A stretch of DNA of 64,000 nucleotides from Leclercia sp. S52 (GTDB lineage: Bacteria; Pseudomonadota; Gammaproteobacteria; Enterobacterales; Enterobacteriaceae). The notes under the pieces were generated by a model. It was not told where the DNA came from and did not search any database. It saw only the letters and a program-made list of their open reading frames with translations. A program made the position numbers and the translations under genes. The DNA lies in contig NZ_CP152474.1 of NCBI RefSeq assembly GCF_039727615.1, positions 930,001 to 994,000 of the forward strand, read 5' to 3'. Positions 1 to 64,000 of this stretch are shown here, piece by piece. Position 1 is the first letter of the stretch. Each line of letters begins with the position of its first letter.

Positions 1-411
1 CGTAAACTGGCTGCACGCCTGATGCCATCTGAACAGTGGAAAGGCATCATCGCTGTTAGCCGCGGTGGCCTGGTACCGGGGGCATTGCTGGCACGTGAGC
101 TGGGTATTCGTCATGTCGATACCGTGTGCATCTCCAGCTACGACCACGACAACCAGCGTGAGCTGACCGTGCTGAAACGCGCTGAAGGCGATGGTGAAGG
201 TTTCATCGTGATTGACGATCTGGTTGATACCGGCGGTACGGCGGTTGCCATCCGCGAAATGTATCCAAAAGCGCATTTCGTGACCATCTTCGCCAAGCCG
301 GCGGGTAAACCACTGGTTGACGATTATGTGATTGATATCCCTCAGGATACCTGGATCGAACAGCCATGGGATATGGGCGTAGCATTCATCCCGCCTATTT
401 CAGGTCGCTAA
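1..411 (+). CDS. gpt: Xanthine-guanine phosphoribosyltransferase, 5' end outside the window
   Basis: Salvages guanine, xanthine and hypoxanthine by transferring them to PRPP. The open frame runs from base 1, so the start codon lies upstream of the window; about 15-16 N-terminal residues are missing compared with the 152-residue E. coli protein. The PRPP-binding loop is visible ([12 protein letters not shown], encoded near 209-244), and the C-terminal PPISGR matches E. coli Gpt. A strong terminator follows. Identification rests on near-identity to E. coli Gpt and on frsA and crl lying downstream, as in E. coli. Confidence 0.97.
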
Positions 412-424
412 TCCATACATTTTT

Positions 425-455
425 AACGCCCGGTGATGCCGGGCGTTATTTTTTT
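425..455 (+). terminator. Rho-independent terminator after gpt
   Basis: A perfect 9-bp stem (AACGCCCGG 425-433 with CCGGGCGTT 439-447) and a 5-nt loop are followed by a run of T to 455. It separates gpt from frsA. Confidence 0.9.
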
Positions 456-510
456 CGCCCCTGTCGCGTTACAATGATGCCCTCTGACGTATCTTAAGAG
501 GCAGCGCGCA

Positions 511-1755
511 ATGTCCCAGGCGAATCTCAGCGAAATTCTCTTCAAGCCCAAATTCAAACATCCGGAAACCTCGACGCTGGTTCGTCGCTTTAACAGTGGC
601 GTACAACCGTCAGTGCAATCGGCGCTGGATGGCAAAAACATCCCGCACTGGTATCGCATGGTTAACCGTCTGATGTGGATCTGGCGCGGCATCGATCCCC
701 GTGAAATTCTGGATGTGCAGGCGCGTATCGTGATGAGCCAGGCCGAACGGACCGACGACGATCTGTACGACACGGTGGTGGGCTATCGCGGCGGCAACTG
801 GATCTACGAGTGGGCAAAACAGGCGATGATCTGGCAGCAAAAGGCGAGCCAGGAAGAGGATCCCCTGTTAAGCGGCAAGCACTGGCTGCATGCCTGTAAC
901 CTCTACAGTATCGCGGCTTACCCGCATCTGAAAGGCGACGAACTGGCGGAGCAGGCGCAAGCCCTGGCGAACCGCGCCTACCAGGAAGCGGCCCAGCATC
1001 TGCCGGGCCAGATGCGCGAACTCACCTTTACCGTTCCCGGCGGCCCGGCGGTGACCGGTTTTCTGCATATGCCCCCTGGCGATGGCCCCTTCCCGACGGT
1101 GATGATGTGCGGCGGCCTCGACTCGCTGCAAACCGATTACTACAGCCTCTATGAGCGCTACTTAGCCCCGAAAGGGCTGGCGATGCTGACCCTCGACATG
1201 CCGTCGATCGGCTTCTCGTCCAAATGGAAACTGACCCAGGATTCCAGCTTGCTCCACCAGCATGCCCTGAAAGCGCTGGAACAGAATCCGTGGGTGGACC
1301 ATACCCGGGTGGCGGCGTTTGGCTTCCGCTTTGGCGCTAACGTCGCCGTGCGTCTGGCCTATCTGGAATCCTCACGCCTGAAAGCGGTGGCCTGTCTGGG
1401 ACCGGTGGTGCATGCGCTGTTAAGCGAACCTGCGCGCCAGGGCAACGTGCCGGAAATGTACCTTGACGTGCTGGCCAGTAGCCTCGGCATGCATGATGCT
1501 TCCGACGAGGCGCTGCGCGTGGAGCTTAATCGCTACTCGCTGAAAACTCAGGGATTACTGGGCCGCCGCTGCCCGACGCCGATGCTCTCTGGCTTCTGGA
1601 AAAACGATCCCTTCAGCCCGGAGGAGGAGTCCCGCTTAATCACCTCGTCATCTGTCGACGGTAAGCTGCTGGAGGTGCCGTTCAGCCCGGTGTATGAGAA
1701 TTTCGACAAGGCATTGCAGCAGATTACGCGTTGGATCCATCAGAGATTGTGTTAA
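511..1755 (+). CDS. frsA: Fermentation-respiration switch protein FrsA (alpha/beta-hydrolase fold)
   Basis: A 414-residue product that is near-identical to E. coli FrsA (YafA) along its full length. FrsA has an alpha/beta-hydrolase fold and has been reported to bind dephosphorylated IIA-Glc of the PTS and influence the balance of respiration and fermentation; its enzymatic role is debated. The hydrolase core begins around residue 190 ([19 protein letters not shown]), and the nucleophile-elbow region reads [10 protein letters not shown]. The start ATG follows an AGAGGCAGC ribosome-binding site. It sits between gpt and crl, as in E. coli. Confidence 0.95.
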
Positions 1756-1812
1756 GAGATTGCTAATTTCTTAAGGTTTGGTACAACAGTGGCTTCATTA
1801 AAGGAGATCGCA

Positions 1813-2214
1813 ATGACGTTACCGAGTGGACATCCGAAAAGTAGAATGATCAAGAAGTTTATGGCTCTTGGCCCCTACATCCGCGAAGAGCAGTGCGAAG
1901 AGAATCGCTTTTTTTTCGACTGCCTGGCCGTGTGCGTTAACGTAAAGCCAGCGCCGGAAAAGCGCGAATTCTGGGGATGGTGGATGGAAATGGAAGCCGA
2001 AGCATCACGCTTCACCTATAGCTACCAGTTTGGCCTGTTCGATAAAGACGGTCACTGGCAGGCGGTGGCGATTAAGGATCCTGAAGTGGTCCAGCGCCTG
2101 GAGCATACCCTGCGTGAATTCCACGAGAAGGCCCGTGCGTTGCTGACGACGTTCGATCTGAAACTCGAGCCTGCTGATGATTTCACCAACGAGCCGGTAA
2201 AGCTGACCGCTTAA
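1813..2214 (+). CDS. crl: Sigma-S assembly factor Crl
   Basis: A 133-residue protein that helps sigma-S bind core RNA polymerase and so promotes stationary-phase and curli gene expression. I chose the ATG at 1813 over an in-frame GTG at 1789: AAGGAG lies at 1801-1806, and the resulting N-terminus [10 protein letters not shown] equals E. coli Crl and gives its usual length of 133. The conserved [17 protein letters not shown] and [10 protein letters not shown] segments are present. A bidirectional terminator separates it from the convergent phoE. Confidence 0.96.
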
Positions 2215-2239
2215 CGTCCGACGTGAAAAACAGACAATA

Positions 2240-2276
2240 AAAAAACCCGGCCATCCAGCGCCGGGTTTTTTATTTT
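2240..2276. terminator. Bidirectional terminator between crl and phoE
   Basis: A 12-bp stem (2240-2251 with 2260-2271) with A-run and T-run flanks and a CCGGG core. It is positioned to terminate both convergent genes. Confidence 0.9.
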
Positions 2277-2282
2277 GCTCAA

Positions 2283-3335
2283 TCAGAACTGGTAGGTCAT
2301 ACCGAGAGCAACGATATCATCGCTGCTCACGCCCAGTTTATTATCGTCGTCAATCTGGTTGATTTTATAATCAACAAACGCGGACATATTTTTGTTGAAA
2401 TAGTAGGTCGCGCCAACGTCGATATATTTCACGATATCTTCATCACCGATGCCTTCAATATCCTTGCCTTTAGACTGGACATAACCCAGGGACGGGCGAA
2501 GACCAAAGTCAAACTGATATTGCGCCACGGCTTCGAAGTTCTGTGCTTTATTCGCAAAGCCGCCGGAGATTGGCGTCATATTGCGCGTTTCGGTGTACAT
2601 GGTTGCCAGGTAAAGGTTGTTGGCGTCATATTTCAGACCGGTGCCCCAGGCTTCCGCTTTTTCACCTTCGCCACGTGCCAGCAGGTTCTGGGCGTTGGTG
2701 CGGTCAGAGTTGGTGTAGGCACCGCTGATGGCGAAGTCGCTGCCGCCGAAATCATAGGTCAGAGAGGTACCGAAACCGTCGCCGTTCTGTTTCTTCGCTT
2801 CGCGGCCTTCGTTTTTACCCTGATATTGCAGGGTCAGGTCCAGGCCATCGATGGCGCCGAAGAAGTCGGAATTACGGTAGGTTGCCAGGCCGCTGGCGCG
2901 TTTGGTCATGAAGTTGTCGGTCTGCGCGGAAGAGTCACCGCCGAATTCCGGGAACATATCGGTCCAGGCTTCAACGTCGTACAGCGCGCCGAGGTTACGA
3001 CCGTAGTCGAATGAACCGAAGTCTTTCAGCTTAATACCGGCAAAAGCCAGACGGGTTTTCTGCGTCGCGTCGCTTTCGGCTTTGTTACCGGAGAATTCAG
3101 CTTCCCAACGGCCATAGCCGGTCAGCTGTTCGTTAATCTGAGTTTCGCCTTTAAAGCCGAAACGCACATAAGTCTGGTCACCATCTTTGGCATCATCATC
3201 GCTGAGATAATGCATGGCTTTTACTTTTCCGTACACGTCCAGTTTATTGCCGTTTTTATTAAATACTTCGGCTGCCTGTACAGATGAAGTTGCTACAACG
3301 CCCATTACCACTAATGCCAGAGTACTCTTTTTCAT
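2283..3335 (-). CDS. phoE: Outer membrane phosphoporin PhoE
   Basis: A general porin of the OmpC/OmpF/PhoE family, forming an anion-preferring trimeric 16-strand barrel that is induced by phosphate starvation. The start is the ATG at 3335 ([10 protein letters not shown], as in E. coli); an in-frame TTG two codons earlier is unlikely. The signal peptide ends at SVQA/AEV. The porin signatures [13 protein letters not shown] and the terminal phenylalanine MTYQF needed for barrel assembly are present. It resembles E. coli PhoE more than OmpC or OmpF, and its gene position between crl and proB confirms the name. A PhoB box lies upstream. Confidence 0.96.
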
Positions 3336-3433
3336 TTTCAATCCTGGTTTCTTATAAACGCGCTAATATTCGCTGAACAGTCAGCTCATGCTTATGTTCC
3401 GTGAAAAAACAGGAAGGGTTTTAACTTTATGAA

Positions 3434-3451
3434 ATGAACGTTTTATGACAA
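3434..3451 (-). promoter_or_regulatory. PhoB (Pho) box of phoE
   Basis: On the minus strand, TTGTCAT-AAAA-CGTTCAT: two 7-bp half-sites with a 4-bp A-rich spacer, matching the Pho-box consensus CTGTCAT-N4-CTGTCAT. It lies about 100 bp upstream of the phoE start codon, with TAAAGT-like -10 sequences just downstream. The site is seen in the sequence; PhoB control is established for E. coli phoE. Confidence 0.85.
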
Positions 3452-3639
3452 TTCCAGAATAAGTTTAAAAAAGCGTGTTTTTTTATTTCAGTAATAAAAG
3501 TGTCAAAGTTTGCCGCTACGCTTCCTGATCCCGCGCAACAAAGTCGCGGCCTTTGTGTTAAGGCGGTTGGCAACGGGCCCCAGTCCTGATAAAAAGTCTG
3601 ATTGATATCATTTCCCCTATTGTTGAACGGCAGAGAATC

Positions 3640-4743
3640 ATGAGTGACAGCCAGACGCTGGTGGTAAAACTCGGTACCAGTGTGTTAACAGGCGGATCGC
3701 GCCGCCTTAATCGCGCCCACATTGTCGAACTGGTCCGCCAGTGCGCACAGCTGCATGCCGCAGGGCACCGTATTGTAATTGTGACCTCCGGGGCGATTGC
3801 CGCCGGACGTGAGCACCTGGGCTACCCCGAGCTCCCCGCCACCATCGCCTCCAAGCAGCTGCTGGCGGCGGTGGGGCAGAGCCGCCTGATTCAACTCTGG
3901 GAACAGCTGTTCTCTATATACGGCATCCACGTCGGGCAGATGCTGCTGACCCGCGCCGATATGGAAGACCGCGAGCGTTTCCTCAACGCCCGCGATACCC
4001 TGCGCGCGCTGCTGGATAACAACATCGTGCCGGTCATTAACGAGAACGATGCGGTCGCCACCGCCGAAATTAAGGTTGGCGACAACGATAACCTCTCGGC
4101 GCTGGCCGCGATTCTGGCGGGCGCCGATAAGCTGCTGCTGCTCACCGATCAACAGGGGCTGTTTACCGCTGACCCGCGCACCAACCCGCAGGCTGAACTG
4201 ATCACCGATGTAAAAGGCATCGACGATGCGCTGCGCGCCATTGCAGGCGACAGCGTGTCGGGCCTTGGCACCGGCGGGATGGGCACCAAGCTGCAGGCCG
4301 CCGACGTGGCGTGCCGGGCGGGTATCGACACTATTATCGCCGCCGGCAGCCGTCCGGGCGTGATTGGCGATGTGATGGAAGGCATTTCGGTTGGAACCCG
4401 TTTCCACGCCGAAGCCACGCCGCTGGAGAACCGCAAACGCTGGATTTTCGGCGCACCGCCTGCCGGGGAGATAACCGTTGACGAAGGTGCCACCGCCGCG
4501 ATTCTGGAACGAGGCAGCTCATTGCTTCCAAAAGGAATTAAAAACGTGACAGGCAACTTCTCCCGTGGTGAAGTGATCCGTATCTGTAATCTGGAAGGGC
4601 GCGACATTGCCCACGGCGTCTGCCGCTACAACAGCGACGCGCTGCGCCGTATTGCAGGCCACCATTCACAGCAGATCGATGCCATTCTCGGCTATGAGTA
4701 TGGCCCGGTTGCTGTCCATCGCGACGATATGATCACCCGTTAA
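3640..4743 (+). CDS. proB: Glutamate 5-kinase ProB
   Basis: First enzyme of proline synthesis: phosphorylates the gamma-carboxyl of glutamate with ATP and is feedback-inhibited by proline. The 367 residues comprise an amino-acid kinase domain (about 1-260: [47 protein letters not shown]) and a C-terminal PUA domain (about 275-367). It is almost identical to the E. coli enzyme. Translation begins at ATG 3640, and proA follows after 10 bp, so the two form the proBA operon. Confidence 0.97.
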
Positions 4744-4753
4744 GGAGCAGGAC

Positions 4754-6007
4754 ATGCTGGAACAAATGGGCGCCGCTGCCAAAGCCGCCTCGTACAAACT
4801 GGCGCTCCTTTCCAGCCGCGAGAAAAACCGCGTGCTGGAAAAAATCGCAGAGTATCTGGAAGCCCAGTCTCACGAGATTTTGCTCGCCAACGAGCAGGAT
4901 CTGCTGGAAGCCCGCCGCAACGGCCTGAGCGAGGCGATGCTCGATCGCCTGGCCTTAAACCCCGCGCGCCTGAAAAGCATTGCCGACGACGTGCGTCAGG
5001 TGTGCAGCCTGGCCGATCCGGTCGGGCAGGTGATCGACGGTGGACTGCTGGACAGCGGCCTGCGCATTGAACGTCGCCGCGTGCCGCTGGGTGTGATCGG
5101 GGTGATCTACGAAGCGCGCCCGAACGTGACCGTTGATGTCGCCTCCCTGTGCCTGAAAACCGGCAACGCCGCGATCCTGCGCGGCGGGAAAGAGACCTGG
5201 CGCACCAACGCCGCCACGGTGAAAGTGATCCAGCAGGCGCTGGAAGAGTGCGGCCTGCCCGCCGGTGCGGTACAGGCAATTGAAAGCCCGGATCGTGCGC
5301 TGGTTAACGAGATGCTGCGGATGGACAAATACATCGACATGCTGATCCCGCGCGGCGGGGCAGGGCTGCACAAACTGTGCCGCGAGCAGTCGACGATCCC
5401 GGTGATCACCGGCGGCATCGGCGTATGCCATATCGTTGTCGATGAGACTGCCGAGATCGAACCGGCCCTGAAGATCATCGTCAACGCCAAAACCCAGCGC
5501 CCGAGTACCTGTAACACCGTGGAGACGCTGCTGGTGCATCAGGCTATCGCTGACCGCTTCCTGCCTGCCTTAAGCCAGCAGATGGCACAAAGCGGCGTCA
5601 CCCTGCACGCCGATACCCATGCGCTGACTCAGCTGAAAGACGGCCCGGCGAAGGTTGAGGAAGTGAAAGCAGAACAGTACGACGACGAGTTCCTGTCGCT
5701 GGATCTGAATGTGAAAGTGGTTGCCGACCTGGACGACGCCATCGCCCATATTCGCGCCCATGGTACCCAGCACTCGGACGCGATCCTTACCCGCACCCTG
5801 AGCAACGCCAACCGCTTTGTGAACGAAGTGGATTCGTCTGCCGTGTATGTGAACGCCTCCACTCGCTTCACCGACGGCGGCCAGTTTGGCCTCGGCGCAG
5901 AAGTGGCGGTCAGCACCCAGAAGCTGCACGCGCGCGGCCCGATGGGGCTGGAAGCGCTGACCACCTACAAGTGGGTCGGCTTTGGTGACGATACCATCCG
6001 GGCATAA
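4754..6007 (+). CDS. proA: Gamma-glutamyl phosphate reductase ProA
   Basis: NADPH-dependent reduction of gamma-glutamyl phosphate to glutamate-5-semialdehyde, the second step of proline synthesis. Its 417 residues equal the usual length. It has an aldehyde-dehydrogenase fold with the catalytic cysteine in [17 protein letters not shown] and the motif [19 protein letters not shown] near the C-terminus. A TAAGGAGCAGGAC ribosome-binding site precedes the ATG. ProB and ProA act together on a labile intermediate, consistent with the 10-bp spacing. Confidence 0.97.
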
Positions 6008-6014
6008 TCCCCTA

Positions 6015-6038
6015 CGCGGGCGGCCTCTGCTGCCCGCG
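6015..6038. terminator. Hairpin between proA and the convergent GGDEF-EAL gene
   Basis: CGCGGGC (6015-6021) pairs with GCCCGCG (6032-6038). There is no long T-run on either side, so termination is probable rather than certain. Confidence 0.5.
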
Positions 6039-8672
6039 CTATCCTTGTGAATTCTGCTCTATCCGTTCCTGCGCCGCCGAGTCCAGGGCGGCGATTTGCT
6101 CCTGCAATGCCGCCAGGCTGAGCGGCCTGCTGATTAAATAACCCTGGGTTTCATCGCACTTCATCATCATCAGCTTCTGCAGCTGCCCTTCGGTTTCCAC
6201 CCCTTCAGCCGTAATAGTCAGCGAGAAGGCTTTGCCCAGGCCGATAATATTCTCGACGATGGTATTGGCGCTGTCGCTTTCCGGCATGCCGTCGATAAAG
6301 GATTTATCCAGCTTGATGCCATCGAACGGGAAATTGCGCAGATAGCTCAGGGAAGAGTAGCCGGTGCCGAAATCGTCCATCAGCAGCTTCACGCCCAGTT
6401 TCTTCAGTGCCAGCATGATTTCGAGGCTGTTTTCCGGGTTCCAAAGGGTGGCATTTTCGGTAATTTCGATCTCCAGCCGGGCCGGATCTAACTGCGACGC
6501 CTGCAGTGCATCCCTGATGCGGTCCACTACCTGCCAGGACTGGAACTCGACGGCAGAGATATTCACCGAGACAGAGAGGCCGTGCAGCGTCTGCTGCGCG
6601 TCCCGACAGGCGGTTTTCAGCACCCAGTCGCTGAGCGGAATAATCAGCCCGGTCTCTTCGGCCAGCGAAATAAACTGATCCGGCATGATCAGGCCAAGCT
6701 CGGGGTGATCCCAGCGGATGAGCGCCTCCACGGCGATGATCCGCGACGAGTCATGGCCGTAGCGCGGCTGGTAGACCAGACGGAACTGCTCTTTTTTGAT
6801 CCCATCGCGCAGGCTCTCTTCCATCTCCCGACGCTGTACCATCTGCTCGGCCATTTCAGGCATATAGAACACCCATCTGTTGCGCCCGGTGCTTTTGGCT
6901 TTGTACAGCGCGATGTCCGAGAAGCGCAGGAGCTCGCCCGCGTCGACGGCATCATGCGGCGCCATGGCGATCCCGATGCTGGCCCCGATCACGATCTCAT
7001 TCCCGTTGATCATGAAGGGGCGCGTCAGCTCAGCAATAATGCGTTCGCACAGGGTATCAATGTAGCGGCGGTCATGAATGTCGGAGATCACCAGAATAAA
7101 CTCGTCGCCGCCCTGGCGCGCTACCAGATCGTAATCGCGGATACAGTGCCGGAGCCTGGCTGAGACCTCATGCAGCACGGTATCCCCGGCGCCGTGACCG
7201 AACAGATCGTTGACCGGCTTAAACTTATCGAGATCGAGGCTGAGCATCGCCAGCGGATGCGCCTGGGTGGGCTGCGCCTGTAGCTTGCCTTCCAGAAACT
7301 CGCGCATCCGCACCCGGTTGGGCAGCCCGGTGAGTTCATCGTGGCGGGAGAGATACTCCACCCGCGCCTGGGCCTCGACCTCCAGGGTGACATCCGTGGC
7401 GGTGCCGCGGTAGCCGGTGATTCCCTCCGGGGTGATCACCGGTTTGATCGCAATATGGCAGTAGCGCTGGTGGCCCATCGCGGAGAGATAGCGGCAGTGC
7501 AGCAGGCGGCGATGGCCCGTCTGGCCTGGCTGGGTGATCCACTCCGCCAGCGACTGATTGTCTGCGGCCATAAAATCGCTGAGCGAGCGACCGATCCAGG
7601 CCGATATGCTGTGCCCGGTAATGCCGGGAAAACGCTCGGAAAGCCAGGTAAAACGCAGCTCTGGATCGGTCTCCCAGATCCAGTCCGTGGTGGCCTCGGC
7701 GACGTCACGAAAACGGCGTTCGCTGGCGGTGAGCGCAAGACGGTTCTGCGCCAGCAGGTAGGTGTTTTCATCATACATCCGCGCCTTTTTCAGCGCGTTG
7801 CGCCCCAGCATCAGACCGGGGATCGCGGTAAAGAGCGCCAGCAGGACCAGCAGCGGCAGGATATAGCGCAGCAGCTCCCGTCCCGGGTTCTCGCTTTTCC
7901 ACTCAAACGTGATTTGCTGGCCATCAATGGGGAGCGTTGCCACCCCGCGTCGCCCTGCCAGCTTCGGGGCACCCTTGTGCTGCACGCGGGTCTGGGCGAT
8001 GCCGTACTCTTCCCCCAGCGCGACGAGCTTACGGTCATCCAGCACATCAACAAAGACCAGCACCGAGGCCGGGCCGGGAGCCACCTGGATACTCGAGTCG
8101 TCACCCGTTGTGATACGTGCCGCGGCCACCAGCGCCGGATGGCCGTCCTTCATCACCACCGTACTGGACAGAGGGATAGCGTCCGGTTTGTTTATTTTCT
8201 GAATCAACTCGGGCAGGGGGTCGTCTCCCAGCCAGGATTGCAGAGAGGCTTTCACCAGCTTGCCGTCAATTACGCTGTAACGGGTCTGCCCGCTGCCGTC
8301 CAGCACGAACACCCCTTCGTACTCAAAATCGCGCCACAGCGTGCCACCCATATTCTGCCGGGTATAGGCCCAGTCGGTATCGACCCTCGGATGAAGATGC
8401 TGGTAGGCTTCGCCCCACCAGGCATAGTCTTTGATATGGGTGGTGAGCGTATCCACGCGGTTATGGATCGCCTTTTCCAGCAGCATGGTGCTGTGCTTAT
8501 CGCTGTCCTGATTGATGTTTTGCACGATCGTCAGCAGCGCGATAATGGCGATGATAAACAGCCCTGACAGCATGGCAACCATCAGTAGCAGGGCACGTTT
8601 GACAAAGGTCGCCGTTCTTTTCGGCTCCAGATCCGTACCGGATATGTCATCGGTGACAAAAAATTTATGCAT
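6039..8672 (-). CDS. Membrane CHASE4-PAS-GGDEF-EAL c-di-GMP enzyme
   Basis: An 877-residue inner-membrane protein that may both make and degrade cyclic di-GMP. Order: cytosolic start, TM1 (about 24-50), periplasmic CHASE4-like sensor domain (about 55-260), TM2 (about 265-290), PAS (about 315-430), GGDEF (about 440-600), EAL (about 615-865). The GGDEF active site is intact near residue 520, and an RDYD inhibitory I-site lies five residues before it. EAL motifs are intact: EALIRW near 649, NISAVEFQ, EITEN, DDFGTGYSSLSYL, AEGVE. Both activities are therefore plausible; which dominates cannot be read from the sequence. It has no counterpart in this E. coli interval, so it is an insertion between proA and thrW. 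Confidence 0.92.
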   Translation of the reverse strand: MHKFFVTDDISGTDLEPKRTATFVKRALLLMVAMLSGLFIIAIIALLTIVQNINQDSDKHSTMLLEKAIHNRVDTLTTHIKDYAWWGEAYQHLHPRVDTDWAYTRQNMGGTLWRDFEYEGVFVLDGSGQTRYSVIDGKLVKASLQSWLGDDPLPELIQKINKPDAIPLSSTVVMKDGHPALVAAARITTGDDSSIQVAPGPASVLVFVDVLDDRKLVALGEEYGIAQTRVQHKGAPKLAGRRGVATLPIDGQQITFEWKSENPGRELLRYILPLLVLLALFTAIPGLMLGRNALKKARMYDENTYLLAQNRLALTASERRFRDVAEATTDWIWETDPELRFTWLSERFPGITGHSISAWIGRSLSDFMAADNQSLAEWITQPGQTGHRRLLHCRYLSAMGHQRYCHIAIKPVITPEGITGYRGTATDVTLEVEAQARVEYLSRHDELTGLPNRVRMREFLEGKLQAQPTQAHPLAMLSLDLDKFKPVNDLFGHGAGDTVLHEVSARLRHCIRDYDLVARQGGDEFILVISDIHDRRYIDTLCERIIAELTRPFMINGNEIVIGASIGIAMAPHDAVDAGELLRFSDIALYKAKSTGRNRWVFYMPEMAEQMVQRREMEESLRDGIKKEQFRLVYQPRYGHDSSRIIAVEALIRWDHPELGLIMPDQFISLAEETGLIIPLSDWVLKTACRDAQQTLHGLSVSVNISAVEFQSWQVVDRIRDALQASQLDPARLEIEITENATLWNPENSLEIMLALKKLGVKLLMDDFGTGYSSLSYLRNFPFDGIKLDKSFIDGMPESDSANTIVENIIGLGKAFSLTITAEGVETEGQLQKLMMMKCDETQGYLISRPLSLAALQEQIAALDSAAQERIEQNSQG

Positions 8673-8933
8673 TATTGACCCACTCTCTCAGGCATTTCTG
8701 TGTTCCGATCTAATGAATATCGACCTGTTCTGGCGGGGCTTGATTTCAAAAAGGTAAATTTGAAGATAGCCGATCGTGAAGGGAAGAAGTGAGACGTGGT
8801 CGCTGGCGTGGGCAAATTGCCGCAAAATATGACGAGTATGCGTTATGGAAGAACGAAAGATGGGGGTTAACCCTTTATTGTTTATGGTTTTTGCGCGTGT
8901 TGCTGCAAAAATCAACGACTAAAAGGTGAGGGG

Positions 8934-8962
8934 TTGACGGGGTGGACGCTTTTTCTTACCCT
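8934..8962 (+). promoter_or_regulatory. Probable sigma-70 promoter of thrW
   Basis: TTGACG at 8934-8939, a 17-bp spacer, and TACCCT at 8957-8962, about 27 bp before the tRNA. The -35 is good and the -10 is weak in its centre. Confidence 0.55.
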
Positions 8963-8988
8963 TTTACACCGTAATCTCTCTCCTGAAA

Positions 8989-9064
8989 GCCGATATAGCT
9001 CAGTTGGTAGAGCAGCGCATTCGTAATGCGAAGGTCGTAGGTTCGACTCCTATTATCGGCACCA
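8989..9064 (+). tRNA. thrW: tRNA-Thr (anticodon CGU), CCA encoded
   Basis: A 76-nt cloverleaf. The acceptor GCCGATA pairs with TATCGGC, the D-arm is GCTC..GAGC, the anticodon stem GCGCA..TGCG- carries CGT at 9022-9024, and the T-arm is GTAGG-TTCGACT-CCTAT. CCA is encoded at 9062-9064. E. coli thrW follows proA and is the attachment site of the CP4-6 island. The accessory DNA begins right after it here too, but I see no integrase or duplicated 3' end in the window. Confidence 0.96.
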
Positions 9065-9114
9065 TTTCTGACGCATTTTAGATGCAACGAAATCACCCCC
9101 ATCTATCCCAACTT

Positions 9115-9480
9115 TTATCGCTTAACATTTCGATACCGTAACGGCGGCAATTGATAGTAATTCAAAAATACCCGGGTAAACGTCTGTTGCGAGTCAAACC
9201 CGTATTTATACGCGATATCCATAATCGACTCATTGGTCTCAACAAGATCCTTTGCTGCCAGCCTCAGTTTTTTATCGCGAATATATTTCCCCAGACTGAC
9301 CTCTTTAGCCTGAACAAACAGCCGCTGAAGATGCCATTTTGAATAGCCCGCCCGGGCGGCAACATCCTCGATCCTCAGCGGCTTATGCAAGTTTGAATCA
9401 ATCCACAGCGTTATCTCATTGATGATGTCTTTTGTTCTAAACATAATTTGCCGCCCATTATGAAAGGTTGATGACACCAT
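9115..9480 (-). CDS. MarA/RamA-like small AraC-family regulator
   Basis: A 121-residue protein consisting almost entirely of the AraC-type double helix-turn-helix, as in MarA, SoxS, Rob's N-terminus and RamA. Conserved segments are AGYSKWHLQRLF (first HTH) and DIAYKYGFDSQQTFTRVF (second HTH), with no effector domain. The ATG at 9480 gives the listed length; an internal ATG at 9444 (MFRTKDI) would give a more typical N-terminus, and neither has a strong ribosome-binding site. It lies 21 bp downstream of the DUF1471 gene on the same strand, so both are probably one transcript. It is closest in pattern to RamA/SoxS but probably a separate paralogue. A role in multidrug or oxidative stress response is inferred from family only. 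Confidence 0.85.
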   Translation of the reverse strand: MVSSTFHNGRQIMFRTKDIINEITLWIDSNLHKPLRIEDVAARAGYSKWHLQRLFVQAKEVSLGKYIRDKKLRLAAKDLVETNESIMDIAYKYGFDSQQTFTRVFLNYYQLPPLRYRNVKR

Positions 9481-9501
9481 CCCGCTCAGGACAATAACGG
9501 T

Positions 9502-9753
9502 TTACTGATAGATTTCAGCTACGCCATGCAGACGATTCTTGCCGGTGGCAGAGAGTATTTTGTAGGCGCTGGCCCCTTTTTCATCCGCCTTGCGTGAGAG
9601 TTCATCGGCTAAATTATCCAGGGTATAAGCATTGCTGGCGGAGACAACGCCTATTTTCTCTTTTCCATCAGCATGGCTTATTTGTTGAGCAGCCGATGCG
9701 GTATTCGCCGTCATGAACCCCATGAAAAGGACTGTCACAAGTGTTGCTTTCAT
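9502..9753 (-). CDS. Periplasmic DUF1471 (YhcN/BhsA-type) stress protein
   Basis: An 83-residue protein with a Sec signal peptide (MKATLVTVLFMGFMTANTASA, cleavage near residue 21-22) and a DUF1471 domain (about 30-83: EKIGVVSAS...LADELSRKADEKGASAYKILSA...LHGVAEIYQ). DUF1471 proteins such as BhsA, McbA and YhcN are small periplasmic or outer-membrane proteins induced by acid, peroxide, copper or chlorine stress. The ribosome-binding site AGAGGT precedes the ATG. It is the first gene of a probable pair with the MarA-like regulator, and the intergenic region upstream holds a TGACA-N4-TGTCA dyad. Confidence 0.85.
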   Translation of the reverse strand: MKATLVTVLFMGFMTANTASAAQQISHADGKEKIGVVSASNAYTLDNLADELSRKADEKGASAYKILSATGKNRLHGVAEIYQ

Positions 9754-9828
9754 GTTGTTTACCTCTTTAAATAACTGTCTGCATCAGGTTGTTTCTGCCA
9801 TGGAACCTTTTCCATGACCTTATCCGGT

Positions 9829-9834
9829 AATATA
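9829..9834 (-). promoter_or_regulatory. Candidate -10 element of the DUF1471/marA-like pair
   Basis: TATATT on the minus strand, about 22 bp (centre to centre) from the CTGTCA-N6-TGACGG dyad at 9845-9862. Inferred from position only. Confidence 0.35.
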
Positions 9835-9844
9835 CCGATCCGAA

Positions 9845-9897
9845 CTGTCAGCAGACTGACGGCGATATGACAGCAGTGTCAGCAACGGCGCTAAAAT
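9845..9897. promoter_or_regulatory. CusR/HprR-type operator region between the DUF1471 gene and lysR
   Basis: Two dyads lie in a row: CTGTCA-N6-TGACGG (9845-9862) and TGACA-GCAG-TGTCA (9868-9881, flanked A..G). A TAAAAT -10 candidate for lysR follows at 9892-9897. TGACA-N4-TGTCA is the core of the established CusR/HprR box, and the same dyad is found at the two-component operon in this window (16885-16900, 20297-20312). Confidence 0.6.
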
Positions 9898-9949
9898 GAA
9901 GAGGTCTGTGAAGACCCTTAGTGAATACGCGTTGAGGGGAAACGACTGA

Positions 9950-12809
<2,860 letters not shown>

Positions 12810-13041
12810 TTATTCGATTAGATGGGGTAATTAGCTAGGGTTTATTAGATGTGCTCATTAATTTAGAGAGGATGAAGAGCGGTTTTGTGTCAGAAGCGGG
12901 CATGGTAATCCTCTGTTCGGATACCTAAATTCAGTAAACCACATAATTTCGAGTGCATCCCAAAGTATATTGGACAGAAAATAACCTCTTGTGATATATG
13001 GTTAAACGTTAGTCACCAAAAAAAGTTGACGGAGGGAAGTG

Positions 13042-13732
13042 ATGCCGATGGGTGTTAAAAAAAGAACATAATGGACTGCCTGAAAGCTACTGCCATCGCG
13101 GCGATGAAGTGAAATCAGCTATAGTTAGAGATTATATTATTCAACCAGTGGCCCATCTGAAATTAATTCCGGGGCAGGTAAAGACAAGTTATTCCAAATA
13201 CCCGCTAACGGACCAGTACTATTGTTTTGCTTTCCAGGGACGAATATACAAAGAACACTCAGGCGCTTTTTTCTGTGGAAAAGACGTCGCCAAAGATTTT
13301 ATTCAACTGATCAATGGAACTGAGTTGCCTTTGTTTAACCCACTAAAATCTGAGAGTACTACAGGTGGGAGTAGTTCTGGTTCATCATCAGGTGGTTCCA
13401 GTGCAGGTATCAAACCAAATGCAGATAAGAGACTTTTTATAGATGCTGCAAGGTTGCTGATGATGTTATGGGACTCCACCAGTAAAGGCCAAACTCCATT
13501 AGCATATGTTCTAAACGAAGCCATCACTGACGGAATAGATAAACGCCCAGAGTTTAAGCATGTACTTAGCGTTAACACAATGCTGGGAAATACAAATAAT
13601 ACCCTGACAGGTTTACTCGCCGAGGCGAGAACTAAGTATCCCAATGTTTCATTCAGAGATTTTGATTTCTCACCTCTTAACGAAATCGTAAAACGCTCAA
13701 AGTACTACGATAAACATGTCCCGTGCTATTAA
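13042..13732 (+). CDS. Unrecognised protein with Ser/Gly linker; start region frame-broken
   Basis: I do not recognise this protein. The readable frame begins at GTG 13052 without a usable ribosome-binding site. Removing one A from the A7 run at 13057-13063 joins it to ATG 13042, which has GGAGGG at 13031-13036, and gives 229 residues starting MPMGVKKEHNGLPE. Two parts are visible: an N-terminal domain (about 1-100, with YYCFAFQGRIYKEHSGAFFCGK) and a C-terminal part (about 125-229, predicted mostly helical), joined by a low-complexity linker of only Gly/Ser/Ala (about 104-119). Base composition is clearly more AT-rich than its neighbours, suggesting separate acquisition. It stands alone between two unrelated transcription units. 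No function is assigned. Confidence 0.6.
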
Positions 13733-13862
13733 GCTTCCACATGTTGATCTGCCGGAAGAGCAATGAGCAAGTACATCAGTGTTCGCTCAAGGTCGAAAAT
13801 CATGTTAAACGGTTTTTTGTCAACATGAGGCCAGTTAATTTTTTTGATAAAACTGATGTGTG

Positions 13863-13892
13863 TATTGAGCCTTCATCAATGAAGGCTCAATA
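13863..13892. terminator. Strong hairpin between convergent genes
   Basis: A perfect 14-bp stem, TATTGAGCCTTCAT (13863-13876) with its complement at 13879-13892 and a minimal loop. It lies between the unrecognised gene (+) and the end of the envelope operon (-). No long T-run. Confidence 0.7.
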
Positions 13893-13902
13893 CTAGCTTT
13901 TC

Positions 13903-14967
13903 CTACTGCAGATCTTTTTCCTTCAGGAATTTACTCACCAAATCAGCAATCTGCACATTATTTAAATCAGAGAACGGGAAGTGGGTATTTCCTTTGATTC
14001 CCACTTCAGGCAGATGCGTCACAGTCACATCCCCGCCATGCTTGTTCACCACGTCACGCCACTCACGCGCCATCGCCAGTCTTACGCGCCAGCTGTCCTG
14101 CGCAGGCATGGCGACAGGTTTATCCGGTATGTTATCGCCGTAAATAATCAGAATCGGGATTTTGGTCAGTGCCATAAACTGCTCCATTGGCACAGGCTCA
14201 CCCTTCAGCGTGTCGAACGCGCTTGGCATAGGGGCTGGGAGTTCTTTTTCCGGGAAGACAAAGCTGCTGCCAGGCTCAAAGGCGACAATGGCTTTGACCT
14301 TGTCATTTTTCATCGCCGTGTACCAGCCTGGTCCGCCACCCTGAGAGTGGGTGAAGAGGATAGCGGGGCCAGATTTATCCACTACTGCGGACATCGCATC
14401 AGAGATGACATTGATATCAAACGGCCCGGTATTTGGGGTCATCTGACGGAAATACTGGTTCAGTGCTTCTTTGTCGTGAGAGAACTGAACGCCCTTAAAA
14501 TACTCTGGCCACACGCCAACGCGGAACTGATTGAACCACATCTGTTCATCCGGTTTAGGCGTAACAGTACCTTCTACAGTCGTACGTCCGGCGCTGCCCC
14601 GACGCGGCTGATCGACAAGATAAGTTGAGAACCCGCGACGCAGGAAGATGTTCTGGAACCCTTCGCGACCATCCGGGGTACTTTCCCAGGTACGGGAGAA
14701 CTGACCTGCGCCGTGCAGCATGACGATAGGGTATTTATGCGGATTCTCCGGGATTTGGTAGAACACAGACGCATGATCGCCATGATAAGTTTGACCAGCA
14801 GAGTCCAGCGGCTTTTTCGCGTCAAAAGTCCCTGGTGCGGTGATGATAGTGCCACCCGCAGAAAAACTTCCCTGTTCCTGAATGACCAGTGGCTCGGCAT
14901 ATACCGACTGAGCCACCAGGCCACTCGCTATCACGCAGACGGACAGTGTTTTTAAAAGTGTTTTCAA
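13903..14967 (-). CDS. Secreted alpha/beta hydrolase (last gene of the envelope operon)
   Basis: A 354-residue exported hydrolase. Sec signal peptide with cleavage at SVYA/EPL (about residue 24). The alpha/beta fold shows the oxyanion region VMLHGAGQFSRTW, the nucleophile elbow THSQGGGPG (Ser in G/H-x-S-x-G form), an acidic residue candidate in IIYGDNIPD, and the catalytic His candidate in KGNTHFPF. It starts with TTG at 14967 behind AGAGGAAA. It lies 23 bp downstream of the flavodoxin gene; being last of seven genes on one strand implies co-transcription. Substrate unknown; esterase or lactonase activity is likely from the fold. Confidence 0.82.
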   Translation of the reverse strand: MKTLLKTLSVCVIASGLVAQSVYAEPLVIQEQGSFSAGGTIITAPGTFDAKKPLDSAGQTYHGDHASVFYQIPENPHKYPIVMLHGAGQFSRTWESTPDGREGFQNIFLRRGFSTYLVDQPRRGSAGRTTVEGTVTPKPDEQMWFNQFRVGVWPEYFKGVQFSHDKEALNQYFRQMTPNTGPFDINVISDAMSAVVDKSGPAILFTHSQGGGPGWYTAMKNDKVKAIVAFEPGSSFVFPEKELPAPMPSAFDTLKGEPVPMEQFMALTKIPILIIYGDNIPDKPVAMPAQDSWRVRLAMAREWRDVVNKHGGDVTVTHLPEVGIKGNTHFPFSDLNNVQIADLVSKFLKEKDLQ

Positions 14968-14990
14968 AGGTATTTCCTCTTATTAATAAA

Positions 14991-15575
14991 TCAGCTGCGT
15001 ATCGTCTCTAACCAGCTGGTGACCGTTTCAGTGGTTCTTCGCTCCTGGTCGCATTCAATGACCAGCGGTTTTTCCCGACGTGCAGTCGGGGCAAGACGGG
15101 TAAGGATGTTGTCGCTGTCTCCTTTGCCGTAGCCACCGTGAGTAATGAAGGGGATGATTAACTTGCCCGCAAGGTTGTGGTCGCTGAGAAATGTTTGCAC
15201 TACAGGCGGCACGCTGGTCCCCCAGATCGGAAAGCCTAAATACAGGGTCTCGTAACGTGAGATATCTGCAACGCTATTTTTTAATGCCGGTTTTACGCCT
15301 CGCTCACGCTCATTTTTCGCCTGTTCAACGGTCTGAAAATAGTCTTCTGGATAAGGCGTAGCCGGTTCGATTTCAAACAGATCGGTATTCAGGCTGCGGT
15401 GAATGACGCCCGCAATGACTCGTGTATTTCCGCTCCGGGAAAAGTACACCACCAGAACACGGCTTTTACCCTGTACGTTTGCGGTTCCGGTCGCAGCTGA
15501 GGCAAAAGAAACGTTCGCCAGCGTGAGCCCGGCAAGTGCGGTGATTAACATTCTGCGGTTGGGATCATGCTCCAT
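14991..15575 (-). CDS. Exported flavodoxin-like protein with probable Tat signal
   Basis: A 194-residue protein with an N-terminal twin-arginine-like signal (NRRMLITALAGLTLA, cleavage near SFASA) and a flavodoxin domain (about 38-190). The FMN phosphate loop is VVYFSRSGNTR; further family segments are YPEDYFQTVEQAKNE and LYLGFPIWGTSVPPVVQTFL. Tat export would fit a protein that must bind FMN in the cytosol before transport. Ribosome-binding site TAGGAGTGG. It lies between the carboxymuconolactone decarboxylase-like gene (9 bp) and the hydrolase gene. The electron donor or acceptor in the periplasm is not evident. Confidence 0.82.
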   Translation of the reverse strand: MEHDPNRRMLITALAGLTLANVSFASAATGTANVQGKSRVLVVYFSRSGNTRVIAGVIHRSLNTDLFEIEPATPYPEDYFQTVEQAKNERERGVKPALKNSVADISRYETLYLGFPIWGTSVPPVVQTFLSDHNLAGKLIIPFITHGGYGKGDSDNILTRLAPTARREKPLVIECDQERRTTETVTSWLETIRS

Positions 15576-15584
15576 AATCCACTC

Positions 15585-16346
15585 CTAATTGTTTGCGAGC
15601 GCCTGCTGCAGCGCCTTTTCAGCTCGCGTTGCTGCATCACTTTCGCCATGTTCACGCAGAACCTGTGCCAGCTGGCGCAGCTGCGCTGCCGTCAGGCCGA
15701 CCCGCATGCTGGCTCGCGTATGGGATAACAGCTGGGCTTCAACGCCTGGGGTGGCGGCTAATGCGCCAACCGTTGCCAGTTCGCGGCTTTGCCAGTCGAG
15801 GTTATCGCGGGCGAAAATGTCGCCGAAAAGGTGCGTTTGCAGGAACTGGTTAATGACCGGGGCAAAATCAAACAGCGGACCCTGGACGGGAGTACCTGAG
15901 ATTTTAGTCTGGTTTGCGGTACCGACACGGCGAAGCTCATCCCCAACAGGGATCGGGGCAACGGGTTCTTTACCCTCAACGTCTTTGATACCACGTTGTT
16001 TACGTGCTTCGACGACCTTCATCAGTTCACTAAGCGCATTCAGGCTACGGGGGAAGCCCGTATAGGCATAAAGCTGGACGAGAATCTCTTTGGTTTCGTT
16101 TATTGTGAGCCCGGCGTCAAGACCCTGATTCAGGGCTGCATTCAGCTTATCCATCTGACTGCTGGCCGTCGATGCCGCTATCAACGGGATAGCCTGTTGG
16201 CTGGCTGACAGCGTATCTGAAACCGTTTTTTCGTGGTTCATTTCTGAGGCTCCTTTATTGACGGGCGCAGCATGTGCCGCGAGACCAAAACCAAAGGTCA
16301 GCAGTACCGATGCCGCTAATGCTTTAATGGGCGTGGTATTGTTCAT
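15585..16346 (-). CDS. Exported carboxymuconolactone decarboxylase (CMD/AhpD-fold) protein
   Basis: A 253-residue protein with a Sec signal peptide (cleaved at AAHA/APV, about residue 27) and two CMD-like helical repeats: about 60-115 (LNQGLDAGLTINETKEILVQLYAYTGFPRSLNAL) and about 170-245 (DNLDWQSRELATVGALAATPGVEAQLLSHTRASMRVGLTAAQL). The AhpD CxxC redox pair is absent, so a thiol peroxidase partner role is not supported. Its start lies inside the 3' end of the cupin gene (23-bp overlap), showing translational coupling. Exact reaction unknown. Confidence 0.82.
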   Translation of the reverse strand: MNNTTPIKALAASVLLTFGFGLAAHAAPVNKGASEMNHEKTVSDTLSASQQAIPLIAASTASSQMDKLNAALNQGLDAGLTINETKEILVQLYAYTGFPRSLNALSELMKVVEARKQRGIKDVEGKEPVAPIPVGDELRRVGTANQTKISGTPVQGPLFDFAPVINQFLQTHLFGDIFARDNLDWQSRELATVGALAATPGVEAQLLSHTRASMRVGLTAAQLRQLAQVLREHGESDAATRAEKALQQALANN

Positions 16347-16803
16347 CTGTCACTTTCTCCATCCAGTTAACGCTTTTGCCATCCACAATCCCGGTTATCG
16401 CCAGATGCGTCATCGCGCTGCCGGGTGCCGCCCCGTGCCAGTGTTTGACGCCCGCCGGGCAAGAGACAACGTCACCGGCGCGGATAACCTGCACCGGCTG
16501 GCCTTCTTGTTGGGTGAGCCCAACACCCGAGGTCACAATCAGCCGCTGACCTGCCGGATGCGTATGCCAGGCGGAACGAGCGCCGGGTTCAAACGTGACA
16601 TAAGCCCCGGAAACAGGGATGTCGTTATCCGGTTTGAAGAGAGGATCAACCCTGACACGACCGGTAAAGTTCTCGGCTGGCCCGAACACCGCGTTCTGAC
16701 TTCCTGCAGGGGCGATATGGTCAGCGGGATTTTGCTCCGCTGCCCAGGATGAAAATGTGAAGAAGGGCAGTAACAGCCCGAGGTAACGTAAATGTCCGAT
16801 CAT
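16324..16803 (-). CDS. Exported cupin-domain protein
   Basis: A 159-residue single-domain cupin with signal peptide (cleaved at SSWA/AEQ). Cupin motif 1: GARSAWHTHPAGQRLIVTSG (metal ligands His-x-His); motif 2: CPAGVKHWHGAAPGSAMTHLAI. This pattern resembles bacterial cupins annotated as (R)-mandelonitrile lyase-like, often found beside CMD genes. ATG 16803 has AAGGAC seven bases upstream and is preferred over a codon at 16821. A TGACA-N4-TGTCA dyad and a TAAAAT -10 candidate lie upstream inside the kinase gene, so this gene may head an internally promoted sub-operon. Confidence 0.83.
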   Translation of the reverse strand: MIGHLRYLGLLLPFFTFSSWAAEQNPADHIAPAGSQNAVFGPAENFTGRVRVDPLFKPDNDIPVSGAYVTFEPGARSAWHTHPAGQRLIVTSGVGLTQQEGQPVQVIRAGDVVSCPAGVKHWHGAAPGSAMTHLAITGIVDGKSVNWMEKVTDEQYHAH

Positions 16804-16844
16804 GCAAAGCGTCCTTATCAATGAAGAGGGGATTGCCTGCGATG

Positions 16845-16900
16845 ATTTTATCGGGAGGGTAATGACGTCAGGCTGACGCCCCCCCTGACAATTCTGTCAG
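16845..16900 (-). promoter_or_regulatory. Internal promoter with CusR/HprR-type box, upstream of the cupin gene
   Basis: CTGACA-ATTC-TGTCAG (16885-16900) is a perfect dyad lying in the 3' end of the sensor kinase gene. On the minus strand TAAAAT (16850-16845) lies about 45 bp (centre to centre) further towards the cupin gene. This would allow the response regulator to raise the effector genes independently of its own gene. Confidence 0.6.
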
Positions 16901-18327
16901 TTAACCCGGGTCCCGGCTCAGCGCCGGATTGTGCATTGCCCGCCGCTTTATCCGCTTGTATCGCAAAGGTGAGGCCAAATGTATTGATGCCACCTTCACT
17001 ACGGGCAAAGATATCTCCCCGGTGCATAATGGCGACGGCACGCACGATCGACAGGCCCAGTCCATGATGGGTATCACTCCTGGCTCGGGAGGTATCAACG
17101 CGATAGAACCGCTCGAAAAGCCGGTGTAAGTGCTCTGGTGCTATCGGATCGCCCGGGTTTGAAACTTCAACACAGGCTTGATGACCGGTTTCGCTTAACC
17201 GCACCGTAACCGTGCTGTTGGATGGCGAGTGTCTTGCGCTATTTTCCAGTAAATTAGCCAGTGAGCGGTGGAACAGTCGTCGGTCGATGTGCGCGGTGAC
17301 GTCGCCCTGAACATCCAGAGAGAGCTGTTTTTCAGCAAAAGAGGGTTCCACATACTCCGCTGTTTTCAGGGTTTCTTCCCGCAGGGACATCTGGGTAAGC
17401 TGGGACGCATGTTCACCCGCATGGGCATGGGACAGGAACAGCATGTCGTTAACGATAGACGTCATGCGTTCAAGTTCTTCCAGATTAGAACCCAATAACT
17501 CTTCCAGTTCATCCTGCGAGCGTCGGCGCGAAAGCCCCAGTTGCGTCTGACCGATCAGGTTAGTCAGCGGAGTCCGGAGTTCATGCGCAACATCGGCATT
17601 AAAGCTTTCGAGCTGCCGCCAGGCGACCTCCTGCCGTTCCAGCACGCCATTAAAAGATGATGCTAACTGCTGTAATTCGTCAGGTAATGCTTCGGTATTC
17701 AGGCGCTGACCATGGTCCCCGGGAGCGAGTTGCCGGGCCTGTTTACTGAGCGCCCCAACGGGACGAAGACCGATCCTTGAAACGACGTATCCCAGTAAGG
17801 CGACAATCACGACGCCCAGTGCGGTAATGATCAGCAATGTACGCGTGAACGCATTGAGTGTGCCCATGTACGGCGTGGAGTCGATGGCAACCACATAGCG
17901 CAGCTCAGGCCGCTCACCGTTGGCGGGGATCGTTTTCACTAACAGAAACAGCGAGCAGGCACCTTCTGATGCGCCGGGCACTTTATTAAAGCCTTCCTGC
18001 AAAGAAGACCACTGAACACCCACCGGTGGTGTTCCCCCCCATGCTAAAGCGTGGGTTATCGCTCACTATCCAGTAGCGAACGCGTTCACCTTCAGAATTG
18101 GTTAACACGGTGAATTTATTGGCCAGCGTCGACCAGCCGTCAGCAGAGGTTCGTGCGGTGATCCACGGACTCATTAATGATTCGCGGAACAACAGCTCGT
18201 TGTGCATCTGCTTTTGCAAAGAGTCATGCAGGGAGCTTCTGAGCAGGATGCCGATAACGGACACAATCAGCAGCGCGGATAAGGCAAACATCAGCGCCAG
18301 GTGAACGGAGATGGAACGCTTAGGCAT
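16848..18327 (-). CDS. Heavy-metal/HprS-type sensor histidine kinase, frame broken
   Basis: About 492 residues after repair. TM1 about 8-30, periplasmic sensor region about 31-165, TM2 in LLIITALGVVIVALLGYVV, HAMP starting RIGLRPVGALSKQAR, H-box FNADVAHELRTPLTNLIGQ (phospho-His), N-box LLENSARHSP, G-box HHGLGLSIVRAVA. As written it is two overlapping pieces (18342-17986 and 18023-16848). Removing one C from the C7 run at 18034-18040 gives SMGGTPPVGVQWSSLQEG without a break. The start is ATG 18327 with AAGGGG upstream; ATG 18342 directly follows the regulator's stop and is less likely. A C7 run at 16879-16885 also makes the last residues uncertain. The architecture is that of CusS/HprS kinases. 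Confidence 0.87.
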
Positions 18328-18342
18328 GCTTATCCCCTTCAT

Positions 18343-19024
18343 TTATTCGGACCGGACTTCGAGGACATACCCCATGCCACGAACCGTATGTAACAGCTTG
18401 ATATCGAACGGGGCATCCACTTTGGCTCGAAGTCGTTTAATGGCCACTTCAACCACGTTGGCATCGCTGTCGAAATTCATGTCCCATATCTGCTCCGCAA
18501 TCATCATTTTTGACAAAATCTCCCCCCTGATGCCGGGCCAGAAGGCTCAGCAGGGAAAACTCTTTCGCGGTCAGCTCCAGTCTTGTTCCGGCGCGAAATA
18601 CGCGACGAGCCAGCAGGTCGAGATGCAGATCGTGAATTTGCAGCTGGGTGATGTCTGCGCCATCCGTAGAGCGGCGGCGCACCAGGGCCTGAATACGCGC
18701 CACCAGCTCAATAAGCGAAAAGGGCTTGGGCAGATAATCATCCGCGCCAAGGCGAAGCCCTTTAACGCGCTCGTCGACCGATCCCCGTGCCGAGAGCATC
18801 AGCACCGGCGTCTGTTTGACTGCCCGCACGCCCTCGAGAACCCGATAGCCATCCATCCCTGGCAGCATCACATCCAGTATTATCGCGTCGTAGTCGAACT
18901 CCAGCGCGTAATGAAGACCTTCCGCGCCATCTGCAGAGACATCTACCGTAAACCCGGACTCACCCAGCGCACGGGAGAGATAGGTTGACGTTTTTTCTTC
19001 ATCTTCGACTAACAACAGGCGCAT
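18343..19024 (-). CDS. CusR/HprR-type OmpR-family response regulator, frame broken
   Basis: 226 residues after repair. The receiver domain (about 1-120) has the acidic pair VEDEE, phospho-acceptor Asp in [13 protein letters not shown], Ser/Thr in LMLSARG and Lys in YLPKPF. The OmpR-type winged HTH follows ([18 protein letters not shown]...). The written frame fails at the C6 run 18522-18527; with one C removed it continues [19 protein letters not shown]...[14 protein letters not shown]...[17 protein letters not shown], stop 18343-18345. The motif [20 protein letters not shown] is typical of CusR, PcoR and HprR. It lies 14 bp downstream of the exported AKR gene and abuts the kinase gene. Confidence 0.88.
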
Positions 19025-19038
19025 AACGGGACTTCCTC

Positions 19039-20205
19039 TTAACTTTTCATTGGTGCTTCAACATCGGAATAAACCTGCACGGCATCCGGCAGACGTTGCC
19101 CCTGGATAGTGATCGCATCCAGTGAACGGGTGAGCTCGGTCATCTCAGCGGAAGTCAGCAACACGGTGGTAGCCGCTGTGTTTTGCAGCATATGGTCTTT
19201 ATTGGTGGTGCCAGGGATGGGAACAATCCAGGCTTTACGGGCCAGGAGCCATGCCAGTGCAATCTGCCCCGGCGCGGCATTTTTTCGTATTGCCCAGGAC
19301 TTCAGTAGCTCAACCAGCTGTAAGTTGTGTGGAAGGTTATCAGGCGAGAAGCGTGTTTCTGTCGCGCGGAAATCACCTGCAGCGAACCGGGTATTCTCAT
19401 CAATCCAGCCTGTTAAAAACTGCACGCCGAGTGGACTCCATGGCACGAACCCAATGCCCAGCTCTTCACACACCGGAAGCGCCTGTTTTTCAGGGCCGCG
19501 CCAGAGCATGGAGTATTCACTTTGCACGGCGGTAACGGGCAATGCGGCATGGGCGCGTCTCAACGTGTTGATGCCCATTTCAGACAGACCCCAGTGCAGG
19601 ACTTTCCCTTGACCCATTAAATCCTTAACCACACCGGCGACATCTTCGATCGGGATCTGAGGATCAACCCGGTGCTGATACAGTAAATCGATACGATCGG
19701 TACGCAGGCGTTTGAGCATATTGTCGACGACCTGTCGGATATGCTCAGGTCTGCTGTTAAGGCCCGGCAGACGCTTACCCGTCTGTTGGTCAATGTTCCA
19801 GCCAAACTTGGTGGCGATAACGATTTTGTCCCTGAACGGGGCGACGCCTTCCCCGAGAATTTTTTCGACTTCAAACGGGCCGTAGGCTTCAGCAGCGTCG
19901 AAGAACGTTACCCCTTCATCAAATGCCCGGTGGATAACATTGATCATCTCGGGACGCCAGGGAACGGAGGTGTCGTATTTGCGACTCATGTTCTGCACGC
20001 CCAGACCGACGGCAGAAACTTCCAGCTTCCCGAGTTTACGCTTGCCCGGAGCAGCATTGCGTTGGCTGGATTGTCTGGATGAATCGACCTGAGAGGATTG
20101 GCTCGCCGCTGATACGTGCGGAATCAGCGAGGCGGCGGCAATACCGGCCCCGGCGACTAATAGCTTGCGCCGCTCTGGCATTGTTGGGGCATTCTGGCTT
20201 TTCAT
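19039..20205 (-). CDS. Aldo/keto reductase with Tat-type signal peptide
   Basis: A 388-residue AKR whose first about 50 residues are a twin-arginine-type leader (MPERRKLLVAGAGIAAASL, Ala-rich end at HVSAAS) plus a Ser/Gln-rich spacer. The catalytic domain is complete: FFDAAEAYGPFEVEKILGEG (Asp, Tyr), ATKFGW (Lys), [17 protein letters not shown] (His), [14 protein letters not shown] (cofactor). It is a paralogue of the cytosolic enzyme at 10894-11883. Tat export would allow NADP(H) to be bound before transport, but how it is recycled in the periplasm is unclear. First gene of the seven-gene operon, preceded by GGAGCGATCA and a CusR-type box. Confidence 0.86.
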   Translation of the reverse strand: MKSQNAPTMPERRKLLVAGAGIAAASLIPHVSAASQSSQVDSSRQSSQRNAAPGKRKLGKLEVSAVGLGVQNMSRKYDTSVPWRPEMINVIHRAFDEGVTFFDAAEAYGPFEVEKILGEGVAPFRDKIVIATKFGWNIDQQTGKRLPGLNSRPEHIRQVVDNMLKRLRTDRIDLLYQHRVDPQIPIEDVAGVVKDLMGQGKVLHWGLSEMGINTLRRAHAALPVTAVQSEYSMLWRGPEKQALPVCEELGIGFVPWSPLGVQFLTGWIDENTRFAAGDFRATETRFSPDNLPHNLQLVELLKSWAIRKNAAPGQIALAWLLARKAWIVPIPGTTNKDHMLQNTAATTVLLTSAEMTELTRSLDAITIQGQRLPDAVQVYSDVEAPMKS

Positions 20206-20276
20206 TGATCGCTCCGTTTCTCAGAAAATTGAACATGAATCTCATTTAAGCGAGACCATTCTGCCTTTGGATTGCC

Positions 20277-20393
20277 AACATAAAGCTGACGGCTACCTGA
20301 CAGCGTTGTCAGAAACACCTGCCTATCCAGTCTGTTTCCTGACAAAAATGTTATTTCCCTGTCACGATGCTGACAGCCCTCTCCGCCTAATCT
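20277..20393. promoter_or_regulatory. Divergent operator/promoter region with three CusR/HprR-like dyads
   Basis: CTGACA-GCGT-TGTCAG (20297-20312, perfect), CTGACA-AAAA-TGTTAT (20339-20354, two mismatches) and CTGTCA-N6-TGACAG (20359-20376, perfect, outward type). A minus-strand -10 candidate TATGTT (20282-20277) lies about 25 bp from the first dyad, and a plus-strand TAATCT (20388-20393) about 23 bp from the third. The region should drive the operon leftward and the hydrolase gene rightward under the same response regulator. Confidence 0.6.
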
Positions 20394-20454
20394 GAGCCTG
20401 CAAATTTGATTCCGCGAGCCTGAATAACCAGGCCGACATTCATCGGGAGAGGCC

Positions 20455-21504
20455 ATGAAATTCACGCTTATCAGTGCAATGCTACTCACGGCAATGGCTG
20501 GAGTGACCTCAGTCAATGCGGCTGATTACAAAAAAAATCCATTCACTCTCGTCTATAACGGAGCCATCACCGAGAACGTCAAAGGTAAGGTCAACATTCA
20601 CCCAGTGAAATACGATCTGCATGGCATCCAGATTGCGGCGAATGTCTATACCCCTGCTAACTACGATCCCGCAAAAAAATATCCTGCCGTGGTGGTTGCA
20701 CATCCTAATGGCGGCGTAAAAGAACAGGTCGCCGGGTTGTATGCCCAGCGTCTCGCCGAGCAGGGCTACATCACTATTACCGCCGACGCGGCTTATCAGG
20801 GTGCCAGCGGTGGGATGCCTCGCAGCGTGGATAAACCCGCTAATCGCATTGAGGATATCCACGGCATGGCTGACTACATCAGTCAGTATCCTGGTGTAGA
20901 TACCGCCCGCCTTGGTCTGCTGGGTATTTGCGGAGGCGGCGGGTATTCACTTGTTGCGGCTGAAACTGACAAGCGGTTCAAATCGATAGCAACCATCAGC
21001 ATGTTTAATTCAGGCCTTGTGCGCCGCAATGGTATGCAGGATTCACAGCTGGATACTATCCAGCAGCGTCTTCAGCAGGCTTCTGAGGCACGTGCTCAGG
21101 AAGCCGCCGGAGGAGAAGTGCTTTACTCCGGCGATGCCAACCTGACTGTTGAACAGATTGCTAAATTACCCTTTGCCTTATATCGCCAGGGCTACGAGTA
21201 CTACTGGAAAACCCACGCGCATCCGAACTCCACGTTTAAATACACCACCAGCAGTCTGCTGGATTTGATGAGCTTTGACGTAACGGACCATATCAATCTC
21301 ATCAATAAACCGCTGCTGATGATTGCCGGTACAAAAGCGGATACGCTCTATATGACTGAAGATGCGTTCGCGAAAGCCACAGGTACGAAGGACAAAGAAC
21401 TCTTCCTGATCGAGGGCGCTACCCATATCGAGACGTATTGGGTGCCAAAATACGTTGACCAGGCAATGCAAAAGTTAGACGTCTTCTTCGATAAAAATAT
21501 TTAG
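20455..21504 (+). CDS. Exported alpha/beta hydrolase (dienelactone hydrolase/YcjY-like)
   Basis: A 349-residue protein with Sec signal peptide (MKFTLISAMLLTAMAGVTSVNA, cleaved before ADY). The hydrolase core shows VVVAHPNGGVKEQVAGLYAQRLAEQGY and the nucleophile region LLGICGGGGYSLVAA, which has Cys at the position usually held by Ser, as in dienelactone hydrolase-like members; His candidate in EGATHIETYW. Start behind GGGAGAGGCC. Transcribed divergently from the envelope operon across a shared operator region, so it is probably part of the same response. Substrate unknown. Confidence 0.83.
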   Translation: MKFTLISAMLLTAMAGVTSVNAADYKKNPFTLVYNGAITENVKGKVNIHPVKYDLHGIQIAANVYTPANYDPAKKYPAVVVAHPNGGVKEQVAGLYAQRLAEQGYITITADAAYQGASGGMPRSVDKPANRIEDIHGMADYISQYPGVDTARLGLLGICGGGGYSLVAAETDKRFKSIATISMFNSGLVRRNGMQDSQLDTIQQRLQQASEARAQEAAGGEVLYSGDANLTVEQIAKLPFALYRQGYEYYWKTHAHPNSTFKYTTSSLLDLMSFDVTDHINLINKPLLMIAGTKADTLYMTEDAFAKATGTKDKELFLIEGATHIETYWVPKYVDQAMQKLDVFFDKNI

Positions 21505-21520
21505 TTAGCCTCCGATGACG

Positions 21521-21541
21521 CCCCAGCCGTGTAGGCTGGGG
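21521..21541 (+). terminator. Hairpin after the exported hydrolase gene
   Basis: CCCCAGCC (21521-21528), 5-nt loop, GGCTGGGG (21534-21541), 17 bp after the stop codon. Little T-run follows. Confidence 0.6.
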
Positions 21542-21641
21542 TATGTCCATCAGCTGTAGCCATTTTCCGCTTGCGTGTTCACGCGATAGACCCAGATTAA
21601 CGAAGTTGCGGTTAAAGATAATTACGCTGCTTAAATAGACG

Positions 21642-21660
21642 CTATGAATGGAATTCATAG
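21642..21660. promoter_or_regulatory. LysR-type (T-N11-A) dyad upstream of the nitroreductase gene
   Basis: CTATGAAT-GGA-ATTCATAG, a perfect 8-bp dyad. An almost identical element occurs at 23737-23755 upstream of the efflux gene on the other side. A further small dyad GTGAAT-C-ATTCAC is at 21723-21735, nearer the start codon. Confidence 0.55.
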
Positions 21661-21763
21661 ACCTAATCTGGAACCGGGAATGAAAACGATGAGCCTGATG
21701 TGACAGGATTGTTCGGGAGAGAGTGAATCATTCACTTCAAATTACTTTCAGGCGGAGAAGCAA

Positions 21764-22444
21764 ATGAGTACGCAAGAGCCAACATTTAGTGAGGTAGTAA
21801 AAAACAGATACTCGGCTAGAGCCTTTCTTCCATCTCCCATCCCCAGCGATATCCTCAAAGACATTTTGCTCGAAGCGCAATGCGCACCATCCAACTGCAA
21901 TACTCAGCCCTGGTCCCTGCATATCGCTGCAGGAGATAAACTTCGTGAACTAAGCCATGCGCTGACGGAAGCTCTGAGAGCTGGGAACTACAGTCTTGAT
22001 TTTACCTTTGATAAAGAAGCTTATCCCGAGCCATTCAGGCAACGGGCTTCGGAGCAGGGGCGCTCGTACTATCAGGCACTGGGCGTTGCGCGGGGGGATA
22101 ACTTAAGTCGCTCAGAAGTGGTCGAGCGTAATGTGAGATTTTTCGGCGCGCCTCATGTTGCCCTGCTGTTCATTCCTGCTGTAGGGGACAACGTTCGCGT
22201 AGCCTCGGACGCCGGTATGTATGCGCAGACATTCCTGCTTTCCTTGGCTGCCCGCGGTTACGCAGGTGTTCCACAGGCAGTGCTGAGTTATTTTGCCCAA
22301 ACGGTGCGTAGACTATTGAATGTTCCTGAAGGTTTCAGGCTGCTTTACGGTATTTCATTTGGGAGCCCAGATAAAACGCATCCCTCCCTGAGTTACAGGG
22401 AAGGACGGGTATCTCTGGACGAAAGTGTCGTCTGGCATCAATAA
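21764..22444 (+). CDS. Nitroreductase-family flavoprotein
   Basis: A 226-residue FMN-dependent oxidoreductase of the nitroreductase superfamily. N-terminal FMN-binding signature VVKNRYSARAFLPSPIPSDILKDIL, then AQCAPSNCNTQPWSLHI, and the C-terminal FMN site in LYGISFGSPDK. These enzymes reduce nitroaromatics, quinones or related electrophiles using NAD(P)H. Start at ATG behind GGCGGAGAAGC. It converges with the efflux gene (7-bp gap) and shares an operator-like dyad with it, so the two are probably co-regulated. Confidence 0.87.
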   Translation: MSTQEPTFSEVVKNRYSARAFLPSPIPSDILKDILLEAQCAPSNCNTQPWSLHIAAGDKLRELSHALTEALRAGNYSLDFTFDKEAYPEPFRQRASEQGRSYYQALGVARGDNLSRSEVVERNVRFFGAPHVALLFIPAVGDNVRVASDAGMYAQTFLLSLAARGYAGVPQAVLSYFAQTVRRLLNVPEGFRLLYGISFGSPDKTHPSLSYREGRVSLDESVVWHQ

Positions 22445-22451
22445 CGACGTT

Positions 22452-23654
22452 TTATTTTTTTATCTGAACGGTCAGTGCCATCAGGGCGCTGGCTGCTGTA
22501 AACAACGCAATTATCCAGCCCATCGTCCATGGTGTGCCATCACTGAACAGGGCAAGAAGAAGTGAAGAGATGATGCCACTGCCGTATTGTAACGCGCCCA
22601 TTAGCGCCGACGCGGAGCCTGCAACATTAGGCACTGCGTCAAGTGCGCAAGCTGTGGACGTAGCAGCGATGATGCCATTCATGGAGAAGAATACGAACAC
22701 AGCGCCGACAATCACGGTAATTCCACCGACACCCAGGCCGGTCGTGACCGCCAGCACGATTGCCGCAATAGCGGCGATGAATACGGCATTCCTGAGCAAC
22801 GCTTCCAGTGGATAGCGGTGAACCAGGCGTCTGTTGACCATGCTCACCGCCATCAGTCCAACAATGTTTACTGCAAACAGCCAACCGTAATGCTGCGGGT
22901 CAACGCCGAAGTACGTGATGTAAACAAACGGAGAACCGGTGATAAAGGCGTAGGCTGCAACATAGTAGAAGGTCAGGCACAAAGTAAACCGCATGTATCT
23001 GGCGTTGGTGAGCAAGGCATAATAGTTGTGAAATGCTCTGGTTACGGAGGCTTGCGAGCGTTTTTCAGCAGGTAATGTCTCCGGCAACCAGAATAAAGAA
23101 ATCAGCATTAATGTTCCGATAATCGCCAGCAGCCAGAAAATGGCATGCCATGAGGTGACTTTAATCATCTGCCCGCCGATCAGGGGCCCGGCAATCGGCG
23201 CGATGGCCATGATTATCATCAGTGTCGAAAGCATTTGTGCTGCACGAGTGCGGCTAAACAGGTCACGGATCATTGCTCGTGCCAGCATCGGCCCGGTACA
23301 GGCACCTAACGCCTGAAAAACACGCCAGAAGACTATTTGCACGATATCTGTTGATAACGCGCAGCCCACCGAGCCGACGATGAATAGACCTAAACCGATA
23401 AACAGCGGCAGTCGACGACCATAACGATCGCTAATCGGTCCCCAAATCAGTTGTGCAATGCAAAAACCGATAAGGAACCCTGTGATTGTCAGCTCTGCGT
23501 CACCCTGCAAATCTTTGGCCATGACAGGCATAGCTGGAAGATAGATGTCGGTTGATAAAGAGGTCACAGCCATCAGGGCGCTGAGAATGAGTAGAAACGA
23601 GAGACCTGTTTTGTTAGCTGTAGTCGACTGTGTTTGTGCCTGTTGATTAAGCAT
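22452..23654 (-). CDS. Bcr/CflA-family MFS drug efflux transporter
   Basis: A 400-residue inner-membrane protein of 12 predicted TM helices in the DHA1 Bcr/CflA group. Signatures: ALMAVTSLSTDIYLPAMPVMAKDL (TM1), GPISDRYGRRLPLFIG (motif A), RVFQALGACTGPMLARAMIRDLF (motif C-like region), GPLIGGQMI. Such pumps export bicyclomycin, chloramphenicol and similar drugs; its own substrate is unknown. The promoter region carries the CTATGAAT-GGT-ATTCATTA dyad. Confidence 0.88.
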   Translation of the reverse strand: MLNQQAQTQSTTANKTGLSFLLILSALMAVTSLSTDIYLPAMPVMAKDLQGDAELTITGFLIGFCIAQLIWGPISDRYGRRLPLFIGLGLFIVGSVGCALSTDIVQIVFWRVFQALGACTGPMLARAMIRDLFSRTRAAQMLSTLMIIMAIAPIAGPLIGGQMIKVTSWHAIFWLLAIIGTLMLISLFWLPETLPAEKRSQASVTRAFHNYYALLTNARYMRFTLCLTFYYVAAYAFITGSPFVYITYFGVDPQHYGWLFAVNIVGLMAVSMVNRRLVHRYPLEALLRNAVFIAAIAAIVLAVTTGLGVGGITVIVGAVFVFFSMNGIIAATSTACALDAVPNVAGSASALMGALQYGSGIISSLLLALFSDGTPWTMGWIIALFTAASALMALTVQIKK

Positions 23655-23736
23655 GGTGATCCGTTGGACATAAAGAGATAGGGGGGTATGTTAACGGGTT
23701 TGTGCTCGCTGATAATCACAGGGGGAAGGATAGAGA

Positions 23737-23755
23737 CTATGAATGGTATTCATTA
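23737..23755. promoter_or_regulatory. LysR-type dyad upstream of the efflux gene
   Basis: CTATGAAT-GGT-ATTCATTA, matching the dyad at 21642-21660 in 17 of 19 positions or better. It lies about 85-100 bp upstream of the efflux start codon. Confidence 0.5.
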
Positions 23756-23884
23756 ATACTGAGTATCAGTAGATTCATGAAACGCTGAACCTTAAAGAAC
23801 ACTCTTGGGAGAGACTAATTTAGCAGTCCGCACAGCGGGAACGTCACTCAGAGCGTTCAGCAGACCATAATCATGGATTAATCC

Positions 23885-24013
23885 TTAGTAACGAATAACC
23901 GTCACGTCTACACTGGCGGCATTAAGTTTTCGACCAAAAGCCTCACCCTCATCGCGCAGCACATCGAGTTCAGCGGTCTGAATCAGCGTGGGTGGCAGCC
24001 CCTGCAACTGCCC
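23885..24013 (-). pseudogene. Remnant of an esterase/lipase (alpha/beta hydrolase) gene, C-terminal part only
   Basis: On the minus strand about 42 codons read QLQGLPPTLIQTAELDVLRD, then EGEAFGRKLNAASVDVTVIRY and a TAA stop at 23885-23887. PPTLI-T-A-E-D-LRDEGEAFG-KL is the Asp-containing C-terminal motif of the Aes/hormone-sensitive-lipase esterases. No start or upstream part is found, so it is a decayed fragment. The rest of the 23655-24108 gap shows nothing I recognise apart from the dyad at 23737. Confidence 0.7.
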
Positions 24014-24108
24014 TGGGCATTATTTAAATTTGAAAATCTTATCTGTAGAGGAATAAAAAACACGCCCGACCAGGACAGTAGCCGGGCTTTACGGATTAAA
24101 CCGGAAGG

Positions 24109-24585
24109 TTACAGGCCCAGCTCTGATAACCCTGGATAATCGTCCGGACGACGCCCCAGCGGCCAGTGGTACTTGCGCTCGCTTTCCTTGATGCGCATAT
24201 CATTGATGCACGCGAAACGACGTTGCATCAGACCATCTTCGCCGAATTCCCAGTTCTCGTTGCCGTAAGAACGGAACCAGTTACCTGAATCATCGCGCCA
24301 CTCGTAGGCATATCGGACCGCAATGCGGTTGCCGCCAAAGGCCCATAATTCTTTAATAAGACGGTACTCAAGTTCCTTTTTCCATTTGCGCTCAAGGAAT
24401 CCTTTGGCTTCTTCGCGATTATTGGCAAATTCTGCGCGGTTACGCCATTTGGTATCCAGAGAATAGGCCAGCGAGACCTTTTCAGCATCGCGGCTGTTCC
24501 AGCCATCTTCAGCAAGCCTTACTTTTTCAATCGCTGATTCAAGGGTAAACGGCGGAAGCGGTGGACGAATTTGTGCATCAGACAT
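24109..24585 (-). CDS. DUF1348 (NTF2-like) protein
   Basis: A 158-residue soluble protein of the DUF1348 family, with the SnoaL/NTF2-like fold. Characteristic segments: [66 protein letters not shown] and the C-terminal [19 protein letters not shown]. Function unknown for the family. Ribosome-binding site AGGAG. The palindrome at 24735-24754, identical in its core to the one at the TetR gene, lies about 150 bp upstream, so TetR control is likely. Confidence 0.88.
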
Positions 24586-24734
24586 GGTAAAGACTCCTGT
24601 AAATTTGGGTAGATCGGTATGATCCTGCTTTATGAAACTCAGACATAAATTCCTCCACTGTTATTTGATGGTTCAGCATTGTCTATTAGCACTGGCATTC
24701 ATTTTCAGAGGGGGCGTGGTGTCTATGAATTGAT

Positions 24735-24754
24735 GGTAGAACGATCGTTCTACC
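24735..24754. promoter_or_regulatory. TetR operator (copy 1), upstream of the DUF1348 gene
   Basis: A perfect 20-bp palindrome GGTAGAACGA-TCGTTCTACC. A near copy is at 25622-25641 beside the tetR-type gene. Two copies near one TetR gene strongly suggest its operator. Confidence 0.75.
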
Positions 24755-24879
24755 TCGTCAATATAGTTTTTATGAAAATAGTTAAAAAACAAAAAACATC
24801 TCGATAAAGTTTTTAAGATGCTGATTAATAAGGTTTTGGTGAGATACAGAATAGCGGTAGAGGTAAGAGGGAGGAAAAA

Positions 24880-24942
24880 ATGAATACGATATCTATCGTT
24901 AAGTGTGGATTAACGCTAATAAAAACAGATGCAGGGTATTAA
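24880..24942 (+). CDS. Possible 20-residue small ORF with strong ribosome-binding site
   Basis: ATG at 24880 preceded by GGAGGAAAAA, then 20 codons (starts MNTISIVKCG) and TAA. It lies in the AT-rich 460-bp gap between the DUF1348 and tetR-type genes and would be read opposite to both. Nothing else in this gap is recognised beyond the TetR operator. It could be chance. Confidence 0.22.
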   Translation: MNTISIVKCGLTLIKTDAGY

Positions 24943-25046
24943 TATTTCAGAGTGCAGTGTGGAATTAAATTAATCACATATGTGTCAAAGCCTCCAGTAA
25001 TACTGGATATTCAGTGAGTATTTTATCTCTGGAATTCAGGTCTCTG

Positions 25047-25613
25047 TTATGAGACCTGTTTCAGTAATAGCTGAGCAATATTTTTGGCATCATCTGCGGC
25101 GCTGTAATCGCCCATAACACGTGACATGGTGATGGCACCTTCAATCAATAACAGCAACTGCCTTGCCAGGGATGAGGCGTGCTCAATATTCAACTGTCCG
25201 GTAAGTTCAAGCGCGTAATCCAGTATTTTCTGTTTATGCAGTCTGGCAATCTGGCGAACGGGATCGGCACTATCACCCACTTCCCCCGCAGTATTAATAA
25301 ATGCGCACCCGCGGTAGCCTTCTGACTCAAACCATTCTTTGAGCACGGTGAACATATTCAGGATGCGTTCCTGCGGCGTATCCGCTTTGTCGCACTCAGC
25401 CCTGAACCATTCCATCCAGCGAACATCTCGTGCGTTCAGCGCTGCTGCCGCCACTTCGTCTTTGTTGGCGAAATAGCGATAAATACTTTTGCGCGCCACA
25501 CCTGAAGTCTTTACAAGCAGATCCATACCGGTGGCATGAATACCGTTCTGGTAAATGAGCTGTTCAGCGGTCGCGAGAATTTTTTCTCGGGTATCAGTCG
25601 TGTTTTTGTTCAT
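25047..25613 (-). CDS. TetR-family transcriptional repressor
   Basis: A 188-residue protein with N-terminal TetR HTH (about 8-55: REKILATAEQLIYQNGIHATGMDLLVKTSGVARKSIYRYFANKDEV) and a C-terminal ligand-binding domain with the segment SEGYRGCAFINTAGEV found in many AcrR/YxaF-like members. An operator-like palindrome lies immediately upstream of the start codon (25622-25641), consistent with autorepression, and another at the DUF1348 gene. It is divergent from the alpha/beta hydrolase at 25.7-26.7 kb, probably a third target. Ligand unknown. Confidence 0.9.
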   Translation of the reverse strand: MNKNTTDTREKILATAEQLIYQNGIHATGMDLLVKTSGVARKSIYRYFANKDEVAAAALNARDVRWMEWFRAECDKADTPQERILNMFTVLKEWFESEGYRGCAFINTAGEVGDSADPVRQIARLHKQKILDYALELTGQLNIEHASSLARQLLLLIEGAITMSRVMGDYSAADDAKNIAQLLLKQVS

Positions 25614-25621
25614 GGATTAAT

Positions 25622-25641
25622 GGTAGAACGATCGTTCTCCT
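25622..25641. promoter_or_regulatory. TetR operator (copy 2), between tetR-type gene and hydrolase
   Basis: GGTAGAACGA-TCGTTCTCCT: the same palindrome as 24735-24754 with imperfect last positions, starting 9 bp from the tetR-type start codon. Confidence 0.75.
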
Positions 25642-25768
25642 CGGTCAAGTGCGCGTCAACACTCTTTTTGACCAGATGGGTTAAGGAGAGGGGGACGGCC
25701 AGCCTGAACGCGTCATCAGACAAACACCAGGCGACCAGAATCGCTATGAACCCTTTCTGTTTCGGTAG

Positions 25769-26680
25769 GCCGCCACTTCCACAACAGATAACGCATCTGC
25801 CTCGTCAGCTACGCAGATCCATTACCGCTATCAACAGTCAGGCGATGTTAACGTTTTCTACCGGGAAGCAGGCGATCCGGCAGCACCTGTATTGCTGATG
25901 CTTCACGGCTTCGCGGGCTCATCATTTATGTTTCGTGACCTTATTGCCCAGCTGGCCGATCGGTATCATCTCATCGCGCCAGATTTACCGGCCTTTGGTT
26001 TTACCGAGGCGCCAGCACGAGGTGAATATGCGTATACCTTTGACCAGCTTGCTAAGACCATTGGGCAGTTTGTCGAAGCGCTCAATCTCGATAGCTATGC
26101 TCTGATGGTCCACGACTACGGGGCACCAGTCGGATGGCGTCTGGCGTTAGCCCATCCGCAGCGCGTGACAGCCCTTATTTCCCAGAATGGCAATGCCTAC
26201 GAAGAGGGCCTGGGAGAGGCCTGGGCACCTATCCAGAAATACTGGCGCGAACCCACTTCTGAAAACCGACGTTCGCTGAGTGAATTCCCGACGCCAGCTT
26301 CAATCAAATGGCAGTATCTGGAAGGCGTTGCCGATCAGAGTCTGGTTTCACCTGATGGTTATACGCTTGAAGGGATACAGGTATTACGGCCGGGTAATGC
26401 GGAGATACAGCTGGATCTGTTACTGGATTATGCTTCTAACGTGAAGATGTACCCCCTGTTTCAGCACTATTTCCGCCAGTATCAGCCTCCGTTATTAGCC
26501 GTATGGGGAAAAAACGATCCGTTTTTCATGGCGGCGGGAGCAGAAGCCTGGAAACGTGATCTGCCTGAAGCTGAAATACGCTTTTATGACACCGGCCACT
26601 TCGCACTTGAAACGCATGCTCAAGAGATAGGTATCGACGTGCGTGATTTTCTTGACCGGCATGTCCGCCAGTCAAATTAA
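25769..26680 (+). pseudogene. Alpha/beta hydrolase (haloalkane dehalogenase-like), N-terminus disrupted
   Basis: The catalytic part is intact: VLLMLHGFAGSSFMFRDLI (oxyanion region), DLPAFGFTEAP, MVHDYGAPVGWRLA (Asp nucleophile in the HDYGAP elbow, as in haloalkane dehalogenase-like enzymes), LAVWGKNDPFF (acid) and FYDTGHFALETH (His). Coding sequence clearly continues upstream of the first in-frame start (TTG 25892) through HYRYQQSGDVNVFYREAGDP back to about 25769, but an in-frame TAG at 25766-25768 precedes it and no NTG codon lies between. An ATG at 25746 is in another frame. So either one base is missing near 25746-25769 or the gene is genuinely truncated; translation from TTG 25892 would lose about 40 residues. 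Divergent from the tetR-type gene across its operator. Confidence 0.75.
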
Positions 26681-26730
26681 CGGGCTTTCCGTTGATGTAT
26701 TAAAGGCCATTCAGATTGAAATTAAATTCT

Positions 26731-26751
26731 ACTACCCTGGATAAGGGTAGT
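26731..26751. terminator. Hairpin between convergent hydrolase and mocA-like genes
   Basis: ACTACCCT (26731-26738) and AGGGTAGT (26744-26751) with a 5-nt loop. Confidence 0.55.
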
Positions 26752-26761
26752 TAAAACAGTC

Positions 26762-27326
26762 TCAGTCAGGAACGTCGGAGGTTACGTACCGTATTTCCTG
26801 CGCTGTCCGTAAATCTGCCAGCGTATCGATATCAAACGTAACCCCATAATCCGCCAGCGAAAGGTCCAGAACATTCCCCTGACTGCGCGCAAGCATGACT
26901 ATCTCCCTTGCGCCCCTGTCTCCACTTAACCCCAGCAAAGCCTCGCCATATTCCCGCCGGAACCCCACCGGGTGCCCTGCCTGTTGCTGATAGTAAGGCA
27001 CCACAACCCCTTTCTCCCCAAGCCCTTCAGCGACCCTCAGCAAAGAGGCTGGCTGGATCAGCGGCAGATCCGCAGGCAAAATCAACCACCCGGACGCCTC
27101 AGAAGTGGCCAGGACCCCCAGCGAAATCGACTCCCCCCATACCCCGCGTGCCGCCCTCGGGCCTCACGAGATGCCACGGAAGTGCCGCAGCCTCCACCGC
27201 CTGAATCACGTGCGCCAGCACGGTTTGCCCGCCCAGCAGCGCCTCCAGCTTATGGGTTTTGCCCCCCGAGGCGAGAAAGCGTTCGCCGCGTCCGGCGGCG
27301 AGAATTATCACAACCGGCGAGGACAT
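26762..27326 (-). CDS. Molybdenum cofactor cytidylyltransferase (MocA-like), frame broken
   Basis: About 187 residues after repair, the size of E. coli MocA. It transfers CMP from CTP to Mo-molybdopterin to make the MCD cofactor. N-terminal nucleotide-binding motif VVIILAAGRGERF, then GGKTHKLEALLGGQTVLAHVI; metal-binding ILPADLPLI; C-terminal DIDTLADL. As written it breaks into two ORFs. Removing one C from the C6 run 27133-27138 gives GTRGMGESISLGVLATSEA and joins them. The start ATG 27326 overlaps the paoD stop (TAATG), so it is the last gene of the pao operon. PaoABC uses MCD, so the partner is dedicated. Confidence 0.87.
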
Positions 27327-28261
27327 TAATTTTCGTCCTGACGCAGGCGCGCAGCAGCCACGTCTGCCAGAACGGACAGGGCGAGGGTGCGGGCATCCCG
27401 GGCTTTCGGGAAGATGCCGATCGGGGCCTTGATGCGGTCGATCTCTTCCTCCCGCCAGCCCAGCTCGCTGAGCTTTTGCCGCCGCTGCATGTGGGTTCGC
27501 TGGCTGCCCAGCGCGCCGATGTAAAACGGTTTCGCATCGCGTGCCGCCTGCAGGACGGGCAGCTCCCGGTGAAGATCGTGCCACAGCAGGATCACCGCCG
27601 TGTCAGCATCAATTTGCGAAGCAGGGGTACCGGAGCAGGGGTCGAAGTGGCAGATGTCATACCCGGCGGCTGCCGCAAGTTCCGCCGTCGCCTGCGCTTC
27701 GATAGAACCTCCGTGGATCAGCACCCGCACGCAGGGGTGGAAACCAATCTCGATACTCTGGTTATGCCAGCCGGTGAGGGTTGGCGCAGGCAGGAAGGTG
27801 AGCGTCTGCGTCTTTGGCGTGTAGCGCAACCCGGCAGGCTGGCGCTGCTCAAGGCGGTTCAGCACCGCCAACAGCGGCTGCACCGAACGCAGCTTATGAA
27901 TCGACAGCGTGATCCCACCCCCGCAGGGCAGGACAATGTCGAACCAGGGCGAGCCCTGACCGTAACGCACCTCGCGATCCTCTCCTGTCGCGATGACGTC
28001 CAGCGCCTCAAAGGCCGCCGCCGCTTCGACGCAGCCCCCGGAGACGAAGCCACAGTACTGGCCATCCTCACGCACCACCATCTGCGCCCCCAGGGATCGC
28101 GCCGCGCCGCCGCGTATCTCCGTCAGCATCACCAGCGCCGCCTGCTGGCCGGACATCAGGGTCTCTATCGCGAAGCGCAATATCTCCCGGCTGTCGTCGG
28201 TCAGAAACGCCCGTTCCGGCGTCCGGCGCAGATCGTCTGCCAGATTAAAAAGTTGGGGCAT
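27326..28261 (-). CDS. paoD: Molybdenum-enzyme maturation chaperone PaoD (XdhC family)
   Basis: A 311-residue XdhC/CoxI-type protein matching E. coli PaoD (YagQ). PaoD binds MCD and inserts it into PaoC. The N-terminal XdhC domain (TEIRGGAARSLGAQMVVREDGQYCGFVSGGCVEAAA) and the C-terminal Rossmann part (RVLIHGGSIEAQATAELAAAAGYDICHFDP, YIGALGSQRTHMQRRQKL) are present. It lies 9 bp after the repaired paoC stop. Confidence 0.9.
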   Translation of the reverse strand: MPQLFNLADDLRRTPERAFLTDDSREILRFAIETLMSGQQAALVMLTEIRGGAARSLGAQMVVREDGQYCGFVSGGCVEAAAAFEALDVIATGEDREVRYGQGSPWFDIVLPCGGGITLSIHKLRSVQPLLAVLNRLEQRQPAGLRYTPKTQTLTFLPAPTLTGWHNQSIEIGFHPCVRVLIHGGSIEAQATAELAAAAGYDICHFDPCSGTPASQIDADTAVILLWHDLHRELPVLQAARDAKPFYIGALGSQRTHMQRRQKLSELGWREEEIDRIKAPIGIFPKARDARTLALSVLADVAAARLRQDEN

Positions 28262-28270
28262 CGCTCCTCC

Positions 28271-30470
28271 TTAAACCACGTCCGGCAGGTCGCCGATCAG
28301 CTTATCCAGGGTGATGGGATAGTCCCGCACTCGCACCCCCCGTCGCGTTATAGACCGCATTGGCAATGGCCGCGCCGACGCCGCACAAGCCCAGCTCGCC
28401 GACGCCTTTGGCTTTCATCGGAGAGGAGATCGGGTCGGTGTCATCGAGGAAAATCACCTTCTGCTCGGGAATATCGGCGTGGACCGGGACTTCATACCCG
28501 GCCATATCGTGATTGACGAAATAGCCCAGACGGGTATCCACCGCCAGCTCTTCCATCAATGCCGCGCCCAGACCCATAGTCATCGCGCCAATCACCTGGC
28601 TGCGGGCGGTTTTCGGGTTGAGGATGCGTCCGGCCGCGCATACCGCGAGCATCCGGCGCACCCGCACCTCTCCGGTCACGCTATCCACGCCCACCTCGAT
28701 AAAATGTCCGGCAAAGGTCGACTGCTGATACTGCTTATCGAGATCGCCGAACTCGATATCGTCTTCGGCGGTCAGCGTGCCGTTGGCGGCGGCTTCGGCA
28801 ATGTCCGCGCTGCGGGTGTCATTAGCGATCTTGCCGTCGCTAAACTGCGCCTGGTCAGGATCGAATCCCAGCTTCGTGGCAATGGTTTCGCGTAGCTTCA
28901 CGCAGGCGGCGTAGACCCCCGAGGTGGAGGTGTTCGCGCCCCACTGGCCACCAGAACCGGCGGAGACCGGGAAGCTGGAATCACCGAGGTGAACCGTCAC
29001 TTTTTCCAGCGGCACGCCCAGCATCTCCGCCGCCGTCTGGGCAATGATGGTGTAGCTCCCGGTGCCGATGTCGGTCATGTCGGTTTCGACCGTCACGTTT
29101 CCGGCCGCGTCGAGATGCACCCGGGCGGCGGATTTTTCTAACAGGTTATTGCGAAAACCGGCCGCCATGCCGATGCCCACCAGCCAGCGACCGTCGCGAA
29201 CCTGTCCGGGCGTGGCGTTGCGCTGTTTCCAGCCGAACTCCTCGGCCCCGGTACGCAGGCACTCGATAAGCTGACGGCGTGAAAAAGGCCGGCTGGGATC
29301 GGCCGGATCGACCTGGGTATCATTGAGGATGCGAAATTCAACCGGATCGACGCCCGCTTTTTCCGCCATCTCGTCGATAGCGATCTCCAGCGCCATCAGA
29401 CCCGGCGCTTCGCCGGGCGCGCGCATGGCGTTGCCTTCGGGCAGATCCAGTTTTGCCAGCCGCAGGCCGGTATGACGATTTGCGCCCGCGTAGAGCAGCT
29501 CCGTCTGCTGAACCGCCGTCTCCGGCGTACCGCCGGGGAGGTTGCCGGACCAGCTGTCGTGCGCAATGGCGGTGATTTTCCCAGCGCTGTCAGTCCCGAT
29601 GCGGATATGTTGAAGGGTGGCCGGGCGGTGGGTGGTGTTATTGGGGATCGTCGGACGCGACAGCATCACCTTAACCGGGCGCTTGATAGCGCGAGCGGCC
29701 AGTGCGGCCAGCAGGGCATCGCTTCGCAGGAACAGCTTGCCGCCAAAACCGCCGCCGATATACGGGGAGATAACGCGCACATTCTCCTGCGGGATCTTCA
29801 GGGTCTCCGCCAGGTCGGTACGGCACCAGGCCACCATCTGGTTGGAAGTCCAGAGGGTCACCTTGTCGCCCTCCCAGGCGGCCATCGAGGCATGCGGCTC
29901 CATCGCCATATGGCTCTGGTCGGGGGTGGTGTAGGTGGCATCCAGCTTCACCGCGGCGGCGGAAAAGGCGGATTCGAAATCACCGGTGTTTTTATCCGGC
30001 GTATCCTCGGGCGGCTGGTTGACGGATGGTTTTTCATCCTCCAGCGAGTACGATCCCTTTTCACGCCGGTAGCTCACCTGCACCAGCGACGCTGCCGCCC
30101 GGGCCTGCTCAAAGGTCTCTGCCACCACCAGCGCCACGGCCTGATGGTAGTGTTCTATCTTCGGGCCGCCCAGCAGCGTGGCGGTGTTTCTTTCGCCTTT
30201 GCCGAGTTCGCCCGCGTTACCGGCGGCGATCACCGTTAACACGCCCGGTGCGTTTTTCGCGGCCAGCGTGTCGATGGTGATGATCTCACCTTTAGCGATC
30301 GCCGATCCGACAACATAGCCATAGGCCGCGTTGGGCGCAGTGTCATGCCACTCGTAGGCGTAGTGCGCCATGCCGGTGGTTTTTAAGGGGCCGTCGATAC
30401 GATCCCGGGGCTGACCGACCACCGTTAAGCGATCGATCGGGTTTTCGCCTGCTGGTTTATCGAATTTCAT
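28271..30470 (-). CDS. paoC: Periplasmic aldehyde oxidoreductase, molybdenum subunit PaoC, C-terminus frame broken
   Basis: The catalytic subunit carrying molybdopterin cytosine dinucleotide; oxidises aromatic and other aldehydes to acids in the periplasm. Xanthine-oxidase-family motifs are seen: [44 protein letters not shown], and the active-site Glu in [17 protein letters not shown]. The written frame ends abnormally ([12 protein letters not shown]). Removing one C from the C6 run 28336-28341 restores [15 protein letters not shown]...DLPDVV and a stop at 28271, giving 732 residues, the E. coli PaoC length. Its ATG overlaps the paoB stop by four bases. Confidence 0.93.
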
Positions 30471-31423
30471 ACCACAGCCCTCGCTTCTGTCAGCACGGAG
30501 GCAAGCGTTCGCTTCGCCAGGGTTAATTTGAACGCGTTTTCAGGCGTCGGATGAGCGTCGGCAAACAACGCGTCATAGACGGCCTGTGCGCCCTGGGGGA
30601 TCTGCGCATCGGCCTGCTCAACCCGCCAGGGTTTATGGGCTACGCCGCCCAGCGCCACGCGTCCGCTGCCGTCGGGCTGAACAATGGCCGCGACCGATAC
30701 CAGCGCAAAGGCGTAGGAGGCGCGATCGCGGATTTTACGGTAGATATGCTGCCCACCCACCGGCGGCGGCAGGGTGACGGCGGTGATCAGCTCCCCTGGC
30801 GTCAGGACGGTTTCGATATGGGGCGTCTTTCCCGGGGCGCGATAAAAGTCGGCCAGCGGGATGTTGCGTGCCTTGCCATCGGCGGAAATGGTTTCCACCA
30901 CCGCATCCAGCAGCCGCATGGCGACAGGCATATCGCCCGGATGCGTGGCAATACAGGCCTCGCTGCCGCCCACGACGGCGTGCTGACGGCTAAAACCTTC
31001 AAGCGCCGCGCAGCCGCTGCCGGGAAGGCGTTTATTGCAGGGCTGGTTGGTGTCATAGAAATAGGGGCAGCGGGTGCGCTGCAGCAGATTACCGGCCGTA
31101 GTGGCCTGGTTGCGCAGCTGACCAGAGGCCCCGGCAAGCAGCGCCCGGGAAAGCACGGCATAGTCACGGCGCACGCGTTCATCGGCGGCCAGATCGGTAT
31201 TACGCACCAGCGCGCCAATGCGCAGGCCGCCCTCGTCGGTGGCGACAATCTCGTCCAGACCAAGCCCGTTGACGTCGATCAGATGGGTGGGCGTCTCAAT
31301 CTCCAGCTTCATCAGATCGAGCAGATTGGTGCCACCGGCGATAAATTTTGCGCCGCTTTTATCCCTGGCGCTGACAGCCGCCTCGGCCGGGGTTTTTACC
31401 CGTTCGTAAGTAAAGGCTTTCAT
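30467..31423 (-). CDS. paoB: Periplasmic aldehyde oxidoreductase, FAD subunit PaoB
   Basis: 318 residues, the same length as E. coli PaoB. FAD-binding PCMH-type domain: [57 protein letters not shown]. The insert [20 protein letters not shown] carries the extra [4Fe-4S] cluster ligands known for PaoB. It has its own ATG at 31423 overlapping the repaired paoA stop (ATGA). The written sequence reads paoA and paoB as one 542-residue protein, but this depends on a C6 run at 31434-31439 (see paoA). Confidence 0.92.
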
Positions 31424-32095
31424 GATTTGAACTCCCCCCGCGGCGTCTTCGATGGCGTCCAGAATGTTGGCGTACGCCCCGCAGCGACAGATATTGCCGC
31501 TCATGCGTTCGCGAATTTCATCCGCCGTCATTTCCGGCGGGGAGACCAGATCGAGGGTAACGTGGCTGGGAATGCCCGCCTCAATCTCTTTCAGTACCGC
31601 GACAGAAGAGCAGATCTGCCCTGATGTGCAGTACCCGCACTGGAAACCATCGTGTTTGATAAATGCCGCCTGCATGGGGTGCAGGTTGTCAGGCGTACCC
31701 AGCCCTTCGATGGTGGTGATCTCGGCATCCTGATGCATGACAGCCAGCGTCAGGCAGGCGTTAATCCGGCGGCCCTCCACCAGAACCGTACAGGCCCCGC
31801 ACTGTCCGTGGTCACAGCCTTTTTTGGTGCCGGTAAGCTGTAAATTCTCGCGCAGCGCATCCAGCAGGGTGGTGCGCGTATCGACCTCAAGTTGCTGACT
31901 TTTGCCGTTGACGCGCAGCGTCAGGGGCATCATCTCCGGCGGGGGCGTGACGGCGGGCTCGCCCTCGGCCAGTGCGCCACAGGGGTAAACCGCCGCAGTT
32001 GCCGCCGCTGCGGCACTGACTTTGATCAGATCCCGTCGGGACAGGCTGAAATCGTGTTGCTGTCCGTTTTCAGGATATTCGCCTTGGTTGCTCAT
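31420..32095 (-). CDS. paoA: Periplasmic aldehyde oxidoreductase, [2Fe-2S] subunit PaoA
   Basis: About 224 residues. Tat signal ([20 protein letters not shown]) that exports the assembled PaoABC trimer. First cluster: [21 protein letters not shown]; second cluster: [12 protein letters not shown] and CRCGAY. As written it runs into PaoB ([14 protein letters not shown]). Removing one C from the C6 run 31434-31439 gives EDAAGEFKS and a stop at 31420-31422, matching the E. coli PaoA ending and leaving a four-base overlap with paoB. I therefore treat the fusion as artefact. GGAGG precedes ATG 32095. First gene of paoABCD-mocA. Confidence 0.92.
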
Positions 32096-32259
32096 GCCAG
32101 GCCTCCGGTATTTAAAGGGGGATAAAAAAGAAAGAGGGTGCGACTGTGTCGTCTGATTTTTAAACGTTAAGCATAGACGGCGATGGGAGCGGGATTATTC
32201 TTAAATCGTGAATGCTGTTATGAGGTGAGGAGATAAGTGGGCGATGGGAATCCAGAAAT

Positions 32260-32286
32260 GCCTGTCTGTTGTTAAAACAGACAGGC
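32260..32286 (-). terminator. Terminator-like hairpin after the ubiD-type gene
   Basis: GCCTGTCTGTT (32260-32270) and AACAGACAGGC (32276-32286), an 11-bp perfect stem with a 5-nt loop just past the decarboxylase stop. The rest of the 32096-32295 gap should hold the paoA promoter; I see no clear operator. Confidence 0.7.
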
Positions 32287-32295
32287 TTAAGAGAC

Positions 32296-33762
32296 TTATA
32301 GCTCCGTTGGCCAGTTCTCCAGCACCCGCTGACGCACCTCTTCCGGATAGCCCTGCTCGAACGAGGCATGCAGATGGCGGGTGGACTGCAGCGTATCAAA
32401 CACCACTTTTGCCCCCTTACCGGCCACGTACTCTTCTTCTTCATAACACTGCGGCAAGCGGATCACGCGCTGATCGTCGAACACCACGCGGCGGCCAACC
32501 GGGTGAACGCGGGTTGAGAGCACCCACACCACTTCACGCAGATTAGTCGGATCAAAATCATCATCCACCACGTAGACCTTCGGAATAAACACCATCGCGT
32601 CGGTCTTAAACAGCACTTCACCAATGCGCTGCGCCAGCGCCTCGCTGGAAACGCCCGGCAGCAGCTCGCGCCAGTTCTGCGGCACTACCACCAGCAGCCA
32701 GTGGACGGTCGAATCTTCCGGGATCCAGGCGGTGACAACAGGCAGCTCCGCTTCACGCAGATACGTCAGGGCATCGGCGGCCAGCCCCATCGCCCACAGG
32801 GTGTGCGATTCGTCGGTCGGGCGGCCGGTGATCGACATCGGCCAGATCGGGTCGTCCCGGTGGGTAATGGTCTCGACGTGGAAGGTCGGTTGGGCAGAAG
32901 AACCCTCGCCAAGATAGCCGCCGTACTCGCCGTACGGGCCTTCCTCGCAATCGCGCTCAATAGAGACATGGCCCTCAATCACAATCTCTGCCGTGGCAGG
33001 CACGTCCAGATCGATACTGACCGCCTTTACCACCGGCACCGGCTCACCCGCCAGGGTACCGATGTAATCCGCCTCGTCGGCATGGGCCGGGATCGGAATA
33101 CCGGAAACGCAGGAGATCGCCGGAGCCGGGCCCTGCACCAGGGCGTAAGGCATCGGCTGGCCGAGCTTGACCCACTCAGTCCAGATCTGGCCGATATGCT
33201 GGCTCGGCACAATCAGCCCCACCATCCGTTTGCCGTCGACCTTCATCACGCGGGCGATGGACCAGTTCACCCATTTGCCGTCCGGCGTTTTGACGATCAG
33301 CGTGCCCCAGGTATTGGCATAGCGACCGCCGTCCTTGTCGTGGGCAAAGGGGATCGGGAAGCGATCAAGGTTCGCCTCTTCACCACGCAGGATGTTCTGA
33401 TGACACAGGGCATCCGCAGAAGCCACCCGCACCGGTGGAATGCCGGGCTTATGGCGCGCCGCCGACAGCGCTTCGACAATCTGCGGCCCGGTGGACTCGG
33501 GGGCCAGGCCGAGCGACATCGCCACGCGGGCATAAGGTATCTCCTGACGGGAGGAGAGGCTGGCCGGGGCACCGAACAGGCGGAAACCGGGGGCTACACC
33601 TGCCACCTTGTGGAACAGCGGGGCAGGGGACTGGATCTCATAGCTGCGGCGGGTAATGGCACTGGGTTCAAAATCGCCGTCCACTTCGCGGGTCACGTGC
33701 ATGATGTCGCCCATGGCGTCGAGGGCATCGATATAACTGCGTAAATCACCGTAATAGTTCAT
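32296..33762 (-). CDS. UbiD-family decarboxylase (hydroxyarylic acid decarboxylase large subunit-like)
   Basis: A 488-residue prenyl-FMN-dependent (de)carboxylase. ATG 33762 follows AAGGAGAGCCTG and is preferred over the longer frame from 33801. UbiD motifs: TWGTLIVKTPDGKWVNWSIARVM, IPIPAHADEADYIG, the catalytic region EIVIEGHVSIERDCEEGPYGEYGGYLG (Glu-Arg-Glu-type active site) and PKVYVVDDDFDPTNLREVVW. It most resembles the C subunits (YclC/EcdC/BsdC) that decarboxylate 4-hydroxybenzoate, vanillate or protocatechuate. The partner ubiX-type gene is 10 bp upstream. The small third subunit (YclD/BsdD) is not seen. Confidence 0.9.
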   Translation of the reverse strand: MNYYGDLRSYIDALDAMGDIMHVTREVDGDFEPSAITRRSYEIQSPAPLFHKVAGVAPGFRLFGAPASLSSRQEIPYARVAMSLGLAPESTGPQIVEALSAARHKPGIPPVRVASADALCHQNILRGEEANLDRFPIPFAHDKDGGRYANTWGTLIVKTPDGKWVNWSIARVMKVDGKRMVGLIVPSQHIGQIWTEWVKLGQPMPYALVQGPAPAISCVSGIPIPAHADEADYIGTLAGEPVPVVKAVSIDLDVPATAEIVIEGHVSIERDCEEGPYGEYGGYLGEGSSAQPTFHVETITHRDDPIWPMSITGRPTDESHTLWAMGLAADALTYLREAELPVVTAWIPEDSTVHWLLVVVPQNWRELLPGVSSEALAQRIGEVLFKTDAMVFIPKVYVVDDDFDPTNLREVVWVLSTRVHPVGRRVVFDDQRVIRLPQCYEEEEYVAGKGAKVVFDTLQSTRHLHASFEQGYPEEVRQRVLENWPTEL

Positions 33763-33772
33763 CAGGCTCTCC

Positions 33773-34348
33773 TTAAGCCGTGGGGGCGGAGTGAGGTTCA
33801 CCCCAGCGTTTTGTTAAAGCGTTATCCAGGCCGAACTGATCCAGAATGCGCGACACAAAGTGGTTGATGATGTCGTCAGTGCTGGTGGGGTTGTTATAGA
33901 AGGCGGGCATCGGCGGCAGCATCATAGCCCCGGCGCGGGTCAGGGCGAGCATGTTCTCCAGATGGATGGCGTTGAGCGGCGATTCGCGCGGCACCAGCAC
34001 CAGCTTGCGCTGCTCTTTCAGGGTCACGTCGGCGGCGCGGGCGATCAGGCCATCGCCGTAGCCGCAGCGGATGGCGGCGAGGGTTTTCATGCTGCACGGC
34101 ACCACGATCATCCCGTCGACGCGAAAGGAGCCGCTGGAGATGGCCGCCGCCTGATCGTGCTCGCTGTAAGTCTTCGAGGCGAGCGCGATAACCTCCTGTA
34201 CACTGTAGGGCGTTTCCAGTTGAATGGTGGCGCGCGCCCATTTGGAGATGATCAAATGCGTTTCGACGTCCAGATCCTTTAGCGCGGCCAGTAAACGAAC
34301 GCCAATTGCAGCGCCAGTAGCGCCAGTCATGCCTACAACAAGCTTCAT
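33773..34348 (-). CDS. UbiX/Pad1-family flavin prenyltransferase
   Basis: A 191-residue enzyme that makes prenylated FMN, the cofactor of the adjacent UbiD-type decarboxylase. FMN-binding motif VVGMTGATGAAIGVRLLAAL, SKWARATIQLET, ISSGSFRVDGMIVVPCSMKTLAAI, LVPRESPLNAIHLENMLALTRAGAMMLPPMPAFY. It closely matches the E. coli O157 Pad1/EcdB pattern. Start ATG 34348 (MKLVVGMTGA) is chosen by homology; an in-frame ATG at 34375 overlaps the operator. Confidence 0.9.
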   Translation of the reverse strand: MKLVVGMTGATGAAIGVRLLAALKDLDVETHLIISKWARATIQLETPYSVQEVIALASKTYSEHDQAAAISSGSFRVDGMIVVPCSMKTLAAIRCGYGDGLIARAADVTLKEQRKLVLVPRESPLNAIHLENMLALTRAGAMMLPPMPAFYNNPTSTDDIINHFVSRILDQFGLDNALTKRWGEPHSAPTA

Positions 34349-34376
34349 GCGGGTTCCCGGAATGTGTTCTTTCATG

Positions 34377-34413
34377 TATAGTTTGAGTTCAAACTGTTTG
34401 TGCTCGAACTATA
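34377..34413. promoter_or_regulatory. MarR-type nested operator between ubiX-type and marR-type genes
   Basis: AGTTTGA-GT-TCAAACT (34380-34395) is a perfect inner dyad. A wider dyad TATAGTTTGAG / CTCGAACTATA (34377-34387 with 34403-34413, one mismatch) surrounds it. It sits between two divergent genes, the usual place for a MarR site. Confidence 0.65.
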
Positions 34414-34444
34414 TGTTTGTCGTTTTCAGGAGTCAAGAGAGTCG

Positions 34445-34906
34445 ATGGCAGAAAATCGCGACTTAATCTTTGCCGCGCCCCTGTGGCCGCACGGCGATTG
34501 TTCATTAATGCACCTGATGCGCCGCGCAGGGCAGCATTCCACCACCTGCTGGAGCCAGTGCGTCGATACCGGGTTATCTGCCGTGCAGTACGCCATACTG
34601 GTAGTGCTGGCGGAAGAAACCACCTGCGACCAGCAAACGCTGGGGAGCCGCGCCGGGTTTGATAAAGCCACCGGCACCTATGTGATTGATCGTATGACCA
34701 AAAGCGGGTTACTGACGGTAGAGACCGATCCCGCCAACCGCCGCCGCAAGCTGGTCTCCATGACCGCAGAGGGCGAGGCGATGCTGGCCCGGATGATTGA
34801 GCAGGCCATAAGCGCCGAGAAGATGATTACCGCTGGTCTGAATACCCAGGATATCGCTGACCTGAAGCGTCTGCTGAGCAAGCTGGGGGGGATTGCAGGA
34901 GCCTGA
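34445..34906 (+). CDS. MarR-family regulator of the decarboxylase genes (probable)
   Basis: About 153 residues. Winged-HTH core: GLSAVQYAILVVLAEETTCDQQTLGSRAGFDKATGTYVIDRMTKSGLLTVETDPANRRRKLVSMTAEG, with the DxRxxx wing typical of MarR. ATG 34445 (MAENRDLIF) fits better than upstream 34400. A G7 run at 34885-34891 lies seven codons before the stop; if it is over-called like others in this window, the protein would instead end about 34934 and overlap the next gene. Divergent from ubiX across a nested dyad; phenolic acid-responsive derepression is inferred from context. Confidence 0.88.
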   Translation: MAENRDLIFAAPLWPHGDCSLMHLMRRAGQHSTTCWSQCVDTGLSAVQYAILVVLAEETTCDQQTLGSRAGFDKATGTYVIDRMTKSGLLTVETDPANRRRKLVSMTAEGEAMLARMIEQAISAEKMITAGLNTQDIADLKRLLSKLGGIAGA

Positions 34907-36036
34907 TGACTATGCCTCCAACGAAATTGCCTGACAGTGAGCCGAAGCCCGATCTGACGATCGGCTTTCTGCTGATGAAGCACTTTACGCTGGCCTCGGT
35001 GGCGGGGCTGGTGGAGTCCCTGCGCTTTGCGGCGGACGAGTCCTTCTCCAGCCGGCAGATCTTCTGCCGCTGGGAGTGGATGACCTGCGATGACCAGCCG
35101 ATTACCGCCAGCTGCGGCCTGCCGGTGTCACCCACCGCTAAGCTCGATTTCTCAAAAGAGTGGGATTACTTCGTGGTCGCGGGCGGACTGCTGGAAGAGA
35201 CCCGCCAGTCGCCGGAGTGGCTGTTGCAGGCCCTGCGGGACCTGCATGCCCGCAATATCCCGATCATTACCCTGTGCAGCGGGGCCTTTGTCGCCGGTAA
35301 CGCCGGGCTGCTGGACGGTCGCCACTGCGCGATCCACTTCACCACCCGGGATGAGTTCCGGCTGCGCTTCCCGAAAGCCATTCCGGTGATCGATAAAACC
35401 TACATCAAGGACGGCGGGATTATCTCCTGTCCGGGCGGCACGGCGATTGACCTGGCGGCGGATCTGATCCGCCAGCACTGCGGGCTGGTGCGCTCGCAAA
35501 AGGTGCTGAAATATCTGCTGGTGGATGAGGTGCCCACGCCAAAAACGAAGCACAAAGCGTCGCTCAGCGAACCCGACGTTTACGAGAACCCGCTGGTCAC
35601 CAGGGTGATTGAGTTTATGAAGCACCATCTCGACTCGCCGGTGCCGCTGGCGGAAGTGGCAGAGTTTGCCGGGGTAACCTTCCGCCAGCTCAATCTGATC
35701 TTTACCCAGTGTACCGGCCACTCGGCGGCGGTGTACTGGCGGCGGATGCGCCTTGAGCAGGCGCGTAAGCTGATGGCCGACTCCAGCAACAGCATTAACG
35801 CCATTGCCACCGCCACCGGTTTTGCGGATGCCTCGCACCTGATCGCCTGGTTCCGTAAGCAGTACGGTGAAACCCCCCAGTTCGTTCAGAAAGCGGCGCA
35901 GGGATGTGGAAAAACTGGTGAAAGAGTAAAGGGCCATTGCCCGGCGGCGCTTCGCTTGCACGGGCCTACAGGTTTTGTAGGCCGGGTAAGCGCAGCGCCA
36001 CCCGGCGGCACTTTTTACGGACGTTACAGCATATGA
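34906..36036 (+). CDS. GlxA-type AraC-family regulator (DJ-1/PfpI + HTH), C-terminal tail suspect
   Basis: N-terminal DJ-1/PfpI-like domain (about 15-190: TIGFLLMKHFTLASVAGLVESLRFA, FVVAGGLLEET, TLCSGAFVAGNAGLLDGR, CPGGTAIDLAADLI) and C-terminal AraC HTH (about 225-325: DSPVPLAEVAEFAGVTFRQLNLIFTQCTGHSAAVYWRRMRLEQARKLM, INAIATATGFADASHLIAWFRKQYGETP). As written the last about 35 residues are translated from the REP element (HCPAALRLHGPTGFVGRVS). Removing one G from GGG at 35901-35903 gives AQDVEKLVKE and a stop at 35927-35929, ahead of the repeat. Likely controls the neighbouring transport and catabolic genes; effector unknown. Confidence 0.87.
   Translation: MTMPPTKLPDSEPKPDLTIGFLLMKHFTLASVAGLVESLRFAADESFSSRQIFCRWEWMTCDDQPITASCGLPVSPTAKLDFSKEWDYFVVAGGLLEETRQSPEWLLQALRDLHARNIPIITLCSGAFVAGNAGLLDGRHCAIHFTTRDEFRLRFPKAIPVIDKTYIKDGGIISCPGGTAIDLAADLIRQHCGLVRSQKVLKYLLVDEVPTPKTKHKASLSEPDVYENPLVTRVIEFMKHHLDSPVPLAEVAEFAGVTFRQLNLIFTQCTGHSAAVYWRRMRLEQARKLMADSSNSINAIATATGFADASHLIAWFRKQYGETPQFVQKAAQGCGKTGERVKGHCPAALRLHGPTGFVGRVSAAPPGGTFYGRYSI
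35939..36006. repeat. REP/BIME pair
   Basis: Two inverted REP units, GCCCGGCGGCGCTTCG.. and GTAGGCCGGGTAAGCGCAGC.., separated by a short T-rich linker. One of seven REP loci in this window with the same GCCGGGTGGCG / GTAGGCCGGGTAAG cores. Confidence 0.9.
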
Positions 36037-37406
36037 CGCTTCGCCATCGGCCCTGGCGCACTCGCTTTCTGTGACGGGGTGTCATCCAGCGAAGCCGCAT
36101 CTGCCAGGCTGCGGGCGTTGGTTTCCGGTGCCAGCCACCAGGAGACAGCTAAGCCCACAAAGGTGATCGCCGCGGCGATATACATGGTGGTGCCGATCCC
36201 CAGGCTCTGCAGCGAGGCAGGCACCAGCCAGGTCCCGACCGCGGCACCAATGCGTGACAGCGAGGTTCCCACGCCTACCGCACCGGCACGGATCTCTGTC
36301 GGGAAGATCTCGTTCGGATAGACCAACTGCAGCACCTGCGCCCCACCGATAAACAGCGCGTAGGCCCCAAACATCAGCAGAATGATCATCGACGGACCAT
36401 CACGCAGCAGGCCCAGCAGCAGCAGCGCCAGTCCCGACCAGAGGAAGCTTTGCAGCAGCAGCTTGCGGCGACCCAGGGTGTTCACCAGCCGGGTGGCGAT
36501 AATGCAGCCGACCACGAACAGCAGGGTGATGGCAACCGAACCGTATGAAGCCCATTTGCCGCTGAGGTGCAGGGCATCCAGCACTTTCGGCGCAAAGGCA
36601 TACACCGCAAACACCGGGATCACCGAGCAGGTCCAGAAGATGGTCACGAAAGCCATGCGTTTGCCGTAACCCGAGTGCAGCAGGTTGAAGAAGGAGAGGT
36701 TTTTGCTTTCCGTCTGCTCCGGCAGATTGTCCAGGCCAAAATCAGGGCCATACACCTTGCGAATGATCGCTTCGGCTTCGGCGTGACGGCCTTTGCTGAT
36801 CAGCCAGCGCGGGGATTCCGGGGTGCCCATACGCACCAGAAACAGCAGCGCACCAATGACCGCCGTGCTCGCCAGGGTCAGGCGCCAGGCGTCCGGGCCG
36901 CCAAAGTGCAGCAGCGCTTCACCGGTCATATAGGCCGTGGCGGCACCGGCAAACCACAGGATGGTGAGGGTCGCCAGGCACGGCCCGCGGTTTTTCTTCG
37001 GCAGAAACTCCACCAGGAAGGCGGTCGCCACCGGGTACTCAATGCCCACCGCCACGCCGTTTAAAAAGCGCAGGGCAAACAGCATCTCGCCGCTCTGCAC
37101 CCAGTATTGCGCCACGGAGCAGACCACAAACAGCGTCGGACCGACGAAATAGAGCATCCGTCTGCCCAGTCGGTCGGTGAGGGCGCCGCCAATAAAACCA
37201 CCAAAGAAGATGCCGATCAGCGCCGAGGCGACAATCAGGCCCTCCCAGAAGGCGGTCAGCCCCAGGGCCGGGGAGACCTTCATCATGGCGATGCCGATAA
37301 TGCTCAGCACATAACCATCGACGAAGGAGCCGCCGCCGGAGCGAACGGTCAGCAGACGGTGAAAGCGGTTGAGTGGTACGTCTTCAACAGAAACGGTATT
37401 TGACAT
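36024..37406 (-). CDS. MFS transporter, aromatic acid/sugar porter type
   Basis: A 460-residue, 12-TM carrier. MFS motif A: GGALTDRLGRRMLYFVG; second-half counterpart: ATRLVNTLGRRKLLLQS; sugar-porter-like RFLNGVAVGIEYPVATAFLVEFLPKKNRG and TPESPRWLISKGRHAEAEAIIRKVYG before the central loop; PNEIFPTEIRAGAVGVGTSLSRIGAA near TM10. It probably imports a small organic acid, related to the adjacent catabolic genes. The 3' end reaches the REP pair shared with the convergent glxA-type gene. A perfect 10-bp dyad lies upstream. Confidence 0.87.
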   Translation of the reverse strand: MSNTVSVEDVPLNRFHRLLTVRSGGGSFVDGYVLSIIGIAMMKVSPALGLTAFWEGLIVASALIGIFFGGFIGGALTDRLGRRMLYFVGPTLFVVCSVAQYWVQSGEMLFALRFLNGVAVGIEYPVATAFLVEFLPKKNRGPCLATLTILWFAGAATAYMTGEALLHFGGPDAWRLTLASTAVIGALLFLVRMGTPESPRWLISKGRHAEAEAIIRKVYGPDFGLDNLPEQTESKNLSFFNLLHSGYGKRMAFVTIFWTCSVIPVFAVYAFAPKVLDALHLSGKWASYGSVAITLLFVVGCIIATRLVNTLGRRKLLLQSFLWSGLALLLLGLLRDGPSMIILLMFGAYALFIGGAQVLQLVYPNEIFPTEIRAGAVGVGTSLSRIGAAVGTWLVPASLQSLGIGTTMYIAAAITFVGLAVSWWLAPETNARSLADAASLDDTPSQKASAPGPMAKRHML

Positions 37407-37455
37407 GGTAACTCCTGTCTTTCCCCGATATCGTTGAATTAATGGGTCACAGCAG

Positions 37456-37487
37456 GAATAAACATCACTAGCGATGAATGTTTATTC
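37456..37487. promoter_or_regulatory. Long dyad upstream of the MFS gene
   Basis: GAATAAACAT (37456-37465) and ATGTTTATTC (37478-37487), perfect 10-bp arms 12 bp apart, about 50-80 bp upstream of the start codon. Probable regulator site; which protein binds is unknown. Confidence 0.5.
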
Positions 37488-37671
37488 AGGCCGAGCGAAA
37501 CCGCTTTCCATTAATCAATCGATTACGGAATAAATATAGGTCTAAGAAGGTTCAAGCGTTAAATAAAAGTGTGCGTTATTTCGCGTAATTCATGGCAAAT
37601 ACTCCTCCGCTGCATGATGGTCGGATAAGATGTTATTTATATTTATTATGTTGTTACTGTGTTTGTTATTT

Positions 37672-38583
37672 TTAAGATGCTTCGTCAGATAATCGTTTTA
37701 CAGCAACCGTACGCGTCGACCACCAGCAGATCAGCGATCCGAGGCTGACCATTGCCGTTCCCTGCCAGAAGGCCAGGGTCAGGTGCGAATCCAGCATAAA
37801 GGCCGCCAGCACTGCCGAGATAATCGGAATAAAGTAGGACGCCGCCGCCAGCACCGTGACGTTGCCGTGCAGGATCCCGACGTTCCAGGCGGCGTAGCCA
37901 AAGCCCATCGCCATCGCCGCCAGCATCAGACTGATCCACGCATGCCACGACAGATTAAATTCCGGCTGGGGTGAGGTGAGATATTTCACCCACAGCGTCA
38001 GCGCCGTTAAGATAAAGAACAAGGTAATACCGTTATTTCCCTGAGCGATACGTTGGGTAACTACGCAATAAATCGCCCAGATCACCGCTCCGCTGAATGC
38101 CAGCCCGTAACTCAACGGATTATCCATAACGTTATTCATCATCTCCGTCAGCGAAAATCCGTTATCGCCACCTAATACCCGGCCTATTCCGACGATGGCT
38201 AAAATCACCCCAGGAATAATTAACGGGCTGGTTTTCTGCCGGTTAACAATCACCGCCAGTAAAATGGTCATGCTCGGCCAGAGATAATTCACCATCCCCA
38301 CTTCAATCGCCTGCCGCCCGGAGTGGGTAAAGCCCAGCGACAGCGACAGGCACAGCTCATAGCAGACGAACAGCACACTGCCAATGATGAGGTAGCTCAC
38401 CGGGAACCTTTTGATCTTCGGAAAGCCAAGGGTAAACAGAAGCAGTACCGCGCTGCAGGTGTAGATCAGTGCCGCCCCGCCCACCGGGCCAAAGCCTTCG
38501 CTCACGCTTTTAATCAGGCCGACTATCGCGCTCCAGAGCAGGATGGCGATCAGGCCGATAAGTGTCGCTTTCTTATGGGGCAT
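37672..38583 (-). CDS. YddG-family (DMT/EamA) exporter
   Basis: A 303-residue, 10-TM drug/metabolite transporter. It follows E. coli YddG closely: KATLIGLIAILLWSAIVGLIKSVSEG, GPVGGAALIYTCSAVLLLFTLGFPKI, QAIEVGMVNYLWPSMTILLAV, RVLGGDNGFS, NPLSYGLAF..IWAIYCVVTQ, YAAWNVGILHGNVTVLAAASYFIPI. YddG exports aromatic amino acids and methyl viologen. Given the level of divergence this may be a paralogue rather than the yddG orthologue, so no symbol is given. Confidence 0.87.
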   Translation of the reverse strand: MPHKKATLIGLIAILLWSAIVGLIKSVSEGFGPVGGAALIYTCSAVLLLFTLGFPKIKRFPVSYLIIGSVLFVCYELCLSLSLGFTHSGRQAIEVGMVNYLWPSMTILLAVIVNRQKTSPLIIPGVILAIVGIGRVLGGDNGFSLTEMMNNVMDNPLSYGLAFSGAVIWAIYCVVTQRIAQGNNGITLFFILTALTLWVKYLTSPQPEFNLSWHAWISLMLAAMAMGFGYAAWNVGILHGNVTVLAAASYFIPIISAVLAAFMLDSHLTLAFWQGTAMVSLGSLICWWSTRTVAVKRLSDEAS

Positions 38584-38852
38584 ACCCTGTACCTCTGTTT
38601 ACATTTTGGTCACAATCCGGCGTTCCGGTGTGCCGCTTTGTTAAATTATGGTTAACCACAGCATTAAAACTATGCCGCCGGAAAGGCGCTGTAAATACGT
38701 CTCAGAGGGTGATAAGTCGGGAATGTGATCGCTATCGGAAATCATATAGAAAATTACTACGACGAAATAAAGTATTTAATTTATTGATTTATAAAATATA
38801 AATTTTCAGTGTTTGTCAAAATCTTCTGTTATTACGTATTTACGTTGTATTT

Positions 38853-38863
38853 TTGATGTATAC
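38853..38863. promoter_or_regulatory. GntR-type site upstream of the lyase gene
   Basis: TTGATGTATACA lies in the AT-rich region upstream of the DHDPS-family gene. The same string opens the dyad at 42598-42622 before the FAD-oxidoreductase gene. GntR/FadR-type regulators bind similar GTATAC-like cores, and a FadR-type gene lies between. The rest of the 38584-38979 gap is AT-rich with no gene that I see. Confidence 0.4.
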
Positions 38864-38979
38864 AAAAAATATTCATTCATTGACCTTTTCCCTCCCCGTA
38901 TGCAAATTTTTAACAAACGCAGTCCATCAGGGTTGCGTAGCAGACTGTGATGGTCGTGAATTCCCCCCTGGAGGTTATC

Positions 38980-39876
38980 GTGTTGACATTTGAAGGTATC
39001 TACACCCCGGCAATTACCCCTTACGCAGCCGATGGCAGCATTGATTTTGCACGCTTTTCCGACGTGTTGGAGTCGCTGATCGAGGCCCGCGTTCACGGCA
39101 TCATCATTGGTGGCTCTACCGGTGAATACTACGCGCAGAGCCCGGAAGAGCGTAAAGCGCTGGTGGAACACGCCCGCCAGGTGATTGGCACCCGCCTGCC
39201 GCTGATTGTCGGCACCGGTGCGATCCGTACTGAAGACGCGGTGGACTACGCCAAACATGCCCGTGAGGCCAAAGCCGATGCCATTCTGGTGACCTCACCG
39301 CCGTACGCCCTGCCGACCGAGCTGGAGAACGCCCATCACGCGTTGACCGTGGATAAAGCCGCCCAGCTGCCGATCATGCTTTACAACTACCCGGGCCGCA
39401 TGGGCATCACCATGGGCGAGACCTATTTCCGCGAAGTGAGCCGCTCATCAAACGTGGTCGCCATTAAAGAGAGCTCCGGCGATTTTAATAACCTGCACCT
39501 GCTGGCCTGTAAGTTCCCGAACATCGCGCTCTCCTGCGGCTGGGACGATCAGGCCCTCGAGTTCTTCGCCTGGGGCGCGCAAAGCTGGGTTTGTGCCGGC
39601 TCCAACTTTATCCCGCGTGAACACGTGGCGCTGTATGAAGCCTGCGTGGTGGAGAAAGACTTCGCCAAAGGCCGCAAGATCATGGCCGCGATGATGCCGC
39701 TGATGAACTTCCTCGACGGCGGCAAGTTCGTGCAGTCGATCCGTTACGGCTGCGAGCTGAACGGCCTGACTTCCGGCACGGTGCGCGCGCCGCTGCAGGA
39801 TCTGAATGAAGAAGAGAAAGTGCAGCTGAAAGCGGTAATTGCCGATGTGAAACGCAACGTCGCTGCGGCGCTGTAA
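38980..39876 (+). CDS. DapA/DHDPS-family lyase
   Basis: About 298 residues of class I aldolase/lyase fold (dihydrodipicolinate synthase, N-acetylneuraminate lyase, KDG aldolase, YagE). Motifs: GIIIGGSTGEYYAQSPEER (carboxylate binding), YNYPGRMGITM (catalytic Tyr) and VVAIKESSGD (Schiff-base Lys). The start is probably GTG 38980 (or TTG 38983) behind GGAGG at 38970-38974, not the ATG at 38950, which lies upstream of the ribosome-binding site. It is followed after 9 bp by an aldehyde dehydrogenase gene. In such pairs the lyase makes a semialdehyde or aldehyde that the dehydrogenase oxidises; the substrate is not proven. Confidence 0.87.
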   Translation: MLTFEGIYTPAITPYAADGSIDFARFSDVLESLIEARVHGIIIGGSTGEYYAQSPEERKALVEHARQVIGTRLPLIVGTGAIRTEDAVDYAKHAREAKADAILVTSPPYALPTELENAHHALTVDKAAQLPIMLYNYPGRMGITMGETYFREVSRSSNVVAIKESSGDFNNLHLLACKFPNIALSCGWDDQALEFFAWGAQSWVCAGSNFIPREHVALYEACVVEKDFAKGRKIMAAMMPLMNFLDGGKFVQSIRYGCELNGLTSGTVRAPLQDLNEEEKVQLKAVIADVKRNVAAAL

Positions 39877-39885
39877 GGAGGCACT

Positions 39886-41388
39886 ATGAGTCAGCTGCAC
39901 ACCCTGGACGACGTAACGGCCATCGCCCGGGAACTCTCCCTGGCGAGCAAGGCCTTTATCAACGGACGCTTCGTGGCCGCGCAATCCGGCAAAACGCTGC
40001 CGACCACCAACCCGGCTACCGGGGAGACCATCGGCCATATCGCCGCCTGCGACGTTGCCGACGTCAACGCGGCGGTGGCGGGGGCGCGCAGCGCGTTCGA
40101 GGCCGGAAGCTGGCGCAAGCGGGCACCGGGCGAACGCAAAGCGGTGCTGCTGAAGCTGGCGGCGCTGATGGAGCAGGAGATCGACCAACTGGCGGTGCTG
40201 GAGAGCCTCGACAGCGGCAAACCGGTCAGCGAATGCCTGGCGGTGGACGTGCCGGAAACCATTCACGTGCTGAAGTGGCACGCGGAAGCTATCGACAAAC
40301 TCTACGACCATACCGCCCCGGTGGGTAACGGCGCGATGGCGCTGGTGGTGCGCGAGCCGATTGGCGTGGTGGGCTGCGTCCTGCCGTGGAACTTCCCGCT
40401 GCTGATGCTGGCCTGGAAAATTGGCCCGGCGCTGGCGGCGGGCTGCTCGGTGATAGTCAAACCGGCGGAGCAGACCTCGCTCACCGCGCTGCGGGTCGCA
40501 GAGCTGGCATTTGAGGCGGGCGTTCCGGCAGGGGTACTGAATATCGTCACCGGCACCGGCAAAGACGTGGGTGAGCCGATTGGCCTGCACCCGGATATCG
40601 ACATGGTGAGCTTTACCGGCTCCACCACCACCGGACGGCGTTTCCTGCACTATGCGGCAGAGTCCAATCTTAAGAAGGTGGTGCTGGAGTGCGGCGGTAA
40701 AAACCCGGCGGTCGTCTTTGACGATGCCGAGGATCTGGCAACCGTGGCTGGTCACGTGCTGAACGGCGCATTCTGGAACATGGGCGAGAACTGTTCCGCC
40801 ACCTCGCGCCTGCTGGTGCAGGAAAGTGTCAAAGAGACGCTGCTGGTCGAGATGGCCAAACAGATTGGCGACTGGCCGATGGGCAACCCGCTCGATCCGA
40901 ACAACCGGCTGGGGGCGATGGTCTCGACGGAGCATTTCACCAAGGTGAGCGGTTATCTCGACACCGCACGCCAGGAAGGGCTGCGGATCGTGCAGGGCGG
41001 TGATACCGAGCAGGGCGCTTACGTCCAGCCGACCATTATCGATGGCGTAACGCCGGAGAGCGCGCTGTTCCGGGAGGAGATCTTCGGCCCGGTGCTGTGC
41101 GTCACCACGTTCAAAACCGAAGCCGAGGCCATCGCGCTGGCCAACGATACCCAGTACGGCCTGGCCGCGTCGGTCTACACCGGCAGGCTGAACCGGGCCA
41201 TTCGCGTATCGCGCGCCATTCGCGCCGGCACGGTGACGGTGAACTGCTTCGGGGAAGGCGACGCCACCACGCCGTTTGGCGGCTACAAGCAATCGGGCTT
41301 TGGCGGGCGCGATAAATCTGTTTTCGCCCTCGACCAGTACACCGAACTGAAGACTGTCTGGATCGATCTCTCTGAAGACGACGCCTGA
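39886..41388 (+). CDS. NAD(P)-dependent aldehyde dehydrogenase (PuuC-like)
   Basis: 500 residues, full-length ALDH. Motifs: GCVLPWNFPLLMLAWKIGPALAAG, FTGSTTTGRRF, the catalytic Glu in VLECGGKNPAVVF, catalytic Cys in NMGENCSATSRLLV, EEIFGPVL, and PFGGYKQSGFGGRDKS near the end. It resembles gamma-glutamyl-gamma-aminobutyraldehyde dehydrogenase PuuC, including ELKTVWIDL. AAGGAGGCACT precedes the ATG. Second gene after the lyase. Confidence 0.9.
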   Translation: MSQLHTLDDVTAIARELSLASKAFINGRFVAAQSGKTLPTTNPATGETIGHIAACDVADVNAAVAGARSAFEAGSWRKRAPGERKAVLLKLAALMEQEIDQLAVLESLDSGKPVSECLAVDVPETIHVLKWHAEAIDKLYDHTAPVGNGAMALVVREPIGVVGCVLPWNFPLLMLAWKIGPALAAGCSVIVKPAEQTSLTALRVAELAFEAGVPAGVLNIVTGTGKDVGEPIGLHPDIDMVSFTGSTTTGRRFLHYAAESNLKKVVLECGGKNPAVVFDDAEDLATVAGHVLNGAFWNMGENCSATSRLLVQESVKETLLVEMAKQIGDWPMGNPLDPNNRLGAMVSTEHFTKVSGYLDTARQEGLRIVQGGDTEQGAYVQPTIIDGVTPESALFREEIFGPVLCVTTFKTEAEAIALANDTQYGLAASVYTGRLNRAIRVSRAIRAGTVTVNCFGEGDATTPFGGYKQSGFGGRDKSVFALDQYTELKTVWIDLSEDDA

Positions 41389-41506
41389 AGCCGTTTTTAA
41401 CGGTCTGGAAGAGAGAATTCATTTCTATTTCTGTCTTCTGGCGGCGGTTGGCCTGTCCAAAAAGCAGGGACGCATTGGCTCAAACCGGCAGAAAAATGCC
41501 TTTATT

Positions 41507-41671
41507 ATGAAGTGGCTAAAAAATGCCGGGCGGCTGCAGTCGTTTCGCCAGGCTGCCAGCAGTGAAATTGTCTGGCTGCGTGGGGAGATCCTTCGCCACC
41601 CACCGGACCGGGATCCGGAGCCCCTCCTGAGGCTGATCTATCAGACTGCCAGTGAGATGCGCAGAGCATGA
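41507..41671 (+). CDS. Possible 54-residue small protein between ALDH and GntR genes
   Basis: ATG 41507 to TGA 41669-41671, starting MKWLKNAGRLQSFRQAASSE and ending QTASEMRRA. The frame stays open for about 40 codons upstream with amino-acid-like composition (LSKKQGRIGSNRQKNAF) but no good start. No ribosome-binding site stands out. I do not recognise the product; it may be a remnant or a small regulator. It fills most of the 378-bp gap. Confidence 0.3.
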   Translation: MKWLKNAGRLQSFRQAASSEIVWLRGEILRHPPDRDPEPLLRLIYQTASEMRRA

Positions 41672-41766
41672 TTGCTGTGGCTGATAATTTTGCTGTTGCT
41701 CATCTTTATCTGTAGGTTAAGCAACATCATAGTTAAGCATCACAGATCGATTTTCAGGAGGCGGCA

Positions 41767-42468
41767 ATGAGAACGGGAAAGGTAGCGCTGTATGAGGATC
41801 TCAAGCGACATATTCTGACCATGGAGCTGGATCCGGACGAGCTGCTGGATGAAGCCGCGCTGACCGCGCAGTACGGCCTCTCCCGCACGCCGGTACGCGA
41901 AGTGTTCCAGCGCCTGGCGGGGGAAGGTTATCTCGAAATTGTGGAAAAACGCGGCGTGCGGGTGATCCCGATGAGCCACTCGACGCTGCGCAATTTCTTC
42001 CTCGTGGCACCGATGATCTATGCCGCCACCGGACGCCTCGCCGTGCAGCACTACAAACCGGCGCAGCTCAAGGCGCTGAAAGAGACTCAAAAGCGTTTTC
42101 GCAAGGCGGTGCAAACCCGCGATGCCGAGGCGCTGGCGCTGGAGAACAACCGTTTTCACGAGATCATGGGCGAGATGGCGGCCAACCCCTATCTGCAGCC
42201 GAGCCTGGGGCGTTTGCTGATCGACCACTGTCGCATCGGGCATACCTTCTTCCGGCCGCAAAACGAGGATATGGAGCGCCGTTTACAGCTGGCCGCGGAT
42301 CATCACGACGCCTTTATCGTTGCCATTGAGGCGCGTGACGAACAGGCGGTGGTGGATCTGGTGTTTGAGCACTGGGAGCTGTCGCGGGAAAACATGGAAA
42401 TCTTCATCGCGCCGCAGGGGCTGAAGGCCGATAATTTCGCGCCATTCCCGGAGGGCGATAACCGCTGA
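41767..42468 (+). CDS. GntR-family (FadR/FCD subfamily) regulator
   Basis: 233 residues. N-terminal winged HTH: YEDLKRHILTMELDPDELLDEAALTAQYGLSRTPVREVFQRLAGEGYLEIVEKRGVRV. C-terminal FCD helical domain with metal/ligand His and Asp residues: ENNRFHEIMGEMAANPYLQ, ADHHDAFIVAIEARDEQAVVDLVFEHW. CAGGAGGCGGCA precedes the ATG. Placed between the lyase-dehydrogenase pair and the FAD-oxidoreductase gene, both of which carry a TTGATGTATACA-type element upstream, it is the likely repressor of both. Confidence 0.88.
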   Translation: MRTGKVALYEDLKRHILTMELDPDELLDEAALTAQYGLSRTPVREVFQRLAGEGYLEIVEKRGVRVIPMSHSTLRNFFLVAPMIYAATGRLAVQHYKPAQLKALKETQKRFRKAVQTRDAEALALENNRFHEIMGEMAANPYLQPSLGRLLIDHCRIGHTFFRPQNEDMERRLQLAADHHDAFIVAIEARDEQAVVDLVFEHWELSRENMEIFIAPQGLKADNFAPFPEGDNR

Positions 42469-42597
42469 TCGCATCCCGCTAAGGCCTGCTGGCACCCGCT
42501 GACAGGCCTCCTTTCCCCATTCGTATTTCTTCTCTGACGCCCCGCTGCGCCGGACTTCGCACGCCTTTTTTATCATTCTCGCAACTATTTTTATACT

Positions 42598-42622
42598 TGA
42601 TGTATACATGAGATATACATCA
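42598..42622. promoter_or_regulatory. GntR-type dyad upstream of the FAD-oxidoreductase gene
   Basis: TGATGTATA and TATACATCA form perfect 9-bp arms with a 7-bp spacer. The left part, TTGATGTATACA, recurs at 38853-38863. Confidence 0.6.
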
Positions 42623-42682
42623 CATACACATTTTCTCGGGATGGCTAACATTGATTCAACGCTACTTACCGGAGTAACCCAC

Positions 42683-44002
42683 GTGCAAAAGATCACTTCT
42701 CTACCTGCTGACGACGCCCTGCCGGGTTGGTATCACACCAGTCAACCGCGTACCCCGCGTCCTGCCCATGTCGGGCAAAAAAATGCCCGCTGGGCGATAG
42801 TCGGGGCCGGGCTAACCGGGCTGGCCGCGGCCCGCCAGCTGGCGCTCAACTTCCCGGATAGTGAAGTGGTGCTGATTGAGGCGCAGGACGTGGGTTACGG
42901 CTCCTCCGGACGTAACGCCGGTTTCGCCATTGATGTTCCGCACGATATCGGGGCCAAGGACTATATCGGTGACGTCACCACCGCGAATCTGATCCTCAAG
43001 CTCAATACCCTCGGGCAGAACTACCTGCGTGAGATTGTGAAGGAGCACGGCATTGAATGTCAGATGAGCGATTCCGGCAAATATCAGGCCGCAGTGGGGG
43101 AGAAGGGGATCGCTATTCTCGAGGCTTACCGCAGTGGGCTGGAGAAAATTGGCCGCCACGCAGAGATGATCCCCGGGAAAGATCTGCCGGACCATATCGG
43201 CACCTCTTACTACCAGCAGGCGCTCTACATTCCGGGCACCATTCTGCTCCAGCCCTCGGCGCTGGTGAAAGGGCTAGCGGACAGCCTGCCGTCTAACGTG
43301 ACCCTGTATGAAAACACGCCCATTACCTCCATCGACTATGGCGACAAAGTGACGCTGGTGCATGACCACGGCAGCATCACCGCCGACACGCTGATCCTGG
43401 CGAACAACGCCTTTGCTGCTCACTTTGGTTTTCTGCGCGGTCGCCTGCTGCCGACCTTCCTCTATGGCAGCCTGACCCGCCCGTTGACCGCTGAAGAGCA
43501 GGCGCAGCTCGGCGGTAAGCCGGTGTGGGGCGTTATCCCGGCGCATCCGTTTGGCAGCACCGTGCGCCGCACGGTGGATAACCGCATCCTGATGCGCAAC
43601 AGCTTTAGCTTCCATCCCGACGGTCGCCCGCGTGAAAAACAGCTGAAGCACAATATTGAGACCCACCGTAAATCGTTCGAGCGCCGCTTCCCGATGCTAA
43701 GCAAGGTTGATTTCGAATACTCCTGGAGCGGGGCTATCTGCCTGTCGGATAACCATGAAGGCTTCTTCGGGCAACTGGCACCGAACGTCTATGGCGCGCT
43801 GTGCTGTAACGGTCTGGGGATCACCCGTGGTACCGCCACCGGCAAACTGCTGGCGGATATGATCGCCGGGGAGCGCAACGAGCTGATCGATTTCCTCGTG
43901 GCCTCGCCGGGCCCGAACAGAACCCCGCCGGAGCCGTTCCTGTCGATTGGCGTGAACTCTGTGCTGAAATGGGGCCAGTTCCGGGCGGGGCTGGAGGTAT
44001 AG
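42683..44002 (+). CDS. FAD-dependent amine/amino-acid oxidoreductase (DadA/PuuB-like)
   Basis: About 439 residues. N-terminal dinucleotide-binding motif WAIVGAGLTGLAAARQLALNFPDSEVVLIEA, then GYGSSGRNAGFAID typical of PuuB/OrdL-type DAO-family oxidases; C-terminal YSWSGAICLSDNHEGFFG and YGALCCNGLGITRGTATGKLLADM. I prefer GTG 42683 (CGGAGTAACCCAC before it) because longer starts run into the operator dyad. With the lyase, aldehyde dehydrogenase and GntR regulator it suggests a pathway oxidising an amine or D-/imino-acid to an imine, then an aldehyde, then an acid. Substrate unknown. Confidence 0.86.
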   Translation: MQKITSLPADDALPGWYHTSQPRTPRPAHVGQKNARWAIVGAGLTGLAAARQLALNFPDSEVVLIEAQDVGYGSSGRNAGFAIDVPHDIGAKDYIGDVTTANLILKLNTLGQNYLREIVKEHGIECQMSDSGKYQAAVGEKGIAILEAYRSGLEKIGRHAEMIPGKDLPDHIGTSYYQQALYIPGTILLQPSALVKGLADSLPSNVTLYENTPITSIDYGDKVTLVHDHGSITADTLILANNAFAAHFGFLRGRLLPTFLYGSLTRPLTAEEQAQLGGKPVWGVIPAHPFGSTVRRTVDNRILMRNSFSFHPDGRPREKQLKHNIETHRKSFERRFPMLSKVDFEYSWSGAICLSDNHEGFFGQLAPNVYGALCCNGLGITRGTATGKLLADMIAGERNELIDFLVASPGPNRTPPEPFLSIGVNSVLKWGQFRAGLEV

Positions 44003-44037
44003 TATTCAGCTAAAACGCTGGCCGTCTCAGCCGAACT

Positions 44038-44098
44038 GCCGGGTGGCGCTGCGCTTACCCGGCCTACGGACTGTCCCCTCTCCCCTTTGGGGAGAGGG
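44038..44098. repeat. REP unit plus CCCTCTCCCC dyad
   Basis: REP GCCGGGTGGCGCTGCGCTTA.. (44038-44067) followed by CCCTCTCCCC-TTT-GGGGAGAGGG (44076-44098). The same REP-plus-dyad combination recurs at 52042-52184. It probably also terminates the convergent genes on both sides. Confidence 0.85.
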
Positions 44099-44117
44099 TC
44101 AGGGTGAGGGGAACAGC

Positions 44118-45062
44118 TCATCTGCGCGTAAACTGCTGCTCGGTGATGGTGCTGCCCCACTGATCGCCTTGCCACTCTTTCGCTAATTCAAAACCGAATG
44201 ACTCGTACAAACGTCTCGCCGCCGTCAGCTTATTAAAGGTCCACAGCTGCACCGCAGAAAACGTCATTTCATCGCAAAATTTCATCGCTTCGGCAATCAG
44301 CTTTCTGCCCACGCCGCTGCCGCGACAGCCGTCGTCCAGGATAAACCAGCGCAAATGCGCCTCGTTGTTTCCCAGGTCTTCGCCATCAATAGCGACAGAG
44401 CCGACGATGCGCCCGTTCAGCATTGCCAGCCAGATTTGATTACAGGGATTGTCCAGCCGCCCTGAAAATTCCGCCAGGCCAGCGGCGACCTTACTCTCAA
44501 AGAAACTGCCGAAATTATGTTCGCGTGCATAAAAGCTGCCGTGCATTTCCGTTATGCGGCCAATCATTCCCGGGTGATAGCCAGAGACAATTTCGATGGC
44601 GCTTCTGGTGTTCAGGTCGGCATCATCGCGGCAGGCTTTCAGGGCGTGGGCATAGACGCTAAGACCCTGGGAAACGACGCGCTGCTGGCTGGCGTCCATT
44701 TTTTGCAGGGCTGAAATGACGCGTTCATTACCGTAGGCATTAATCTTCCGCACCGTTTCTCTGCCCTGTGCGCTAAGGCTCAGCTGCTTGAACCGTGCAT
44801 CTTCCGTGGAGGGGGTTTCTTCCAGCTCACCGGATTTGACGAGTTTGGCGAGCATGCGGCTGACGCTGGATTTCTCAAGTCCCAGAACCTGCACTATCTG
44901 GGCTGCCGTCATTGAGCCCCGGGCCTCCAGTTCCAGTAGGGTATGCACAACCGAAGGGGAGTAGTCCGTTGCCGCCAGCGTGTGGTTCATGAACCCGAGT
45001 TCCCGTACCATCAGGCGCGACGAAATACGGATTTCTTCAACAATCGATGAATCAGCCATCAT
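44118..45062 (-). CDS. Bifunctional MarR regulator / GNAT acetyltransferase
   Basis: About 314 residues with two domains. MarR winged HTH (about 1-145: HTLLELEARGSMTAAQIVQVLGLEKSSVSRMLAKLVKSGELEETPSTEDARFKQLSLSAQG) and GNAT acetyltransferase (about 165-314: IWLAMLNGRIVGSVAIDGED, LRWFILDDGCRGSGVGRKLIAEAMKFC with the acetyl-CoA loop, LWTFNKLTAARRLYESFGFELAKEW). Start at ATG 45062 or 45059 behind AAGG; the longer frame from 45122 crosses the operator. A dyad at 45085-45099 just upstream indicates autoregulation. Target of acetylation unknown. Confidence 0.88.
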   Translation of the reverse strand: MMADSSIVEEIRISSRLMVRELGFMNHTLAATDYSPSVVHTLLELEARGSMTAAQIVQVLGLEKSSVSRMLAKLVKSGELEETPSTEDARFKQLSLSAQGRETVRKINAYGNERVISALQKMDASQQRVVSQGLSVYAHALKACRDDADLNTRSAIEIVSGYHPGMIGRITEMHGSFYAREHNFGSFFESKVAAGLAEFSGRLDNPCNQIWLAMLNGRIVGSVAIDGEDLGNNEAHLRWFILDDGCRGSGVGRKLIAEAMKFCDEMTFSAVQLWTFNKLTAARRLYESFGFELAKEWQGDQWGSTITEQQFTRR

Positions 45063-45084
45063 TAACCTTAACCTGTAAAATATA

Positions 45085-45099
45085 GTTGTACTATACAAC
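45085..45099. promoter_or_regulatory. MarR-type dyad at the MarR-GNAT gene
   Basis: GTTGTA-CTA-TACAAC, a perfect dyad directly upstream of the start codons. Confidence 0.55.
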
Positions 45100-45122
45100 C
45101 ATGTTTCACAAGTGGCTGTCAA

Positions 45123-45455
45123 TTAAGGCCAGAACCGCCACGCTGCCAGCAGCACCGCGACGTTCAGAATCACGCTGATCATAAAGTACGTCTTAAATGG
45201 CTGTTTCTGGGTTTTATGACGAAACAGCTGCTGGCCGAGTATTGCCCCCGGCCAGCCACCCACAAATCCGCATATCAACAACGTGGCTTCAGGCACCCGG
45301 CGCCAGGCCCTACGGGCCGCCATTTTATCCGCGCCATAGATAACGAACGTCAGCACGCTGGCAAGTACAAACCAAACTGGCAAAGGGTGTGGCAGCGATG
45401 CACTGCCCGCAGCGGCGAGGGCCAGAAGAAAGTAACAGAGGTAATTGAGTTTCAT
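45123..45455 (-). CDS. DUF1294-family membrane protein
   Basis: 110 residues with three to four predicted TM segments. DUF1294 signature: YGADKMAARRAWRRVPEATLLICGFVGGWPGAILGQQLFRHKTQKQPFKTYF. Function unknown for the family. It is immediately upstream of the MarR-GNAT gene on the same strand, but the dyad operator of that gene lies inside its last codons' neighbourhood, so co-transcription is uncertain. Confidence 0.85.
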   Translation of the reverse strand: MKLNYLCYFLLALAAAGSASLPHPLPVWFVLASVLTFVIYGADKMAARRAWRRVPEATLLICGFVGGWPGAILGQQLFRHKTQKQPFKTYFMISVILNVAVLLAAWRFWP

Positions 45456-45619
45456 AGGAGAGCAACGGCATGAGCGAAAACAGGGGAGGGCAATGATACG
45501 TGATTCTGGCGGAAGAGTAATCAGGCCTGGTCCGTTAACCGTTTTGCCAGGCAGATCGCCTCTTCGCGCCCGACGGCAGTGCGGTAACCGTGTTCATACG
45601 AAATACTTTTGAATACAAA

Positions 45620-45642
45620 TATACCCAACCTGGGTATATAAT
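45620..45642 (+). promoter_or_regulatory. Autoregulatory operator/promoter of the HigBA-type module
   Basis: TATACCCA-ACC-TGGGTATA (45620-45638), perfect 8-bp arms, overlapping a -10 TATAAT at 45637-45642 with TACAAA 17 bp upstream. Antitoxin binding here would block the promoter, as is usual for HigBA modules. Confidence 0.7.
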
Positions 45643-45670
45643 GAGTCAGGGAACAGGATGAGGTGACGCA

Positions 45671-46004
45671 ATGGAAGCGATTTTTATTGAATTACCCGCG
45701 TTTGAACGATATCGCGCCGAGTACCTTTCCGATGACGCTTATCGTGAATTTCAGAATGTGCTGCTCGCTAACCCCACAGCCGGAGAGGTTATCAAGGACT
45801 CCGGAGGGTTAAGAAAGGTTCGGTTTGTCGACGAACGCAGAGGGAAGGGTAAGCGCGGGGGAATTCGGGTTATTTATTACTGGTGGAAAACAGAGACAGA
45901 ATTTTATTTGTTCACTTTATATGACAAAGACCAGGCAAGTGATTTAACGAAAGAGCAGCGCCAGACTTTGAGGCACGCTTTAGAGCGTATCAAGGGGGGA
46001 ATGA
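45671..46004 (+). CDS. RelE/HigB-type toxin
   Basis: 110 residues after repair; RelE-superfamily mRNA endonuclease of the Vibrio HigB2 type: FERYRAEYLSDDAYREFQNVLLANPTAGEVIKDSGGLRKVRF, then GKGKRGGIRVIYYWWKTETEFYLFTLYDK. The written frame continues straight into the antitoxin as one 215-residue protein. Removing one G from the G6 run 45994-45999 gives ERIKGE and stop TGA at 46002-46004, overlapping the antitoxin ATG as in typical HigBA operons. GAGGTGACGCA precedes the ATG. Confidence 0.88.
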
Positions 46005-46318
46005 TGAGTAGAGACATATTTTCAGAACTGATGGAAGGTATGGATGCCTTACAGGAGCATAAGGAAGGCAAACGGACGCTTCGTACGCACCACGTTGCTA
46101 TCCGTAAGGAAACGGCTTTAACGCCTGATGAAATCAAAGAGATCCGTCGTGATTTGAATTTATCCCAGGCGCTTTTCGCGAGATATTTGCATACCGCAAC
46201 CAGGACCTATCAGAACTGGGAACAAGGCCTGGCAAAACCTAATCGACAGGCGGCATTGCTGATCCGCATTGTACAAAAAAGCCCCCAGGCATTGTCATTG
46301 CTGGCGGCCATGAACTGA
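46004..46318 (+). CDS. HigA/NadS-type XRE antitoxin
   Basis: 104 residues. Starts MSRDIFSELMEGMDALQEHKEGKRTLRTHHV and has an HTH_XRE domain: LTPDEIKEIRRDLNLSQALFARYLHTATRTYQNWEQGLAKPNRQAALLIRIV. It neutralises the upstream toxin and represses the promoter. ATG at 46004 (or 46001), overlapping the repaired toxin stop; the G-rich run upstream can serve as ribosome-binding site. Confidence 0.88.
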   Translation: MSRDIFSELMEGMDALQEHKEGKRTLRTHHVAIRKETALTPDEIKEIRRDLNLSQALFARYLHTATRTYQNWEQGLAKPNRQAALLIRIVQKSPQALSLLAAMN

Positions 46319-46368
46319 TCCCCTTTACGCCAGCCTGGCTGGAACAGGCGTTCCGCTGGGCTGGCCCA

Positions 46369-48154
46369 TCACCCCGCCTCCAGCCCCCCGAAACTGACAA
46401 TCCTTGAGCGTCCCAGCTCCTTTGCCCGGTACAGCGCCACGTCCGCGGCGCGCAGCAGGTTGTCGCTCTGGGCGTGCTGCGGATAGCTGGCAATGCCGAT
46501 CGACACATCCACCGTGCCAATCTCCGCCAGCTCATACCGCAGCGCCAGGCTGTGCACGTTGCTATGGATATCGGAGGCACAGGCAAAGGCCGCCGCCTCG
46601 TCCGCCCCCGGAAGCAGGACCAGAAACTCCTCCCCGCCATAGCGGAATGCCATCCCCTTGTCGCTAACCGCACGCTGAATGATTGTCGCCACGCTTTTAA
46701 TCACCAGATCGCCCGCATCGTGCCCGAATTTGTCGTTAATGGCTTTGAAATGGTCGATATCAATCATCAGGCAGCTTACCGGCTGACCGGTGTGCAATGC
46801 CTGGCTCATCTGGGTGCGCAGGGCATCCTCCAGATGATGACGATTGCGCAGGTTGGTCAGGGGATCGAACAAGGCTTTCTCCAGCAGGGCGTCGCGCAGA
46901 CGCTGGTTGGCCAGCGCCAGGCCGAGGGCTTCGGCCATCAGCTCCAGATAGGCGCGGGACGGGGCCATCGCCGGGGTGACGTTCTGGAACGAGAGCAGGC
47001 CGATGGTCTCACCCTGGGCAATCAGGGGGACGCAGAGCGCATGGCTGGCGCAGGCGTCTGGCAGGTGATAGCAGAGGATATCCGGCTCGCCGGTCACTGG
47101 CGGATGACTCTGCCCACGACGCACCGCCCAGCACTGGTCCGGGTGGAAGGGCTCGGCCTCCCCCCTGCGGATCGAGCCATCCCGCGGCGCAGTGCATCTG
47201 CCACGGATCCCGTTCGAGGAGCCAGAGCTGTCCGGGGATACCCGGCGCAATGCCGGGCGCGAAAAGCCGCGCCACGTTCAGGACATCTTCAACCGACTCG
47301 CAGCCCTGCAGCCGTTGAGTCATGCGTGCCAGCAGTTCACGTATCGCCCAGTCGGCATCACGCTCCTGCTCCAGCCGCTGTCGCACCAGGCCGTTTTCGC
47401 GGAAGATGCGGATCGCCTGCGCCATATCGCCAATCTCATCGATCTGGCGATAGTCCGGCGCTTCCACCGCATAGTCCTGCGAGGCCAGCCGGTTGACCAC
47501 GTCGCTCAGGCGCACCACCGGGCGTAAGACCCGACGTTTGAGGATAAAACCAAGGACAAACAGGAACATCAGCGCGGTCAGGCCGACCATCACCTCGGAG
47601 AGGGTACGCAGCCCGCGGGATTTCACCGTGGCATCGTCAATGGCCGCATCGGTACGCCGGTCCAGCATCTGACGAAAATGGTCGAGCTGATTCTGAACCA
47701 GCTCCAGCTCGTTCTCGTAACGCTCGCCATAAATTAGCGCGATGGCCTGGGGTTGCTCCCCACGCCCCACGCTGGCGATGGCGCTCTGCTGCTCATCCTG
47801 CAGGGCATCGGCCACCTGCAAACCCTCATGCAGCAGCGCCAGCTCATCCTCACTGGCACCCGCGTCTTTCAGCTTAAGCAGGCGATGCTCGATTCCGGCC
47901 ATCGCCGCCGCTTTCTGACGATACGCGTCTGCCACAGCCGGATCCTGTTTGACGACGTATAGCCGCGCCAGGTCGGAGAGCGCCCAGGCGTCGGTCTCCA
48001 CCTCTTCAGTGAGCCGATCGAAGATATAGCGCTGTTCAACGGCCTGCCGCTCGACGTTTTCGGCGCTGGAGGCCATCAACATGGCCACGCCGGAAGCGAG
48101 GGTCAGACAGACCGTGGCGCCGTATGCCCAGTTAGTGATTGTGGCGATACGCAC
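46369..48154 (-). CDS. Membrane diguanylate cyclase (sensor-HAMP-GAF-GGEEF), frame broken
   Basis: About 594 residues after repair. TM1 at 8-30, periplasmic helical sensor domain (about 30-185), TM2 (VMVGLTALMFLFVLGFILKRR), HAMP (VLRPVVRLSDVVNRLASQDYAVEAPD), GAF (about 280-425), GGDEF-type cyclase with active motif FRYGGEEFLVLLPG. The usual RxxD inhibitory site before the motif is absent (SDKG instead), so product inhibition may be lost. Written as two overlapping ORFs (48154-47009 and 47250-46369); removing one C from the C6 run 47160-47165 gives GWLDPQGEAEPFHPDQ and joins them. Makes c-di-GMP; signal unknown. Confidence 0.9.
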
Positions 48155-48168
48155 GGCTTATTCCTTCT

Positions 48169-49278
48169 TCATAAATCAGGTGAATTTTTCCCTTCTTCGA
48201 TAATCGCGTCGTCAATCTCTTCGACATTGCCGGCATGATCGCGACCCGAAAGCAGGTTCCAGCAGGCGATAAACAGGGCGGCAATTAACGGACCAATCAC
48301 AAAGCCGTTGATACCGTAAATCTCCATCCCCCCGAGGGTAGTGATGAGGATGAGGTAGTCAGGCATTTTGGTGTCTTTACCCACCAGCAGCGGACGCAGA
48401 AGGTTATCCACCAGACCCACCACCAGCACAAAGAACCCGACGATAAACAGGCCCTGCCACAGCTGATGGGTGGCGAAGAGGAAGATGGCTGCCGGGACCC
48501 AGATGATGGCCGAGCCGACCGCCGGGATCAGCGACAGGAACGCCATCAGCGCACCCCACAAAATGCTGCCGTTGATGCCGACTATCCAGAAGGCGAGCCC
48601 GCCGAGAAAACCCTGCACCAGCGCGACCACGGCCGTGCCTTTTACCGTCGCTCTGGCGACGCCGGCGAACTTGGCAAACAGATGCTGTTTGGCAAAATCC
48701 GACAGCGGCAGGCTGTCTAGGATCTGGCGCATCAGCCAGGGGCCATCTTTCAGCAGGAAGAACAGCAGATAGACCATCACGCCAAAGCTGATGGCGAAGC
48801 CAAAGGTACCTTTACCTATCAGGAACGCGCTGCCGGCAAGGTATTGTCCGCCTCTTAACGCGGCGTCAGAGAGCTTTTTCTGGATCTCCGTTGCGGTATC
48901 CAGATCGTGCTCGATCAACAGCGCGCGCAGCCAGCCGGGCAGGTGGGCGAACAGGCTCGCCACCACGGTGGAGAACTGGGTGTCGTTCTGCTGCAGGCGC
49001 GTGTAAACGATATTGAGTTCAAAGGCTAACGAAGAAAAGATCACCATCAGCGGAATAAAGACGATGAGGCAGATAAGCAGCACGCTCAGCAGCGACGCCA
49101 GCCCGTTGCGATCTCCCATTCGGATACGCAGCGCGTTTTTAACCGGGTAGAAAATTACTGCCAGGATCGCGGCCCACAGGATCGCCGAGAAGTAGGGCGA
49201 CAACACATCAAAAAACGCCCAGGTAACGAGCAGGAGTATGAGAATGAAAAACCCTTTGGTCAGTCCGTTAAATCGCAT
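48169..49278 (-). CDS. AI-2E/YdiK-family membrane transporter
   Basis: About 369 residues, 7-8 TM helices, PF01594 (AI-2E, TqsA/PerM/YdiK) family. Signatures: LSPYFSAILWAAILAVIFYPV, GKGTFGFAISFGVMVYLLFFLLKDG, AVGSAIIWVPAAIFLFATHQLWQGL, LRPLLVGKDTKMPDYLILITTLGGMEIYGINGFVIGPLIAALF. Start ATG 49278 follows AGGATGAGC; the longer frame upstream runs into REP DNA. It lies 14 bp before the cyclase gene on the same strand. It is closest to YdiK in pattern, but the substrate is unknown. Confidence 0.87.
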   Translation of the reverse strand: MRFNGLTKGFFILILLLVTWAFFDVLSPYFSAILWAAILAVIFYPVKNALRIRMGDRNGLASLLSVLLICLIVFIPLMVIFSSLAFELNIVYTRLQQNDTQFSTVVASLFAHLPGWLRALLIEHDLDTATEIQKKLSDAALRGGQYLAGSAFLIGKGTFGFAISFGVMVYLLFFLLKDGPWLMRQILDSLPLSDFAKQHLFAKFAGVARATVKGTAVVALVQGFLGGLAFWIVGINGSILWGALMAFLSLIPAVGSAIIWVPAAIFLFATHQLWQGLFIVGFFVLVVGLVDNLLRPLLVGKDTKMPDYLILITTLGGMEIYGINGFVIGPLIAALFIACWNLLSGRDHAGNVEEIDDAIIEEGKNSPDL

Positions 49279-49363
49279 TAGCTCATCCTTTTTTAATGAA
49301 ACACTACGACTATAGAGTGTTTTGGATGATTTAACATTCTCATGCTTTAGTAGGGGTGGGATT

Positions 49364-49441
49364 GCCCGGCGGCGCTGCGCTTGCGCGGGCCTACACAAGC
49401 CATCCGTACGTAGGCCGGGTAAGGCATCGCCGCCACCCGGC
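49364..49441. repeat. REP/BIME pair
   Basis: Inverted REP units GCCCGGCGGCGCTGCGCTTG.. and GTAGGCCGGGTAAGGC..CCACCCGGC in the 440-bp gap between the transporter gene and mmuP. Confidence 0.9.
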
Positions 49442-49556
49442 AACAGGCCTCACCGCCCGCCAGTTTAGCGCCTGAAAAACAGATACCACTTTCGCCTGAC
49501 CGACGGCATGACCGGCGCGGTACATGCTGTAAGTACCGGCTTGCAGGAGGTGTCCT

Positions 49557-49646
49557 ATGGCATGGCGACCCTATCTTTACGTGATTTACACGGTGCGGCC
49601 CCGGCTGAGCGCCCGTCGCGCGCGTCTTCGTCTGGTGCATGGCTAG
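49557..49646 (+). CDS. Possible 29-residue small ORF with strong ribosome-binding site, upstream of mmuP
   Basis: ATG at 49557 preceded by GCAGGAGGTGTCCT (AGGAGG about 8 bases before), coding MAWRPYLYVIYTVRPRLSAR then RARLRLVHG and TAG. It is rich in Arg with a short aromatic N-terminus. It ends about 40 bp before the MetJ boxes, so it could be an independent small gene or a leader. I do not recognise it. Confidence 0.35.
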   Translation: MAWRPYLYVIYTVRPRLSARRARLRLVHG

Positions 49647-49684
49647 TAATTTGTTAACAATCGCGGTATAAAAACACCTTCTTT

Positions 49685-49708
49685 GGATGTTTAGATGTCC
49701 ATACGTAT
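49685..49708 (+). promoter_or_regulatory. MetJ operator (three tandem met boxes) of mmuPM
   Basis: GGATGTTT (49685-49692), AGATGTCC (49693-49700) and ATACGTAT (49701-49708) are consecutive 8-mers resembling the AGACGTCT consensus, just before the mmuP ribosome-binding site. MetJ with S-adenosylmethionine represses mmuPM in E. coli. Confidence 0.75.
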
Positions 49709-49718
49709 AGAAGGTGAT

Positions 49719-51116
49719 ATGCAAACACAACAAAACGGGCAGCTACAGCGCACCATGAAGACCCGCCATCTGATCATGCTCTCCCTCGGCGGCGTGATTG
49801 GCACCGGGCTGTTTTTTAATACGGGATACATTATTTCAACCACCGGGGCGGCGGGGACGCTACTGGCCTATCTGATTGGCGCGCTGGTGGTCTGGCTGGT
49901 GATGCAGTGCCTCGGCGAGCTCTCCGTAGCAATGCCGGAGACCGGCGCTTTTCACGTCTACGCCGCGCGCTACCTTGGCCCGGCGACCGGCTACACCGTG
50001 GCGTGGCTCTACTGGCTCACCTGGACGGTGGCGCTGGGATCGAGCTTTACCGCCGCCGGATTCTGCATGCAGTACTGGTTCCCGCAGGTACCGGTCTGGG
50101 TGTGGTGCGTGGTCTTCTGCGCGGTCATTTTTGCCCTCAACGTCATCTCGACCCGCTTCTTTGCCGAAGGGGAGTTCTGGTTCTCGCTGGTAAAGGTCAT
50201 CACCATCATCGCCTTTATTATCCTCGGCGGGGCGGCGATCTTCGGCTTTATCCCGATGCAGGACGGTTCTCCCGCGCCTGGGCTGTCGAACATCACCGCC
50301 GAAGGCTGGTTCCCGCACGGCGGGCTGCCAATCCTGATGACCATGGTGGCGGTCAACTTTGCCTTCTCCGGCACCGAGCTGATCGGCATCGCGGCGGGTG
50401 AAACTGAGAATCCGCACAAGGTGATCCCTGTTGCCATCCGCACCACCATTGCCCGCCTGATCATCTTCTTTATCGGCACCGTCTTCGTGCTGGCGGCATT
50501 GATCCCGATGCAGCAGGCCGGGGTGGAGAAAAGCCCGTTCGTGCTGGTGTTTGAGAAGGTCGGTATTCCGTATGCCGCGGATATCGTTAACTTTGTGATT
50601 CTGACGGCGATCCTCTCGGCGGCTAACTCCGGGCTGTACGCCTCCGGGCGCATGCTGTGGTCGCTGTCGAACGAGAAAACCCTGCCGCGCTGCTTTGCCC
50701 GGGTGAACAAAAACGGCGTGCCGCTGACGGCGCTTTCGGTGTCGATGCTCGGCGGCGTGCTGGCGCTCTTCTCCAGCGTGATTGCTCCGGATACGGTGTT
50801 TGTCGCCCTGTCGGCCATTTCGGGTTTTGCGGTGGTAGCGGTGTGGATCAGCATCTGCGCCTCGCACTTTGTCTTCCGCCGTCGCCATCTGCAGGCCGGT
50901 AAGCCGCTCGACGATCTGCACTACCGCGCCCCCTGGTATCCGCTGGTGCCGGTGCTGGGCTTTATCCTGTGCCTGGTGGCCTGCATCGGCCTGGCCTTTG
51001 ACCCGAGCCAGCGCATCGCCCTTTACTGTGGCCTGCCGTTTGTGGCGCTGTGCTACGGTGCGTACTACCTTACTCAAAATCTGAAAACGCAGGAGCCTGA
51101 ACATGTCGCAGAATAA
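49719..51116 (+). CDS. mmuP: S-methylmethionine permease MmuP
   Basis: About 465 residues, 12-TM amino-acid permease of the APC family, near-identical to E. coli MmuP from [25 protein letters not shown] to the C-terminal EPEHVAE. It imports S-methylmethionine as a methyl donor. ATG 49719 (MQTQQNG, with GAAGGTGAT before it) is chosen over the longer frame from 49695, which covers the MetJ boxes. It overlaps mmuM by 14 bases. Confidence 0.95.
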
Positions 51117-52035
51117 TCCGCTTACCGCCCTCCTTGAAACCCAGCCGTTTGTGGTGCTGGACGGGGCGATGGCAACGGAACTGGAAGCGCGCGGCTGTAA
51201 CCTGGCCGACAGCCTGTGGTCGGCCAAAGTATTAATGGAAAACCCTTCGCTTATCCGCGACGTCCACCTCGACTACTTCCGCGCCGGGGCGCAGGTGGCG
51301 ATCACCGCCAGCTATCAGGCCACGCCGGACGGGTTTGCTGCCCGCGGGCTGGACGAGGCGCAGTCCCGGGCGCTGATTGGTAAAAGCGTGGAGCTGGCGC
51401 GCAAGGCGCGGGAAGCGTATCTCTCTGAGAACCCGCAGGCGGGCACGCTGCTGGTGGCCGGTTCGGTCGGGCCCTACGGTGCGTATCTGGCCGACGGGTC
51501 GGAATACCGTGGCGACTACGTGCGCAGCGCGGAGGTGTTTCAGGCGTTTCACCGCCCGCGGGTGGAGGCGCTGCTGGATGCCGGGGCCGACCTGCTGGCC
51601 TGCGAAACCCTGCCATCCTTCGCTGAAATTAAAGCCCTGGCGGATCTGCTGACCGCCTGGCCGCGCGCCCGGGCGTGGTTCTCGTTTACCCTGCGCGACA
51701 GCGAACACCTGAGCGACGGCACTCCGCTGCGCGAGGTGGTGTCGGTGCTGGCGAACTATCCGCAGGTTATTGCGCTGGGCATTAACTGTATCGCGCTGGA
51801 GAACACCACCGCCGCGCTGCAACACCTGCAAAGCCTGACCGCGCTGCCGCTGGTGGTCTACCCGAACTCGGGCGAGCATTACGATGCGGTAAGCAAAACC
51901 TGGCATCACCACGGTGAGGCGTGCGAAACGCTGGTGGGATATCTGCCGCAGTGGTTAGCGGCAGGCGCAAAGCTGATCGGCGGGTGCTGCAGGACAACGC
52001 CGAAGGATATTGCGGAGTTGAACGCGCAGCGCTGA
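51103..52035 (+). CDS. mmuM: Homocysteine S-methyltransferase MmuM
   Basis: 310 residues. Uses S-methylmethionine to methylate homocysteine, giving two methionines. Zinc-binding cysteines are visible in GINCIALE and the C-terminal [10 protein letters not shown]-terminal [18 protein letters not shown] and [12 protein letters not shown] are family signatures. Coupled to mmuP by overlap; jointly under MetJ. Confidence 0.95.
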
Positions 52036-52041
52036 TTTTTT

Positions 52042-52184
52042 GCCGGGTGGCGGCTGCGCCTTACCCGGCCTACTTTTTGGGGTTTTGTAGGCCCGTGCAA
52101 GCGCAGCGCCGCCGGGCGATATCGCTGCCGAGGGTGATGTGCGGTCTGGTGCCCTCACCCCGGCCCTCTCCCACAGGGAGAGGG
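52042..52184. repeat. REP pair plus CCCTCTCCC dyad
   Basis: Inverted REPs from 52042 to 52117, then CCCTCTCCC-ACA-GGGAGAGGG (52164-52184). Same combination as 44038-44098. It lies between the convergent mmuM and afuC and probably ends both. Confidence 0.88.
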
Positions 52185-52192
52185 AGCACACA

Positions 52193-53239
52193 CTAGGCTA
52201 CTTCAGCCAACACAAACATCCCGTACGGGTGGATCTCCAGGTAATACGTTTCCCCGACGTCCGGCTGCAATCGTGTGGCATTGACCTGCAACAAAATCTC
52301 CTGCCCGTGCCACTCCACAATCACCTCGTACTGCGGCCCCATATAGGCGACGTGGCGGATCACGCAGCGCTGGCTCTCCTCGCCGTGCTGGCTCAGGGTG
52401 ATCGCCTCCGGGCGCACGCCGACGGTACCCGTCCCCTGGGCGGCAAAGTGCAGCGGGCGCGGCAGGCGGTAGCCGTGGATTGCCACAGACTCGTGGCTGA
52501 AGCTGGCCGGGAACAGGTTGGCATCGCCCATAAAGCTCGCCATAAAGCGCGACGCCGGCTGGCGATAGAGATCCTGCGGGGAGCCAATCTGCATGATGTT
52601 GCCCTTGTTCATCACCAGCACGGTGTCCGAGACCGCAAAGGCCTCGCTCTGATCGTGGGTCACGTACAGCGAGGTGATATTGAACTGCTTTTGCAGCTCG
52701 CGGATCTTGTCGCGCATGCTGCGGCGCAGGTTGGCGTCGAGGTTACTCAGCGGCTCATCGAACAGCAGCACTTTCGGTTTGAGGATCAGGGCGCGGGCCA
52801 GAGCCACGCGCTGCTGCTGGCCGCCGGAGATCTGATCCACATAGCGATCGTCGAAGCCCTCCAGATCCACCATCGCCAGCGCCTCTTTGACGCGGGTTTT
52901 GATCTCGGCGCGCGGCACGCCGAGCATCTTCAGGCCGTAGCCGACGTTCTCGCCGAGCGACATGTGCGGGAACAGGGCGTAAGACTGGAACACCATGCAG
53001 ATATCACGCTGCTGAATGGAGCTGTGGGTCACGTCCTCGCCGTCGATAAAGATCTGCCCGTCGGTGGGTTTTTCCAGCCCGGCCACCAGACGCAGCACCG
53101 TGGTTTTACCGCAGCCGGACGGGCCGAGCAGGGTCACCATCTGCCCCTGCGGGATCGCCAGGTTGATGTTTTCAATCACCGTGTTCGCGCCAAAGCGCTT
53201 GGTCACGTTACGCAGTTCAACGAAATGTTTCTGAGTCAT
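52193..53239 (-). CDS. afuC: ABC transporter ATP-binding protein AfuC
   Basis: 348 residues. Walker [13 protein letters not shown]-loop [10 protein letters not shown], signature [15 protein letters not shown], Walker [13 protein letters not shown], switch His YVTHDQ, and a C-terminal TOBE-like regulatory part. It is near-identical to E. coli AfuC (fragmentary afu locus in K-12, next to mmuPM as here). The system was named for iron, but the AfuABC type in Actinobacillus and pathogenic E. coli was shown to import sugar phosphates; the UhpABC-like sensor upstream fits that. Confidence 0.93.
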
Positions 53240-53243
53240 AGTG

Positions 53244-55324
53244 TTACGCCTGGTTTTTGGCTTTTGAGCGAGAGATACGTGCCTCGCCGATCAGCCAGTC
53301 AAAGAGGAAAATGATCGCCAGCATGACCACAATCAGGATCGAGCCGTAGGCGATCGCCACGCCGTATTCGCCGTCTTCCACGCGGTTCAGAATGTAGGCC
53401 GTAGCCACGCGGGTATCCGGCGTGACGAGGAACACAATGGCGCTGACGGTGGTAATGGCCCGCACAAAGCTGTAGATCAGCGCCGACAGAATGGCCGGGC
53501 GCAGCAGCGGCAGCAGGATGTGCGTAATGGTGCGCAGCGACCCGGCGCGCAGGCTCAGCGAGGCTTCATCCAGCGACTTGTCGATCTGGCCGAGACCCGC
53601 GATCCCGGCGCGAATGCCCACCGGGACGTTACGCATCACCATCGAGATAATGACGATGGCGACGGTGCCGGTCAGGTACACCGGGGCGCTGTTAAAGGCG
53701 AGGATGTAGGAGACGCCCGCCACGGTGCCCGGTACGGCGAAGCACAGCATGGTGGTGAACTCGATGGTCTTTTTGCCTTTGAACTGCTGGCGCACCACGA
53801 TCCAGGCGATCAGCAACCCGAAGGCGGCGGTGATCGGCGCGGCGATCCCGGCGTAGAGCAGGGTATCGAGCAGCGAAGGCCATGCGCCGTCGCTCATCCC
53901 CTGGCCGAACAGCTTGATAAAGTTATCCAGCGTCAGGGTGTAATCCACCCCCCCAGTTGACGGTAAAGCTGCCGTAGAAAATGCTGCCGTAGAGCAGGGC
54001 GTTAAAGGCGATCCACACTGCCAGAATCGCGATCACGCTCCACACCAGGGTTACCGGCAGGGGCTGGACGTCGCCGCGATAGGACTTGCCGGACACCGTC
54101 ACGTAAGAACGTTTGCCGATCCACATGTACTGAATGCAGAACACCAGCAGCGAGAACAGCAGCAGGAACGCGCCCAGGGTGCTGGCCGCCTGGTAATCGA
54201 GCTGCGAGCCGGTGATGTAGAAATAGATCTGCGTGGCGAGCACGTCAAAGTTACCCCCCCAGCACCAGCGGGTTGCTGAAGTCGGCCAGCGACTGGACGA
54301 TGACGATCAAAAAGGCATTCGCCAGCGCCGGTTTCAGCAGCGGGACAAAGACGCCGTTAAAGGTCTGCCAGCGGCTGGCGCGCAGGGTATATGACGCCTC
54401 TTCCAGCGACGGGTGAATGGTTTTGATCGCCCCGTCGAGGATCATAAAGGCCATCGGGGTGAAGGCCAGCACCTGCGCCAGCCAGATGCCGGTGAAGCCG
54501 TACAGCCAGTTGGTGTTGGTCAGCCCAAACCAGTCGACCATCAGCTCGGTGACGTAGCCGGAGCGGCCCATCATCAGCGTCACGCCCAGGCCCACCACGA
54601 ACGGCGGGGTGACGATCGGCAGGATCGAGAAGATGCGGCCAATGATGGCGCTGCGTTTCGCGATGCGGGTGGTGTAGATCGCCAGCACCAGGCCGAAGAA
54701 GGTGCAGCCGATGCCCACCGCAATGGAGAGCAGGATCGAGTTGATGATGACCTGAATGATGTGCGACTGGGACAGCACGTTCATAAACGCCAGCGGGGCG
54801 AACTCCCCCGCGTCGTTGGTGAACATCGGAATAAAGATGGCGATGCTCGGCCAGACGATAAAGATGCCGATCAGCGCGACGATGGCGATCAGCGAGCCAA
54901 TCACAAAGCGGTCACCGCCCAGCCACTCGAGGCGGGTAAGGGCGAGGGTCATGATCGCCCCCAGCGCCACAAACAGCACAATAGTGGCGTAGCCTAAACC
55001 GCGGCCTTCCATCGTGGCGCTGATGACGATAAACGCCATGCACAGCAGCGCCCAGCCGGCGTCGAGGTAGTGGCGGCTGCGCTGCTCGCGCTTCGCCTCG
55101 CTGAACGGGCGCACCAGCAGCAGGGTGGGGAGCAGATACCACAGCCAGCTGATGTTGAAGTGCGACCAGCTGTAGGCCGCGAGGATCTCGTCGCCGGTGG
55201 ATTCCAGCAGGCCATAATCCAGGCTCCAGCTCGGCAGCAGCGCAAAGGCCAGCCAGCCGACGAAAACCCAAAGGAAGACCGCATCCCGTTTTTTCACGGG
55301 ATGAAGAGCGAGTGTCTGTGACAT
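53244..55324 (-). CDS. afuB: ABC transporter permease AfuB (double-length), broken twice
   Basis: 692 residues after repair, about 12 TM helices with two permease EAA regions ([34 protein letters not shown] and [33 protein letters not shown]), a fused dimeric permease. Written as three ORFs. Removing one C from the C7 run 54254-54260 joins FSNPLVLGG to [13 protein letters not shown]; removing one C from the C7 run 53948-53954 joins SFTVNWG to [17 protein letters not shown] 55324 ([14 protein letters not shown]). Sits between afuA and afuC. Confidence 0.9.
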
Positions 55325-55349
55325 AGCAATTCCGGGTGTTGAGGAAGTT

Positions 55350-55379
55350 GTAGGCCGGGTAAGCGTAGCGCCACCCGGC
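55350..55379. repeat. Single REP unit inside the afu operon
   Basis: GTAGGCCGGGTAAGCGTAGC..ACCCGGC in the afuA-afuB intergenic space. In this position REPs can stabilise the upstream mRNA, which would favour AfuA over AfuBC. Confidence 0.85.
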
Positions 55380-55398
55380 AATTACCGCAGGAGCAGGC

Positions 55399-56430
55399 TT
55401 ATTTACCCATCTTCACGTCGCTGACCCACTTGTTGATCAGCGCTTTGCGCACGTCCGTTGAGCCGTACTTATCCATGTCGTAGCTGATCAGCTTCAGGTC
55501 ATCCAGCTTGAGCGAGTTCGGGGAAGTCTCTGCGGTGGTGTTGGTCAGGATCTGATAGGACTTGCCCTGTTTCCACGCCAGCTCCTGGGCCTCTTTCGAC
55601 AGCACCCAGTCCACGAACAGCTTCGCGTTCTCTTCGTTACGCGCGCCCTTCAGGATGCTGACGCCGCCAATCTCATACCCGGTGCCTTCGCACGGGGAGA
55701 TCAGCTCCAGCGGGGCCCCTTGCTCTTTTTCCAGCGAGTAGTCGTGCAGGAAGCCGATGCCGATGGCCGTTTCGCCGCGGGCGGCGTTACGCGCCGGGGC
55801 GATACCGGATTTGGTGTACTGGGAGACGTTGCCGTTCAGCTGCTTCAGGTAGTCGAAGGCCTGATCTTCACCCCACAGCTGGACGAAGGTTGCCAGCGCG
55901 GTGTAGGCGGTGCCGGAGCTTTGCGGATCGGCAATCTGGATCTCGCCTTTGTATTCCGGTTTGGTCAGATCTTTCCAGCACTGCGGCACCGGCAGGTTCT
56001 TCTCTTTCAGGCGCTGGGTGTTAACGCCAAAGCCCAGAATGCCGACGTAGACTGCGGAGGAGAGGTTGCCTTTTACCTTCGCCGGATCGCGGAATTTCTC
56101 CATGATCTGCTCGAGGTTGGCGGATTTGTACGGCTGCAGCAGCCCCATCTCACCGGCCTGAGACTGCGGATCCAGGGTGCCGCCGTACCAGACGTCAGCC
56201 TGCGGGTTTTTCTTCTCGGCATCCACCTTCGCCAGCGTGCTGCCGGAGCCGTTGCGGATAAACGAGGTTTTGACGTCGTACTTATCGCCAAACGCTTTGG
56301 TTTCGGCTTCGCACATTTCGTTAGTGGCGCTGCAGTAAACCACCAGACGGCCTTTGGCCTGTGCGGCACCGGTTAAGGTGGCCAGCGCGATCCCGGAAGC
56401 AATGAGGGTAGAGAGAAGCGTTGTTTTCAT
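55399..56430 (-). CDS. afuA: Periplasmic solute-binding protein AfuA
   Basis: 343 residues with Sec signal peptide (cleaved at GAAQA/KGR) and a type II periplasmic binding fold (RLVVYCSATNEMCEAETKAFGDKY, NPQADVWYGGTLDPQSQAGEMGLL, CEGTGYEIGGVSILKGARN). The family includes ferric-binding proteins, but the Tyr-Tyr iron site is not evident. AfuA proteins of this type bind hexose and heptose phosphates. Third gene from the end of the UhpABC-like/afu operon. Confidence 0.9.
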   Translation of the reverse strand: MKTTLLSTLIASGIALATLTGAAQAKGRLVVYCSATNEMCEAETKAFGDKYDVKTSFIRNGSGSTLAKVDAEKKNPQADVWYGGTLDPQSQAGEMGLLQPYKSANLEQIMEKFRDPAKVKGNLSSAVYVGILGFGVNTQRLKEKNLPVPQCWKDLTKPEYKGEIQIADPQSSGTAYTALATFVQLWGEDQAFDYLKQLNGNVSQYTKSGIAPARNAARGETAIGIGFLHDYSLEKEQGAPLELISPCEGTGYEIGGVSILKGARNEENAKLFVDWVLSKEAQELAWKQGKSYQILTNTTAETSPNSLKLDDLKLISYDMDKYGSTDVRKALINKWVSDVKMGK

Positions 56431-56443
56431 TATTCAGCCCTTG

Positions 56444-57745
56444 TTATGACGTTATGTGACTGCGAGAAGCGGTGATGCCCGCCATCAGCAGGGGCATCAG
56501 GAGTAAACCCATCAGCACCGCGGCAATCGAGAGCAAACTGAACATCCCCGACCAGCCGTAGCGTTCAATAACCAGTGACAACGGCCACCCGGCCAGCGCC
56601 GCCCCCAGATAGGCAAACACGCCGAGAAAACCGGTAATCGAGCCCGCGGCCTGCTTGTGCCCGCACTCCACGGCGGCAAGGCCGATGAGCATCTGCGGAC
56701 CAAAGACAAAAAATCCCACCGTAAAAAAGCACATCGCCAGCAGGGCGTAGTGATGGACCGGGGCCAGCCACAGGGCGGCGACCGATACCATCAGCCCCAG
56801 CGTGAACAGCAAAATCATCGGCGCCCGCTGGCCGCTGAACAGCAGATCCGAGCCCCAGCCGGCAAACAGCGCCCCGAGCAGGCCGCCGACTTCGAACAGC
56901 ATCACCGTGGCGTTGGCGCTCAACAGATTCACGCCGTGGCTCTCCGCCAGCCAGATGTTGCCCCAGTCGTTGAGGGCGATGCGGATCAGATAGACCAGCA
57001 CATACGACGCCCCGAGCAGCCAGATCATCGGGTTTTGCAGCATGGTGGTGCGTAACATCTGCCACAGCCCCATCGGCGGGCTCTGTTGTTGCTGGCGCAG
57101 CTCCAGCGGATCGTTGCGCCACTCCCCGACCGTCGGGAGACCCTCTTCCTGCGGTGTGCCCCGCAGTTGTGTGGTCAGCCACAGGCCGAGCACGATACTG
57201 ATGATCCCCGGTGTCAGCATCGCTGCCTGCCAGCCCCAGCGATGGGCGGCGAAGGCACAGATCAGCGGGATAATGGCCCCGCCGATATTGATAGAGGTGT
57301 TCCAGCATCCCCACCAGAAACCGCGCTCGTTGCGCGAATACCAGTGGGTGAGCAGTCTGGCGCAGGGCGGCCATCCCCATCCCTGAAAGAAGCCGTTCAG
57401 CGTCCAGATAAACAGCAGCAGCGGCAGGGAGTCGCCGAAGGCGAACAGCACGTTCAGCACCCCGGTCGCCATCAGGCCGATGCCCATAAATGCCCGCTGG
57501 CCTTTGCTGTCGTGCCACAGCCCGGCGGCAAATTTCGACAGGCCGTAGCTGAGGTAAAACAGCGATCCGATCAGGCCGATATCGCTCTTGCTCAGCCCCA
57601 GCTCCATCTGCAGGGCGGGAAGCACGTAGTTGAGGCTTTTGCGCGTCAGGTAGAACGCGGCGTAGCCGATGACCATGCAGATCAGCAGTCGCGGGCGCAG
57701 TGCCCGGTAGCGTTGAGTAACCTGTTCTGCGGACAGTGCGGGCAT
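56444..57745 (-). CDS. UhpC-like sugar-phosphate sensor (MFS)
   Basis: 433 residues, 12 TM, organophosphate:phosphate antiporter family (UhpT/GlpT/UhpC). Signatures: GYAAFYLTRKSLNYVLPALQMELGLSKSDIGLIGSLFYLSYGLSKFAAGLWHDSKGQRAFMG and NGFFQGWGWPPCARLLTHWYSRNERGFWWGCWNTSINIGG, as in UhpC. ATG 57745 follows GGAGAACGCC; the longer frame is not credible. Placed after an UhpAB-like pair it is the likely external ligand sensor that activates the kinase. Confidence 0.88.
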   Translation of the reverse strand: MPALSAEQVTQRYRALRPRLLICMVIGYAAFYLTRKSLNYVLPALQMELGLSKSDIGLIGSLFYLSYGLSKFAAGLWHDSKGQRAFMGIGLMATGVLNVLFAFGDSLPLLLFIWTLNGFFQGWGWPPCARLLTHWYSRNERGFWWGCWNTSINIGGAIIPLICAFAAHRWGWQAAMLTPGIISIVLGLWLTTQLRGTPQEEGLPTVGEWRNDPLELRQQQQSPPMGLWQMLRTTMLQNPMIWLLGASYVLVYLIRIALNDWGNIWLAESHGVNLLSANATVMLFEVGGLLGALFAGWGSDLLFSGQRAPMILLFTLGLMVSVAALWLAPVHHYALLAMCFFTVGFFVFGPQMLIGLAAVECGHKQAAGSITGFLGVFAYLGAALAGWPLSLVIERYGWSGMFSLLSIAAVLMGLLLMPLLMAGITASRSHITS

Positions 57746-57830
57746 GGCGTTCTCCGTTTGCAATGACTGTATGAAAGCGCGACGAAAAAGGGATGAGAGA
57801 AAGTCTGGCGTGACTAAGACTTTTTCCTGG

Positions 57831-59372
57831 TTAGCGGTGTGTTTGGTGCAAAACTGTGGGCAGGTTAACAATTACGCGCGTGCCGCCCTGCGACTCGAGG
57901 GTTAACTCCCCGCCGAGGGCATGCACGCGCTCGCGCATTCCCTGAATACCAAAACCGGGGAGCTGCTGCGGGCTGATGCCGCTGCCGTTATCCCGCACCT
58001 CCAGGCGTAGCTGGTCGTGGTGCTCGCAGAGCAGGATGCTGACCTCGCTGGCATCGGCGTGTTTGCTGACGTTATTCAGCAGCTCCTGCAGCAGGCGATA
58101 GAGGGTAAAGACCAGGGTTTCGCTCTGTGGCGGGGTGGTCAGGCGGTAATCGAACCGGCACTGGATCCCGCGCTCGGCAAAGGCGAACTCGTTCACCAGG
58201 TGGTGCAGGGCCTCGTTTAAGGAGAGCTCGTCCAGCACCGGGGGGCGAAGCTGGCGCAGCAGCTGGCGGGTGGAGTGATGGATGCGCCGCGCCAGCTCGT
58301 TGATCTGCCCGGCGGCCTCCAGCGCCTGCGGGGTATCGCCCGCCCGCTTCACCAGCTGGGACTGGATCTGAATGGCGGTAATGTTCTGACCAATCTCGTC
58401 GTGCAGCTCCCGGGCCAGGTGCTTGCGGGTGTCCTCTTCGGTGTGGATCAGCTTTTCCGCCAGCGCGCGGCGGGCCTGGAGTTCGGCCTCCAGCCGACGG
58501 CGATAGTGGTCGAGGTTCATCGCCAGATGCTGCTGGCGGCTGATGGCGATCCCCAGCCCAATCCCCAGCAGCGACTGGGTGGCGAGGAAGATCTCCAGCT
58601 CCAGCAGGTCGCTGAACCCCACCCCGACCTGGCGGGCGATGGTGATCATCATGCTGCCCAGCAGCCCGGAGAGCACGCCCCCCTGCCAGCCGAACTTCCA
58701 CGCCATCACCACGTTGGGCAGGAACACCACGATCAGCAGCAGCCGCTCCAGGGCCGGGGAGAGCACCATCTGGGTGCCGATGCCGATGATAAAAAACAGA
58801 CTGCACCAGATGATCAGCGAGGTGCGCAGGGGCGGGTTACTGGTATCGAGCCCCAGCAGATGATAGCGGTGCTGCTGGCGTAAAAATTCAAACACCAGGT
58901 AGACGAACGGGGTCAGCAGCACCCCGCCGGTAAAGGAGGCCAGCGCCAGCAGGGTGGTTGGGCTGGCGAGAAACGGCGCCAGGATCAGGGTCTGGAGCAG
59001 GGCGTTAAGGGTCACCGCGGCGATCAGCAGCGACAGGCGCTGCCAGTAGAGCGGAAAGCGGTGCCAGAAATGTTGCGCCAGCCACGCACATAGGGTGCCC
59101 ACCAGCGGCACCACCAGCATCAGGTGATGGGTCAGGAGCTGTTCGCCGTGCAGCCAGAGCATGGCGGCCAGCGGGGGGAGAATCAACGCCGGCCAGAAGC
59201 GGCGCGAGAGCAGGATCAGCAGCGCCAGATACACGCCCTGGGGCAAAAACAGCGCCGCCTGCTGCCCGTTGCGGGTAAGGTAAAAACTGAGCGTCCACAG
59301 CATCAGCCAGCCGGTGCCCCAGGCCAGCATAATAAACAGCGAGAGGATGATGTGCCGCAGGGAGCGCCGCAT
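57831..59372 (-). CDS. UhpB-like sensor histidine kinase
   Basis: 513 residues. N-terminal MASE1-type membrane domain with about 8 TM helices (1-300), HisKA_3 dimerisation domain with phospho-His in HLARELHDEIGQNITAIQIQSQL, HATPase with LLNNVSKHADASEV and VRDNGSGISPQQLPGFGIQGMRERVHALGGEL. ATG 59372 overlaps the stop of the regulator gene (ATGA). This is the layout of UhpB and it pairs with the UhpA- and UhpC-like genes. Confidence 0.9.
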   Translation of the reverse strand: MRRSLRHIILSLFIMLAWGTGWLMLWTLSFYLTRNGQQAALFLPQGVYLALLILLSRRFWPALILPPLAAMLWLHGEQLLTHHLMLVVPLVGTLCAWLAQHFWHRFPLYWQRLSLLIAAVTLNALLQTLILAPFLASPTTLLALASFTGGVLLTPFVYLVFEFLRQQHRYHLLGLDTSNPPLRTSLIIWCSLFFIIGIGTQMVLSPALERLLLIVVFLPNVVMAWKFGWQGGVLSGLLGSMMITIARQVGVGFSDLLELEIFLATQSLLGIGLGIAISRQQHLAMNLDHYRRRLEAELQARRALAEKLIHTEEDTRKHLARELHDEIGQNITAIQIQSQLVKRAGDTPQALEAAGQINELARRIHHSTRQLLRQLRPPVLDELSLNEALHHLVNEFAFAERGIQCRFDYRLTTPPQSETLVFTLYRLLQELLNNVSKHADASEVSILLCEHHDQLRLEVRDNGSGISPQQLPGFGIQGMRERVHALGGELTLESQGGTRVIVNLPTVLHQTHR

Positions 59373-60001
59373 CAGTGGCCGGTCAGCAGCTGGTTGTCGA
59401 GGGCAAAATGCACCAGCTCGATGGTGCTGTTGCACTGCAGTTTGCCCAGCACGTTGGCGCGATGCACGTGAACGGTCTTGTGGCTGAGCTCGAGTTTAAA
59501 GGCAATCTCCTTCACGCTTTCGCCCTGAACCAGCAGCTCAAACACCTCTTTCTCGCGCGGGGTCAGCCCCGCCAGCGCCCGGGACACCGGCTCGCCGCCG
59601 CGCAGGGCTTTGACCGCATCGGCACAAAGATAATGGCCGCCCATCCCGACGGAGCGCACGGCCTGCACCAGCTCCTCCGGGCCGCAGCGTTTGGTGAGAT
59701 AGCCGCTGGCCCCGGCGTCCAGCGCGCTCTGCACAAAGGCGGGGGTGTCGTAGATGCTGAGGATAATCGCGCGAAAACCCGGCCGCTGCTGGCGCAGGCG
59801 TTTGAGCAGGCTGAGGCCGTTCTCATCGGGCATGGCGACGTCGAGCACCGCCACGTCGATGACATCGCGGCTGAGCGCGGGCCAGGCCTCGGCGGCGCTG
59901 CTGTACTGGCCTTCCACCACCAGATCCTCTTCCAGATTTAACAGCTGGGCGAACCCGGAACGCACCACCACGTGATCGTCCACCAGCACCACTTTGATCA
60001 T
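59372..60001 (-). CDS. UhpA-like response regulator (NarL/LuxR type)
   Basis: 209 residues. Receiver domain: VVLVDDHVVVRSGFAQLL, phospho-Asp in VAVLDVAMPDENGL, Lys in GYLTKR. LuxR HTH: LTPREKEVFELLVQGESVKEIAFKLELSHKTVHVHRANVLGKLQ. ATG 60001 is the family start (MIKVVLVDDHVV). First gene of a six-gene leftward unit: uhpA-like, uhpB-like, uhpC-like, afuA, afuB, afuC; it presumably activates afuABC in response to external sugar phosphate. Confidence 0.9.
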   Translation of the reverse strand: MIKVVLVDDHVVVRSGFAQLLNLEEDLVVEGQYSSAAEAWPALSRDVIDVAVLDVAMPDENGLSLLKRLRQQRPGFRAIILSIYDTPAFVQSALDAGASGYLTKRCGPEELVQAVRSVGMGGHYLCADAVKALRGGEPVSRALAGLTPREKEVFELLVQGESVKEIAFKLELSHKTVHVHRANVLGKLQCNSTIELVHFALDNQLLTGH

Positions 60002-60126
60002 CTCAAACACCTCAGCGGGATAATCCACCTATGATGCCTGCCAATGGTTGTCTGGCAATCACGTGCCTGCGGTTATGTAACGAATGTAACAAAATTGCAA
60101 TAAATGGGGTGCGGTGCGATTGGCTT

Positions 60127-60156
60127 GCCGGGTGGCGCTACGCTTACCCGGCCTAC
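60127..60156. repeat. Single REP unit
   Basis: GCCGGGTGGCGCTACGCTTA..GGCCTAC in the 367-bp gap between the uhpA-like and yhjA genes. The rest of the gap is very AT-rich (60156-60240) and holds an FNR site. Confidence 0.88.
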
Positions 60157-60265
60157 GTATATTTTTAATATAAATTAATATTTTTAAAATATTATTCAGC
60201 TGAATGTTTATTTGGCATCAATCGTTAAATCCTATTTAAACAATAGTCTTTGCCAATAATCATCC

Positions 60266-60306
60266 TTGATAACTGTCAACATAACTCACCCGCATCCTTT
60301 TATGAT
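60266..60306 (+). promoter_or_regulatory. FNR site and -10 element of yhjA
   Basis: TTGAT-AACT-GTCAA (60266-60279) matches the FNR consensus TTGAT-N4-ATCAA with one mismatch. TATGAT at 60301-60306 gives a start near 60313, placing the site at about -41, the class II position. FNR activation of yhjA is established in E. coli. Confidence 0.75.
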
Positions 60307-60368
60307 CAACAGGCTAAAAAAGAGAAAACAAATTCGTAATCTGGATACTCTGTTCTTAAGGATGGAAA

Positions 60369-61766
60369 ATGAAAATAATAACGCGAATTGCCGCCCTGTG
60401 CGCCGCAGGGGCGGTGGTCTGTTATCTGGGATTATCAGGCTACGTCTGGTATCACGATAAAGCCCGTATTCAGGAAAGTGATGTTCAGCTTTCAGCAATA
60501 AAAGAAAATAATCAAATTCTGAGCCTGTTCCGGGAAAAGGGGTGCGATTATTGCCATACCCCTTCCGCCGCCTTACCTTTTTATGCCTCGCTCCCCGTTG
60601 CCAAACAGCTGATGGAATATGACACCCGCCTCGGCTATAAATCTTTTAACCTCGAAGCGGTGCGCAGCGCGTTAATTAATGACCGCGCCGTCTCGCAAAG
60701 CGATTTAAATAAAATCGAATGGGTGATGCAGCATAACACCATGCCGCCGACGCGCTACGTTGCGCTGCACTGGGCCGGAAAAATGGATGACGATGAGCAG
60801 GTACTGATCCTCAACTGGATTAAGAAGCAGCGCGAAAGCCATTACGCCAGCCCGGACATGGCCGCCGCCCGTCGCAATGAGCCGGTGCAGCCGGTACCGA
60901 AATTCTTACCGGTGGAGGAGCAGAAGGTCGCGCTCGGCTTCCGCCTCTATCACGATACCCGCCTCTCCGGGGACAGCACAATCTCCTGCGCCAGCTGCCA
61001 TTCGCTGAACGCGGGCGGCGTGGATGGCCGACAAACCTCGCGGGGAGTCAACGGCGCCATTGGGCCGATCAACGCCCCGACGGTGTTTAACGCCACCTTT
61101 AACCTCGAGCAGTTCTGGGACGGTCGCGCCGCCGATCTGCAAAAACAGGCCGGTGGTCCGCCGCTGAACCCGATTGAGATGGCTTCGAAATCCTGGGATG
61201 AGATCGTCGCCAAACTGGATACCGATCCGGTGCTGAAAACCGCCTTTGAGACGGTCTACCCGCAGGGCTTCAACGGCGACACCATCACCGATGCCATTGC
61301 CGAATATGAAAAAACGCTGATCACCCCCGATGCCCCCTTCGATAAGTGGCTGCGCGGAGATGAAAACGCCCTGACGGCGCAGCAGAAGCACGGCTATGCG
61401 CTGTTCAAGGAGAACAAATGCGCCACCTGCCACGGCGGGGTGATCCTCGGCGGGCGCTCGTTTGAACCGCTGGGGCTGAAAAAAGAGTATGACTTCGGGG
61501 AGCTGACCGCCGCCGATATCGGGCGCATGAACGTCACCAAAGAGGTACGTGACCGTCTGCGTCAGAAGGTGCCGGGCCTGCGCAACGTGGCCTTAACCGC
61601 GCCGTACTTCCACCGTGGGGATGTGCCGTCCCTCGACGAGGCGGTGAAGCTGATGCTGCGCTACCAGGTCGGTACCAGTTTGCCGCAAAACGAGGTGGAC
61701 GATATTGTTGCCTTCCTCGACAGCCTGACCGGGGTTTATACCCCTTACCAGCCTGCCAGCCGTTAA
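60369..61766 (+). CDS. yhjA: Tri-haem cytochrome c peroxidase (quinol peroxidase) YhjA
   Basis: 465 residues anchored by an N-terminal TM helix (about 7-28), with three CxxCH haem sites: CDYCH (about 59), CASCH (about 213) and CATCH (about 355). The extra N-terminal haem domain distinguishes YhjA from ordinary di-haem CcpA. FWDGRAADLQKQAGGPPLNPIEM and APYFHRGDVPSLDEAV are peroxidase-family segments. It reduces hydrogen peroxide in the periplasm with electrons from quinol, allowing peroxide respiration without oxygen; the FNR site upstream fits. Confidence 0.92.
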   Translation: MKIITRIAALCAAGAVVCYLGLSGYVWYHDKARIQESDVQLSAIKENNQILSLFREKGCDYCHTPSAALPFYASLPVAKQLMEYDTRLGYKSFNLEAVRSALINDRAVSQSDLNKIEWVMQHNTMPPTRYVALHWAGKMDDDEQVLILNWIKKQRESHYASPDMAAARRNEPVQPVPKFLPVEEQKVALGFRLYHDTRLSGDSTISCASCHSLNAGGVDGRQTSRGVNGAIGPINAPTVFNATFNLEQFWDGRAADLQKQAGGPPLNPIEMASKSWDEIVAKLDTDPVLKTAFETVYPQGFNGDTITDAIAEYEKTLITPDAPFDKWLRGDENALTAQQKHGYALFKENKCATCHGGVILGGRSFEPLGLKKEYDFGELTAADIGRMNVTKEVRDRLRQKVPGLRNVALTAPYFHRGDVPSLDEAVKLMLRYQVGTSLPQNEVDDIVAFLDSLTGVYTPYQPASR

Positions 61767-61789
61767 CCTGACAGTAGCGCCCTTTGTTT

Positions 61790-61821
61790 GCCGGGTGGCG
61801 GCTACGCCTTACCCGGCCTAC
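61790..61821. repeat. Single REP unit
   Basis: GCCGGGTGGCGGCTACGCCT..CCGGCCTAC, 24 bp past the yhjA stop. Confidence 0.88.
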
Positions 61822-61970
61822 TTTGGGGTGTCGGCGTTATGCTTTTAGCGCCTGTCTATTGCCGAATTTTTTCTAAAAACGATTCGGCATTAACGATGCT
61901 TTTTAATTCCTTTATCAAAATTCCGCTGCCGGAAATACTGCCCTCATAACAACAGAGGGGAGCAGACATT

Positions 61971-62933
61971 ATGGCAATTTCATCGCGGTTTACCTTATTT
62001 GGCGCACTGGCGCTTTGGGCCGTTCAGGCGCAGGCTGTGGACGTCACCGTCGCGTATCAAACCTCCGCCGAGCCGGCAAAAGTGGCGCAGGCGGACAAAA
62101 CCTTCGAGAAAGCGAGCGGCGCGAAAGTTGACTGGCGTAAGTTCGACAGCGGCGCCAGCATCGTGCGGGCCCTTGCTTCCGGCGACGTGCAGATTGGCAA
62201 CCTCGGCTCCAGCCCGCTGGCGGTCGCGGCCAGTCAGCAGGTGCCGATCGAAGTCTTCCTGCTGGCCTCGCAGCTCGGCAATTCCGAAGCGCTGGTGGTG
62301 AAGAAAAACATCACTAAGCCCGAAGATCTGATCGGCAAACGCATCGCGGTGCCCTTTATCTCCACCACTCACTACAGCCTGCTCGCGGCCCTGAAACACT
62401 GGAACATTAAGCCGGGGCAGGTGGAAATCATCAACCTGCAACCGCCGGCCATTATCGCCGCCTGGCAGCGTGGCGATATTGATGGCGCCTATGTCTGGTC
62501 GCCTGCGGTGAACGAGCTGGAGAAAGACGGCAGCGTGCTGACCGACTCCGCCCAGGTGGGCCAGTGGGGCGCGCCAACCCTCGACGTCTGGGTAGTGCGT
62601 AAAGACTTTGCCGAGAAGCATCCTGAAGTGGTGAAAGCCTTCGCCAAAAGCGCCATCGATGCCCAGCAACCCTACATCGCCAACCCGGATGAGTGGCTGA
62701 AACAGCCTGCCAACCTGGAGAAACTCGCCCGCCTGAGCGGCGTGCCGGAGGCCGACGTGCCGGGTCTGGTGAAAGGCAATACCTATCTGACGCCTGCCCA
62801 GCAACAGCAGCAGCTGTCAGGCCCGGTGAACAAAGCCATTATTGATACCGCCGGCTTCCTGAAAGAGCAGGGCAAAGTGCCCGCGGTGGCGGCGGATTAC
62901 AGCCAGTACGTGACCGATCGCTTTGTGAAGTAA
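61971..62933 (+). CDS. tauA: Taurine ABC transporter periplasmic binding protein TauA
   Basis: 320 residues with signal peptide (cleaved at VQAQA/VDV) and SsuA/TauA-type binding domain: VAYQTSAEPAKVAQADKTFEK, KFDSGASIVRALASGDVQIGNLGSSPLAVAAS, RIAVPFISTTHYSLLAALKHW. Near-identical to E. coli TauA. Binds taurine as sulfur source under sulfate limitation. In E. coli the operon is activated by Cbl with CysB; I could not locate the site with confidence in the 61822-61970 leader. Confidence 0.95.
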   Translation: MAISSRFTLFGALALWAVQAQAVDVTVAYQTSAEPAKVAQADKTFEKASGAKVDWRKFDSGASIVRALASGDVQIGNLGSSPLAVAASQQVPIEVFLLASQLGNSEALVVKKNITKPEDLIGKRIAVPFISTTHYSLLAALKHWNIKPGQVEIINLQPPAIIAAWQRGDIDGAYVWSPAVNELEKDGSVLTDSAQVGQWGAPTLDVWVVRKDFAEKHPEVVKAFAKSAIDAQQPYIANPDEWLKQPANLEKLARLSGVPEADVPGLVKGNTYLTPAQQQQQLSGPVNKAIIDTAGFLKEQGKVPAVAADYSQYVTDRFVK

Positions 62934-62942
62934 GGGGGCCGT

Positions 62943-63710
62943 ATGCTGAATATTACAAATCTGTACGCCGATTACGCTGGCAAGCCTGCGCTGGAAGATA
63001 TCAACCTGACGCTGGATAGCGGCGAGCTGCTGGTGGTGCTCGGCCCGTCCGGCTGCGGGAAGACCACGCTGCTGAATCTGATCGCCGGGTTTGTACCCTA
63101 TCAGCACGGCACCATTCAACTCGAAGGGAAAAAGGTGGAGGGCCCCGGCGCCGAGCGCGGCGTGGTCTTCCAGAACGAAGGGCTGCTGCCGTGGCGTAAC
63201 GTGCAGGAGAACGTCGCTTTCGGCCTGCAGCTGGCGGGCACCTCGCGGGAACAACGGCTGGCCATTGCGCGCGAGATGCTGAAAAAAGTGGGCCTGGAAG
63301 GGGCGGAAAAACGCTTTATCTGGCAGCTCTCCGGCGGCCAGCGTCAGCGCGTCGGCATCGCCCGGGCGCTGGCGGCCAATCCGCAGCTATTGCTGCTGGA
63401 TGAACCCTTCGGGGCGCTGGACGCCTTTACCCGCGAGCAGATGCAAACCCTGCTTCTGCGCCTGTGGCACGAGACCGGCAAGCAGGTCCTGCTGATCACC
63501 CACGACATCGAAGAAGCGGTGTTTATGGCTACCGAACTGGTGCTGCTTTCACCGGGGCCGGGCCGGGTGCTCGAGCGTCTGCCGCTCAACTTTGCCCGCC
63601 GCTTTGTTGGCGGGGAACCGGTGCGCAGTATCAAGTCTGATCCCGAATTTATCGCCCAGCGCGAATACGTGCTGAGCCGCGTGTTTGAGCAGCGGGAGGC
63701 CTTCTCATGA
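62943..63710 (+). CDS. tauB: Taurine ABC transporter ATP-binding protein TauB
   Basis: 255 residues. Walker [13 protein letters not shown]-loop [14 protein letters not shown], signature [16 protein letters not shown], Walker [13 protein letters not shown], switch [13 protein letters not shown]. Matches E. coli TauB. Lies 9 bp after tauA; its stop overlaps the tauC start (ATGA). Confidence 0.95.
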
Positions 63711-64000
63711 GCATTGTGGTGAATGACAAAACGGCGGGCAAACGCCTGACCCTGCGCTGGCCCTTCTCCCGCCAGCTGACGCTCAGCGTCAGCACCCTGC
63801 TGGTGCTGCTGGCCGTGTGGTGGGCCGTAGCGGCGGCGCAGTGGGTAAGCCCGCTGTTCCTGCCGCCGCCGGGCCAGGTGCTGGTGAAACTGTTCACCAT
63901 CGCCGGTCCGCAGGGGTTTATGGATGCCACCCTGTGGCAGCATCTGGCGGCCAGCCTGGGGCGCATTCTGGTGGCCCTGCTGGCGGCGGTGATCCTCGGT
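63707..64000 (+). CDS. tauC: Taurine ABC transporter permease TauC, truncated by window end
   Basis: The first 98 codons are present: [22 protein letters not shown]1 in [18 protein letters not shown], then [41 protein letters not shown] as in E. coli TauC. The 3' part is beyond the window. Confidence 0.94.

Follow-up and report, generated by a model that had tools for sequence, protein, structure and literature searches.

A mobile gene block in Leclercia sp. S52 combines a CusR-type two-component system with enzymes bearing export-type N-termini

The known roles of CusR-type two-component systems are metal export and, via HprR, methionine repair; a 64,000-nt stretch of DNA from Leclercia sp. 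S52 (the whole stretch that was analysed, hereafter the window) raises the question of what such a system does among a set of enzyme genes. The original prediction described an envelope detoxification operon, with seven genes on the minus strand and a divergent one on the plus strand, and all eight are present. The minus strand carries hydA (13903..14967, alpha/beta hydrolase), fld (14991..15575, flavodoxin), cmd (15585..16346, CMD-fold protein), cup (16324..16803, a 3His-1Gln cupin of the (R)-mandelonitrile-lyase family), a histidine kinase (ORFs at 16848..18023 and 17986..18330), a response regulator (18449..19024) and akr (19039..20205, aldo/keto reductase, AKR), while the plus strand carries hydB (20455..21504, YcjY/dienelactone-hydrolase-like). 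The families named also hold (AKR, PF00248; receiver domain; HisKA/HATPase kinase; cupin; CMD, PF02627; Flavodoxin_4; two alpha/beta hydrolases), as does the tight spacing, with 14 bp between akr and the response regulator gene, a 23-bp overlap of cup and cmd, 9 bp between cmd and fld, and 23 bp between fld and hydA. However, the block is probably not the single simple operon that had been envisaged: since a CusR-type box and a promoter-like stretch lie directly 5' of cup, the genes probably form two or more transcription units, co-transcription being a prediction made from spacing only.

The eight-gene order, whose conservation had been named beforehand as a check, was kept in 21 of 85 related loci. 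These comprise the best 80 of 183 relatives from a contig scan, whose counts lean toward close relatives, and five additional loci (L083-L087, the five annotated regions) picked from the best matches in E. coli (2 of 20) and on plasmids (3 of 20); the strain's own loci, L001 and L002, are omitted. All 39 regulator-bearing loci among the 85 keep the order regulator-kinase-cupin-CMD. This conservation is beyond chance, and the operon is real and conserved; a single-strain oddity is rejected. Of 20 copies compared, from chromosomes as well as plasmids, 17 have core DNA that is 90–96% identical and three are divergent; the block, found across bacterial families and in many enterobacteria, is mobile. 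At 50% identity, the AKR is missing in 13 of the 39 regulator loci, fld in eight and hydA in six (some flanks are cut), and the gene set is therefore modular. In some relatives, genes for a second flavodoxin and a DUF4405 membrane protein separate kinase from cupin (domains examined in L016), which suggests electron supply from the membrane. Plasmid neighbourhoods include, in one copy each, an ars operon and genes for an aldoxime dehydratase-family protein and a carbon-nitrogen hydrolase. No description of this gene set was found among the open-licence PMC matches listed, and the CMD and AKR genes of a Yersinia plasma transcriptome are not linkable to the present block from the part of that report available (PMC2631605).

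In S52, the block sits in a strain-specific island (9068..26817, no strand) inserted just 3' of a tRNA-Thr(cgt) gene (8989..9064, plus strand; ARAGORN). A same-species genome (G002) matches the window at 1–9067 and 26818–64000, with short gaps near 44–46 kb, and has different DNA in between. The island also encodes a RamA/SoxS-like AraC regulator (9115..9480, minus; 156.9 bits, below the RamA equivalog cut-off of 180), a BhsA-like DUF1471 small protein (9502..9753, minus; 75.4 bits, below the cut-off of 90), a LysR regulator (9965..10897, plus), and two minus-strand aldo/keto reductases without export signals, akr2 (10894..11883) and a DkgA-like protein (11910..12803) whose real start is probably internal to the ORF. 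On the other side lie a nitroreductase-family gene (21764..22444, plus) and a gene for a Bcr/CflA-type MFS exporter (22452..23654, minus; TIGR00710, 297.6 bits, cut-off 200.9), both of which adjoin the block in several copies. The unit is thus larger than the limits first drawn, 13903..21504: of the five annotated copies, L083, L084 and L086 have an SDR, the LysR regulator, the two cytoplasmic AKRs, the nitroreductase and the MFS exporter alongside the block, the SDR being absent from the window.

Both regulators had been taken to be intact, but they are frameshifted in the assembly. The response regulator frame stops early (191 aa), with an intact receiver domain, an out-of-frame C-terminus and no winged-helix match, and the length difference falls at a 6-base run; the N-terminal kinase ORF (17986..18330, minus) covers TM1 and part of the periplasmic sensor, and the C-terminal one (16848..18023, minus), in a different frame and with a 7-base run, covers HAMP, HisKA and HATPase. 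As the breaks fall within homopolymer runs, and both genes are open in nearly all relatives compared (kinase ORFs of 472–547 aa in 38 relatives, in one of which, L024, the start is out of frame; the 39th, L073, is broken), an assembly error is likely. That these are true pseudogenes, in an operon decaying and unregulated in S52, would fit the frameshifts themselves, the broken copies L024 and L073, and L087, where akr contains a stop and hydB is frameshifted; we nevertheless find it quite improbable. In comparison with three relatives, all three frame-changing single-base extras in the core fall in runs of 6–7, the window being longer; the backbone has the same pattern, with three breaks in two of 33 conserved ORFs and 10 single-base extras, against none missing, at C/G runs of at least 5; and the enzyme genes are open.

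The six non-regulatory products had all been predicted to carry export signals, and export-type N-termini are visible in every one; as far as motif conservation shows, neither of two refuting outcomes named in advance, a gene order without conservation and a lack of signal peptides, came about. The AKR (PERRKLL) and flavodoxin (NRRML) have Tat-type starts, with twin arginines before the hydrophobic stretch in at least 90% of the aligned sequences (29 for AKR and 35 for flavodoxin, counting those of the window). Putative Sec-type starts are found in the CMD protein, cupin, HydA and HydB of the window and in 5–6 distant orthologues per family, the CMD N-terminus being variable. Catalytic residues are well kept: the AKR tetrad (D and Y in 41 of 42 sequences, K and H in 42 of 42), the cupin metal ligands His/His/Gln/His (76 of 76), the HydA Ser (in HSQGG) and His (55 of 55), and, in HydB, the Cys nucleophile C159 (in GICGGG; 69 of 69) with D296 and H324 (68 of 69); the flavodoxin has the loop SRSGNT. 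HydB scores below the NCBIfam equivalog cut-offs; the cupin passes that of NF049940 (177.1 versus 140 bits). The conserved residues are compatible with a predicted carbonyl, ester and lactone chemistry. The hallmark of AhpD-type peroxidases is a CxxC motif. Since the window's CMD protein has no cysteine, and CxxC occurs in none of 86 aligned sequences (any Cys after residue 40 in five), such a peroxidase role is rejected, leaving a view of CMD as an oxidant-scavenging AhpD-type enzyme unsupported.

A CusR/HprR-type two-component system joined to this enzyme set had been proposed, and is borne out by a regulator 54% identical to CusR and 52% to HprR and by a CusS-like kinase core (40% identity). 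The CusR-type box, TGACA-N4-TGTCA, occurs exactly four times in the 4.93-Mb genome, and three of the four are in the island: between the DUF1471 gene and lysR (TGACAGCAGTGTCA, 9868..9881), 5' of cup within the 3' end of the kinase ORF (16886..16899), and on the akr side of the divergent promoter (20298..20311). A one-mismatch box lies on the hydB side of the akr/hydB spacer (20340..20353); no strand is assigned to any of them. Boxes with at most one mismatch number six in the window, against a shuffled mean of 1.39, a count reached by none of 100 shuffles. Because a reversed control pattern also occurs four times in the genome, and 16 genus genomes have 70 boxes against 63 reversed ones, only box placement is informative. 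The 39 regulator-bearing loci have 73 boxes (at least one in 38), compared with four boxes in 46 loci without the regulator, but lineage confounds these counts, since the latter loci are mostly non-enterobacterial and all four boxes lie within the 11 enterobacterial ones. All 11 CusR-like regulators listed at 50–51% identity in the 16 genus genomes have a box 72–82 bp upstream, and the K-12 cusR/cusC spacer contains the same box. No regulator at E ≤ 1e-40 was found in G002 (three boxes) or G005 (four boxes); among genomes with the CMD gene, G047 and G036 have no box near it, and G025 and G022 have one each. At G000:C1:623157, a box has a glycan-enzyme-like ORF nearby.

Which signal the kinase perceives was approached by aligning its sensor with the kinases of 38 relatives (L073 and the own fragment L001 left out) and with 118 homologues (120 listed of 159, minus two short ones). 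M41, H42, C124 and M154 are kept in the 38, with C124 in all of them; H34 is present in 36 of the 38 and in 117 of the 118 homologues, all 118 of which have a Cys inside residues 101–145. This invariance is weak evidence, as the sequences aligned are so alike (92% mean column identity, n=31). A sensor model (pLDDT 70.1, pTM 0.45) searched against the PDB gave no fold assignment, the best match being a PhoQ sensor (E 0.28). One could imagine a copper/silver-responsive envelope system, in which Cu(I)/Ag(I) would be sensed via H34, M41/H42, M154 and C124 and the enzymes would treat metal-driven oxidation products. The CusR/CusS-like regulator and kinase core, the CusR box and the ars operon near one plasmid copy are consistent with this, as are the positions of H34 and M154 near two membrane helices in the model, roughly as CusS H42 and H176, the alignment of CusS M143 with C124, and Met in six of the 38 at the M135 column; moreover, since the genus's other CusR-like regulators carry the same box, cross-talk is likely. 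However, while the available part of PMC10100754 gives H42, F43, H176, S84, M133, M135 and H145 as periplasmic Ag/Cu ligands of CusS, four of the five Met/His residues scored (F43 and S84 not included), namely H42, M133, H145 and H176, are kept in none of the 38 relatives, under an uncertain loop alignment. Together with the missing fold and the five annotated regions, where no copper exporter, metallochaperone, copper oxidase or linked Cu/Ag efflux output is annotated, this makes the copper/silver explanation unlikely; a plain Cus copper system is rejected.

We are similarly sceptical of a reactive-chlorine or oxidant response like HprSR-MsrPQ, sensed by periplasmic C124 and methionines, despite the conservation of C124 and of the Cys within 101–145. 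HprS M72 and M153, which with C165 we take to be the sensing methionines and the transmembrane cysteine, are kept in none of the 38, the C165 column being T/A/S in 37; methionine sulfoxide reductase is not annotated in the five regions, the CMD protein lacks cysteine, and the close relatedness of the sensor set weakens its invariance here as well. In favour, the portions available of the relevant papers describe HprSR as triggered by HOCl via two periplasmic methionines, with a cysteine also among the sensing residues (PMC10151825), give HprR and CusR a common recognition sequence (PMC9302797, PMC8249747), and, in a review, name a CMD gene among HOCl-raised genes (PMC7464077). With CusS H42, M133, H145 and H176 and HprS M72 and M153 all absent, copper or HOCl as inducer, by analogy to these kinases, is unsupported. 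A catabolic rather than protective block, for use or clearing of plant-derived cyanohydrins, nitriles or lactones, seems to us rather remote, although the cupin scores above the (R)-mandelonitrile lyase cut-off and resembles the solved cupin 4bif, homologous LysR-containing clusters occur in Pseudomonas and others, and aldoxime dehydratase-family and carbon-nitrogen hydrolase genes lie near one plasmid copy. Those two genes occur in one of the five annotated regions, no uptake or central-pathway genes were seen in the five, and a CusR-type regulator would be an odd choice.

The reading that we prefer, and whose chances we consider about even, is a mobile two-compartment electrophile-detoxification island under CusR-box control. 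The kinase, a membrane protein that joins a CusS-type catalytic core to a periplasmic sensor of its own, would phosphorylate the CusR-type regulator, which would bind TGACA-N4-TGTCA in the akr/hydB spacer, 5' of cup and near lysR and the DUF1471 gene, and thereby switch on six exported enzymes: a Tat AKR (NAD(P)H-type), an FMN flavodoxin, a metal cupin, a CMD-fold enzyme, and a serine and a cysteine hydrolase. Cofactor loading of AKR and flavodoxin would precede export. In the envelope, the exported enzymes may reduce, cleave or open carbonyl-, lactone- or quinone-type reactive compounds, a substrate class deduced from family chemistry only, as phosphorelay and activities are from sequence; compounds getting past the envelope would be handled by the LysR-linked cytoplasmic AKRs, nitroreductase and exporter (and, in relatives, the SDR). 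It counts against this reading that the AKR would need re-reducing in the periplasm. A bolder proposal, possible but doubtful, is a transferable third CusR-box branch, the other two being Cu/Ag efflux and the repair of methionine sulfoxide in the periplasm, with a new thiol/thioether/imidazole electrophile or oxidant sensor and a full envelope carbonyl/lactone detoxification pathway; AKR and flavodoxin would be Tat-exported and cofactor-loaded, with the DUF4405 membrane protein as reductant in some versions, and the common box would link metal stress to the pathway where CusR or SilR is present. A set of exported metabolic enzymes appears to be under the control of the present system, which has spread among bacterial families and reached plasmids; should the two-compartment island be the right reading, periplasmic handling of reactive carbonyls and lactones becomes directly testable through a regulon defined by three box sites and through one kinase, for whose signal one can screen.

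Several known systems resemble parts of this block. The cupin passes the family cut-off and keeps the metal ligand pattern of the (R)-hydroxynitrile lyases (4bif), but differs in its Sec-type start, and its activity is predicted. In Pseudomonas and others, LysR-linked cupin-CMD-hydrolase-AKR clusters have homologous enzymes and, in 28 of the 46 no-regulator loci, a LysR 45–59% identical to that of the island; unlike the block, they carry no such two-component regulator at 80% identity within the flanks retrieved (a distant regulator/kinase pair, at 40% and 24%, is present in L061), and the exact box occurs in none of 35 non-enterobacterial loci. HprSR/hiuH-msrPQ of E. coli shares the divergent layout, exported redox enzymes and a regulator at 52%, whereas MsrPQ and HiuH are not annotated here (window, L083-L087), the sensor residues differ, and the K-12 hprR box is TTACA-N4-TGTAA. 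CusSR/cusCFBA of E. coli is similar in its regulator (54%), kinase core (40%), identical box and divergent promoter; however, the sensor here has no detectable similarity to that of CusS, four of whose five Met/His ligands are absent, and where the output of Cus is a Cu/Ag efflux pump, that of the present system would be a set of enzymes.

The eight genes of the block were recovered where the original prediction had placed them, at 13903–21504 of the window, with akr (the exported aldo/keto reductase), response regulator (RR), kinase (HK), cupin, CMD, flavodoxin (fld) and hydA on the minus strand and the divergent hydB on the plus strand; spacing and overlaps likewise agreed. The two regulatory genes are also present at the predicted place; both of their frames, however, are broken in the assembly, which had been missed: the response regulator frame stops at 191 aa, without a DNA-binding domain, and the kinase consists of two ORFs lying in different frames.

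We scanned a genome contig collection with the CMD protein and found 183 stretches encoding relatives, the best 80 of which were retained and, together with five annotated E. coli/plasmid copies, gave a set of 85 loci. The regulator is present at 80% identity or more in 39 of these (regulator loci), all of which keep the order RR-HK-cupin-CMD, and 38 of which have the divergent hydB (the remaining locus, L014, starts inside akr). The complete order hydB / akr-RR-HK-cupin-CMD-fld-hydA, whose conservation had been left to a database check, is kept in 21 of the 85 loci (matches at 60% identity or more), from records of Rahnella, Enterobacter, Pseudescherichia, Atlantibacter, Kosakonia, Buttiauxella, Erwinia, Serratia, Pantoea, Raoultella, Rouxiella, Aeromonas, Escherichia and Klebsiella. 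Among these 21, L016 and L087 hold two additional genes between kinase and cupin, frames are broken in L073, akr and hydB are broken in L087, and hydA is partial in L046. A cupin-CMD pair within 150 bp was found in 38 of the 39 regulator loci and in 33 of the 46 others (no-regulator loci). Part of the block is matched by 357 of 5,426 E. coli genomes, and at least 80% of it is covered in one place by five of them and by 14 of 897 matching plasmid records. Counting the window's own genome, the CMD gene occurs in 8 of 61 genomes of the genus (E ≤ 1e-60) and in 31 of 392 genomes of the family (E ≤ 1e-80; 26 of 154 genera).

Two additional ORFs lie between kinase and cupin in six loci (L013, L016, L017, L023, L024 and L087). 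They encode a second Flavodoxin_4 and a DUF4405 membrane protein, as checked by domains in L016 and annotated in L087, and assigned by size and position in the other four; a CusR box (TGACA-N4-TGTCA) precedes the cupin gene in five of the six and is absent from L024. Two fetched kinase homologues (P0001 and P0012) are single predicted proteins of 663–666 aa joining kinase and cupin domains, through either fusion or a frame artefact. An enterobacteria-like copy (CMD 81%) in a record titled Chryseobacterium sp. 18061 (L025) is possibly contamination or mislabelling.

Frames are also disturbed in some relatives: kinase ORFs measure 472–547 aa in 38 relatives, one of which (L024) starts out of frame, and the 39th locus (L073) is broken. 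The regulator is annotated as whole in all five annotated copies. Compared with three relatives, the window core has three frame-changing single-base extras (regulator and kinase have one each, and the third lies close to the kinase/cupin junction), all within homopolymer runs of 6–7 bases and with the window always the longer, while its akr/hydB spacer is one base shorter. When the backbone was compared with a second genome of the same species (G002), the window showed three frame breaks, spread over two of 33 conserved ORFs; in the reverse test, one of 35 window ORFs was split between two frames in G002, the window being one base longer there in a C run. The remaining splits listed (one and two) reflect partial coverage. 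In our own reading of the alignment, the window has ten single-base extras relative to G002 at C/G runs of at least five bases and none missing at such runs. Extra C/G-run bases relative to G002 were found across the assembly (e.g., window 28336, 38963 and 53948), which suggests systematic homopolymer errors. On these alignments, the frame breaks in regulator and kinase are most likely assembly errors rather than real.

Export had been predicted for all six non-regulatory products. Both arginines of a twin-arginine motif are kept in at least 90% of 29 AKR and 35 flavodoxin sequences, window counted; for CMD, cupin, hydA and hydB, Sec-type hydrophobic starts were seen in a smaller sample, the window and 5–6 distant orthologues per family. 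In akr2 (10894–11883) and the DkgA-like reductase (11910–12803), the catalytic domain begins right at the protein start. Active-site residues are conserved in AKR (D and Y 41/42, K and H 42/42), cupin (His/His/Gln/His, 76/76), hydA (Ser and His, 55/55), hydB (Cys 69/69, Asp and His 68/69) and the flavodoxin loop (38–39/39). The window's CMD protein contains no cysteine; among 86 aligned sequences none has CxxC, and five have any Cys past residue 40. The nearest solved sequences are 3uyi, perakine reductase, for AKR (197 bits), 4bif, a hydroxynitrile lyase, for cupin (161 bits), 4q34 for hydA (403 bits), 5xb6 YcjY for hydB (193 bits) and 3klb for flavodoxin (86 bits); CMD matches solved CMDs weakly (best 58.6 bits).

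The exact CusR box occurs at four places in the 4.93-Mb genome, as does a reversed-pattern control, and three of the four (9868, 16886 and 20298) lie in the island described below. Allowing one mismatch, the window has six boxes against a shuffled mean of 1.39, and six were reached in none of 100 shuffles. When the genome was searched with the C-terminal kinase ORF, its other kinases reached at most 33% identity at E ≤ 1e-20. At least one exact box was found in 38 of the 39 regulator loci (73 boxes in 706 kb), the exception being L024, whose genes are broken; the 46 no-regulator loci hold four in 730 kb, a contrast confounded by lineage, since these loci are mostly non-enterobacterial and all four boxes fall in the 11 enterobacterial ones. 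By our reading of the rows, a box lies upstream of cupin in 35 and in the hydB spacer in 29 of the 39 regulator loci; one near SDR/DUF1471 was seen in only three (L004, L012 and L083), because most flanks stop short of that region. The hydB spacer has a second, one-mismatch box at a distance of 42 bp, which varies in form in ten other aligned sequences. Across 16 genomes of the genus, boxes number 1–11 per genome against 1–10 for the reversed control (totals 70 and 63), so that raw counts are not enriched and it is box placement that is informative. Three-box islands recur in three of these genomes (G029, G011 and G048), two islands have one box each (G025 and G022), and no island box was found in G047 or G036. 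In genus genomes, all 11 regulators listed at 50–51% identity have a box 72–82 bp upstream, and each of the six listed at 46% has one about 1.6 kb away.

As G002 matches the window at 1–9067 and from 26818 onward (with short gaps near 44–46 kb) but not between, 9068–26817 is an island, placed directly after a tRNA-Thr gene (8989–9064). A search of the 64-kb window gave no further copy of the tRNA end, and the scanned island ORFs included no integrase. Core identity is 89.6–95.8% in 17 of 20 compared copies, from several families and plasmids, no core alignment being obtained for the three divergent ones (L034, L037 and L046); over one 1.7-kb backbone stretch, a congener (G004) is 84% identical. 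Plasmid copies were typed as conjugative, mobilizable and non-mobilizable (one each). SDR, LysR, two AKRs, nitroreductase and an MFS exporter accompany the block in three of the five annotated copies (L083, L084 and L086), although an IS splits the exporter of L083; the set is incomplete in L085 and L087, and the SDR is missing from the window.

Between hydA and the DkgA-like gene (12804–13902) lies a cargo slot. In the window it holds a 226-aa ORF (13052–13732; no Pfam or PADLOC match); L083 carries a SIR2-HerA defence pair there (634 and 813 bits), L004 encodes an Mrr-type nuclease, and L012 and L013 have metabolic genes. In L003, L009, L073 and L084–L086 the gap measures 194–213 bp. In L087, a PDC-S65 protein adjoins hydA. 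Beyond the island, molybdopterin/FAD/2Fe-2S backbone proteins (28302–33801), also present in G002 and with a weak TAT_signal match, resemble a periplasmic aldehyde oxidase and are followed by a UbiD-family gene; a 542-aa ORF there (30467–32095) is split over two frames in G002.

Homologous enzyme clusters occur without the block regulator in Pseudomonas and others, and by our count 28 of the 46 no-regulator loci have a LysR 45–59% identical to that of the window. We infer that an older LysR-linked enzyme set acquired CusR-type control in enterobacteria and Aeromonas. Elsewhere on the window's chromosome, one locus (L002, G000:C1:3787959) groups cupin (50%), CMD (31%) and LysR (53%) relatives with a partial DkgA-like match (49% over 32% of the query).

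The regulator class and enzyme families are known, their combination is unusual, and its spread is wide and mobile; among the papers listed by searches of open-licence PMC literature, none was seen to describe the gene set. Judging from sequence, the block may serve envelope and cytoplasmic electrophile detoxification under CusR-box control, a reading to which we give as much credence as doubt, and the copper/silver and reactive-chlorine versions of its signal appear about equally probable. In the sensor, M41, H42, C124 and M154 are kept in all 38 relatives, and of 118 fetched homologues 116 retain QMHNEL, 117 the M154 motif and all 118 a Cys somewhere in residues 101–145; this conservation is suggestive only, because the set is closely related (mean column identity 92%, 31 sequences). 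The sensor structure model is moderate (pLDDT 70, pTM 0.45) and gave no confident match in the fold search.

The HprS sensing methionines M72 and M153 are kept in none of the 38 relatives, and the HprS C165 column is T/A/S in 37. Of the Met/His ligands that PMC10100754 lists for CusS, none of the 38 retains H42, M133, H145 or H176, and the M135 column has Met in six. For the sensor part, neither CusS nor HprS gives a significant match; the kinase core is 40% identical to CusS and 32% to HprS, and the regulator shares 54% identity with CusR and 52% with HprR. K-12 cusR/cusC carry the same box pattern as the block, and K-12 hprR carries a TTACA variant.
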